From contig CM026423.1 in the NCBI GenBank assembly GCA_014871385.1, positions 5,742,967 through 5,806,966 on the forward strand: a DNA stretch of 64,000 nucleotides, read 5' to 3'. Positions 1 through 64,000 of the stretch are shown here, piece after piece. The stretch comes from Ceratodon purpureus. Lineage: Eukaryota > Streptophyta > Bryopsida > Pseudoditrichales > Ditrichaceae. How positions within the stretch are numbered: position 1 is the stretch's first letter; each line of letters begins with the position of its first letter. Position numbers and translations under genes: made by a program. The notes under the pieces were generated by a model. That model had not been told where the DNA came from, did no database searches, and saw only the letters and a list, made by a program, of their open reading frames with translations.

Positions 1-1653
1 GAAATTTCACTAAGAAAGTGCACCTTTGATTTTAGAAAAAAGAAAATAGATGGGTAGTGATGGTCTTTTTACTGGTTTGAGCATTGTATTTAGTATACTG
101 TACTGAGCACTGCATTTCCTTGTACTTTGAGCACATTGTGCACTGAAACGATGACCTCTGCTTGAAGATTTTTGTTTTTAGCCTTTTTTTTTTGGGGGGA
201 ATGCTTATATGACCACTACTTTATAGCTTCACCGTTTTGGATTTATCAGAAATCCTTTTGAATTTGCCAAAATATATAAGAACAACTCTCTACTGAAAAA
301 ATAAAATTCATAGTGATACTTATATCAAACCTAGTTTGTCCAAATTGGTAACTCAAAAAAATCTAAAAACATTTGTGCATGTTCCTAACATACCAGAGTA
401 GAGAATCAACTTTATTTGCCAACTTTTTATAAATTTTTGTAGTAGCGATTTTCAGTCAAACGCGGAAACTCACTGTTAGTATTTCAGAAATTCATTAATC
501 TTTCCAAACTTCACATGTTATTATCTCTCAATCTGATGCTTCCCCAACTCCAAAATTTGATACAGATTTTGATAGCCCACTACTTTCAAAGATCTTACGG
601 TTGAATTGTTTATGGTGATTTTCAAATCTGTCTCACATTGGAAGATGCAGGTATGACATTGTTTTAACTCAAAACTATGGAAATACCTTTCCGTCCTTTA
701 GGGGTTAAGTTAGAATGACTCAGAACTCAAGTTGGTAGGAGAAGTTGAGGAGCCGTATTTTGCCCCTACGAGCCTTTACAGGAGCCAATGGGCTTTTTCT
801 TTCCAAAACCCTGAAATTTTTAATTTGGAACCGCCCAAGACCATTTTTGGTGATTTGGAATTCTAAAATGAGACCTGCGGCCCCTAATTACTCTAAGAGC
901 ATACCGTCAGGAATTTTAAACTAAATAACCAAAAGCTAGGGGCGCCATCAAGTTATCAACCCTCCCTCCCCCTGAAAAAGGCTCGGAGGGTGATCCAAGT
1001 TGGGGAGTGGATCCAAGTTGCAGAGCAACTTCGAATCAGAATCGTGACATGGAGCAACTGAATCCACACCAGAACTGAGCGACGACTCACCCGCCCCGCC
1101 TGACACCTGGCACCTCCCAGCCAATCGGCCCCCTCCCTCCCCGACGGAGTTATCATATCTCGTCCGCCTCTCGTCACATATCCGCTTTCCGTCTTACCCT
1201 CTCCCAGACCCATCCACACATTCATCCAAAACACCATCCATCCACCCTCCTCGCACTCACCCCCGCAAAACCGACTCCCTGAACTCCCCCCTATCAAAAC
1301 CCGTCACACCCCCAGAACCAACACCATCTATAGCGGAATTACATGTAATAAGGTAGAATCTATGAATTATTAGATAGTGGTGGGATTTGGGTAGGGTGGG
1401 GGCTGTGGCGAGGGCGAAAGGGACGACGGCCACGGAATGCGTGGCCGGAGTGCGCTCGCAGTGTTGATGGCTACGGCGTCGATCGAAGCACAGGCGGAGC
1501 GGAGGAGCGGAGGAGGACTGGAGGTGCGGCAGCGCAATGGCAGGGACGGGCATTGTTGCGGGGCGGGTGTGGTGAGAAGGATGGCGGAATCGAGGGGGAG
1601 CGCGGTGGTGTAGGCGAGCTCGGTGTCTCGTGGTGAGCTCGGAATGAGAGGCC
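1..1653. other. Intergenic DNA and GC-rich upstream region of the STAY-GREEN-like gene
   Basis: The first 900 bases are AT-rich and I see no gene there. From about 950 to 1650 the base composition rises and the sequence is C- and T-rich, as expected of a promoter and 5' leader for the plus-strand gene that starts at 1654. Several minus-strand ORFs open here (for example 1257-1697), but their proline/arginine/histidine-rich, low-complexity translations look like by-products of GC-rich sequence. No TATA box or binding site could be assigned with confidence. Confidence 0.5.
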
Positions 1654-4600
1654 ATGGCCGTGTCGATATCGCAATGCGGAGTCCGAGTGGCGCTCATTTC
1701 CAGTGCGCTGCGGCGGGGGGACTCGTGCGTCGCTACGGTTGCTAGCTGCCAGGGCTGTCGGGAATTGTCGCTGAACGTGGTGGATTGCGCGGGGTTGCAG
1801 CAGCGGCGGGGGAAGGCGGTGACGAGCGGGAGGGAGAGTGCGCCGCGGTGTAGGAAGCAGCAGCAGTTGAAGAGGTTTGCAGTGGTAAGACGACGGGCTG
1901 GCGGCTTGGTTTAGCGTTCCTGGAATTGTGTTTTAGTGGCGGTTCTTGTTGCGGGCGCGATTCTGGTTTTTTTGTCATTTTCTGCGGAGGTGATTCTTGA
2001 TCGTTGAAGCGTTTTCACTCTACCTTCGGAACTTTCCATGTTATTTGAATCTGGATTGGCGTGCTCGCGAATTGGTTCTGCTTTTTTCTTTAGACGATGG
2101 ATAGGATTGAGAATGACAGAGGTTGAATTTGATCGGGAATATGCTTGCCGACAGGGATAACCTATGCATATGTTTAGTCCATGTGGAACTAAGAGTCACG
2201 AATTCATAGAGGCAGAGGGATACTATGGCAAAAGATGACGGCGAAGGATGTGCCTTTTTCTGGATTATTCCGGTGTTACAATTTGCTTCTATTTCTCGAG
2301 TAGAATTTAGGCACGAGAACAATCCTGTCATCAACGTTGCCATACTAATGGCTGGATTGAGATTCTCTTTCTTTTTGAATATGAGAATTAGATGGCCAGC
2401 GCGTAACGCTGGAATGAGTTCACCTTCTCTTCTTCGCTAGCATTTTGACTGCTTCAGACCTATCTGACTTCTGGTGACAGCATTTTTTCTTTCAAATGTC
2501 TAAATGCTAGGTTCAAGCATGCCTCGTTGTTCTGAACAAGAGGATCAATGAGGCACTGTGTTTGCAGACTCTCGAAATTGAGGACAGCCTATGTCCTCTT
2601 TGTAGATCCGCTGTTCCGCCACGAGTCCATGGTGTGCAGAATTCAACAACACGTAGTTAGGTCGTTAAAATCGAGAGAGGATACTTTCACTATTTCCCGA
2701 TTGTCACCGCATTCGTTCCTTATCAAGACATTTGGAAGAATATACGATTCACAAAGGTGCCTTGGAGCAGTTCTGGATTAACTAATGTCAGCAAATCACG
2801 ATGATTTCTAAAGATTTTTGTAGGCGGATGCCCAGAGGGTATCGGATCTGTTGCTAGTATTACATGTAGCACAGGTGTTCAGCTGCAGAACTAGCTGTCC
2901 ATGAGCATGTCGTCCATATGCTGTGAAGCTGTTCAGTTGAACTGACGTATCTCGCTTGTATTTCTCGACCAAAAGTACATCACTAGTAGAGTAGTTTCGG
3001 GGTTTAGAAGAGAGTCAGTTGAGTTAGGTCTTATGATAGTATGATCTGAACATACTGCGAATTTTACAGGTATGCTGTTTTTTGCTTTCGCAAGCAACCA
3101 CAACATCCATGTGGAAGATGCACCACTAAGGGGCGCCTGTTCTGTTTGTTATGTCAGTTGCCCTAATCACATCTTGTACCTGCCAGCAAACGCAACTAGA
3201 CCTGCGAGATTTGAGAAAGTAATTGCTCTCTCTCTCTGCTAATGGGATAACTTTCTCTTGTAGCACAAGTCTGTTTGAAATGAGAAGTTTACCGTTTGCG
3301 TTCTTCACAAAGTATAGTACTATGCGCAATTTAGTGTTCGGCATAACGCTTGAAAGCTTGTGTCGTGCCTTTGAGCCAGTGAGGTCGTCTGGAGGACGAA
3401 AGCCTTTCTTAGACGGATATTCCACTGACGTATTATGGAGAAGTTTTTGTGGTGTAAAGATTGAGGTTCGCCTATTTTTAGCCAATATCTGACTATCTGA
3501 TGTTTCACTTGGATTGTTCCTGGTTTCGAAGGTTGCTAGGCTATTCAACCCAGGAGATTTTGATCCATCCAAGCTAACAGTAAGATTTGAAGACAATGCA
3601 AATGATATTAAAGTCAAATCCGTTGAGGACCTTCTACCTCGCAATTACACTTTAACACACAGTGATGTTACCGGGGAGCTACTACTTACTATTGGTCCTT
3701 CCTTTAATCGACAACAAGTAAGTACAACGACAACAAATTGAGGCGCTTCTTAGGTTTTACAAACACATTGACATTGTTGTAGTATATATGACAAGAAACC
3801 TTGTATAGTTCACTGTGTTGGAAGTGATGTATTTAGACCTAGTTCTGATCCATAGATCATCTAAAGTTGTTCTTTGTCGTATATGCGAGTGTCTAGTTGA
3901 ATTTGGTCTTGAGGAGAGACTGATTTCGATGGTTTTATACAGCTGACAGAATGGTACACACGGCTGATGAGGGATGAAATAGTCGCTGAATGGAGGGGAA
4001 GTGAGCAAGTTTCTCTCCATGTCCATTGTCATGTCAGTGGGGGTCACGTCCTTCTCGCCCCAGCTGCACTTCGAAATAGTATATTTGAGCGAGAAATGCC
4101 TCTGGTTAGTCATCCCTCCGAATTCTATCAAGTACTTATCTTGACACAGTTGGATTTTGTTTACAGCCAGATAAATATTAAAGTTCAGTTTGTTTGAGCT
4201 TTCAGCTCATGGATTAGTGCATTTACTTAGTACGATGTACAGCGATTAGCTTGCGTCTTATCTTTTCAGGAAATCTATTATTCTCTTCTAGACACAATAC
4301 ATGTGGCAAATGATTAGATCATTGGATTAGTTTGATTTTTAAAACGTTGGCATTTGTACAATTTCTTAGCGATGTCAACGGTGATTTGAATCGAACACAA
4401 GTATTATAGTGTTAGTAGACTATTTTTTGGAGATATCCTGATGTTTATGTCTGAGGATGTGACTAGAATTTTTTTGAGGTTTTAAGTTGAGGAGTTTCTT
4501 TGCCAATGGAAATGCAGGTTTTGGAAGCAATTCGGTACGGAGATAAAGACTTTCTTGCTGAATATCCAGGTAGAAGTTTCCTTGAATATTAGACTTCCAT

Positions 4601-4972
4601 GCTGGGTATCTACATTTTCTTGAATGCCGGACTTAGACCATGAGCTAATTAATTGTTCTCAAGGTTCGCTGTTAGTGGGTTTCTTTAAGGTGATCAACAC
4701 CAAGCATATCAACTACTTCCAAATATACTTATCTTTTTTTTGTTTCTGTTTGTGTAGAACTCCATGCAAGTACAGTATGGGTGCACTTCCACTCATCCGA
4801 TCCTGCGTATAATCGGGCAGATTGTTGGGGTCCATTATTCTATGCAGCTAGCCCTATCAGGCGGGTGACTGGCAAATCAGTCCCTTCCTGTATTTCGGAA
4901 CCTTTCACACCCCTCACACTGGTAAAGGTACAAAAGGATCCTGCTGAGGTCTGCTCAGTGATGTCTCCATAA
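1654..4972 (+). CDS. SGR: STAY-GREEN-like Mg-dechelatase (chlorophyll degradation), five exons
   Basis: Exons 1654-1884, 3532-3717, 3943-4104, 4518-4569 and 4758-4972 join in phase with GT-AG borders and give about 282 residues. The STAY-GREEN core is clear: VARLFNPGDFDPSKL, then LPRNYTLTHSDVTGEL, LTEWYTRLMRDEIVAEW, SLHVHCHVSGGH, EREMPLVLEAIRYGD, and VWVHFHSSDPAYN followed by CWGPL. Family knowledge: these proteins remove Mg from chlorophyll a in plastids, giving pheophytin a. The N-terminal 77 residues are rich in S, A and R and poor in acidic residues, as in a chloroplast transit peptide. The C-terminal tail (ending CSVMSP) lacks the cysteine-rich motif of angiosperm SGR, so it is closer to the SGR-LIKE type. 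The 1.6-kb first intron could hide an extra small exon. Start chosen as the first ATG before the transit-like stretch. Confidence 0.9.
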
Positions 4973-5640
4973 AACTTGGACCTTAACCCGCTGGTAGTTG
5001 AGAGTGTCAATTGTAATTTAGTTGGTGCTTTGTAGTCGATTCACTCTTGAAGCATTTGTTAAAGGCATTCTTTCATTGTTTTCCAGAAAAAAATTCTGGA
5101 GTCGGTGAAATGCTTTGGGCATGTAAAATTATGACACTGAATTCTAGAAAAAGAATTTTAGCAAAGAGAAAGTTTGGAGCCCTCTGTCCTTTGCATCGTT
5201 TACGTCTATTCCCAGTTTGTGACATGCATGCTCCGTGGAAGGCGGTGACGGCCTTATCCAGTTTTTAGAAGACTTGTGTTTGCTTTGATGACATGCTAAA
5301 AAGGGTACATTCTTGTCTCTGCTACTAACGAAAAATCTGACTTATAATTCCGAGAGAGGTGAAATACGTGAGTTTGAAAGGGGAAGGAAATTCGTTTGGA
5401 AGCGTGTGCAGAATCGAAAGAGTAGAACTTTTAACTGTAGATTCGAGAGAAGAACCGGTACTTGGATTGTGGGAAATGAAGCCCTTGCTAGCAATGATAA
5501 GATACAGCAGAGTACAGTTATTACTGAGGCTGAATGCATTGATGTAGGCCAATGCAAACAACGTTTGGTTGTCCTAGGACCATCGAACCCTCTATTTTAC
5601 GTGTTCTTAAACCACTACTAAAAAATTGAATCCATTTCCT
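4973..5640 (+). other. 3' flank of the STAY-GREEN-like gene
   Basis: This stretch follows the stop codon and probably contains the 3' UTR. A 102-codon plus ORF (5313-5621) and overlapping minus ORFs occur, but none shows a recognisable domain and all overlap one another, so I do not call a gene. No polyadenylation signal was assigned with confidence. Confidence 0.35.
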
Positions 5641-5849
5641 TCACTTGTAATCATGCCTACTGCCAGAATTTGTGTTTTTCAGCGTTTTCTCCTCCAGCTA
5701 AAAGATTAAATAGGAAACTTCACAATAAATTAACAACAATTCTGAATATAAATTGGATAGGTGTGGTCAGATTATACTATTTATAAATTACAAGATTGAA
5801 GGTTTCTCAATACTATGTAATGCATGTAATTGTTATGCTTTCATCCCAG

Positions 5850-6231
5850 TATATGGAGTCGTAAGGAATTACATTTTTAAGCTTAAATATTGAATTCAAT
5901 ATCCTTGGAAATTGTAATATGTTATATACAACATTGTTCTTGATTACATGATTGTACTACAAATAGTTGTTTGTATCAAATTTTGTTCTTTTATCACAAA
6001 AATGTTTTTCCAAATTTTGGTCTATATTTTTGTTGAATTTCATTAGTAATGAAATTGTGCTTGTGAAGGTCTTCATTCATAACAATTGAAATCATTGTTT
6101 CCCCATTAAACCATTATATTGATAATATATAACCCAGAGAGTAATATAGATTTGAAAAAAAAAATGGACAGTTAAAATAAAAATGTAATTCCTTACGACT
6201 CCATATAAAAATGGACAGTTAAAATAAAAAT
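5850..6231. repeat. 30-bp inverted repeat with an adjacent 25-bp direct repeat
   Basis: Bases 5850-5879 are the exact reverse complement of 6178-6207, so about 300 bp of AT-rich DNA is flanked by a perfect 30-bp inverted repeat. The right arm is embedded in a direct repeat with 47-bp spacing: a 25-bp sequence centred on ATGGACAGTTAAAATAAAAA occurs at about 6160-6184 and again at 6207-6231. The layout resembles a decayed MITE or foldback element. No target-site duplication was identified. Confidence 0.7.
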
Positions 6232-6239
6232 ATATTATA

Positions 6240-8490
6240 TCCATGTGGGAGAAATTGAAAAGAAAATTCTTAATTGAATTACATGGATACACCATGAACT
6301 ACTTTATAATTCAAAATCAAAGGAGCTTGAAAATCCTATTCATTGCTTATGTCAAAATTTTACTACAATATATTGTAATATGTATGGTATAATATATACA
6401 ACATAGAACAATATATTGTTGTTGATGGCCATTAAAAATAAAACTATTGATTGCTTTATAAAAAAAATGTTATTTTAGTCGATATATTATAAGTCATAAC
6501 AGTAACAATTAAGATGAATAAATATAATTAGATAAAAAAAATAAAGTGGCTTCATTCATAGCTTCTATATACAATTAGACATATTTAATATAATGAAAAT
6601 TATCTAGTTTAAAATGTTCATGAGTTATCACAATATTCAAAGGTAGATAATGTGAAACTGATTCAAAAAATTATTTGTCTCTTGGAAATAATTTTATTTT
6701 GTTTCCTTTATTACTAAGTATGCATATTCTTCATTTGAAATTGCAAATGTTGTTAATTTGTAGAATTCTAGAACCATAATTTTGTGTTAGTTAATACCAA
6801 AAAAATCTGAATTTTAAAAGATGTTGAACAAGTCATTAAAGCTCAATATAATAAAAAAAATAAGAATACTAGATTAGTTGCACATAGAGCCATGAAAAAA
6901 AATCTATGACTCTTCTAGCCCACTTGTAGCAAGTTAGGACAAAAAAGATAAATAAGGTAATACAGCCCTTATAATTTGAACATTCTCACCAAAACCTACT
7001 TTATCTAAAATCTAAGGATTCAAGGAAGAAATAAAGGAAATGACTATGTCATCTGTGAAATTTGAAATCTATAAGTTTATTACAATTTGCTTCTTAAGCC
7101 CAGAAACAATTGAATCTTCCAAAAAATAAAAAAAGTTTTTTTTTCCTTATTATTTACATTACAACTATTTCAAATTATCAATATTTTTTTCTTTATTATC
7201 CATTTTGCATTTGTACCAATCTTTTTCATTCTAACCTCTAAAAACATTTGACTCTTTCCATTCAAAACACACCACTTTTTAACTAACACCAAATATTCAC
7301 ATCATATGTGAATGCAAGAACAAAATATGGAAATCTCAATTGTACAATGTTACAGTAGCATTGTGCTCAATTGTTCTAAAATGATGTGCATCAAATTTAG
7401 ACTCTTCAAGCTTTAAACATTGGAAAATCATCTTGCTTCGATATCAAAATACCTTGTATAATTTGGAATGAATTTGTGTTTCTAATTCATCCCAAAGTGT
7501 ATCTAATCAAAAACACTTTGGGATGAATTGTGTTTCTAATTCATCCCAAAGTGTATCTAATCAAAAACACTTTGGGATGAATTTGTGTTTCTAAAATTTT
7601 TGCAATAAAAAATAATCTTTTGAACAAAGTTGCCTCAATTCCTTTAAAGTAATTATTTCTATCCCCACAAAAATATAGATTAAAAAAATCCAGACTTTGG
7701 AGGGGTCAACAATTAGGGGGTTGAATTCCATTTCAGCTCAAGAAATTAATCATTTCCTGTACTCTGCCACTTGATGCAAAGGGTGAACATCGAGCTACAA
7801 TTTGATTTTTAAGTTTTGAAGTCCCTTGGTAAAAGGACAGCCTTAATTCTTGGTCACAGAAGTAATCTTAGTTTGATCAGCATGTTGCACACCATGAGGC
7901 CAACAGCATTTACAACTTTTAAGGTACAGAAATCATGCACAAGCAATGCCACAGTCTCATAATAAGGATGCAGACCGGGGATGGTGGACACTGAAGTTAT
8001 TGTAGCCCAAATTGCAACTTTTTAATACTGTTTTTTTTTACACAAGTATAACTAAATTGTAACATTTTTAACCTGCATGAATTCATGCACCAGTGACCGA
8101 GTTCGGAATGTTGAACTTGGACTGAAATTATATTTCAATTTCGTCAAATTGTCAGAGAAAGATCTTGCCAAGAGTGGGCAAGAGGGATGGTACCAAATGG
8201 CAGACCCAAGGTGACTGACATTCCATGGATTCATGATAAGGCGCAGCTCTCTTTTCTGTCCTCTTCCTGAATGCCTCCTCCCTCCCAGAAAAAAAAATCT
8301 ACCTTGAGCAGTCTGGTAAAATTGACAAATGTTCAATCTATTGCTCAAATAGATTGAGTTAGAGATCAGATAAAATCTTACTGGCTCTGTGGAATGGAGA
8401 AAGGTACCACTCCCGCTTTTGCTTCAATAGTGCCATAGAATTATTTCTAAGAGTAGAAAATTTTGTAATCATTCATTTTTTTTGAAAAAT
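6240..8490. other. AT-rich intergenic DNA without a gene
   Basis: Strongly AT-rich, with many homopolymer runs and stop codons in all frames. Apart from the palindromic repeat listed separately at 7465-7592, I see no coding signal, RNA gene or intact element. Confidence 0.6.
7465..7592. repeat. 54-bp tandem repeat built of inverted arms
   Basis: The sequence AATTCATCCCAAAGTG occurs at 7484-7499 and 7538-7553 (54-bp period). Each copy is followed by its near-complement CACTTTGGGATGAATT, so every unit can fold into a hairpin. A third right arm ends near 7580. This looks like a small nested foldback or tandemly duplicated MITE fragment. Confidence 0.75.
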
Positions 8491-8494
8491 TATA

Positions 8495-8709
8495 CTCCAT
8501 CCGTCTCACTAAAAGACCATTGTTTGCTAATAATATAAAATTTAAGGACATGTCTAAATTTAGAACTAAATTGCCAAATTTAGGAAAGTGGCCAAATTTA
8601 AAAACAAGTTGCCAAATTTAGAAACAAATTGGTCAAATTTTGAAACAACTCTCTTATTTTGAGACAGATTATTTTACCAAACCAAGGTCTTTTAGTGAGA
8701 CGGAGGGAG
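8495..8709. mobile_element. Stowaway-like MITE (Tc1/mariner type), 215 bp
   Basis: The left end CTCCATCCGTCTCACTAAAA and the right end, which is its reverse complement apart from one mismatch (TTTTAGTGAGACGGAGGGAG), form terminal inverted repeats of about 24 bp. Each end is directly flanked by TA (8493-8494 and 8710-8711), the expected target-site duplication. The CTCC-CCGTC terminus is the well-known plant Stowaway signature. The interior has short degenerate repeats around CCAAATTTAG and no coding capacity, so it is non-autonomous. Confidence 0.9.
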
Positions 8710-8711
8710 TA

Positions 8712-9540
8712 GTTATTTCTAATTTTGTCCAATATTTGTCTTAGGCGACATGAATTTTGATTAGACATAATCCTATTTGCTCATTCTAAATAATGAATAG
8801 ACATGAAAGAATTGGGTGGTCTCCCCGTATTGGATGTAAATGAACTTGGTTGTCTCTAAACTTATAGGAGATTGATTTTTGAAGAAGGAATGATTATAGA
8901 TTAAATTTTAATTGAACTTAAAGATCATCAAACTTTTACACACTAAATATAGTTAGATCACGAAGTTCTTCCACGCCTCTCACCTATTTCAAACTAACAC
9001 TTTTTGCAAGATTGGTGCAATTGTTGGATTATACTTATTACACTTACAGTGACTATATACATTTCTTCACAGGCTTTATAGTTGCACTGTCTATTCGCTC
9101 CTCTCAAACTGTTTCTTTTGTTCAAAAAAATGAAAACAATGATTACATGTTCTTTTAGTTACCTGTTCTAATATTCAATATTTGAAGGTGGACGTAAATT
9201 TTATTTTTTCCATTTGACTTTGTGGCATAATTTATAAATGGCTATTTAAGGGTGTTTTTTAAAAATGAAACCTTGCAAAATAATCTTAGGAGTTAATTGT
9301 TCTAGTATGCTGAGTCTTCATAGATGGTATCAAAAGAGACTGAACTTTCTCGGAATCAACTTCCCAGCACCAAAAAACCAAGTGAGGTTGAATGACCTCA
9401 TCCCACATTTTACAGGAATGAGACTACCCTACATGACGACACAACACAAAGTCACAACAATGGGACAGCGTAGCAGTGGATAAACCTACACCACAAAACC
9501 TGAGATCACAAACCTGCAAAACAATGGTGTAGAAGTTGTG
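8712..9540. other. AT-rich intergenic DNA
   Basis: No supported gene. A 72-codon plus ORF at 9265-9483 has no recognisable domain and is short enough to occur by chance. Confidence 0.5.
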
Positions 9541-10258
9541 TTTTAACTTCCCACAAACATCTCCATCACACAATATTTGAGCCAGCGAAAGCATATGGAA
9601 GCCCCAACTACGGGATCCATGTACCCATCACACTGCCCCCCACGACAGTCGTACCACCCCCACCCGCACCCACACCCTCCACCAATGAGCCACAAGTTCT
9701 GTGCCCACCCACCCGGACCCCCACTCAAATCATCGCGCACACATATATCCGGATCCCCATCCGCGCCGGATCCCCATCCGCGCCATGATCCATCCCCATT
9801 CCCATATGATCCCGATTCCCGGCCATTCCCATCCCAATTAGCGCAGAATTACGACATGGAGCAGGAGCGCACAGCTTCCGAGGGGTTCCGTTTTCAAGTT
9901 GGGTCTGAGCAGGAAGATAGCAATCTGCGCTTTATGAAATTCTTCCAGATGCCATTAAGGAGAATGGTTTGGGGGTGCAGGGGATGGCAAGGGGGATCCC
10001 CATGGCGCTGGAGCTATGCCCTATGCAGTGCCGGTTGCTGCAATGAAGGCGGGTACGGGGCACCCCAGGCGCAGTAAAGACGCGCATTCATTGCCCCCGC
10101 AGACCCCATTATGCCACCCTTGTACCCGCCCAACCACCCCCAGTCCACCTGCCCCTCCCCCATTCGTTCACGTCTTCCTCTCGGACCAGGTTGGATTGAT
10201 ACCCTGTGACGAATGGCCGAAGTCTCAACCAGGTCAGGTTATTGGGTCTAGTGTATGA
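9541..10258 (+). other. GC-rich block with overlapping ORFs, possible gene relic
   Basis: Composition changes abruptly to GC-rich between AT-rich flanks. A plus ORF at 9577-10077 encodes a His/Pro-rich N-terminus followed by a more protein-like stretch around QNYDMEQERTASEGFRFQV. An alternative frame from about 9945 onward reads more naturally (DAIKENGLGVQGMARG). That switch could mean a frameshifted relic or an intron border. A second ORF at 10016-10258 is proline-rich. A 17-bp direct duplication around GGATCCCCATCCGCGCC lies near 9750-9785. I do not recognise a family, and coding status is uncertain. Confidence 0.3.
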
Positions 10259-11261
10259 AGGGAGGAGTTCTGTCCAGTAAGTTCATGAGCCTTTTGGTTC
10301 TTGACTGAGTTTTGGAAACTATGTATAATGGGACCCACCACTATTTGTTCTCTGTCTCATTGAATTGGATATACTTGTCATTAGGGGTGTTAGGGTGAGT
10401 GATACAACTCGTTGTAAGGAGAATTTAATATGTTCTAGTATTATTGTATATTTGGAGGGGGTTACGGGGTAAGTTAAGGTTTCCCGAGCTAATTCCGCCC
10501 TTTTCCTATTTCCGCCAGCTAGGAAATGACTAGAAGCCACTATCAACACATCTAATTACCACCAAACTCATGTTGTCACTGGTTTAGGCTTAGTTAATGG
10601 CGGTAATGGGGTTTAGATTGGGTGCAAATGGGGTCATGGAGTATTGGTAATGACAAGGGAGGTGAATCTACACTAAACTTTGTCAGAAACATGTGGTGGA
10701 AATAGACTTGGTGCATGGTGGGGAGGTAAAATGAAATTTGGGTGATTGTACATGCAATATGAGGTGGTTACTGATTGTTGTTTGGGTGATAAATGGGTTG
10801 GTCTACATGTGATTTTGGACCATTTGCACATACACCCTTAAAAAATTCATAACTAATTCAAATTTCATTAGAAAATTAGAATTTCACTTGTACTAGTTTT
10901 CAAACCTTAGCTACTATGACTAGAAAACTGTTGCAATTTTATAAATTACTCTAAAAATGGTTTACTCTTTCAGTTGGCGGAAATAGGCTGGGTTACCTTG
11001 GCATTTTGATTTGTATGATTGGACGATTTTTTCTCAATTTTTTCGGTAGCGTAGTTGTAAATGTCAACTTTTGATGATCTTTATTGTCCTTTTTATGACT
11101 TATATGGAGGGGTGTACAACTAGCCAAATTGATTTGAGTTGAGATTTTAAGGTCTTAGGTGGAAGTTTTTTAGTAGATTAAAAGCCATGGAGAGAGTTAA
11201 GGGATATTTAGGTAATTCTGGACAAAAAAAAGTCCAGAATTCAAAAATGACCAATGCGAAC
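10259..11261. other. Intergenic DNA left of the palindrome-bearing element
   Basis: AT-rich with scattered short ORFs and no recognisable gene. The composition and repeat content change at about 11.26 kb, where the first copy of the TCGGC-N5-GCCGA family appears. Confidence 0.45.
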
Positions 11262-12565
11262 TCAGCGGACCGCCGATGGATGGAGACCACAGATGAACAG
11301 TGTCATTGTACATGAATACCACAGAATATGGAATGCAAAACTAGACATCGAGATGTGCATGGGCGGAATTTGCCAGTGATGGATATATGAACCCGAAGAT
11401 TGCGACATATAATGCAGAATAAGAGTTACAATGAATACTTTAAAGAATATCATGTTGATTCAAGTAATGAAATGTACAATACAGAGTCGGCGACCCGCCG
11501 ATAATAGAACACGCTAAACTAACTAGTCCCGTAGCACTTTGAGTCATGAAGTCCTACAACATTAAGTCTACACCCAGCACTATGTACCAAGTTGACGTAA
11601 ATCCTATCACATTATAACCTACTCGGAAAACTATTTCCCTGAAAGCATAGCCGTAAGGTCAATGAGTAAATCATATATTTGAAGGCCGCACAAACGGGTC
11701 GACCAAGTCGGCGGGCAGCCGATGGAAGGTGTTCTGTTGGTCAGGAGGAGGGAAGAAGTGCAAGTTGGAGGCGAAAAAGTCCGCCTAACTCAGTCCCAGC
11801 AAACTTCAGTCCAGTCCACTCGTGCACGTCCAAACTTTCTCGCAGCTTCAATTGCCCAGTGCACTTGCCCCGGCCTACACGCCTGCGCCATATACTTCGG
11901 TACAGATCCGAACTTGTGCAAGGGATAAACCAGAGGAAGGATATCTGTTGCAATGTTAGGTATAACGCCGTCATCGTTCGGAAAGTTTAGATGACCCTGA
12001 AAAGGCCAAGGAATGTAGCACATACAGTTTGGTGTCCTCCTCAATGACCTCGGGTCAACATCCACAAATAGCACCTGATCTAGTTTGCAGACGTTTCTAG
12101 ACTGTACCTTGGAGCAAACTTGACCTAACGTCTTATAACTCCAGGGGAAATTCTCCCGGTCGATAAGGTCACTTCTGCTATACACGAAGGACAGCCTCTC
12201 CATTACACCGGCCGGCAAAATATGTGTGAGTAAAGGCTTCAGTTCTCCCAAGGGCATCTTCGACCACAGACCAACATGGAAATGCAAGAAAAGCATGTCG
12301 AAAAGCTTCTTCAAACCTGGGCGCTTCACTACATTCCGATGCGTATCCCATGGCAAAGCCTCTATCCTGGGATCCACATAGCAGAGAAGGCCATTGACGC
12401 ATAGGACAATACATTTCTTGACATGATGGGGTGGACCGTGAAGGCATTTGAAATAAAACGAGGAACCCTGAAGAATATGAAATGCAATCAGTGAAGGAAA
12501 TCAAGGAACAGGACGAAGTATATGAAAGAAATGGACTACATTCAAAGTCGTCGGCGACCCGCCGA
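11262..12565. repeat. Palindrome copies at the left end of the element
   Basis: Four members of the TCGGC-N5-GCCGA family: 11262-11276 (degenerate, TCAGC in the left arm), 11487-11501 (spacer GACCC), 11708-11722 (GGGCA) and 12551-12565 (GACCC). The region 11262-11790 between the element edge and the last FCP1-like ORF holds no convincing gene. The copy at 11708 lies about 70 bp beyond the stop of that ORF. Confidence 0.9.
11790..12467 (-). CDS. FCP1/NIF-type HAD-like ORF, copy 3 (degenerate active site, partial)
   Basis: Reading from a likely splice acceptor (TTCAG before 12467) gives GSSFYFKCLHGPPHHVKKC, then IVLCVNGLLCYVD, about 225 residues in all, to a stop at 11790. It aligns by eye with the two neighbouring FCP1-like ORFs. 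IVLCVNGLL matches VLDINGLLL, and VLFVDVDPRS matches LLVDDRPYR (HAD motif III region). The family nucleophile is Asp; here that position is Cys, so phosphatase activity is unlikely. The 5' exon(s) and start codon were not found; a palindrome at 12551 lies in the probable upstream intron. It could be a pseudogene or a repurposed scaffold protein. Confidence 0.55.
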   Translation of the reverse strand, partial: GSSFYFKCLHGPPHHVKKCIVLCVNGLLCYVDPRIEALPWDTHRNVVKRPGLKKLFDMLFLHFHVGLWSKMPLGELKPLLTHILPAGVMERLSFVYSRSDLIDRENFPWSYKTLGQVCSKVQSRNVCKLDQVLFVDVDPRSLRRTPNCMCYIPWPFQGHLNFPNDDGVIPNIATDILPLVYPLHKFGSVPKYMAQACRPGQVHWAIEAARKFGRARVDWTEVCWD

Positions 12566-12776
12566 CAAAACGATGCATTGAAGAAACCTCAAAGGTAAAT
12601 GTGCAGCAAGTGAAATGCCATGCATGCATCTACAAAAAGAAGTACCGAATTGCAGCACTGGAAACAATTGTGTGGTGCAGGGAAGTTCAGAAAGGGAACA
12701 GTCTTAGCGTATTAAACTAAAGAGTGCAGAGTATCATATGTGATTTTTAAAACTAGTGGCGCCGCTGAAATAGGCT

Positions 12777-13874
12777 CTAATCAGTCGGCTGCCCGCCGAT
12801 GATGGAACTACCAGGGGCCTCCGGAGGACAAGGTAAATTCACAAACCAAGATCCAGGATCACCCGGGACGTCAAACCCGCATGCATGAGAAGGAATAACC
12901 TCCCTATACTTCTGGTATTCGCGAGATCCTGGAAAAAGACGTGGCTTCCCCACGCTAGAATTCTTCCTACAATACTCCTGGACATCCAATCCAGACTGCT
13001 TAAGTCCTGCAAGGAATGGTGTAACTACCCTAGTTAAATAGGGATTGGGGGTGGGTTGAGGTTCTTTGCACTCTGCAGAGTCCCAGAAAAAAGAATTAGG
13101 ATGGACAGCGCTAAATGGATGATTAAGTACATTCCTATAAGGGCGGTCGTCTACCAGTAGGGTATTCTGGACAGTGGCACCTGATCGAGCCAGTAGCCTA
13201 GTGTCGCAGAAAAGTCTATCCAGACGCTTCAACAAGTACTCCCGTTTCCCATTCGGATTAGTCCTTGTTGAGATATCACACCAGAATCCTGGAAGGCGTT
13301 TGTAATTGCTCCTGAGCAAAGGATGAATGGCTAACAGCTTCTGGAAGTGACGATCGAGATTCTTTTCAGAAACCGTGGACCAAAAGACTACCTCGAAATT
13401 CGCCGTGCAGAACTCTAGAAATGAAAGAAGTCCTGGTGTAGCCCGGATATGAATTTTTGTCTTCTCGTCATCACCGATATACCCGTGGTGCTCCGCGATG
13501 AGCAATCCCTTAATGTCAAGGACAAGGTAGTATCGTTGGAGAGGTACCTCAATATTACGCGCAATAATATCAGTGCTGACACTGACGGAATCATGGCGCG
13601 GGGAACCGGTGCGCGGGATCGCGACGTTGGTCTCGACGAACGAGGTGGAAGCCATCGCACACCGGCCAGAGCTATGTGCAGCAGACAGCGTCGGCGGCCC
13701 GCCGACTGGATAGTCGTACTCGTCCTCCCCATCACTTTCATTCTCGGCTTCCGCTCCCGGAGACTCTCCTCTGTGAGCATCACCATCAGGAGATGTTGGG
13801 TACTCCTCCAAGAGCATACTAAGAAGGGAAGGTCCCTGGTGCACTTCAATTTCAGCGTCATCCTCCAGTGACTC
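12777..13874 (-). CDS. FCP1/NIF-type HAD-like ORF, copy 2 (5' end unresolved)
   Basis: The ORF probably begins at a splice acceptor (TTTTTCAG, exon from 13874) with ESLEDDAEIEVHQGPSLL and runs about 365 residues. An acidic N-terminal region precedes an FCP1-homology domain. HAD motif I appears as YYLVLDIKGLLI (nucleophile Asp kept, second Asp replaced by Lys). ANFEVVFWST follows, and motif III is LLVDDRPYRNVLN. Family knowledge: FCP1/SCP-type HAD enzymes dephosphorylate Ser/Thr, for example on the Pol II CTD, and normally need DxDx(T/V). Loss of the second Asp suggests altered or no catalysis. The palindrome occurs twice in coding DNA: at 13691-13705 (reading PVGGPPT) and right before the stop at 12785-12799 (reading GGQPTD). 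No start codon could be fixed. Confidence 0.6.
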   Translation of the reverse strand, partial: ESLEDDAEIEVHQGPSLLSMLLEEYPTSPDGDAHRGESPGAEAENESDGEDEYDYPVGGPPTLSAAHSSGRCAMASTSFVETNVAIPRTGSPRHDSVSVSTDIIARNIEVPLQRYYLVLDIKGLLIAEHHGYIGDDEKTKIHIRATPGLLSFLEFCTANFEVVFWSTVSEKNLDRHFQKLLAIHPLLRSNYKRLPGFWCDISTRTNPNGKREYLLKRLDRLFCDTRLLARSGATVQNTLLVDDRPYRNVLNHPFSAVHPNSFFWDSAECKEPQPTPNPYLTRVVTPFLAGLKQSGLDVQEYCRKNSSVGKPRLFPGSREYQKYREVIPSHACGFDVPGDPGSWFVNLPCPPEAPGSSIIGGQPTD

Positions 13875-14968
13875 CTGAAAAATGAAGGACAAATTCCAAG
13901 AAAACATGGGTGATCAATCGCATGCTCACAATTCATACTTGCTCTAGTGTACAAATGGAGACACAATAAGACACCCACGACAGAATACACAGTCTCGACA
14001 CTGAGTTCCGTTCTCATATATTTAAAAGGAGGAAAACTTTATTTACTGAAAAAGTCTAAATACATGAAGATCCCATCGGCGGGCAGCCGACTGAATCATG
14101 TGCATGCTCTCTAAAACAGTTTCTACATCTACTATGTTCTCTTTCGTTTAGGGCAATCAATGTGTGGAGAGAAGAGACTATAAGCTTCATCCCCCGGAAA
14201 CAGACGACGCTGACCGAATTCGGAGTGTTTCTGGCAGTACTCGGGCACGGGGAGTTTGGATTCTTTCAAACTGGTAAGCCAAGGAATCAATTCTCCAAGC
14301 AGATAATTCCTCTTATTTTCCGACTCCTTCGACTCGAAGGTATATGGTGTAGGGTGCACAGCGTTCCAAGGAGTGTTTGCGACATTCTTATAAGGGGAAT
14401 CATCAACCAAGAGAGTGTTAATTGAAGACGCCCCCGTCCCCTTCAGCCCGTCATCGAGGTCAAAGAGGGTCTGGAATCTCTTCAAATAAAACTCCCTACT
14501 AGCCTTATGTACGCAAGTCTCGCAGAAACTCTGGTCGAACTTGTAGCGCACTTCGGCATCTAGACGAGGACAGCGCTGCTGCAACACTGTCCACAGAATC
14601 TCGAACCTCTTTTCCTGAACGCAGCTCCAGAAGACCACCTCGAAATTGTCCAGGCAGAACTCTAGGAACTTCTCTAAACCCGGCCTAAGTTTAGTATTCC
14701 ACCTAGTACCCTGCTTCGTCTGGACTAATAGCAGGCCGTTAATATCCAGAACCAGAAAGTACTTCAGCACTGGATCGTGTACCTGAGTACCAGCCTGTTC
14801 CGGGGCTATGTGAAGTGGATTCAGAGGTGGAGGTCCCTGCTCCAGAACTGCACTGGGTCTATCTTCGTGAAGTTTTCCATGGACTTCCTTGTCCGCGGAC
14901 TCTGGAGTGACAGAAAACGAAGCAGAGGACAAACGTGACGGTTAGGATGACGGTCGGCGGACAGCCGA
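12785..14968. repeat. Palindrome copies in the FCP1-like cluster
   Basis: Exact copies at 12785-12799 (spacer TGCCC), 13691-13705 (GGCCC), 14076-14090 (GGGCA) and 14954-14968 (GGACA). Two lie inside coding sequence of FCP1-like copy 2. The one at 14076 lies between copies 1 and 2, 42 bp beyond the stop of copy 1. The one at 14954 lies 53 bp upstream of the acceptor-like start of copy 1, in its probable intron. Confidence 0.92.
14132..14901 (-). CDS. FCP1/NIF-type HAD-like ORF, copy 1 (5' end unresolved)
   Basis: Open to 14932, but the frame has no ATG and is stopped just upstream. A pyrimidine-rich tract ending CACTCCAG indicates a splice acceptor, with the exon starting at 14901. It encodes about 256 residues: a short acidic N-terminus, then KYFLVLDINGLLLVQTKQGT, LRPGLEKFLEFCLDNFEVVFW and LLVDDSPYKNVANTPWNAVHP, ending in a basic tail (CPKRKRT). 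This is an FCP1-homology HAD-like domain with the nucleophile Asp kept and the second motif-I acid changed to Asn. Of the three paralogues it is the best preserved. The conserved ending RRLFPG-(DE)-Y is shared with copy 2, showing tandem duplication inside the element. Confidence 0.65.
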
Positions 14969-15133
14969 CTTGCAAGCAACATTATTTGAAAAAAGGGAAA
15001 GCGTACAACTTGGCATTTACCGAAAATTTATTCACATTTGGCAGTACAAACATCTAACACAATCCTAGCGCCCGATCACTACACTAAATTATCAATGCAG
15101 GCATTTAAAAGATGGACTGGGCCACCGCCTGAT

Positions 15134-18100
15134 TCACTGACCTCCACCTTTGTGCTTCTTCGGCCTAGGCTCCCGTTTGGATGCCCGCACAGGTGACAGA
15201 ACGTCCTCTGGAGCGTCCACATTCCTGGGACTCATGAGCAGATCCCCAGATGTGCCCTTCTTGGAGGAAGTCTTCTTCGAAGCAGCCTTCCGTTTGCCCT
15301 TCCCAGAGGACTCCTCCCCTTCCTGAACCCCTGAGGAATCACGGGATAAGTTATCCACAAGAGAGGAATCCTGCGCAGTACCATCGGTCTTACTTCTCTT
15401 CATTGATCGTGTCTTGACCAGAGGGTTCTCATCCGGGCCAATCATCCGAGTTGCGCCCTTCACACCTTGAGTGACGAATGCGATTGACTTCCCTGTCAAC
15501 TTGGACTTGGCAGAGGGGTTAGATGAGGTTTGCTCGTCTGCCGTCGGCTGCCCGCCGACGGCAGCAGGAGGAACATGCCCTTCAATGCTCACTGCAGGCT
15601 CCTGGGTTGGCTTCTGGACACGGAGAACCACTTCATCGTCAGGCCTCGATGCTAGAGGAACCTGCATCTTCTTTGGACGCCCCGCCTGGTCTAAATCACG
15701 TTCTGGCTCGGCGGGAGGAGTCTCCTGCTCTTGAAATAATACCGAAGCTGAGGGAGTCAGTTCTGGTCTCCCGTAGAACTTGCGACAGCGGTGGGTTCAC
15801 GTAGCGAGGATTCGATTCTTCCAGTGGTAATACGTCGGGTTCTGGTTCATAGTCTAAGTCCTCCGTGTCTCGCTCCTCTTCCTCTGCATCTCCAGTTGGA
15901 ATGCGAGCCTCAGCTTGGTCGTCCTCGTTTCTTGGCTGTTCCTCAGCATCTCCAGCTTCATCTTCAACGTCTGGGTCGGGTACATCTGGTGGCTCGTCGT
16001 CGACATCGTCGTCGGAGTCCAGATAACTCTGTGAGCGAACCCCCGCAGTCTTCCCCGAACCCATACATCCACCCTTTCCGACCAAATGGGCCTCCTCCGC
16101 ATTCACACCCAAGTCGGCAGCCGTGAGAGAGCCAGTCCTGCCTCTAGCAGAGGCGGGGACAGACGGCCCGGCCCCAGACTGCGTGGTCTGAACTGGAGCT
16201 TGGACGGGCACGTTATAAACGCCCGGAATAAACGTCATATTCCGAACCCGACAGTGCGCTTCGTATCTCTCTTCCTTGGTACGCACGATCTCAATTACAG
16301 TCAAATGGTTTTTCTGCAGCAGAACAAGACGAAACGGTTAAGGAAATCTTCTACCCAAGAAACACGAAGGATTCAATCAGCGTCGGCTGCCCGCCGACGA
16401 TCGGTGAGCAAACAGCGAAGGCACCAGAAGAGACTGCAGTAACTTACCAGAGCGAGGGCCGTGACGTTCCCCCCTCCCCAGCAATTGATCACCCGAACGT
16501 CCTCAATCTGCATCGCTTTCTCAAGAAGAGATTGGAGGAAAGAGTAACTAGCGTGGCAGTGTCCATTTGACCAATCCTCCCCAAGATGATCTTCTCCTTC
16601 GTCCACATAGGGAGGAAGCGGACGTTTCAAACCAGTGAAGTCCGAGAAGGTATTCCATGCATCCCCGGGCGTTGTTTTTGGATACATAACGGACACATGA
16701 ACCTTGGGTCTAGAGTCAATGAGAGAACTCCTTTGAAACCCGGCGGAACTATCAGGGAAGTACTGCATAGTATGAACCGTCCACGAATTACTCGTCAGCC
16801 TTGACACGCCTTGAAGAGTGTGATTACACTCAGCATCGAGTAGCCACAACGATGGGGTGACAAGCTTATTCACCTTAATTGTATCTACCTCCCCATCCAG
16901 AATGACCTCCTCCTCCACCTCACGGTGAATCCTCTCAGCGACAGTTATAACGTGTTGTTGTCGCATGTTAGGCATCTCCTTTCCCGCTGGATCGTAGCCA
17001 AAGACCACGAACATCTCATACTGCGCCTTGTTGAAGGAGAATGCTCCGCGAACGTCAAGAGCTGTGCACACTTCACCCAGGTCCTGTGCAATCCGAACAT
17101 CGAACTGTACAGACGACTGCGAAGACTGGTCCACATCCGACTTCCAGTACTTTTGCACAATGTCTTTAAAGAATTCTGGTGTTGGCCCGTGCGACGGCGT
17201 GAGCGGATGATTCCGTCCCTTAAGCCACTCCTTCCCCTCAGGACTATCTTCCAAGTCAGCCCGAATATTACTAACCATTGTATCATTGAACCCCTTCTCG
17301 ACTTCAAGGCAATTCCAGTCATCCATGCTCCACTCAATATGCTTCCCAGTCCCTGCTTTCTTCAGTGCAAAGCCCCTGTAAATACACATGAGCTCGTTCC
17401 GGACAACATACTCGTATTTCACATGCTTACACCAATTCTCAACTGATGTTCCATCCCGTTGAACCACCTCTTTCCCAGTGACCTTGACGTACACTTTAAG
17501 GTCCAGAATTTCCTTGGCCAGCCTCTTGCATTCGTGGTCCCGAAGACCGATCACGTACTGCATGTCGTTGAGTGTTATGTCCCGGCGGGCTGGCTTTGGG
17601 GGAAATCCTGGTTTCAAACCGTCCTCCCCGATGATCCTCCCCTCCTCCCAGGCGTCGAACACCAGTTGCCACTCGTTGTATGTTTCGTCAGACACGAAGA
17701 CTAAGGGCAGCTTGAAGGTTTGGGACGTAGGGGACTTTCCGAGAATCGGACTGAGGTACTCCTTGCAGAACTCCTGCAAGTAAGAAGAAAATGACATTGA
17801 TAAATAAATCCCACTTCTACAATACAGAGAACCACTTGAGCGTCGGCGGTCCGCCGACGACTTTCAACTACATGTAAACAACAGGAAAAGAGGAAGATGT
17901 GAATTACCTTCCATGCGCTGAAGTCATCTTTCTTGTCGATCCTCCCCCGCTCGATCCATTTGGCGCGCATCTTCGCCAGCTGGGACCTGAAACTTACTTC
18001 GGCGACTTTATCCTTCACCTCGATGTTTAATGCGTTAGAGACCTTAATGAGGGTATCCTTGTTATCAGCATATACAGGAATGATATCGTGGTTAAGGTAA

Positions 18101-19726
18101 TACTGCCGCATAGGAGAGTCCAGTGGTTCCTTCTCTCCCAGTTCTCGACAAGCTTCAAACGTGTGCTGGCCCCCAATTATGTACCAGTGGATGCCCTCAT
18201 CTTCATACCAAGGTACCAACTTAGATGTGCCGTCATCCAGTGTAAGTGAATACTTGATATTTAGGGCATGCCAAGGTCGAAGAAGTCCTTCCAAGCCTTT
18301 AAGCTTAATCTCGCCCGTCACTGGATCCTTTACTCTGGGGTCACCACTCATAGGAAGGCAGTACAGCTCGGGCTTCTTCCGGATTGCTCCAAGTCCTTTG
18401 TAGAAAAGACTTATCTGATCCTGCCTCTTCCTGAATATCGCTCTGTACTTAAATTCGTCGGGAGCTATGTGTATCCTGTTATATGGAATCTGACAAGGAA
18501 GGGCACGTTGCCCGTTGGGGAAGCAGTGCCCAAGTCCCTCCTCCAACGTCTGGTACATGGCAAGGACGTCGGTGTCCTTTGTTTTGGAAGTGAGATTGTT
18601 TGCGAGCATGAGAGCTTCCGCCACGGTCTGCTTTTTCTCTTCCTTCTTCCCACCTTTCTTCTTCCCACCCTCGCCCTCAGCAGCCGCTGCCTTTCCCTTC
18701 TTCCTTCTCGATGACTCCCCTGTCGTCTGTGTCTCTCCGGTCTCGGGGGTGACTGTACCAGTGCCCGCTTCTACAGCAGACTTGCGGCCGCCTCTTTTCT
18801 TTGCTGAAGGCTTAACCGAGTTCTTCGTCTTCTCTTCCATCACTTTGTCCCCGAGCGTATCAATCACGTCGAGTATATGATCAACAGCTATGTTCTCACC
18901 CCTGCCCCAAGTAGCCGCATCCTGTACTTCTTTAGAGCACAAGCCGTCCATGCACTTCTCAACCGGAATTACAACCGCGAAGCAGTCCACTGGTGTGCCC
19001 TCCGCGACAGGAACCGATGCAAACACCAAGCACACGTTGTCGTTATCCTCGCATTCCCTGGCACCAATAATCTCAAATCTTGGTCCACCTGCCATTTGCT
19101 TCTGACCTATTTTGGTCACGAAGCCCAGCGACATGGGAGTGTCACGCCAGGTGATGCCCCACTCCGTTATCTTCGAATCAGCGAGGAATGTCACCCTCGG
19201 TTTCAAGCCCCGTGCGAGTATTTCTTCTTCAGGATCAACAACCTTGTCACAGAGCCACCGTAACCCATTTGGTTTTGCGGTGGAGTCGACCTTCGCCCTG
19301 CAAAATTAGAATCACAAGATTAGACCATCAGATTCTCACTCCATCGGCGGACAGCCGACGGGGCGGATGGACACGCCCTCCCCATCGGCGGACAGCCGAC
19401 GGGGGGAATAACCCATGTGAGAAAATAGAAAAATGAAGGACAAAAGAAGGAGTGGCGTCGGCGGACAGCCGACGGGAGGGACAAACCCATGCGAGAAAAC
19501 AGAAACATGAAGGACAAAAGAAGGAGTGGCGTCGGCGGACAGCCGACGGGAGGGACAAACCCATGCGAGAAAACGGAAACATGAAGGACAAAAGAAGGGG
19601 TGGCGTCGGCGGACAGCCGACGGGAGGGACAAACCCATGCGAGAAAATGGAAACATGAAGGACTCAAGAAGGGGAGCGTCGGCGGACAGCCGACTGGACA
19701 ACTTACCCACTCTCGGAGGCTGCCAT
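15134..19726 (-). CDS. ParB-like domain fused to a DNA-methyltransferase-like domain, five exons
   Basis: Exons (minus order) 19707-19726, 17908-19297, 16448-17773, 15834-16313 and 15134-15778 join in phase to about 1286 residues. The start has a strong plant context (GCCATGGC). At about residues 376-430, HWYIIGGQHTFEACRELGE and IPVYADNKDTLIKVSNALNI match the core of ParB-like domains (GGxHxxEAxxxL, then a D-x-L-x-x-x-N block). Near residue 902, VINCWGGGNVTALALK followed by LTVIEIVRTKEERYEA matches motif I and the following strand of beta-class DNA methyltransferases, where motif IV precedes motif I. The expected DPPY motif IV would fall near MYPKTTPG (about residue 832) and looks degenerate. 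Linkers are Lys/Ala-rich, and the C-terminus is acidic, then basic and NLS-like. The 55-bp last intron is the least certain junction; a frameshift there is the alternative. Confidence 0.7.
15544..17857. repeat. Palindrome copies inside the ParB/MTase-like gene
   Basis: Exact copies at 15544-15558 (TGCCC; last exon, reading AVGGQPTADE on the minus strand), 16383-16397 (TGCCC; middle of intron 16314-16447) and 17843-17857 (GGTCC; middle of intron 17774-17907). Both introns are 134 bp long and carry the palindrome at the same distance, 70 bp, from the acceptor. Their other sequences do not match by eye. Confidence 0.92.
19344..19693. repeat. 74-bp tandem array of palindromes in intron 1 of the ParB/MTase-like gene
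   Basis: Six copies of TCGGCGGACAGCCGA start at 19344, 19385, 19458, 19532, 19606 and 19679. From 19385 the spacing is 73-74 bp, and the whole unit is repeated (it contains GGGACAAACCCATGCGAGAA and AACATGAAGGACAAAAGAAG). All six have the spacer GGACA in the same orientation. The array lies wholly in the 409-bp intron 19298-19706, just inside the start of the gene and next to the divergent promoter. An array of identical sites beside a promoter suggests a regulatory or transposase/ParB binding platform. Confidence 0.9.
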
Positions 19727-20735
19727 GGCGTCGGCGGATGGCCTTTCACCGTCGGCGGATGACCTTCGAACAGCAGCCGACGCGCGCAGGTGAAGGAGCC
19801 GACGCCCTCAACCCTAGCAGCCGACGCAGAAAAACCTAGCAGCCGACGCGACCTCTGCGGAGCGCTGAGAAGAGGACAAAAGAGAGCTGAAAAAGAGAAG
19901 GCTGGAAATGAGGAGGAAATGTCGGGAGTGGCGGGTGTATACCCTGCAGACCCCCACCTCCCGAGACTGAATCGTCACGCCCGATGGATCATGACGTATG
20001 GCTATGTACATACCATCCATGCATGGATGGTCATCCCTAACATCCGTCCCATCACGCCACGTAGGATGATGATGGGACGTCTTTTGACTTTTTTTCAATC
20101 CGCCACCAAGTCATGATGGCGTGGGCATGTGATGTGACAGCTGCTCCAATCGCCCCGTTTAAATTCGTAATAATGAACTAACATTGTTCTGTGACGGCGG
20201 GGGTATCTCGCCGCCATGATGGGATCTTGATCTGTCCAAGGCGCGCAAAATTGAATTCGATTCTGGCGCCAATTTATACTCCTGGGAATTCATAACTAAC
20301 CCCCCGTCAGATGCGCATACTTCATTCTATTTCTGTCATTGCACTTTCGATTCCCTCTGAGAGTGCTCCTGACGCACACGTTTCCTGAGAGGACCGTTAT
20401 TATTCCCGCATGTGCTTAACTGTCCCGCACCTTCTGTTGCCGTTTCTGTTGTCTTCGTCTATCGTTTCTGATTGGACGGTTGAGAGGAGTCTCTGATTGG
20501 ACAGGTTAGGGACATCATACTGCTTCTCAACTAAGGTCCCCTGCAATTTCTGTCGGCGGACGTGTCCGTCATCGTCGGCGGATGCTATTTCTGTGCACAC
20601 TCCGAGTCGTACGATCCGCGTCGGCTGCCCGCCGAGTCGTCTTCGTTGTCGGCGGATACATTTTACTCCGTCGGCGGGGACACTTCCCGTCGACCCTGTC
20701 GGCTGTCCGCCGACGAGGTCTTCATCTTTTATCCA
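19727..20735. promoter_or_regulatory. Divergent promoter region of the element with half-site cluster
   Basis: This 1.0-kb region separates the start codons of the minus-strand ParB/MTase-like gene (19726) and the plus-strand transposase-like gene (20736). Half-palindromes are frequent near both sides: GTCGGCGGA near 19730 and 19751, GCAGCCGACG or close variants near 19773, 19797, 19817 and 19840, and more half-sites at 20551-20690. Exact full sites lie at 20621-20635 (TGCCC) and 20699-20713 (TGTCC), in the leader of the plus gene. The middle (about 19.9-20.5 kb) has no gene. I could not assign TATA boxes or start sites. Confidence 0.6.
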
Positions 20736-22585
20736 ATGGAAGTAGAGCCGATCCAGACGTTTCTAAGGAATGGCCGATCAGGGCGGTGGAAGGTTAAAAA
20801 GGGCGTTGTCGTGGCCCTTACTTATTCTGGGCTCTATTATGCAGGTAGGGCAGTGATCCAACGTGTTGTAGAATTTGATCCTATAGTGGTGGTGGTAAAA
20901 GTGATTGAGGTTTCAGACAGCATGGAAATGAATATACCATTTCCGGATGAGGGTGTGAAGTCCTTGACCAACTGCTTAGGACAAATGATATTGTGGGAGG
21001 CGGCCGACCTCAGGCCTTTCGGAGAGGTGGAAGACGATGACATCAAGGCCGTCGGCTGCCCGCCGACGGATGTTGAAGAAGATGTCAAGCCCGTTCAAAA
21101 ATTCCTGGACCTCGCAGAGCAGATGGAAGTTGCGCTCCTCGAGGAATCCGAAGGCTCAAAGCGTTGTGTAGCCGCTGGAGTCATTATGGAGTGCTCTCCT
21201 AAAGGAACGTGGGAGGGGTTCTTGATTCCTCACAGCTTCTTTCTAATAGTGAGAGTGTCGTCCGTCAATCCAGAATTCTCCGAAATACCTGCCTTCTGCG
21301 AGTTACCGGATGTGTTAACGATCGGGTGTGCTGTGGGGCGATTGGTACTTTGGAGTGGATACAAGGTATGTCCACTTGTGAACGGCGCGTTGGCTGGCAC
21401 ATGTCCCGTCGGCTGCCCGCCGACGGAACCTCACTTGGGGAACGAAGATGAAGAAATTGATGAAAGCAACTCCGCTCCGTCTGAGCAGGATCTGGGGACT
21501 AGGTCTCCAATGAATATCAGCAGTGACGACGATGTGTCTAAACAAGGGGAATCCGACGTAGAAACAGATGATCATTGTTGGGGTCCGGATTCCGGGACCT
21601 CGGGTACTCCTTCCACTCCAGATGCTTCTTATCCTGATCGCCACCTCTGGAGAAATCGGTATGTCGAACTTCTTAATGATGATCTATCAGTCCGTGGTAG
21701 AGCAATGATTCAAGTATGTTTACCGGACGAGGCATGTGATGATGAAGTCCTAGGGGATACAGAGGTTGGGGTTCTCTTCGTCTCTGAAGACGATCATCTG
21801 CAGATGACAACTCTCAGATGGCGTCTGACTCACACTCGGTTAGAAGGGGGTCACCTTCTCTCTGATATAATTACTTACTGCTCCGAGAATTTAGCAGACG
21901 CCGACGCGGACGATGGTCTGGATGGTGTCCCGAAGAATGCCTATCGATCGGTGCGGAGGAAAGTTCGCGAAAAAGATGACGTCTCTTCCACTAAGATTCG
22001 TCGAATGGTTGTCCCTGCTGAATGCCGCTTAGTGAGCTCAAAGCGCTGTTGCAAGGACCGATGTTGCCAGACTTTTAGATGGGAAGATACTGTGAGTATT
22101 CGTCGTAAGTTTTACGCAACAACATTCGAGGCGAGGCGAGAGATGTCCTTCGCTGTGCAAGGGCACTTACATACTGTACCCGGCAAGCGGAAGCTCTATG
22201 TTACTCTTGCGAACGTTGACGTATGTGAAGTGGCGTGGTATATCATTCACGGAGTATCGAAATCCGCGTACTACAGCTACAAGGCTTCGGCCCGAAGTGG
22301 TCGTGTCAGTGGGAGTCACGGAAATTCCGGTGTACATCGTCCCCAGATTCACACAATCCAGGCCCGCGCGACGTTGACCACTATCGTTAATGAGAATGCC
22401 GACCAAATGCCCAATGAGTTTCGGATGATTGGCAAGAAGAGAGTGGCCGCGCTCAAAGTACTCCCGTCTGCGATGAACTGGAATCACATGCGCGAAATGG
22501 CCAACGCCGTAAGTTCCTCCTCATCTTCTTTCACTTTGGATAGTTCACTGAATTGTAGTGATTACTATCGTCGGCTGCCCGCCGA
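20621..22585. repeat. Palindrome copies in the transposase-like gene
   Basis: Exact copies at 20621-20635 (TGCCC), 20699-20713 (TGTCC), 21052-21066, 21409-21423 and 22571-22585 (all TGCCC). The first two lie in the leader, the next two in coding sequence in the same reading frame, and the last in the centre of the 125-bp intron (22509-22633). All five share one spacer orientation, TGYCC. Confidence 0.93.
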
Positions 22586-24457
22586 CTGGATGACGAACTT
22601 CCCAACTGATCGACCTCACTGTGTGCTATTCAGGTCAATGAGCAGTGCAACGCGAAGCTGATTTCGCAGTCCTCCGTTAGTCGCATGAGGAAGGAGTACT
22701 TCCGCAACGTTGAGGTCAAGGCAGTAGGAAGTAATTTCTCCAAGTGCACTGAGTGTGACTTCCTCGTTGAACTCATTGCCAAGTATCCAAGAGGGTCGGA
22801 CGAGTGGCAGAGCTTGACAGAGGATAGGACCAGGCATTTGAACTATCAGCGAGCTTGTCGCAACATTTATTACGGATGGACAACCCAATCTATACAGAGT
22901 CCTACTGAGTTCCTATGCATCATACATGATAAGATGGACACATCGAAAACAGCGATCCCCCGCATGCAACGTATCACGAAGGCTACGGCAGGGCTTGGTC
23001 AAATTCCAATTTCTTGTACTGGAATGCTGATTCACGGTCACGGAGATGGCGCCTACGCACACTATGCAACTGCCCTGTGGCCAGGAGACCCAAATTTCAC
23101 CATCTCCTCGTTGTGCAGGGTATTCCGTGCCTTGGAGAGACTACCTGTCCGGGAGTCAAAAGCACTCTTCGAGGCACCGCCACAGAATGAATTCTTTGCA
23201 GCGCTAATGCATGGATCGTCACGTTGCATCCCCTCAATTCCACCTTCTAGAGATGAGCCACTCACTCCACCTCTGCCTGGTAGGCCTGCTGTTCCTTTGC
23301 CGAAGAAGTTGTATCTCCAGCTTGACAATTCTGCGAAGGACAACAAGAACCGGTTTCTTCTAGCATTCTGCTCGTTGCTGACGGCGAGGCGAATATTCAA
23401 GGAAGTTACAGTTGGTTTCCTGATTGTGGGACACACACATGAGGACATCGACGCCCACTTCAGTCACCTATCGAAACTCATTAAGCGAAAGAACACATAC
23501 TGCCTTGCCGACCTTGTGAAGGCATTCATGGATTCTCAGAAGACAGTTGCCTTTATTCCAGAGGTTGTTCAGGAAGTGGCAGACTTCAAAAGTTATGTTG
23601 CTGATTTTCATCACGACGGAGGTAATGCGATAGAAGGTCACAGTGAAATGCATCTTTTTAAGTTCTATGTAGAGGAGGATGGGGAGGATGCGGGGTGGCC
23701 CGTGATGAGGTACAAGAAGCGTGCAACTGATCCGTCATGGCTTCCACCTGGCAAACCCGTGAAAATGTGGAGGGCAGACAAAGAGGGTAAACCACGTTTG
23801 CCCGTCGGTGATCCCAAACCGGTTCCTCATAAGCACTTATGGGGTAGTGTTGAAGTCGATGAGGGCAAGAAGAACGCGGATAAAGAGGTGGCAAGGGCAG
23901 CGGAGTGTTCAGAGAAGAGAAATTTCATCAAAAGTGGATTATCTAAGTACATTGAGTACTGGAGAACTGGCATGGCTCGGGATAAGAAATACGCACAAGA
24001 CATGTTACCATATGTACTGTATTGGGAGCGAATTTTAAAGGAGGTCAACGAGCCACTGCCCCCCAATTCCGCCACCTTACAGGAAGGATTCTGGCCTATC
24101 TCAGACTGGAAGCGGGACCACGTCACCACATTCGATGCAGAGGACGAATATATACCGGATCCGGATATTCGTCCCGGTGACGAGGATGAGGTGGAGCCCT
24201 ATCCTTTCTGTGGTCCGAAAAACTCTAGGCCGAAGTTTGTGTTTAACCCATATCGTGACGTTTTACGTGGCGATTGGGTTTTCTGTCGTCCGTGTAAGGA
24301 AGACCACCTACCCATTTGGATGGGTAGGGCGATAGAGCCTGTTATAACAGAGCCTGGTCCTAATTACGGTAAGTTCAAGGTTGAATGGTGGACTCCGATG
24401 AAGGGCAAGAAGGAAGGTAAGAAGAAGGTTGCGAGAGAGTGCTGGACAAGACGGTAG
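20736..24457 (+). CDS. DUF7869-type, RNase H-fold transposase-like protein, two exons
   Basis: Exons 20736-22508 and 22634-24457 (intron 125 bp, phase 0) give about 1198 residues. ATG 20736 is the first Met in a frame open from upstream. A long N-terminal part with acidic patches is followed by a cysteine cluster (CRLVSSKRCCKDRCC, about residues 430-445). The C-terminal half resembles the DUF7869 family in IIHDKMDTSKTAIPRM (about 687), LYLQLDNSAKDNKNRFLLAF (about 820) and VGHTHEDIDAHFSHLSK (about 857). The acidic residues in these three blocks have the order and context of a DD(E/D) triad, so a transposase or integrase role is my inference. Two palindromes are translated within it (AVGCPPTDV at 21052-21066, PVGCPPTEP at 21409-21423). 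An amber codon ends the frame at 24455-24457, but the same frame continues coding-like to 24646. Confidence 0.75.
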
Positions 24458-24646
24458 GAAAGGGAGTTGACTCTTGCGGAGTGGGTGGAGTGTAAATCCG
24501 TTGTATACACTCATAGGACCAAGAAAACTACGCATGAGGGGCCCCCAAAGTCCCATCTAATACCCGAAGATGTTGTGATTGCTGCCATGGCAAACTTCGA
24601 ATCGCATGGAATCTCGATGAACTGGAATGACGAGGAGGAAGACTAG
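24458..24646 (+). pseudogene. In-frame continuation of the transposase-like gene beyond an amber codon
   Basis: Directly after TAG at 24455-24457 the same frame stays open for 62 codons, with coding-like composition: ERELTLAEWVECKSVVYTHR, and later PEDVVIAAMANFESHGISMN, ending NWNDEEED and a second TAG at 24644-24646. The second stop abuts a palindrome copy (24647-24661). The simplest reading is a nonsense mutation (for example CAG to TAG) that removed 63 codons from the ancestral protein. Stop readthrough or an unrecognised splice are alternatives. Confidence 0.6.
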
Positions 24647-24983
24647 TCGGCTGCCCGCCGACGATTGTGATCTTAGCTGTAGAAGATGTAGCTAGTGATG
24701 GTTTCCTCTGTAAACGTTATAGTTGAATATTGTAAACACTGTGATTCCTTCGAATAAGAATTGTATTCTACCATAGACCCAATACTAGTCATGTATTACG
24801 CTTTGTCTTCTATTTGTTGATCTGATGCCTTACTTTTCCTTCTTCGGTGGTCGTCGGCTGTCCGCCGATGCCTCTAACCATGTTAGATAAGCATCATGAA
24901 CGGTGACTTTGTGAGGCTGGTCTATATTGTATGGCCTGTGATTTTTACGGTGGACACTGTTACTCTAGTCGGCTGCCCGCCGA
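24647..24983. repeat. Palindrome copies downstream of the transposase-like gene
   Basis: Exact copies at 24647-24661 (TGCCC), 24854-24868 (TGTCC) and 24969-24983 (TGCCC), in the same spacer orientation as those in the gene. The surrounding DNA, which probably includes the 3' UTR, is less GC-rich and has no ORF of note up to about 25.3 kb. Confidence 0.9.
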
Positions 24984-25296
24984 CGCTTTCCACAAAATTG
25001 GTAGAACCACTATGCGCTTTGATAAACTGATCAAAAATATTTATCCATTTCATTATATTCTTATCGGAGTACAACGGTAGTGTTCCGCCCTTTACATGTT
25101 ACTTTGTATTGTGTATACATCAGAGATGCCACTACTCCTAAAGCCTCAGTAACAAATGCTAACCATGAATTCTACAACTATCCGAGTGTGTGAAGCAGCT
25201 CTATTGAAAACGAGCTGGACAGTTCTAACACACAGTAATTCACCCTAAAGCCAAAAAACCAAAAAGCTGCATATGGTCGCCAACGCCATGAAGCGA

Positions 25297-25809
25297 TCAG
25301 TCCTTCGTAGTAGACTTGGCTCGGACAACACTACACCCAGTATCGACGGATGGATGCACGGATCCAAACGACGAATACGTGGACTGCGGGCTTGCGTTCC
25401 CTCCGCACCACTGATCTTGGCCAGAGCACCGACTTCCAGCACCCTCCGAGATGTCGTAAGCTTCGTCAACAAGGCGGAGCCACCCTGCAGTTGACATGGT
25501 TTGCGTTGACACTTCCCCTGTGTGGCTGAAGTGAACACTGCCAACACTCCCGGACTCCTCGGACTCCTCGAACGTCAGTGGGAAGGCGATGCCGGAAGCG
25601 TCAGAGATCTCCAACAACTCAATGCTGTGAGCAATACTCCAAAACCACCGCGCACCTGGCTGCAGAAGGCGTGGGATGTATCTGAACTCTGGAATGGCGG
25701 TGTTGCGAGAACGGGCGACCACCGCCCTATACCATGGCCGGAGCTCCTCGAGGTTAGCCGGTGTCTCCCGACCAAATGGTCGCTCCACATTGCTACCCCG
25801 CCTCCCCAT
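25297..25809 (-). CDS. Orphan protein of 170 residues inside the element
   Basis: A single uninterrupted ORF with an ATG at 25809 and coding-like composition (MGRRGSNVERPFGRETPANL, then WFWSIAHSIELLEISDASG and an acidic stretch FEESEESGSVGS). No signal peptide, membrane segment or recognised motif. It lies convergent to the transposase-like gene near the right end of the element. I do not recognise it. It may be an accessory gene or the last exon of a larger one. Confidence 0.45.
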   Translation of the reverse strand: MGRRGSNVERPFGRETPANLEELRPWYRAVVARSRNTAIPEFRYIPRLLQPGARWFWSIAHSIELLEISDASGIAFPLTFEESEESGSVGSVHFSHTGEVSTQTMSTAGWLRLVDEAYDISEGAGSRCSGQDQWCGGNASPQSTYSSFGSVHPSVDTGCSVVRAKSTTKD

Positions 25810-25830
25810 AACGACAAAATATTGGACAAT

Positions 25831-25901
25831 ATGCGACTAACTTCTACAGTATGCGACCTGCTTCTACAGTATGCGACCTTCTTCTACAGTAGACAGCCGA
25901 C
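25831..25901. repeat. 20-bp tandem repeat leading into a half-palindrome
   Basis: CTTCTACAGTATGCGACCTG-type units start at 25841, 25861 and 25881 with a 20-bp period. A partial unit precedes them at 25831. The last unit runs into GACAGCCGAC (25892-25901), the right half of a GGACA-type palindrome. Confidence 0.85.
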
Positions 25902-25986
25902 GAGTTCGTCTAGTAAACTGGTAAACGTTCTAGTAATCCACTTCTCTAGGGTTTTCTGGACGACTAATTGCCAACGTCGACCTAGT

Positions 25987-26290
25987 CTAGTAGCCCCTAC
26001 TCCCCTACTCGGCTGGTAGCCGACTAGGACTAGCCTACTCATCATTTGCATTATTAGGACTAGGACTTATTTACTCATCATTAGGACTAGTAGCCCCTAC
26101 TCTCCTACTCGGCTGGTAGCCGACTAGGACTACCTTACTCATCATTTGCATCATTGGGACTAGGACTTATTTACTCATCATTAGGACTAGTAGCCCCTAC
26201 TCTCCTACTCGGCTGGTAGCCGACTAGGACTAGCTTACTCATCATTTTTATCACTAGGACTAGGACTTATTTCCTCATCATTTTTATATG
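25987..26290. repeat. 100-bp tandem repeat, three copies, each with a variant palindrome
   Basis: TCGGCTGGTAGCCGA occurs at 26009-26023, 26109-26123 and 26209-26223, exactly 100 bp apart, within a repeated unit that also holds TAGTAGCCCCTACTC and several ACTCATCATT and AGGACTAG sub-repeats. The spacer TGGTA is found only here. The array sits about 400 bp inside the right end of the element, where many DNA transposons carry subterminal binding sites. Confidence 0.9.
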
Positions 26291-26341
26291 TATTTCAGAT
26301 TCCAGAGGTCGGTTCAGTGAGGAAGAGGTTGGCTCTCCTAC

Positions 26342-26645
26342 TCGGCGGCCAGCCGACTACAAAGGACTTCCATTCGTTGTGACCGTGAATACTGTTCATT
26401 CTAAACGACGACTCCGGAGTCCTCACAGACGGACACCCCAATGTGAGATGCCTGGCAGTCGTGTCCACTCAGCGGGTCGCCGACGATCTTCCCTTCACCC
26501 GCTTCACTTCACAGATCCACATTTTGCAGACAAGTATTTCCTTTTATTAGAACAGATAGATTTCTAAGGATAGGGTTTCTAGGGTTTAGGGTTTCTAGGG
26601 TTTAGGGTTTCTAGGGTTTAGGGTTCTCAGTCAGCCACTCGCCGA
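26342..26645. repeat. Right-end palindromes and telomere-like repeats
   Basis: An exact copy at 26342-26356 (spacer GGCCA) is followed by degenerate copies at 26469-26483 (TCAGC, GGGTC) and 26631-26645 (TCAGC, CACTC). Between the last two, 26571-26625 consists of alternating TTTAGGG and TTTCTAGGG units (16-bp period, about three repeats), resembling plant telomere sequence. A 62-codon ORF at 26379-26567 spans one degenerate palindrome and has no recognisable domain. Confidence 0.8.
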
Positions 26646-28640
26646 GAGATTCGGCCATGACAGTGGGACTGGGATGTCCTCTATTCAACATTATAATAAA
26701 TTCACTCAAATGATTTTATCCCTTGTAAACGGAATGCATTTTTTCATAAATATTTGACATCTTTGTCTTTAAATTTGAGGGATAACACATGAATTGGACG
26801 TCTACTGATGATGCAAAGTAGTCCATAATTGAGCGTTTAGTCCATAATTACTTAAATACCCCTTAGTTAAGTTCAATCTTACTTTAAATGAATTTTATAT
26901 TTAGGCCACACATTATAATCAATTAAAAATGAATATATAGATTTACATTCATTATTCAATTGTATATATTAATTAGCAAATAATTTTATGCCATCTATAT
27001 TGAATTTTTATATGTTTGAATAGATTACTCTCAAATTGCATCAAAGCAAATTTAAAAAATATTGGAATATTGTTTCACATAAAATATAAGATTTTGGAAT
27101 AAATTTATTTTAAAATTATATAAAAAATATTCAAAATTACAATATTTGATAAAATTTAGATTCTTACAATACAAATTGATTTGTGAGATAAATGAAGTAT
27201 TTAACATATATCACAGTAATTTGATTGAATCAAGATTAAGTGCATTATTTCAAAGTTGAAAATGATGATCTTAGACGTACTTTAATAACTCATTTTGAAA
27301 TACAATATGTGACATTCATGACGATCATGAATTTCGTTCTAAAGAAACTCAAACATGGTAAAATTATAAGCACGATGGTCCAAAATAATCTTACAATTAA
27401 GAACCATACTTAACCACTTGTAAACAATTATAAATTCATTTATTGGTGGAATTCGTTGCAAATCAAATCATTGTTTCATAATTTATTTTGGATTCTTTTA
27501 AAGTTTTGATAAATTAAAATTAAAAACACTTAATATGTCAAGTGTTTTTTTGTTTTTGATTAAAGTGTACCTGAACTTCACTTGATGACGGAAGGAGGCA
27601 ACATTGAGTGAAATAGTGTAATTTTCAAATAGGTGAGGGGAACTACAATGTAGAAATTCTCTCCCTTGAAGGTGTGAGACTACGGGTTTTAGAAAAATGT
27701 GATTGTTTTGGAAGTTTTTAAAAGCAAATTGTTGTGATTTAATTTTTTTTTTCCTTCTTTTGTATGTTTATGTTAGTTGGAGAACCATGCAACTTTGATT
27801 GACAAATCATAGGATTTTAGAACAATGCAGTGTATAGGAGATGGGATTTTCTTGATACAAAAGTGATCACCGCAATAGAAATATATGCAATAAAAACTAA
27901 TAATGGAAGGAGTTGGAAATTTCTTTATAATGAAAAATAGTTGTGGTTTTTGTCAACTTGTAGAAAGAAGAGTAATTGAGTTTGTTCAAAGATGATATCT
28001 TCATAAGAAAAAGGATCAAAACTAAGGACAAAGTAGAGGATTTTTGGAGGTATAATATCCACCATCCAGCACAAAATACCAATTCATAGAGTTTTTATTT
28101 TTTGACTTGTAAGCCATAAATTTCAGTCTATGTTAAAGGTATGAAAGGCACATAAAACACTATTTATTATTAAATTGGGAATTTGGCATGAATTTGGACC
28201 TTCTAAAAACAAAAATTATATTATTATTGGAATTTTTTAAATTCATGTTTTTTGTGTATCATAATATTTATAGTATACTTAAAATATCATTTCAAAATTA
28301 AAAAAACACATTCAATTTATTATGAAAAAATATTAAAATTCATATAAAAAATGATGTTATTTGGAACCATGGAAATTACCAAGTTAATGAATATAATGTT
28401 AGAAGAAGTCTTATTTCTTTTCATTTTTTGCTTGAAGTTTTGAGGAAATAGGAAGAATACAAGAAGATCTATTTATTTATTTAATTTATAGGATTTTTAA
28501 TATACTATATACAATTAACATGGCTCCAAGTTGAACATCTTTTCTGTTTCTTATCTATAATTTATTTTTTCTTATTATAAATCCACAATTAATAAAATTC
28601 CTCTCTAACTTATCTCTATACTTTGACTATTAGTCTTGTT
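26646..28640. other. AT-rich intergenic DNA right of the element
   Basis: Very AT-rich, with frequent stops in all frames, no domain-bearing ORF and no RNA gene that I can recognise. It contrasts sharply with the GC-richer block to its left. Confidence 0.6.
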
Positions 28641-29650
28641 TTACGCAACACATGCCACTGGTCAATTTCAAGTACCATTAATAGTGTTGATTTTTTTTCA
28701 TAGTCTACATTTGTCCAACTTACAAAACACATATCCACCCTACTTTTAAAGTCTTTTAATCTTTATTAAAAATTCGTCATTGTTACTCCAATTTTTTTTT
28801 ATAGGCTAGACTATATGAAAAATCAACACTAATTGTAACAATTTTGTATACATGCACACGTGTCTTAGCTACAAAACAAACATCCAATTTCTTTTTAGAG
28901 TTTATTGATCGTCACAAAAAGTTCATACTTATCATTTGACAAGACTTTTTGTATGCTAGGCAATATAAAAAAACAACAACTCTGAACATATCCACACATG
29001 TTTCAACTACAAATCACACATCCACTTTAAATTTTTCATGATCATCACAAAAAGTTTACAGTTCTCATTGAACAAGTCTGTTTTTAGGTTGGAAATATCT
29101 ACATCTGTCTCAACTACAAATTATACATCCAATCACAAGAAATTCATGCTTCTCATTCGACAAGTCTTTTCGTAGGCTCGAAATATCCACACATGTCTCA
29201 ACTATAAATCATACATCCAATCTACTTTAAGAGTTTTCAAAGTTTCATCGTCCTTACAATAAGTTCATACTTGTGAGTCGACAAGTCTTTTCCTGGAGTG
29301 GACATATCTACACCTCTCTCAACTACTATTCACACATCCAATCTGATTTCGAAGTTTTCCAGATTTCACAAAAAGTTCATTCTTGTCATTTGATAAGTCT
29401 TTTCCTAGGCTGGACATATCTACACCTGTCTCAGCTACAATTCATACTTTTAATCTATTTTCAAAGTTTCCTAAACCTTACAATAAGTTCATACTTGTCA
29501 GTCGACAAGTCTTATCATAGGTTGGATATATCCACACTTTGCTAGGCTGCAAATCACACATCCAATCTACTTCCAAACTTTCCTGATCCTCACAAAAAGT
29601 TCATACTTGTCATTCAACAAGTCTTTTCCTACATAGGACCATATGAAAAC
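28640..29650. repeat. Degenerate tandem array, unit roughly 90-135 bp
   Basis: A recurring block containing CACAAAAAGTTCATACTTGT, then GACAAGTCTTTTCCTAGG and a segment like GGACATATCTACACCTGTCT appears at least seven times. The CAAGTCTTTT core lies near 28941, 29073, 29160, 29281, 29392, 29504 and 29618. Units are diverged and of variable length, so this is an old satellite-like array or an accumulation of one repeat family. ORFs across it are short and do not form a gene. Confidence 0.75.
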
Positions 29651-32540
29651 TCAACACTGATTGTGATGGTTTTGTACATACCTATACATAATGCTGACTT
29701 TCTAGACAATCTTGGCTGTGGAAAAACCTATCCAACCTACTAAAAAATCTCTTCAGTCTCCTAAATATCTACTCAAATGACAAGACAAAACTCACTGCAA
29801 AGAATATGAAACTATAATGATTGATTGTACATGTATTATATATCTTAGACAAGGGCAGGCTATTCCAAAAATCTCGAGTGCCCACACCTTCTCTACTCTC
29901 ATTCATTTTCTCACTTCTTCTCTCCTAGTCCAATTGGTAAACCCATATTCACCAAACCTACACCACAAGCTCATTACTCTGCTAATGTTTACAACATATT
30001 TTTTAAGTAGATTGGACATGTCTCCTATGAAGCTAAACATTTTAATTGGTAGGTTGGACATATTCACCAATACACGGGAGATATTGACTAGTAGATTGAA
30101 CAAGTTTTTTCCATGGGCTGCACTCTGTATAGAACCCCCCACTGCCCACCCCTTTTCTGCCCGCATTCAATTTTCTCTCCTCCCTCTCCCCCTGCCCGCA
30201 TTCAAAAAACCGCAATCCCTGCCCGTTACCACACCAACACGTCACATATTTACCGGGCGTCGAGTGCATCCATCCCTTCTATCATCCCCTGGACAGTACT
30301 GTACCGGTCCAAACCGAGCTCTTTCTCCTCTCGTGTCCAAACCCTGGAGGGAACTCTGTTTGCAGCCCTTCTTGCAGCCATCATCTCCATCTCTTGCCAC
30401 CTTCAATCCCCCAAAAGCCATCCGAAGACACTCACTGTCTAATTCAACTCATCGAGAAGTAAAAAAAATTTTAAAAAATTTGGAGGCTGGATTAGGGTTT
30501 GGTTTCAGAGGTGAAAGGTTGAGTAACACATGATGACGATGATTTGTGATGTTTGGGTTGTGTGGAAGCCATGATTGGAGACGATGGCGTTAAATCTTAT
30601 CGTCTGCAGCTCATCGTCAGCAGCTGTCGCACTCTCAAAGGGAAGTATCAATCACGCATGCGAAACAAATGCTGAGGGGGTTCAAAACAATCAGGGGAGG
30701 GACACACAGAGAGAAATAGATAGATGTTCAATGTATGTGTGTGTGTGTACAATTTTCATGTGTCAGGAGTTACTTTCATGCGGGAGATGAAATGTAGTAT
30801 TTTCCCGTCGACATGATGAGCGTCGTAGTACCGATCATCTGCATGACGACAAGTATCTCTCTTTATCTGGATTTTGCCGGTGGTAGCGTAACTCACCGGC
30901 AGCAGCAGCAGCTGCAGCAGGAGCGATAAAAAAAGGGGCAGCGCAGGCTGACTTGACAAGAACAGACCGTAATCAGCGCGTAATACGCAACCAATGTCTT
31001 CCGCTGTCGCAATGAATTCCGCTGCCGGTACTGCCCTGTCGCAAGGTAGAAGCGCATTCATTTCCATCAACTAACCCCCTGATTTTTCCATACAACCCCA
31101 CACTCGTAGATACGTACACATACCGTCTCCTAAAACCCAATCCCATTTCCATTTTAAAACTAATCCAACAAGCCCCAAATGGCGCAACTGGTGCAATTGA
31201 TGCAATTCCACATGCACCCCATTTGCAATTAACCAACAAACCCAGGTCCAGATGTCGCAACCCAAATGGCAAATCCCAACTCACATGCCCTGTGTTGGAG
31301 TTTTTTGTTTTTGGGTTTGTTTTTTGGGTTTTAGTTTTTCCGGGTATGTTTTCAGACAAATTCCCCCGACCTCTTTTCCCGGGGGGATATGATATCTGCC
31401 TATTAATCGCCGCAGGCTTGGACGCATCCGGTCCCGAAATGCGCCAATCTCCTGGAGGTACGGCACGGCAGGGCTAGGGTTTGTCCGTTTGTGTGGGGGT
31501 GGGGAGGGAGAGAAAGGGGGGAGGCCAGAGGGGAGGGTCGGTTGTCTGTATCGTGCTCCTTCTTGACGCCAAAAACCAATGACACATCACTCCCCTCGAT
31601 CATCCGGAGGTTCCACAGTCTTGGCACCTTCGAGCACCTTCCTTCGGTTGAGCTCTAGGCATGGTAATGGTATGTGCGTTGGATGACCAGCCTCGGTGAT
31701 CGTCGTGGTTGAGAGAGAGAGAGAGAGATATCTCTCGCCTCGGTTGTTGCAGTGGTAGAGTTTGGGCGATGTCAGTTTCCATCCATCCCTGGAGGGAGGT
31801 ATAGAAACCGGGGCGGGGGCGGGGGCGGGGGGGCACGGGGTTTACTACAGTTCGATGTGCTTGCTATTCTTTTTCTTATTTCCGGAGCTCCGCGCTTCTC
31901 GTGGTGGCGCTTTTGGCGTCTTAAACCCCATGCAAGTGAGTTCACACTCGGGGCCGAGCTGCTGACCGGGCGGAGGGAGGCTATTTCGGGGGGTGTTTGT
32001 TTTGACTTGTTGTTTTGGGGCAGATGAGATCAGTTGGTGGTGCAGTTGGAGGGTAATGTTGATGTTGTTGTGGTTGTGTCGGGGATCGTGGAATGTGGGG
32101 GCGGGGTGGGTGAGGAGTTTGAGTTTGGTGGTTCTTGGATTGGGAACTGGAGTGGACTGGGAGTGGAATTTGGGGGAGCTTGGATGGGGGGCGAGTGCGG
32201 GGATGATGATGACGAGGGGGGTTTCATGGGTATGAGGAGGGGGGGAGGGGGGGGGGGGATTGGAGTCTGGTTCTTGGTGCGGGATGGATTGATGATTGGC
32301 GGAGGTTTGGAAATGCAGGGCTTTGGAGCGAGGTGATGGAGGTGTAGTGGGGAGAGGAGGAGGAAGGTAAGAGAGCGGGAAGGTGGTCGAGGAGGAGGAG
32401 GAGGAGGGAGGGAGGGGGGTGTACGGCAGTCCGTTACTGGGTTGGTACGTGGGAGTTTTGGTGCGGGGGCGATCGTCGAGCTCGGGTGCCGTTACGGTGG
32501 CTTCGCAGATGGTTTTGGGTGGACTCGGTTGGTAGTCGTC
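29651..32540. other. Intergenic DNA becoming GC-rich upstream of the PHD-finger gene
   Basis: From about 30.1 kb the composition becomes mixed and then GC-rich. A 238-codon plus ORF (29817-30533) starts in AT-rich repeats and ends in low-complexity Pro/Ser sequence; I do not accept it as a gene. A (GA)n run lies near 31710-31727. Long G-tracts occur at 31809-31840 and 32236-32259. The GC-rich part from about 31.4 kb probably includes the promoter and leader of the gene at 32.5 kb. Confidence 0.45.
31809..32259 (+). promoter_or_regulatory. G-tract clusters with G-quadruplex potential upstream of the PHD-finger gene
   Basis: Two dense runs of guanine lie on the coding strand 280-730 bp before the gene: four or more G5-type tracts at 31809-31840 separated by single C bases, and a G7-A-G12-type run at 32236-32259. 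Both meet the simple pattern for intramolecular G-quadruplexes. Whether they act in the promoter or transcribed leader is unknown. Confidence 0.5.
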
Positions 32541-34764
32541 ATGTTTTCGAGGCAGCTTTGCTCGAATCCTCATTGCAAGCGGACGTCGCCGGGGGATGGA
32601 CCGTGAGTTGGAACCCTCGCTCTTGCGTGTTCGCTGTTGATATCGTTAACCACTTAGTTTGCCGCCTTTCCTCGCAGAGACTTTGGTAGCTGCTGCATGC
32701 TGACAATTAGCGCCTCTAGGGTCTTTAGGAATGCTGGAGGAGACGTTAACGGAATGCAGGTGCTCTAGATTTTCTTAGGTGCTTGTAGGTGGTGTTCCTT
32801 GGGGCGGTAGTTACCACAAGTTCTGTTTCGTGGCTTAATCTTCCAACCTCTTAGTTAGTGTGAAATTCAAATTTCGAGCCCCAGTCGAGCAGTTCATGGA
32901 CAGAGCCCGTAGATAATTCCGTCTGGACGTAGTCGCAAGTTTACAAATCGTGTCTTTCTTGGAATTTCGAGGGTCCATGACACGGAGGGTATAACTGCAG
33001 GACCTGTCGGTGGCATGTACGGAATTATGGAAGCCAGAAGGACCCCAAACATGTCACCTTGTGCAATGCCTGCAAGATCAACTTCGATCAGGTAATTCTC
33101 TCCACCGCGAGACTCTCCCTAACCCGGGTTGAAATACTCGTACGATCACCGAACATTGTCTGTCGCTTATTGGGCTTTGTAGTCGGAGAAGTCTTGTCGT
33201 ATTCGCCGAGGATCCGGGTCCTCGACAACGTGACGTAAGTCTCTTTTGAGTTCGGGAGGTCGAAAACAATTAGAGACCCATAAAATCTAACATGTAGTTT
33301 GGAATTGCAGGGAAAGTATTGTCCCTTCTGCGTGCAAATATACCGCGAGAAGGATCCTGACAGCTTCGACGGAAAGGAGGTACACAATGTTCAAGTTTTA
33401 TCTCCTGACTTCCGACATCCGCATCCGTTGTCAACATGGGATTCCCGTACGTACCGTAGTTTGTCAGTCCAGGTCGTTCATTATGTGATTGCACAGATTC
33501 TGAGATGGTATATTTCTCTGTGGTCTGATGCGCAGTGGGTAGGGTGCGACAATCGGACATGTCGTCGATGGGTGCATGTGGAATGCGAAATCAACGGTGG
33601 CAACCCAGTCGATTCCACAGCCTATTATCTTTGTCCCAGCTGCAGAGAGGTGCTTCTAATGGGCTGTGTCCTTTTGCTCTAGCCTGTCTGGAGTTTCTAT
33701 TTGTTCATGGAGTCTCCCTTAGAAGTGTGATGTGAATCTGCAAAGCTGATTTTCATGGGACCGAGCCTTTCGAGGAATTTGCTGACGTCGTTTTTTCATT
33801 CATCTTTCAGAATGCCCAGGAATTTGGGGAGAAAAAGAGATGTGGTCGTTTGCCTGTTCAGGAACCAGCAGTTGTTGCATCGACTCAGAGTTATGTGGAC
33901 AACAGTTCATCGGTGAGTGATTCTATTGGATTCCTTGAAATGGTGTTCATTTTTTGTCTCCGCTGGACATGCAGCGTCCCGTGTGCTTTTATTTTGAATT
34001 GGATACGTCTCGTCGGTATTGATATGCTACTTAAAGTCTGTCTCAACTAACTTAAACTGGGGAAATTGCTCTGCAGGAAGGGCTTGACCAGAAGCCAAAG
34101 ATGCCACTGTCCTTGAGGAGCACAAGACGACCTTTGCAAGTCGACCTCTCGAAACTTGATGTGAGTCCGTGGCATTTTCTGTAGTTTGAAATAGAAATGT
34201 TAGTTCTCTTTTAGTATCTGATGGTTGTTCGTCTGTGCTTGAGATTTGAATTCGGTGTGTGATGCTCCTTCAATATTTTCAACTCTGTCTGGCATTGACA
34301 GACATCCTCGTTGAAGCGATATCGACGCGTCTACAATCTGAGGGAAGTGGCAAGCAGCTGCAAGGTATTAAGCATCTACCTGGCTCTTTCCATATTGTTA
34401 CTGAAAGTTTCGATACTCTGTAGGTTGCAGGTTGTGTGTTGCGTAATTTGTTTCCATGCTTCTAATTATTCTATTCTTCATTTCATTGCAGGAGGAGCTA
34501 GTTCCAGCTGTCGCACAGCACTTTGCGGCGCAGGTATATTTCTTGCACAACACCGTCGCTGCCTGTCAGATCAGCTGGATGCTTTATTACGCAGGCCTGA
34601 GAATTACTGTAGTTCACCCTGCTGTCTAACGTCTCTAAGTTGATCTTCAGGTTGTGGAGGAGAATGAGACGCTTCTTTCCTTTGCATTCTTTTTGAAAAA
34701 ACAGCAGTCGTTTGCAACCTCATCGATGACCCAGCATCAGGTTGCGCACCCAGTGGCGAAGTAA
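32541..34764 (+). CDS. Nuclear protein with GATA-like zinc knuckle and PHD finger, about nine exons
   Basis: Well-supported exons are about 33002-33091, then 33311-33379, 33536-33649, 33811-33912, 34077-34160, 34302-34364, 34492-34533 and 34651-34764, all in phase. The first exon is proposed at 32541-32602 (MFSRQLCSNPHCKRTSPG), but its junction was not settled at base level. The protein has about 245 residues. TCRWHVRNYGSQKD with TLCNACKINFD resembles a GATA-type zinc finger. KYCPFCVQIYREKD, WVGCDNRTCRRWVHVEC and YYLCPSCRE form a C4HC3 PHD finger. Family knowledge: PHD fingers read histone tails, so a chromatin role is likely. The C-terminal half is basic (SLRSTRRPLQVDLSKLD, LKRYRRVYNLREV). 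Similar plant PHD proteins exist, but I give no symbol. Confidence 0.75.
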
Positions 34765-37200
34765 GATTGACATGTCCGACTCAAGGCAGTGCGAAGATCC
34801 CTAGGACCGATACTTTCGACCATGCCAGGCAGGGCACTGCGGTTTCGCTCATTCTTGTATCTGTACACTGACTCTGCGGTATCTATAACATGCAGCTTTG
34901 TAGGCACAATCCTAATTTAGGCACCGTAGGTGTAACATATGGCGGTCGACTTGGCAGAGACTGAAGTGTAACTGCTTGCTCAAGTTTCGCATCGGAACTT
35001 TTTTTCTTTTTTCAAATGTTTCCCGGTGAAGGTTAAAGCCAGTGGGGGAGATTGGGGACAGATACTACGGTAGCATATGACTGGTGGACAAATATCTCAG
35101 GCTATAGTTATAGACACTATTACAGGCTCTAGTCCAAATTTTGGTTATTGACTTTTTGAGAGCCTGGGATGCATGTAAGACTGTCCTCAAGGGAGAGGAA
35201 CACAAACTGGCATCGATTGATCAATTTTCTTGATTCCGACTTCACATGATCATTTGGGTGGAGTCGGAGACCGACCTACCTCTGCCACTGGCTGTCAGAG
35301 GTTTGATCGCGCTAAGATTGTAGGCTTCAAGGAGAAGTTCCTTCAGGGATTGAAGAGGTTTCAGAGGTTTACTACTTTACAGTTAACAAACTCACTAATA
35401 TATTTTTGATGTTCCCTTTCATGGATTTTATGACTGAAAGTGGTATACCTATCAGTAGGAACATTCTCTAAAATTAATTTCTCTCGAGCTGTGTAAGTTG
35501 AAACATCGGTTTGAAGAATCTGCTACCGATGAGAAACTCTATTAAATTTTCTGTCATATACGTGTGTGTGGTTTTGAAGTGTGTCAAGTTAGCTATATTA
35601 GTATCAAAGCAGACAGTAAACCATTCATATAAAAGAAAAAATAGGCAACTTGTCTGCTTCCTCCCTTAAGCAACCTCGAGCACTTGTCAACCACATTGGA
35701 TATGTCACGGGGTTAGTGCTCTAGTTGATATGTACTATGATTTATCTATGAGAAATGTCGATGTTGGGACTGAAAAGGGAAAGTACCTTCAAACGCCGTG
35801 GATATCATACGGTTGAATTGAACATGCCGTATTGTTGAATTGTACATCCATCCCGCCACTCATAGGAGAAAGATTGGGTATCCATCGTAACCTACCACCA
35901 GATAGTGAAATAATTGCACACGTATAATAACAATAGCCATGCGTAGTTATAAACTGAAATTACTATAGTCCGGTTCGTAGTGAAAATAGTCCGGTTCGTT
36001 ATATTTTTGTTTCTTTTTATTGTCGCAGAGAAATTCCATTGCAGAAGATGGATTGCAAGCCCACAGAGGGAACGGTTCGTTATATTTTGGAAAATTCCAA
36101 GAGCATTTAAAAAGACGAATAGAAAGACCGTTCTATGCATGCTCATCGCTTCTACGAAATTAACCGTCAACAATTACATCAGTACTACATCACTCAATGA
36201 TAGAAACCAACCACTCACATGAAATAAATTAACTGTTGGAACCACACAGACAGCCCTTGCCCAACTAATTGTTCACATGGAATATCATCACATATTTACA
36301 TCATATGGCCGAAAGGGCCATAATATCACCAAAGTACAACTTCAAGGTAACCACATGCAACACATTGAGTTCAAGTCGGAAGAGGATAAGCAAGTACATC
36401 AACAAGTACCGAGGACACAGACGTCTTTCTCCAAAAAAATTGAATTAGAAGAAATACTTTGTGAGGTACAAAGTAACAATTCACGCTCATAGAATCCAGG
36501 TGACAAGTACATGAAAACTTGGATTTCTCCCTGGTCTCGCAATGCACTGCTGGGCATTCATTGGGGCGATCAAAGCCTTTTAATACAGTAGAAAGAGATG
36601 TCAACTTTCTAATAAAAAGATAACATCGTAAACCGGACATGCTCTGTACAAGTGTCGAAACGTACAAATATAAAGGTGTTATGCCATACCCAATCAACTC
36701 TCCTCCAAGCTTCGTTTGGATAGGTGAGGCTTTTTCCCTCTTCTGCCGAACTCAGAAATGTCTGGATTCTGTTAAACTCTTGGAGCAGCCGAGCCTGTAC
36801 TGACCAAAAGAATTGAATCATCTCCTCGTGGTTAGCTGAAGTGGCAGAACATCTCTATGCTTGGTAGATGTTCTGGGTCCATCAATTTGGCAGCTACCTT
36901 TTGAAGTCTTTCTGCTGAATCATTTGCTTCCAATACCAAGGCCACGCTCACAGAACTCCACGTCAGAAGTGGTAGATTGCTCCTCCAACTCTGCATGGAA
37001 TTTGGTTCTCATGATGACAATGAATCCCTTCACTCCACGACGAAATGCTGTCAGCAGCGTCCCAGAATCAACCAAGTAGCAGTCGCTGATACTGCATGTC
37101 ATAACCGCTGTGAAGCAAGTGATACTACAACATGAAGTCCCACCAACCACCAATGTAATAAGAATCGGTCCATTGATTGTACCAAAGAAGCTCACGCAAT
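34765..37200. other. Intergenic DNA between the PHD-finger and receptor-kinase genes
   Basis: Probably holds the 3' UTRs of the two convergent genes. A short inverted or duplicated theme (GTCCGGTTCG near 35968 and 35990, and GGTTCGTTATATTTT near 35993 and 36074) is visible. Short ORFs on both strands, such as 35892-36173 (-) and 36371-36697 (-), lack recognisable domains. Confidence 0.45.
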
Positions 37201-40200
37201 CTAAGGCTTGTCAGAAACAGGCTCTTTAGAAACAGGCTCTTTGGTGATAGGCGCTTCGGAGACAACAATTACTTCATTGATTGGCTCTTCGGAGACGATG
37301 GTCACTTCGGGAATAAGCTCCTCAGTGATGGCATCATCCGTTACAGATTCGGCATTTTCGGTGGATTCTTCCACGGATTGCGTGTCGGTTGAATCTCTGG
37401 CTTTTCTCGTACTGGCCTCCATCAACATCCTCACAACCTCTCGCATGGTTGGTCGCTCTGAAGGCAAGCTACTTGTACAGAAAAGGGCTACTTTCAGGAC
37501 AAGAAGCATCTCCTCGATTACCACTACATCCGTTAAGTCCAATCGAGTGTCAAAGACACGGCTGACGGATTTGTGCAACTGCATGGCCTCCTTGACCCAC
37601 GTTACGAGATCTCCACCTTCGTCAACAGGTTGAATTGGACGCCTCCCAGTTAGCAATTCAAGCAACACGACGCCGAAGCTGTAGATGTCACACTTCTCCG
37701 TTACGTTCATGGTGTACGCATACTCTGCGCAACCAAATCGTCAAGTCTTAGTGACAGGTTCATCACTAAACAAATAAGCAACAAACGCAAAAAAATCAAA
37801 ACAATTTTAGACTCCCTGCACACTTAAATAACCACTAGAACGTATGATCGCAGATAGAAACAATGGTCTCAATGGTAACTCTCTTTGTTTCCTAGATTCT
37901 AGTTCACTAAAAAAACCTGAGTGGAAATCAAAAAGGGTGCGACTTTTGAGAACTATTGCATTGCGATCCATACCAGGTGCAATGTAGCCATAGGACCCTG
38001 CAATAGCAGACATTGATTTCGTATCCGCCAAATCGAAAAGCTTCGCTAATCCAAAATCTCCTACGTGCGCTTCGTAATGATCATCCAACAGAATATTGTT
38101 GCTCTTGATATCACGGTGAATAATCAAAGGTTTGCAATCATGATGCAAGTACTCCAGCCCTTCGGCAGACCCAACCGCAATCTTATACCGCAAATCCCAG
38201 TCCAGCTCACAATCCTCTTTCAACAAATGCTCACCCAAGCTCCCCTTGGGCATGTAGTCATACATCAGCAAATTATATCCTTGGTGAGAACAAAACCCCA
38301 AAAGTTTCACAATGTTCCGGTGCCGGATCTTCCCCAGAGTCTTAATCTCCGCTGTAAAGCTATCATAATGTTGTAACCCAGATTCTAATTGAGTCGACAT
38401 CTTCTTAACTGCTATCAGCTGCCCAGACGGCATCCTCGCTTTATAAACCCTCCCACAGGCTCCACATCCAATCTCTGCCGCATCACTGAAATTGTCAGTC
38501 GCGGCTACAATATCATTTAACGTCACCCCTGTTCTTGGTAAGAAAATTGTATCCTCCATTTCTTTTTCAGACACTTCGTGTACAGGAGCACCTGGACGAC
38601 GACAGAACCAGCAAGCGCCAACAAAAATTATCAGCAACGCGCCACAGATTACAACTGCAATAATTCCCACCAAAGCACCAGCCGACACGCTCGAGTCTTG
38701 CCAAAGGGGAGTAACGGGAGCCGGCAGGGTCACGGCTGGAGGGCAAGCAGTCGGTGAAGGCGCTCCACAAACCGAAGTGTTAAAAAAACTGCTCGCATTC
38801 AACCTGGCAAACAAGCCCCCGCTCGGCAACTGCCCTGACAACGGATTGTTAGAGACGTTGAAGTAAATGATACTCGTCATAGCTGCTAAAGTATTCGGTA
38901 CTTGGCCAGTTAACCTATTACTGGACAAGTCGAGCACCTCCAGCATATTCAGATTCCCCAACTCGTCTGGAATCCTCCCAATGAGCGCATTGTTGCTTAG
39001 GTTTAATCCATACTGCAACATACCCAGCATCCCTAAAGAGGAGGGGATGTAACCGGAAAAATGGTTGCCACCCAAGTGGAGGTACTGTAGGCGTTCACAG
39101 TCAACGAGAGTGTCCGGTACGGCGCCTTCCAATTCGTTCTCTCCAACGAGTAGACCTGACATGCTGCTAAGCGATCCAAACTCGGGAGGAAGGCTCCCGG
39201 TGAAGGTGTTGAAGCTCAGATCCAAACGCTGGAGCTGGCTGCAATTGCCGATCTCGGGGGGTATGTTCCCCGTCAACTTGTTCCCCGAGACGTTGAGATA
39301 AACTAGCTGGCTTAACTGGCCGATCTCCGTCGGCAACGCCCCTTCGAATTGGTTATCCGCAATGGACAGCACTTGCAGCTTCGATAACTCCCCGATTTCA
39401 GGTGGTATGATGCCACTGAAGCCGTTGCTACGAATCTCAAGCTGTCGCAATTTTTGCAGTGTCCAAACCTCGAGCAGAACCTCGCCGGTGAGAGAATTCC
39501 CCTCAACGTCGAGCTGCTGGAGCGAAGTGCACCCCAAGAGTCCCTGCGGGAGCGTCCCCGTGATCCGGTTGAAGGCAAGATGAAGTAGGGTCAAGGAACC
39601 CTGAGCGCACACTTGGGGTGGGATGGTCCCGGTCAACTCATTGTGCGAAAGCTCCAAAATGGTGAGGTTGCTGAAGCTCCCGAGCAACGGAGGGATATCT
39701 CCCGACAACAAATTCGAAAAGATTTGCAGCTTCACCAGAGTGGGTGACTGCTGGAGAGACGTCGGCAGCGAGCCGGAGAAGCTGTTGAGGGACAGATCCA
39801 GATAAGCGAGACTCGGGGCTAACCCTGCAACCCACGGAATTTTCCCAGAGAGATCGTTTTCAAAGAGATGCAGCAGCTCCAAGTTCGGCAGCTTGAAGAT
39901 AGACTCCGGAATGCCGCCCGTCAAGTTGTTCTCCGAGAGGTCAATCTCAACCGCCGAGGTTAGGTTTCCAAGGCTATCCGGGATGGTGCCCGAAAAATTG
40001 TTGGAGTAGATGTAAAGCTTCTCCAGAAAACTTAGGTATCCGAGTTCGGGTGGTATGGTCCCCACGAGATAGTTCCGGTAGATTGCGAGCAGCTGAAGGT
40101 ACTTCAACTTGCCGAGCTCCGGGGGGATCTTCCCTTCCAGATGGTTGTCCCAGATCACGAGCGAGGTAAGATTCTCCAGCAACCCAATCTCCGGCGGAAT

Positions 40201-40908
40201 GATACCCGTCAGCTTGTTCTGCGCAAACCCCAGAAAGTTCAAGCTCTTACACCCCTTGATCTCGGGCGGAATGGGCCCGCTTATGATGTTCTGCCCAGCT
40301 CGGATTATCCTCAAACTACTCAAGTTCCCGAGCGACGCCGGCAGAGGCCCCGTCAAGTTGTTGGTGTACAGCAGTATCTCCTGCAACGCGCTCATCTTCC
40401 CAATTTCCGCCGGAATAGCCCCTTGCAAGTTGTTATTCATAAGATACAAACTCTCCAGCGCGCGCATCTTCCCCACCTCCCTCGGAATCACCCCGCTCAG
40501 GTTATTCATACTCATATCCAAAAACACCAACCGCGACAGCGCCCCAATCGCCGCCGGAATCTCCCCCGTGAGCCGGTTCGACGACAGATTCAGGTACCGC
40601 AGCGTGACCAACTTGCCAATGCTGGGAGAGATGGTACCTGAGAGATTAAGCCCGCCGAGATCCACATCCACCACTCGCCCTCGCCGGCTACTGTTGAAGC
40701 AAAACACCCCCGTCCACTGGCACGGATACTCATCCTCCCCATTCCAGTCCCCCAAATGCCCATACACATCCCCCAAGCTCCCCTTCACCTCCAGCAACGC
40801 CTCCCCATCCGGCGACAACCCCTCCACCATCCCAAACACCACCACCACCATCACCACCACCACCACTCCCCATCCCCACCCCACCCCTCCCCTCCGCCTC
40901 TCCCTCAT
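37201..40908 (-). CDS. LRR receptor-like protein kinase (class XI-like), two exons
   Basis: Exons 37974-40908 and 37201-37724 join in phase (CACCTG to AGTATG), giving 1152 residues. Order: hydrophobic signal peptide (about 15-32), N-terminal LRR cap with CQWTGVFC, more than twenty LRRs of the plant type (LxGxIPxxIG), a membrane segment (about 740-768, [20 protein letters not shown]), then a kinase domain. The kinase has [36 protein letters not shown] and, across the splice, APEYAYT. These are all the residues of an active RD-type Ser/Thr kinase. Family knowledge: class XI LRR kinases perceive peptide ligands at the plasma membrane. The intron falls inside the activation segment (APE). The C-terminal tail is unusual: acidic and Thr/Ser-rich, with repeated (S/T)EEPI and KEPVS motifs. 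A (CT)n tract at 41210-41229 lies upstream. Confidence 0.93.
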
Positions 40909-41760
40909 GACGCCCGCTCTCCGCTCCTCTTCATGCCAAGCTATGTCCCCACCCCATCTAGTCGCCCCAATGCTTGACCGATTCCGAGCTTCACAGGCTC
41001 ACCCCGAGAGGACCACCATGGTGTGCACGAGGACTAGCATCTCCAGGCGAGGAGAGCACGGCGAGCGGCATCTCCAGGGAAGGGCGTGGAATGGCGCGGG
41101 AGCAAGCCGCGGTGGCGATGGTTGTGGCAGCACGCGAGCGAGGTCGCTGCGTCGTCGTCGTCGCTGTTGTTGGTGAGCCTCATCGCTAGTCTTGCCGACC
41201 TCCTCCCCCCTCTCTCTCTCTCTCTCTCTTCCCCGCACCGGTGGGGTCTTCACAGCATCGGTGGAGACTTGGAGTGGATCTTGGAAGGGTCTTGAAGGGG
41301 TCTTGGGGGTCTTGGGAGTCCTTGGAGGTGAACACGACAAGCTCTGGGTCTTGGTATAGGTGCGACTCGAGTGGGGCCCACTTCCTTCCAAGGAGTCTTG
41401 GAGGTCTTGGACTTGGGTGGGGCCCACGGTCTTCTCGGGCATGGTGGGGTCTTGGGAGTTTCGGTGGGGCGTATTGACGGGGTCTCGGGAGGTCTTGGGT
41501 GGGGCCCGCAGTCTTGGCCGCGGGGACGGGGGTGGGAACTTGAGGAACATGAGGGTTTTGTCACCGCTGTCTTGGAGTGAATGCGGGGGCGGCGAAGGGG
41601 GCGAGGGGGAGGATCACACGGTTTTGGAGGATACCGGGGTGGGGCCGGGGGGAGAGGGGAGGACAGTCCTGGGGATGCCGCCTTTGTCAATTGTCATGCG
41701 CGACCGGTGTCGCCGTCGCGCAATGCATGTGAAGCTGTGGGGTGTTTGATGTGGGCCATG
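40909..41760. promoter_or_regulatory. GC-rich upstream region of the receptor kinase with CT tract and GGTCTTGG minisatellite
   Basis: Upstream of the minus-strand kinase gene there is a run of about ten CT dinucleotides (41210-41229; GA on the sense strand), a type often seen in plant leaders. Next, 41275-41560 holds many irregular copies of GGTCTTGG/GGGTCTTGGG separated by 5-40 bases. Overlapping ORFs on both strands (for example 40109-41176 +) arise from this GC-rich composition and are not called. Confidence 0.5.
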
Positions 41761-43200
41761 GCTGTGTGTTGTGGTTGGTGCCTTGCCTTTCTTGTTTGCG
41801 ATGGTGTGTTTGGTTGTGGGTGTTTCATTGGATAATGGCGCTTCTAATTATGTCTGCTTCTAATTATGTCTTGTTTGCGATTTTGGTGGATATCAATGCT
41901 GACCCAGCCCATCACCACCGCTGCAAGCAATGGAACCTTTTCCAAAGTCTTGTGTGAAATATCCAATAGTTTTGATTGGAAGAATATATGGTTTTCAAGA
42001 TTGATGGAACTCATTTTTATAGTATTGGATTAAAATTTATTTTATTTGGAATCTTTAAGACGTGGTGGCGTGAAATATTTGTAAACACTACAAAATCAAC
42101 TCATTGTCGATCTAATGAACTATTGATTTTCACTATTTTTTGTGTGTAGAATCAATTTATTTTCATTCAACAATCACTTGATAAATTACACAAATTACAC
42201 CTAAATCAAACCTATTACTACATCTTTTTTCAATCTTTTTTAACCCCTATACGGCCAAGGGTGTTTTTGCTCAAAAGTGCCTCCAAATAGTCCCTTTTAA
42301 AAGCAAGCCGGATAGTGCAAAATTGGAACCAATTTTGGTATTTCCAACCATAAGATCTTGTATCTAACTACTACGTCTATATGCCTACCAAATCTCACTC
42401 TCTCATTCCATACCATTTGAGAGATTATAACATTCAAAGTTGAAAAAAAAGTTTTTTTTATCCTCCAAAAAGGGGACAGCAGTATTTTGGGGTCCAAAAA
42501 AACAATTTTTTTGAGTAGATTTGGAATGCGCCTATTTATTGTTCCTAGGTGAATTAGATACGTATTTACAAAATCTCATGCCCATGCAAGGTGTAGAACC
42601 TTGAGAAAATCATCAATTTCCAAAAGGAGGTATGCTGAAATTCACATACAAAGGCCGTTTTTTCACAATACAAATAGCATACGATAAAATCTTGGATTGA
42701 AAATCCAAACAGTGGAAACATGCTCTAGTGCATTTTCTATATATAGGGATTTTTATTTTTGAAAAAAATCAAAATCTCGATTTTTTGGTGGAATTTCAAA
42801 GTTTCATCTTTAGGCAGTTTTGGGCAGTTTTGGGCAGAAATTGCTGCATTCACAGTAGCTGAGAGCTTGTTCTTGGAAGGGCCTTTCATGCTCAGAGGAG
42901 TTTAACTTTTCCTCACTTCATCCAAAAATTATATTCCCATAAACCTCTTGAAAAAACCTTTTTCTACAAAAAAATTCAAAAAATTTCAAGTAAATTTGAA
43001 CTTTAGAAACCTGCCTAAAGTCCAAAAACGCCCATTCTAGGACTTTGGCGGTTTAGGGATTAACCCCTAAAAATCCAGCCGGTTTTGGACGTTCCAAAAT
43101 CCAAAATTGCCATATTTGACCACTTAGTGGGAACGACGGTTTGGACCAAAACAAATTGCTTCTTTTAGACATTGAACCGTAAAATCTTGTACTTTACTTT

Positions 43201-43347
43201 CTTTAGAAGTACTAATAAAAGTTTCAGCCATTGGATGTTTACCATCTTACTTTAGAAGTACTAATAAAAGTTTCAGCCATTGGATGTTTACCATCTTACT
43301 TTAGAAGTACTAATAAAAGTTTCAGCCATTGGATGTTTACCATCTTA
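43201..43347. repeat. 49-bp tandem repeat, three copies
   Basis: The unit beginning CTTTAGAAGTACTAATAAAA and ending in TGTTTACCATCTTA occurs at 43201, 43250 and 43299 with an exact 49-bp period and almost no divergence. This indicates a recent local expansion. Confidence 0.95.
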
Positions 43348-44097
43348 GAGATTATAACATTCAAAGTTGCAGCAATACTTCTTTTGGGCATTGCTTGAAT
43401 GACATAGTCAAAATGGTGCAAAAGGAGAGTTGAAGATTTTTACCCCAAACATTTTGCTCATATTTTTTTCCATGTAGGTAATCAAGTTGGGTACCTCCAT
43501 GCAAAATTTTAGAGACTCATTCCTTTTCTAGGACCTTTATAAATATAGTTTTCTAGAAGCAGATCTAAAAACGTTGATGTAATAAAACATGTATGACGTT
43601 ACGTATACTTGGTTTTTGAAAAATCTGAACAGTGGTTAGGTGTCTTTATATGTTTTTGATTTTCGGGCGAAATTAGTTTTCAAAAATCTCAAAAATCTCA
43701 AATTTTGACAAATTTTAAAGAAATAATTCAGAAATTTGAAGCTTGTCTTTGTAATTTTTGGAAGCTGCCCTTGTAAAATTGGTATATTTTTTGACTTGGG
43801 TCTTTTTGGAATTTGATTAGTGATTTAGTCATGAACATATTTTAAGAAAAAAATTCTTAAAAAAGCCTAATTTTAAGCTGTCCGTTTTGGACTCGAAACC
43901 TAAAATTTCTAGATGAAGGTCTGAAAATTGGAATTTGGCTTTGAAATTTTTACCACATACACTTTGCAGTATAGAGAGCATCCAATAAAAATCTTAGGCA
44001 AAAATATTAATTTTAACCTCTTCATCCTGGCTGCCCAAAACCGCATAAAGCCATTTTGGCTTTCCTGGATTTTTAAGGGTTAAAGAATGGCTTTATC

Positions 44098-45290
44098 AGT
44101 GTCTCACATGAGTTGCACTAAATTTTATACGATAATGACCACTCTCTCATCCATTGTCATATGGTGACTTGAATTTGGTGGTTAATGAAGTTATTTTGGG
44201 CACTTTCATGCATTTATTTGGCACTAATACCGTAGTTTAATGATGTTGATAGGATATATTACATCAATATTGCAAAAGGCTTTACTATTGCACAATTTTT
44301 TTATCATAATGCCAAATAAAAATGATAATATTTGTTTTACTAAAAAAAAATGTATTAATATTACATTTTTTAATTTTTAAAAATCCAATTTTTTTATTAG
44401 ACTATGTTTGTTCAATAATAAAAGAATAAAGAACATTAGGCAATTAAATAAGGAAAATGACAATCAAAAGCAAAAACTTCTTATGAATTGAAGTATTGTC
44501 ATAAGTATCTCACTTAAATTTTAACATTTGAATGCACAAAATTGTTTTAAAATAATTTATTTTTAAAAACGAATTATAAATAGTGAGTTAAATATTAGAT
44601 AAATTTTAATATACCAAAGACTATAATTATTCAATGACTTAAAAAACTAAAGTCCACTTATGCATTCAAAGATCACTAATTCAGACAAACTATATCTTAA
44701 TAAACATGTTACCACCGCATGTTTTCTATCAAAAAGCTAAAAGCATGGGCACAACTTTTCATCATCATCTATGGTGTCTCATCCAAGTTGCACTGAATTA
44801 AAAAAAATAAAAATAAAAATCACCACTCTTTCATCCTTTGTCATTTGGAAAATTGAATTTTGGTGGCTAATGAAGTTATTTTTGTCACTTATACTATTGA
44901 TTAACGGTGTTGATAGAGTAGTTTACCTCAATTTTGCAGAAGGCTTTATTATTGTACAATTTATTTATCATAATTTCAACTAGAAATGATTGTAATTATT
45001 TCTTGAAAAAATGGATTAGTATTGAATTCCTTTTTAGTGACAAATTGTTCATCACTTCTTTATTGAATTATATTTGTTCGATTATTATGTGAAATCAATT
45101 TTTGTCATAAATCATTACTTAAATTTTTTACATTTGAATACATATTATTATTTCAAAATAATCATACAAGAATCTAAATAAACACGTATTAAAATATTTT
45201 GAATTAATTTATAAAAATAAATTAGTATATGAAATGCTATAATTATCTAATGACTTAAAAAATTGAAGTCCGTATACTCAAAAAATTGAG
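44098..45290. repeat. Diverged tandem duplication of a unit of about 670 bp
   Basis: The segment from 44098 (GTGTCTCACATGAGTTGCAC) is repeated from about 44770 (GTGTCTCATCCAAGTTGCAC). Collinear similarity continues through GGTGGTTAATGAAGTTATTT versus GGTGGCTAATGAAGTTATTT, then GCAAAAGGCTTTACTATTG versus GCAGAAGGCTTTATTATTG. It ends with CTATAATTATTCAATGACTT versus CTATAATTATCTAATGACTT near 44620 and 45240. There is no coding content. It is either an old tandem duplication or two copies of a repeat family. Confidence 0.8.
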
Positions 45291-46338
45291 CCATCTTGGA
45301 CTTTCTTACCGCTCGTATGAAATAAATGAAGGTTTGAAATTTGAAATCAAGTTCTTTCTTAATACCTTTGTAAGTTTAATTATAAGTCTTTCTTTCTTGT
45401 AGCCTGTTGTCTTCAATAAGCTCAAATATTGGATTGTATTCAACATACTCAAATTTGCCTTTTCTAAAGTGGCTTTTTCAAACTCCATTTTTTATTGAAC
45501 ATATTTTTGATGTCTCATAAGTCTTTAACTGACTCCATTTTAGAAAGAATTGTATTGCATTTCAACGAAAATAAGAAAAGTTCATCCTACAACATTGATT
45601 AGTTCAAATGCACATATGATATTAATATTTTTAATTTGTAAAGTTTTGAATTCTTATAATTTTCAAATTTTTATCCATGCACTCAAAGTAAAGAATTTGA
45701 AATGCATAACATACCAAAAAATGAACATAATTAAAATTTACCACTCTCATGTTAAATAAAAGTAAACAAGGTTGCAACACTAGTTCCAACATAGCTCTAA
45801 AAGGTACATAAAACAATAATAATCATACACTTGCCGGCACGTATCAAAAGCAGTTTTGTGGCTCCTACATTGATCCACTTACTAATATCTTTAGTATTAC
45901 AAAAATTCTTTTTCATAACATACTACTTTTGGGTCACAAAACCACCTACTATCTGTCACTAAAACTTTTACCTTCTCACATTTAAAAAATCACAAAAATT
46001 TCAATAAAATTCCAAATACGTTGAAATTTTTTTGGGTACATGTCCTCTACATTTTCCAACTTTTATGTATTTTTCGCTCATAGCACCTGTACCATTTAAC
46101 TACCAAAAAGGCTCTGAAAGTGGCGACTTGGTTTCTGGTGCTGGTACCTCAAAAAATGGGAAAATGGGAGTGAGCCAGGCAGCAGCAGTAGGGTGTGACC
46201 GTGGAGAAGGAGGGTGCGTAGGCGTGGGCGTGGGTTAGGAAGGCCTGCATTTGGTTTGCATTTGGCTTGTTGTCGCTGCATCGCCCCACCGATCGCCATC
46301 GCCACGCCGTGCGCCTTGTTTGCTCACATTCTACAGCC

Positions 46339-47286
46339 ATGGAGGCCGCCGACTTCGAGGCTCTGCCGGAGGAGGACAAGCACCGCATGTCCACCATGAT
46401 CGACCATCTCCAAGTCCGCGACAGGTCTGTCTCTCCTCCGCTTCTCCTCCTCTTACTTCTTAGGGTTCTTTCGTTCGTCCTGGGGTTTCAGACGTAGGGT
46501 GGTTTAGAGTATTTTCTTTTTCTTTCGGGTGTGGAGATGTCGCTACGTGGCTGGGTGTTTGTGAGTTTTGGATTTTCGGGTGGGGTCGGGTTTAGGGTTT
46601 AGCAAACCCTAATGGTGGGTTTCTTCTCTGTAGCGGGGTTTTTTTTGGTTTTTGGTTTAATGGATCTGTCGTGGTTCGTTTTTAGTAGATCGTTTGCATC
46701 AGCGATTTATCACATGCATGTTTTTTGTGGTTTTATGGAAGTTAGGGTTTGGGTGGTGGTTTCGGGGAGTAAATGTGTGTGATCGGATTGGCAGTGGTTG
46801 TCTGCATTGCATTTCTTTGCAGAAATTTTATCTTGTACCGAGTAATTTTTGTGAAGGCTGCAGTAGGTTTTCTTCTGTCCTGCGTCGGACAAGGTGCTTC
46901 GATTATGCTTCGTGAGGCCAGCTACAGTCTTTGGGATGTCATATTGTTAGTGGGACATAGGTGACGTTATGTTTGAGTTGTTGGAAATTCTTTTGTGACG
47001 TTTCACGGGTTGTAGGATGACGTGTCAGGAGACCCTCGAGTTGTATCGGATGTGTTGTCCTTTCAGCGATGTATCTAATGCGAGGTTTTTGTGTTTCAGC
47101 TTGAAGATGTACAATTCCTTGGTAGAGAGATGCTTCTGTCATTGTGTTGAGAGTTTCCGGAGGAAGACTTTGGACAAGCAAGAAGAGACCTGTGTGAAAC
47201 GGTGTGCCGAGAAGTACTTGAAGCATTCGATGCGGGTCAGCATGCGCTTTGCAGAACTAAATCAGGGTGCCCCTACTCCCGACTAA
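46339..47286 (+). CDS. TIM9: TIM9, small Tim chaperone of the mitochondrial intermembrane space
   Basis: Exons 46339-46424 and 47100-47286 join in phase (intron 675 bp), giving 90 residues, the usual length. The protein starts MEAADFEALPEEDKHRMSTM and contains MYNSLVERCFCHCVESF and QEETCVKRCAEKYLKHSMRV. The twin CX3C motifs (CFCHC and CVKRC) form the two disulfides of small Tims. The ending MRFAELNQGAPTPD is very close to known plant TIM9. Family knowledge: TIM9-TIM10 hexamers carry hydrophobic precursors across the intermembrane space. The 300 bp upstream is GC-rich, in contrast to the AT-rich DNA beyond. The first CX3C has an additional Cys in its middle (C-F-C-H-C), which is uncommon. Confidence 0.95.
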
Positions 47287-50200
47287 GTGTGGTGATAGTC
47301 TATTGTGTTGGTCTAGTAATTGCTCACGAATGCTAGTTCTTACGGCGTGGCAGTGGATCCACTACTTGACACCTAATCAATTTTGTGCTGACTTTTACAT
47401 ATGAATTTTAGAATCATATTTTCAACCATATCGTTATGGGGTTCACTGTAGCTGCTACTTGATACTACCAATAATCTTTGCGTTGCGTACAGTTGATGCT
47501 TCTGCATAAACTGGGGGTCTAGTGAAACTAATAACCACTACTAATTGCCATTACCTTTCCGTAGTTATTAAGTTGGATGTATTGAAGTTGTGAGTAAGTG
47601 TACGAAAGGCATCAAGAAAGCAAGTATATATCACTATTTCTCGAGGGTCTAGTGATGTAATTTAACAATCTACTCATGAACTTGACCGCTTTTGGCTACA
47701 TTACATCGCTTTTGACTCTACAGTTACATTTTATGCACTTTTGACAGCTGAAAGGAAGCTTACCAGGTCAAAAGTTCTTTCTCAGGTAGAATATTCGATT
47801 GGCTGATATGGGTCTGGTAGTTTTGCAAGTGGCTCTGAAATGCTGGTTTGTGTTGGAACTTGGTAGATCAATTTCGTTACGGAAAATGGTTCAATAGCCT
47901 ACTGTAAAATTTCTAAAAACAATTCACTGGTCCCACCGGGGTATGGTATTTTCTGCCTTACCTTTTTGGACAATACAGTTCTGTATCAACCATTTCACCA
48001 AAGTTGCTCTTTGTGATACTTTCTATTGAAATTGAAGCCATCATCAAAGAGACATTGGATAAGTGAGGAATGCAAAATTGGAGATGGTAATGAGCATGCA
48101 ATATGTTGCATGATGCTTACTTGGCTAGCACATCTTGTATGTATATGCACTAGACTATGCAATATTGTGTGTTACTGAAAAATTACTGCAAAATTATTTT
48201 GTAGGATAAACTTTTGTGTTCAAAAAGCCCATTGCATATGGTAGAAGGGCATGATTGTATCATTGTAACATGACAAGATAAAATTGGGACAGGGTGTAAG
48301 TTTTAGGGCATAAGATAGGAGCGGATACCTGTGCCGGACCAATGACTGCCTAATTTAGGAGGTACTGAAATTGGCATATTATACACTACTCCCTATTACA
48401 TTCCCTTAAAGTCCTTGTAACGGCGAATATTCACAAAAACTTTCAAAAAATATCGATTTAAATTGACGTCACATGTACATGCCCAAACTCTAAAAAAACC
48501 CGATTTTGCCACTGTGTCTTGTAGGGGTTAATTAGGGGTTTTGTCATTGGTCTTCTCATTGTTATGTAATACTTGTTTATGGTATATTTAATTTTTTTGT
48601 CCAAAATCTTCTATTCATGCTTGTTATTATTTTAGTTTTTAGACCTTCAAAAATTCACAAAAATTTAGTACAATTTCAAAAAAATAATTTTTGAGTTCAT
48701 ATTTGTATAATTGCCCAATCTTTGTGTACTTTTTTACATCAAGTGCGACATTTTAATTAACAAGAAAACTCTAAAAGTGGGCATTTCTAATGTTTCTATA
48801 TTTTTTTTGAAGAATCAAAATTCAAAATTTCAAAGTATAGTATTTAAGTAGACCATATATTTAGAACATGTTTGTCATAACATTCGTTCAAACTATAGAT
48901 ATGTACAACCCAGACCCTGAATTGCTTATCAAATTTGTCATGTGAAGTCTCAGCACTTTGATAGTTTCAACATTTTCCATGTTAATTTTTTTTTGAGATT
49001 AAGAAATCAAAAGATATATAATTAGCATGCCTATACAGAGCATTAATTACATTGATAAGAAATGCATTGCGATGTTCCATAAGTATTGAAATAGTCATGT
49101 AACAATTTACACACTATATATATGGTAGCCATCTTGATGACTTTAAATCTAGGATTGAAATACCATCTCATTTCGCCATCTACAATTTCACATTCAACCT
49201 ATGCATTCCAATTTTTTTGAAAAGATATTTTTTTCAAAGAATTCACATTTGTTGAAAATGAGTATGAATGAAAATTGAGCGGGTTTGTTTCATGTGCTTA
49301 CACTCATGGAAGACAATACTCGCGTTCATCAAAGTAAGGTGTCTTACTGTCACTGGAGTAGTGACAAAGCCATGGCATGAAGAAGTTAGATTGGCCTCCT
49401 AATTCACATGATCAAAATTCCACCGAAAACATGTAGAAGATACTTATGGATTTTCTTCATCACATCAACAAGCCAAAGAAAAAACAAGAAATGTACAAAC
49501 TATTCAAGAAGTATAAATCAAAGTATCCTTATAACAATTGAAACGGCTCAATTCAAGTATGCTTAACCACGTGAAAGTACTAACTTCAAGAAGGGGTGAA
49601 ATTACCAAGTGGTAGATAATATAAGATAAATACAAATGCTTGTGTATTTTTCAGATTTATATGTACATAATTTTTCCAATGTTAAAACACGCTTCACTAG
49701 CATTCCAACACAATTCAAAATTTCAAAACCCATTTATTTTTTGAACAACTAATTCTTGCATTCCAAAGTTTGTCAATTTTTTTCCAACACACTTCCTTGC
49801 GACCAGTATTAGTAAGGAGTTATAACCTGACTGGAGATTGTAATTTGTGTGCCTTGCCCTGCTGCAAAGCAGAATGGCAACACTGGACTCTGGAGTCAAA
49901 AGCAAAGCCTGTTGCCCATATTGCTGCAGGAAAAGCAGGAGATCACATGGACAACTTTGACATGCTACCCAAATAAACAGACTCAAAGTAATCAGTGCAG
50001 TCAAGCCAAGGTGCACAAGAAGAGGAAAGTATGAAGAAGAAAAATTGTACCCTATGAAGACCAAATAGAATGAACATTGAGTAGAAGCACCTACTCTCAC
50101 ACTTTAACTTGGGATTTCTCATTTAAGAGTACAACCTCTGTATAAATATGATGTTTACTATTAGAAACATATAATGAAATATTTAAAATATTTCATGTAA

Positions 50201-51848
50201 TTTATATTTTACAAAATGTAGGAACCTTCCAATTCAATTCAAAAATATTTGAAATAATGAGAATTTCATAACGGTTCAATTTGGACACGACTAATTTTTT
50301 TTTAAACTTCAACATTAGAATTATTCGAAAATTCCCTGTAGTCACAAAATACTTAATAGAGTAAACATATGAATTTGATTTGAGGGAAGTTTAGGTGAGA
50401 TCATGACTCCCACCATACAACCCTCTTCCACACTAAAACACTTGCCACACAACTTGAATGCAGTAAATATTACTGGTAAATTGAGATTGTCTGGCAAAAC
50501 AAAGGTATCAGAGAAGATTAACCTTTCCTGGACAAGCCTCCTTCTGACCATCATTTCTTTGACTTTCACTACATAATTTGAGTGATGAGGTAAACTTCCT
50601 TGAATCATGCATACACTTGGGCAGATTAACTGCATAACTGATGTGTATTATAATGTATGATAATGTGACCGAAACCCTTCCCATAATGCAGACTTAGCGA
50701 ACGCAAATTGTGGGCTACTGTAGACAAAATACTGGGTGAGTGCATATTCAATACAAAATCCAAAACCAGACTGTCATGGATAGTGGAACAGGACCTTTGT
50801 GTAGTCAACACAATCATTTGGGTAAACAGTGCTGCCCACACTATTTTCTGCAATCTCAGAACAGGTGTATCGTGAGGAATTAGAATCTCATCTCATTTCA
50901 GGATATGGTCTCACATGTATAGTAGATTCTGAAGAGCAGAATCTTGCGCATTACTTGGTCCTGCTCTCAGCAGTATGCTTGAAATGGATAAAGAATGGCA
51001 GACATGCATATTCATACAACGAGAATGAGGGACATACATATGCATACTCACATTTGTTGGAATCTCAGTGAGTCGATAGCAGCTGTGACAAGAAAACGTG
51101 TTTTAGTGAGTACTGTGAAAACACAGTGAGGTTCATACACCTGTTTGCAGAAAAATTCATAGTGATGCACTAGTTCTGAAGACTGCAAGAAATGTGGTTC
51201 AAGGGTGTAAGAACTGGCTATGCATACTTATTGTTTCTGAGGTGGGGTCGACATGGTCAATGACTCGAGGCACCGACTGGAATGGAGGTTCAAACTTCAA
51301 ATGACCAAAGTCCCGGCGAGACATGAGGACTATTGTGGGCCCACCCTGCTTTCACTACCACCCACTCAATAAAAGGCTGATATTCAGGAATAACCCAAGT
51401 TGAAGCAAGGTACGACTTATATGTTCCAGAATACACTACAAAACCATGGGCCTGTGAAAAACTAAAATCACTGGAGGAGAAAAAACCGGTAACTTGATGG
51501 CTCGCTCTTGGCAATCGATATGAACTACAAATGAAGGTCAATATACATCAATACATCTTTGACATATGAAACTACTTGCCGTACTCAAAAGTTTTCTATA
51601 GAATCTATACACAATCCCCTGTGGCAGTTTGGTTCACCTAAACTCAGAGCAAGGACAGTTGTCATGTACCTTCAACGTTGGTCATGAGTTGAAGTCCGGT
51701 ACATCGATCGATTACCGTGGTACCGGTAAACGCAAAGGCATTCAGGCTGAGGAAAATATTTTTTCGTGACCTTCACATGGAAGCCGAAGACGGGAATGTC
51801 TTGTCCGCATTGCAAGTTGTAAGATTGTTTTTCTGGGCTGCACCGTCT
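47287..51848. other. AT-rich intergenic DNA between TIM9 and MCM3
   Basis: The first few hundred bases probably include the TIM9 3' UTR. The remainder is AT-rich. ORFs of 60-125 codons on both strands (for example 49723-50100 - and 50342-50635 -) show no domains and are not joined by plausible splice sites to neighbouring genes. No RNA gene recognised. Confidence 0.55.
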
Positions 51849-58277
<6,429 letters not shown>

Positions 58278-60473
58278 GGCTGAAAGAAAGGATGGCAGCT
58301 CCGAACCCTGAGTTGAGACCTCTCGAGTTTCCTCTCTCTGTGGCTTACCAGCAAGGGTGTGGGTTGGAGGTGGATACGGATGCGCCCCGGTGGTAGCAAA
58401 CCTTCATTGCAGAGGTGGGGGATCGCAGTGCAGTGCAGTGCGGCGATGGCGATGGCGTGAGGATCTTCTCGCTCTCGCGCTCTCTCTCTCTCGGGTGGCG
58501 TCGTCGTCGTCGCGAGAGCCGTCGCCGGCGTCGCGAGCGTCACTGCGTTTGGGCGCCAACACTCTCTTTTCCCGCCATTCGCACTCCACGTCGGACATCC
58601 ATCCGTCTGGATTTTCTCATTCGTTTCTCTTACGTTCGTGAGCCAACGTCATTCTTTACCGGCAATTTCTTGGAAGGCAACGATTCCTCCTCATGAATGG
58701 GGGGCTGGGTTTTTTAAATAACTGATATGAATTGTTTTGAGTAGTTTGTGTGGACAAACCATTGGTGCTTGCACATAAATATGTTTCTTGAAGTGAAGTT
58801 AGGATTGAAGATTAATTTATATAACTCTTGTCACTAAGTGCATGCGTAGTTGATTGTTTATTTTTGTAGACTACAATGATTTTAGGAATATTTTTGTTGT
58901 TGATGTCTTAATTTTATTATGGTTTTGATAATATGATGAAAACTCACCTTTTGTTTTAAAAAAACATTGTCACAATACCATGGCAGTACCCTATCTAATA
59001 TCCGCCACATTATTACATCACAAAATCATCCAAATATCACATCCATACCTTTCATCCGCAGTTCCGTTATGTTCTTAAAGGTTCCAATCTTCCTTTCATA
59101 TTTTCAATTGATTTTCACTTTCCCAATGACCAATGCAATTTTTGCACTTTCTTCTATTGCATTGCAACATGTTGTTTGCTAGTATTCCATATATGACCAT
59201 GTTTCTCGAGATCCTTATATTCCCATGTTCCATATACTTCCATGGTTCCAAGCAAGGTAACCAAAGTACAAGAATATTCCTGTATTTTCAAATTTTGGCT
59301 ACATACTTCTGACTAAATTTATACTTACTTTTGTATGTATGTGAAAAATTCCTGGAACAAATACAGCATATTCTCTATACTCCGGTAACCATGGTTTGAA
59401 GTTCCATATGTTCCTAAGTTCCCTATGTTCCCGATGGTCCGATGTTGGCATGCAAGTGCATGCGTTGAGAAAATTGCAGAGAGACAGACACACACACATA
59501 TGTACACACAGGCACAGACAGAGATTGGGAGGTGCCCACGACAAGGACGAGGAGGAGGAGGACCACCACCATCGTAGAGCATCGCATAGCATCGTCAGGG
59601 CACTGGGCACGGCCTCGGCCCCATGCTCATCTGGACCTAAGTTACTTTGCTTCTCCAATTGACGCCATTGCAAATAACCCACCCACTGTCAGTCACTCTC
59701 CCCTGCCTGCTCAATTTCACAACCTCATCTTACATCTATCTGCTTTGCACTCTCTGGGCTTTCGGGGGTTCCTCGTGCTGGACCATTTTTTGCATTGGGA
59801 GGGTTAATGGTGCTTTTTCATTGGGTCGTGGTGGTGAGTGAGCGATGGCAGAGGAGAATTTAGTTTCTGCGTTTTTAGGGTTTAGGGGTTACTTCGGGTG
59901 GGGTGATTAGGGTTACAATTGAGGGAGTGTGCGATGGGGTTTTGGAGATTGAGGGGTTGTTGGGTTGATTTTTAAGGGTTGATGTTTGAGTGGGTAGGAG
60001 GCAGGGCTCTCCTCGTGTCAATTTTGGTTCTTAATAAGGAATTAAGTGACATGGTTTGTGGGAAACGAATCTGGGGTTGTTTCAGGGGCAATTGGTTTCG
60101 TGGGATGTTGTGTGTTTATGGTGTGTTTTTTCTGATTCACAGGGTTTAAAGGGTGTTTCTGTAGGTGATATCTCCTGCAGTTGGAGTGGATGGTTTGTGT
60201 TGTTTTTGGGGCAAGGTTGTATCTATACATTTCTGGACAGTTATAGGTTCGGTTCTCCGTGAGGCGTGAAGATGCGTTGCGTTGGGAATTTTGTTTTTTT
60301 ACGTGAAGCTGTGATTAGAGGGCTAGTAGGGGAACCTCAGAATCGTGATGTGCAACGAAGTATTTGTCTGTTTTTTGTTTCGAGGCTCTACAGGAACGAG
60401 TATCTGTATGGTGAAGTCTGACTCGAAGGGTGGGGATGGGTCGTTGTAGTGGTGCAGGAGGACGTGAGCGGCA
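58278..60473. promoter_or_regulatory. Divergent intergenic region between MCM3 and the RBM42-like gene
   Basis: Both genes are transcribed away from this 2.2-kb region. The MCM3 side is GC-rich to about 58.68 kb and includes a (CT)n run near 58478-58492. The middle (58.7-59.4 kb) is AT-rich and empty. A CA-type microsatellite lies near 59488-59520. The DNA from about 59.5 kb becomes richer in GC and T, as in the leader of the plus gene, and includes TTTTTAGGGTTTAGGGGTT near 59871, a telo-box-like motif common in plant promoters. Confidence 0.5.
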
Positions 60474-63185
60474 ATGGCGAATTTGATGAGCGAACTCGAG
60501 CGGTTTGAGCAGGAGATGAAGGAGCTGGGATCGGAGCCGACATTATTGCCGCCCCCGCCACCTCCGCCTCCGCTCGGGATCGTGAGAGGTCATTTGCCTC
60601 CGCCTCCGCCACCACCCCCTGTAAGTGTTGCATTACCCATGATACTCCTACTAAAATGTCAATCATGGAACTGATGTTGTAAGGTTTATAGCTTTTGGTG
60701 TTTTTTCTGTTGCTTTCTTCCACGAAGGAGATGTTGTTTCAGAGAATCTAATCTTGAATATGAATTCTCACTGGAAATGGATACGGTTTGTAGAGTTCTG
60801 CATTAACGGGGAATGGCGCACCTTCAGCTGCGTTTTTGGTGCCTCCACCACCTCCGCCCAGGCTTCCATCAGTGGGAACGATTGTCTCGCAGCCCGCATT
60901 GCCTCCTCCGCCCCCGCCTCCCACCACATCTGGGTCTCAGTATTCGTATCCTACCACTGCGGTGACATCTTCATATGCCCCGGCTCTGCCTCCTCCACCT
61001 CCTCCTCCTTCAGCGGCCTCAAGTTCTTATTTCCCGGTTCCTTTTCATCTACAGCAACATCAGCAACAGTATCAAGCGGCTCCGCAGCAATATAATCCGG
61101 CTTCACAAAGTACATACCAAGCGCAGTCTCAGACTCACATCCAAGCAGCTCAGCCGAGTGTTCCAACATCTCAGTATCAATATACGACATTGTATCAGCA
61201 ACCTGCCACTAGTGGTGCCACACTGTCAGCTGAGCCAACAGTTTATCCTCTTCCTCAACAGCAACAGGTTGGCTATCACATCTCTTCTGCATGCCCTGCG
61301 CTTGCTCTGTGTTTGGCTGATATTTCTTTGTTTAGAGGTGAAGTAATCACAACTGTGCTTAAGAAAGGGCGAGCAGTTCCTCAGCCTGAATTTTCACAGC
61401 CGTTTTTGGATCAAAAGATGGTATATTGAATATGCCTCAGCTATGTCCATCCAGCCTGTTTGTTACGATTGTGAACCAATGGGTGAGTTTTTATGATGAC
61501 AGGCCCAACAACTTTTCCAAAGAGATGCTCAAACCATTACACCAGAGGCTCTTGAAAGTGTGAAGGCTGCTTTGGCTAGTGGCGAGGGTGAACAGAAAGC
61601 GGAGACGAAGAAGAGAGCAATTCCTCGAAAAGCTGCTGGACAGTCCTGGGAAGACGCCACTCTTTCTGAGTGGCCTGAGAGTACGTTGACTTATCCCTGA
61701 CTAATCATTATTTTGGAGCGGCCATCATCTTGTAAAGTGTTGCAGTCATTGGTGTCATATTTTCAGACCAAAAATATAGTCACCTCGCATGGAGGGGTTT
61801 TAAGGTTTCGTAACTGTTAGCTAGTTATATTTTCAGCTGCTAATACTGGGTTGGTGGAAGAACAGTTTACGCAGTGAGCATCGGAAGTTCTATTTGTACA
61901 GGGGGATAGAGATGGATGCTGCAATGGATTTCACCATGATGACATTAGACAGTAAGCAAACTAAGAGAGTGTTTAGCTATCATAAATATCTGATGACTTA
62001 CCGTCAATTTGCTTTGGTCACTGGAGATTCGAGCAGAAATGGCTGCGCAGTTGAAGAATGTCTGATTTTTACCGGACTGTTGGTTGTGTAGATGACCATC
62101 GCCTTTTCTGTGGTGATTTGGGCAACGAAGTGAATGATGAAGTTCTGACGAAGGCCTTCACGCGCTTTGACTCTTTCAATATGGCTCGGGTGAGTATTTG
62201 TTTTGGAACTTCGTTTGAGACAAAGGCTATCTGTTGTTGATGCCTTTGAGGTTCATGCGTTGGAGAATATACACTTTTGCACAGAGTCTCTTAGTGAAAC
62301 TCTTCAAGTTCTTATACTTCGTTTAATGCCTTACTGTGATTTGTGTTGGGTGGAACACACTTCTTTTGTGGTGGGTGTTTATTTTAAATGTGGTATTCTC
62401 TTGCAACCAACATAATCTTCTAATACTGTGGTGATCATTCTAGGTTGTACGAGATAAGCGCACAGGGAAGACCAAGGGTTTCGGATTTGTCAGTTTTTCG
62501 AATCCTTCCGATCTTGCTTTAGCCTTCAAAGAAATGAATGGTAAGTGGTGTACTTTTTGTTCAACGTTCGGTACTTTTTGTTCTCAAATGCGTATGCAAT
62601 AGACGGGTGCCTAGTGGATACGATGCGAACTTCCTTGACCAGTTTTTCCTTCATTTTTCGTCTCTTTCCGTACATACACTCTTTCTCAAGGTTTCTCTAT
62701 TTGCTGGTACATTATTCGTCTGTAATTTCAGAATGGGTTTATGTTTGTAGCAGATTTTTCTACAGTCATTGTGTCATTCTTAAAAGGATGATTGCTTTTG
62801 CAGGGAAATATGTCGGGAACAGGCCAATTAAGCTGCGAAAGAGCACATGGAAAGAGCGGATAGATACAGAAGCACTACAAAATTCGAAGGTCAGTTATAT
62901 AGAAGGATTGTTATTTCTGATTGATTCTAAGCTACATTTTCGGCATTGATGTGGGTCGAGCAGCTTTGAACGTGGTTAGTGCTCCTCTTGAATCTTCGAG
63001 GAGCACATTGAAATGGTTGAATTTCTTGAGTCGGTTTCTGTTGCACAGAAACTGAAAAAACGAATCACTGTCTTGGTTAAACCAAACTCGTCTGCAACTG
63101 TCTTCTTATGATTGCTCGTCTGTCTTTGTTTCTTCAGCATAATAAGCGGCACAAGTCCAACAAGAAGAATATCCTGCATAAGTAG
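60474..63185 (+). CDS. RBM42: RBM42-like RNA-binding protein with one C-terminal RRM, seven exons
   Basis: Exons 60474-60620, 60794-61267, 61503-61680, 62092-62189, 62444-62540, 62804-62889 and 63138-63185 join in phase to about 375 residues. The N-terminus (MANLMSELERFEQEMKELG) is followed by long proline runs and a Gln/Tyr-rich stretch. Next come AQQLFQRDAQTITPEALESV and KKRAIPRKAAGQSWEDATL, which are hallmarks of RBM42. The single RRM (about 268-346) has RNP2 LFCGDL and RNP1 KGFGFVSF. A basic tail ending KSNKKNILHK closes the protein. Family knowledge: RBM42 proteins bind RNA, associate with hnRNP/spliceosome components and in plants have been linked to splicing and stress responses. The low-complexity N-terminal half may promote condensates (inference). 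Confidence 0.93.
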
Positions 63186-64000
63186 TAGGCAACAATGAAC
63201 GTGGTGCTGTCGCTGGGGTGCCTCAAACACGCGGCACTAGGTCTCAGTTTCGGACCTGCTCTACGAAGGGTGAGTGTGAGTACATTACAATTTCCAAGCA
63301 GCAGTGGATCTAATTTACCAAGATAAAGTGGTTCAGGATAAGACACAAATGCCCATCGTGATCTTCACGTATTAGCTGCCGATTGCTGTTTCGAAGTGCT
63401 TCAAAGCGTTTCAAGTTGCTAGAAATATTTTTGCTTGTAGGTGAACTTCTGATCATATTGAAAGAGCCAGAGATATTGAGATTTGTTAGTGGTGGATGTT
63501 TAGTTTTAAGATGTTACATTAATTGTTTTTGTACAAAACTTCTAGGCAGAACGTGATTTCTCTAGGTGTATTTTAGTGGAAACGATTTTGAGTTCTTCAC
63601 CGGATGGTCTGTTCCATTTTTATAATGGGATCTGTTGTACTTGAATATCACACTTGCAAAAGTTTTATTTTCATGGACTTGCTAAAATGAATGTGACATG
63701 GATCCGAGAAAAAAATTTATAGCTGTAATTTATACTGTGCAAGCATCTTGAGTCAAGGAATAACCACACGGCACCCATCGCAGGTCAGAAGAGACTGAAT
63801 AATTTGTAATATGAATAAGGAATAGCATGAAGTGTCATCATAAAGCCAAACGCTTCGTAATTTGCAACTTACATTTGCTATATATGTCAAGGAACTTTCG
63901 GGAATAAACAGCCGATATAATGTCCACTAAAGTGTCTGCGTTCGAAATTGCCACGCAAAGACTCTAGTGAACATACCATATCGGTTTTAATCTCAGGTCA
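63186..64000. other. 3' flank of the RBM42-like gene to the window end
   Basis: AT-rich sequence that probably includes the 3' UTR. A 70-codon minus ORF (63134-63346) overlaps the last exon and has no domain. No other gene is seen before the window ends. Confidence 0.5.

Follow-up and report, generated by a model that had tools for sequence, protein, structure and literature searches.

In the 64-kb window, the whole stretch of moss DNA analysed here, a divergent pair of large genes, three smaller FCP1-like reading frames and a family of short palindromes lie within a single block. The features are as follows, with strand given where it applies.

11195–11198: target-site duplication, left copy (AGTT), from copy comparison
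11199–11223, plus strand: left terminal inverted repeat AAGGGATATTTAGGTAATTCTGGAC, the left element end, from copy comparison
11262–11276: subterminal one-mismatch palindrome TCAGCGGACCGCCGA, 63 bp from the left end
11487–26356: 28 exact TCGGC-N5-GCCGA palindromes, dispersed
11790–12500, minus strand: NIF/FCP1-like frame a (matches Pfam NIF from profile position 33 on, E 2.3e-5)
12777–13913, minus strand: NIF/FCP1-like frame b (E 7.7e-8), with DIKG at the first HAD motif
14132–14941, minus strand: NIF/FCP1-like frame c (E 2e-12), with DING at the first HAD motif
15134–16313, minus strand: 3′ exon(s) of the ParB/methyltransferase-like gene, encoding an acidic stretch followed by a basic tail; splicing uncertain
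16448–17773, minus strand: exon B of the same gene, ending in the methyltransferase-motif-I-like stretch NCWGGGNVTALAL
17908–19297, minus strand: exon A of the same gene, with the ParB-like stretch HWYIIGGQHTFEACRELG
19344–19698: six palindromes in the interval that separates the divergent genes; a 74-bp tandem array contains five of the six
20736–22508, plus strand: exon 1 of the transposase candidate (start and splice donor inferred)
22509–22633, plus strand: inferred intron of the transposase candidate, with one palindrome at 22571
22634–24457, plus strand: exon 2 of the transposase candidate, with DUF7869 (Pfam E 2.9e-44)
25987–26282: 100-bp tandem array with three palindromes, close to the right end
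26840–26864, minus strand: right terminal inverted repeat AAGGGGTATTTAAGTAATTATGGAC, the right element end, from copy comparison
26865–26868: target-site duplication, right copy (AGTT), from copy comparison

The initial annotation had counted 28 exact palindromes, all inside the block, and this was confirmed: every one of the 28 exact sites in the window falls between 11487 and 26356, where 100 dinucleotide-preserving shuffles gave a mean of 0.03 sites and a maximum of 1. When up to two substitutions were allowed, 38 sites (28 of them exact) were found within 11199–26868 and six in the rest of the window; one-mismatch palindromes also occur subterminally at 26469 and 26631. The consensus, cgTCGGC[GT]GNC[CA]GCCGAcg, has an odd centre and is longer than originally described. 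Across the genome there are 4737 occurrences per strand, compared with 51 for a reversed control, and the distribution is not even: among the matches listed, the palindrome is concentrated in the giant family and its MITE.

The block carrying the palindromes is a DNA transposon that retains both of its ends. Comparison with other copies fixed the ends at 11199 and 26864, a span of 15,666 bp, and the limits first proposed, 11262–26645, were too narrow. The terminal inverted repeats are 25 bp long with 22 of 25 positions matching, and the element in the window is flanked on both sides by AGTT. Of 26 copies examined, 14 could be read at both ends, and every one of these fits a 4-bp duplication (12 without ambiguity, one lying in poly-A, and one having a shifted end); the other 12 pairs lack a readable right end, which in 11 lies beyond the stretch retrieved and in one is masked. 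The abrupt change in composition reported for both sides held in part: G+C per kb is ~0.42–0.56 inside the element and 0.24–0.34 at 6–9 kb and 0.25–0.26 at 27–29 kb, but it is already 0.44 at 9–11 kb and exceeds 0.5 in other parts of the window, so G+C alone does not mark the element ends. Terminal inverted repeats, 4-bp duplications and many dispersed near-identical copies support the early assignment to giant class II transposons, and the recommended alignment to the rest of the genome recovered other copies, ends, terminal repeats and target duplications. A host gene block is ruled out by the many copies and the terminal repeats. EnSpm/CACTA elements have CAC(T/G) termini and duplications of 2–3 bp, and the AAGGG termini and 4-bp duplications found here rule out membership. 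A viral origin was rejected, as no close relative of two element proteins was found in viral contigs and the best PHROGs match had an E value of 0.21, as was a structural RNA, with no Rfam match at gathering score within the window.

The genes are multi-copy. The transposase motif was found at 192 places in the genome with up to three mismatches (control, 0). In the left-end search all 40 scored matches, from 267 candidates, were 99–100% identical, and in the right-end search the best 40 of 378 candidates were 98–100% identical. Among scored copies the DUF7869 exon shows 98–100% protein identity and is stop-free in 60 of 71, and the ParB-like exon A shows 93–100% identity among 92 scored copies, 80 of which are stop-free; in one copy with both genes the ParB-like exon is 93% identical (C5:15314609) and the DUF7869 exon 99% (C5:15319420). 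Since the compared copies are 98–100% alike at the transposase, the family has spread recently and could be active even now. Should most of the 192 places with the motif prove full-length, it would account for ~3 Mb of the genome.

Pfam corroborated the DUF7869 domain of the transposase-like protein. Asp residues 107, 110, 239, 244, 279 and 281 are invariant in three DUF7869 sequences, two of which are close relatives. A PDB profile search of the protein gave one match, not a transposase (E 2.1), and two structure predictions had mean pLDDT values of 35.7 and 36.1, the DUF7869 model being too poor for judging an RNase H fold. The ParB/methyltransferase-like gene lies on the opposite strand, and the splice acceptor of its exon A implies a further exon upstream. 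We take the ParB label from the resemblance of GGQHTFEACRELG, at the level of the motif only, and the methyltransferase label from the motif-I-like stretch of exon B, likewise on motif resemblance only. The four exon frames contain no DPPY-type motif, only LPPY in exon B. The initial reading of a ParB/methyltransferase-like protein stands as a motif-level guess and was unconfirmed by Pfam, PDB, PHROGs, NCBIfam and a phage search; a ParB-like search of plasmids gave matches at E 0.1 and above, one of which, at E 2, is a protein annotated as ParB/Srx. The three FCP1-like (HAD-like) frames were upheld by Pfam NIF. The classical catalytic signature of FCP1/SCP phosphatases is DxDx(T/V); frames b and c carry DIK and DIN in its place, and no DxDx(T/V)-type motif was found in frame a.

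The palindromes avoid reading frames: only five of 28 lie in frames that cover 65% of the element (binomial p 4.7e-7), and with the two clusters collapsed the figure is 5/21 (p 1.5e-4). Single palindromes with unrelated flanks occur in three separate inferred introns, and others are located after genes. A MITE family of ~370 bp shares with the giant element only the terminal repeats and one palindrome. A palindrome-bearing 35-base pattern, starting ~40 bases inside the MITE, was present with up to two mismatches in 52 of 60 exact MITE ends (34 with none, 14 with one, and 4 with two), although MITE copies share descent and the 52 are not independent events. Beyond the first 50 bases and the palindrome, the MITE fragment had no match to the giant element under E 0.6, except for a stretch of its other end, which matches the giant's left end (E 0.016 and 0.056).

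Several features place the element probably beside the Sola elements: the 4-bp duplications, the DUF7869 protein with conserved Asp and the divergent ParB/methyltransferase-like gene. Sola elements have 4-bp duplications and a DDD-type transposase, some exceed 15 kb, and they are present in the moss Physcomitrella (excerpts of PMC10741241 and PMC3627910). The moss element shares with them the 4-bp duplications and terminal inverted repeats, its DUF7869 protein being a putative Sola-type transposase. Sola1-1_Ec32 of Ectocarpus is a giant DNA transposon of 21.5 kb whose accessory gene, opposite the transposase, encodes ParB-like and DNA methyltransferase domains, and such ParB-methyltransferase proteins were proposed to bind and modify their own transposon (excerpts of PMC12477816). 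The moss element is likewise giant, and its accessory gene also runs opposite to the transposase; unlike the algal element, it carries the ParB/methyltransferase label at motif level only, adds three FCP1-like frames, and has dispersed palindromes and a palindrome-bearing MITE, no palindrome family being mentioned for Sola1-1_Ec32 in the excerpted text. The initial statement that no named plant element has this gene set needs qualifying, since the arrangement is partly known from this Ectocarpus Sola1 element. Searches of open-licence papers found nothing on DUF7869 nor, by title and start of abstract, on such a palindromic element, and "not described" is hence a weak claim.

On balance, we think it likely that this is a recently active giant Sola-type cut-and-paste transposon with a DUF7869 transposase, and that the palindromes are putative self-recognition sites for an element-encoded dimer. 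The DUF7869 protein would act on the terminal repeats and leave the 4-bp duplications, and a DNA-binding dimer, formed either by the ParB-like accessory protein or by the transposase in its complex, would read the two-fold symmetry of the palindromes. Recognition would mark the whole element as "self," and binding would help to bring the ends together for transposition and possibly counter silencing by keeping the element in an open or modified state. That the tiny MITE has only the tips and one palindrome suggests that the palindromes are used for self-recognition.

VANDAL elements are Mutator-like. In a published precedent from Arabidopsis, VANC21 binds YAGTATTAY, a short motif that VANDAL21 carries in its non-coding tandem repeats and that has also accumulated in introns and upstream regions (excerpts of PMC5735166). 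The moss motif is similarly element-specific and concentrated in non-coding DNA, with sites in inferred introns, upstream of genes and partly in tandem repeats, and the accessory protein is variable; YAGTATTAY, however, is not such a palindrome, and binding is demonstrated for VANC21 and only putative for the moss element. By analogy with VANC proteins, which act in this way on VANDAL elements, the palindromes might recruit an element-encoded factor that removes or blocks host DNA methylation and be dispensable for transposition, a possibility of some weight, if not a likely one. Their placement resembles that in VANDAL21 (PMC5735166), and the ParB-like exon is more variable than the DUF7869 exon, as for a fast-changing specificity protein. 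At CpG positions the arms are less variable (5/49 versus 80/310 other CpGs, p = 0.018 in one of five tests, uncorrected for their number), which also favors such a role. The MITE, too short for these genes, nevertheless has a palindrome, which fits a transposition site at least equally well. Against self-recognition sites in general, a count of variable positions (10 sites, 4,260 terminal positions) showed the arms to be no more conserved than the rest (12/100 versus 503/4110, p = 1) or than 15-bp flanks (12/100 versus 36/300, p = 1); an apparent conservation by variant-letter count (12/3175 versus 1198/123198 outside palindromes) vanished on this count.

The lack of general arm conservation would suit palindromes that are by-products of descent, an ancestral near-end palindrome having been copied along with tandem repeats and the ancestral end simply retained by the MITE. 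We consider this unlikely, although eight of the 28 sites lie in the two tandem arrays, the MITE palindrome (58 bp inside) is near the giant's left subterminal position (63 bp), and the MITE match to the giant's right end (45 bp) stops only ~12 bases before the palindrome, a small dissimilar gap. Against it, no palindrome lies at a comparable distance from the giant's right end (the nearest is at 26631), the left-end match ends at 29 bp, ~28 bases before the palindrome, and single sites lie in three inferred introns. A second DUF7869 lineage (L085 and L086, related and counted as one) also argues against descent and favors self-recognition: it has a different, unrelated odd-centred palindrome, arrayed ahead of its transposase frame and copied again behind it, with a 19-base core occurring 631 times (control, 0). 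The palindromes of this lineage extend over at least 10 kb (C1:18083425–18093648). A 3.5-kb stretch of a third DUF7869 lineage (L087), of which ~2.3 kb precede the first recognisable frame, showed no repeated palindrome, which speaks against the self-recognition reading. Binding of host AP2/ERF-DREB factors, giving stress-responsive expression, appears quite improbable. The arm GCCGAC equals the DRE/CRT core bound by these factors; of the 28 sites, 23 have a C directly after the right arm and 21 a G directly before the left arm, and six palindromes lie directly upstream of exon A. DRE function, however, does not need fixed 5-base spacing, the core is absent from the second lineage's palindrome, and the MITE, inferred introns and stretches following genes contain sites as well.

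More speculatively, the ParB/methyltransferase-like protein could use the putative self-recognition sites as a private address code; this land-plant transposon family would then have a self-targeted, prokaryote-derived system for DNA binding or modification, with an address that differs between lineages. Each element, with the MITEs bearing its address, would then be distinguished from the host genome. The role of the algal Sola ParB-methyltransferase proteins is a proposal in the excerpted account (PMC12477816), and the palindrome family offers a concrete candidate target. Because the MITE bears one of these palindromes, it could serve as a 370-bp reporter for testing this role.

The element in the window is as good as certain to be a DNA transposon. 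It spans 15,666 bp (11199–26864), is flanked on either side by AGTT, and has terminal repeats identical at 22 of 25 positions. The genome (362.5 Mb in 151 contigs, one of them 110.5 Mb) was searched with both borders. All 40 places scored for the left border (267 candidates) were 99–100% identical with a sharp edge, and the 40 places scored for the right border (378 candidates) gave 113 matches: 40 long ones at 98–100% identity, the remainder being tandem-array pieces and one end of a MITE, a short family that shares the element's terminal repeats. Both ends were readable in 14 of 26 copies inspected, and 12 of these 14 carried an exact 4-bp duplication; of the other two, one is embedded in poly-A and the other, whose end is shifted, is compatible with AACA. 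The right end of the remaining 12 copies fell outside the 1.7-kb stretch fetched (11 copies) or was masked (1 copy). A 33-base transposase motif (up to three mismatches) was found at 192 genomic places, a count of motif places whether full-length or not, and its control at none. The transposon reading of the initial annotation is borne out by the terminal repeats, 4-bp duplications, and many close copies, and the genome-wide alignment that it suggested recovered other copies and fixed the ends at 11199 and 26864.

Two copies 33 kb apart (C1:12870551 and C1:12903691) have equal scores and one TGA apiece, possibly reflecting segmental duplication. In the right flank of another copy (L060), the element directly adjoins a MITE end without its first bases. 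A telomere-like repeat (TAGGGTTTCTAGGGTT, 3.4 copies) lies close to the right end in the window (26571–26625).

The following genes were delineated in the window:

20736–22508 and 22634–24457, plus strand: DUF7869 gene of two exons, splice sites inferred (DUF7869 E 2.9e-44)
19297–17908, 17773–16448 and from 16313 down, with a further exon implied upstream, minus strand: multi-exon ParB/methyltransferase-like gene, divergent from the DUF7869 gene
37807–40998, minus strand: LRR receptor kinase domains (LRR_1 E 1.9e-71, Pkinase E 7.2e-33)
37201–37740, minus strand: additional kinase piece within the LRR receptor kinase gene

The LRR receptor kinase gene (37201–41613, minus strand) is of host type, lies outside the element, and suggests a land-plant host. 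In the gene for the proposed ParB/methyltransferase-like protein, exon A contains a ParB-like stretch and exon B ends in a stretch resembling methyltransferase motif I, both by motif resemblance only, but none of the libraries searched confirmed either label, and no DPPY motif was found in the exons read. Beyond this gene on the minus strand are three NIF/FCP1-like frames, two of which have DIK and DIN where DxD is expected. The reading frames of the copies are mostly open, the DUF7869 exon being stop-free in 60 of 71 scored copies and the ParB-like exon in 80 of 92. Identity was 98–100% for the former and 93–100% for the latter, both ranges describing best-scoring copies only, with the ParB-like list reaching deeper; the same contrast appears within single copies (93% at C5:15314609, 99% at C5:15319420).

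All 28 exact TCGGC-N5-GCCGA palindromes in the window (0.03 expected) fall within 11487–26356, confining them to the element as first described. The genome as a whole contains 4737 of them per strand, compared with 51 occurrences of the reversed control; the consensus is cgTCGGC[GT]GNC[CA]GCCGAcg, with an odd centre. Although the counted frames take up 65% of the element, only 5 of 28 lie inside them (binomial p 4.7e-7), or 5 of 21 with two clusters collapsed (p 1.5e-4). Three inferred introns hold one each (17843, 16383, and 22571), eight sit in two tandem arrays with units of 74 and 100 bp, and one-mismatch variants occur close to both ends (11262, 26469, and 26631). The five in-frame palindromes (12785, 13691, 15544, 21052, and 21409) are read in one common frame, [VI]-G-x-x-P-T, in linker-like stretches.

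The MITE carries one palindrome. A third terminal-repeat class, AAGGGATATTTAAGTAATTCTGGAC, has 60 exact genomic occurrences (control 0), and at 52 of these 60 exact MITE ends a 35-base pattern that includes the palindrome begins roughly 40 bases inward (30–50 accepted), with no mismatch in 34, one in 14, and two in 4; such a mismatch may affect either flank or arm. Six loci of about 400 bases were fetched, five of them independent: L089 and L090, 27 kb apart, have identical flanks and represent one duplicated locus. That pair aside, the loci are 90–96% alike, and the palindrome lies 58 bp inside, exact in five of six and with one mismatch in the sixth. The family's length, about 370 bp, is an estimate because the fetched stretches stop short of the very right end. 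Similarity to the large element is restricted to the palindrome and both ends, where stretches of 29 bp (97%) and 45 bp (87%) match, as does the inward portion of the far end (E 0.016); no further match falls under E 0.6.

We infer that self-recognition is the most likely role of the palindromes, whose putative reader would be the transposase or the ParB-like protein. A mutation test across 4,260 terminal positions, each covered by 10 or more copies, revealed no general purifying selection on the arms, which were no more conserved than the rest (12 of 100 positions variable in arms and 503 of 4110 elsewhere, p = 1). Inside arms, CpG positions varied less (5 of 49, compared with 80 of 310 elsewhere; p = 0.018 in one among five comparisons), which could reflect lower methylation at palindromes, or chance. 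The nearest functional parallel is VANC/VANDAL (PMC5735166).

Sola would be the best home for the element, given its 4-bp duplications, size above 15 kb, occurrence in a moss, several invariant Asp residues among the DUF7869 proteins compared here, and gene layout. PMC10741241 ascribes to Sola 4-bp duplications, a DDD transposase, elements >15 kb, and occurrence in moss, and PMC3627910 also gives the 4-bp duplications. In Ectocarpus, Sola1-1_Ec32 has a ParB-methyltransferase gene opposite its transposase (PMC12477816); the layout is the same, although in our element the ParB/methyltransferase label denotes motif resemblance only.

Many other DUF7869 frames occur in the genome (150 scored of 1401 candidates), and none was found in 14 control genomes. 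Two mutually related loci of a second lineage, L085 and L086, are 35% identical to the element's DUF7869-bearing exon 2 (tblastn) and lack its palindrome, carrying instead TTTAGCTCAC-N-GTGAGCTAAA in 25–26-bp tandem arrays ahead of the frame and at least one copy after it (24 and 27 places at up to three mismatches, chance ones among them). Its 19-base core occurs 631 times in the genome (control 0), and near one copy the listed occurrences extend over 10 kb or more. The element's other genes had no significant match in 8 kb of each locus; five other places match nearly all 8 kb of L085 at 90–99%, so the L085 element exceeds that stretch. For a third lineage, L087, no repeated palindrome was seen in a 3.5-kb stretch covering one side, about 2.3 kb of it ahead of the first recognisable frame; possession of a palindrome of its own thus holds for two of the three lineages examined. 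Three DUF7869 frames whose profile range is that of the second lineage (C6:84407513, 84409825, and 84412137) are spaced by exactly 2312 bp, likely a tandem triplication.
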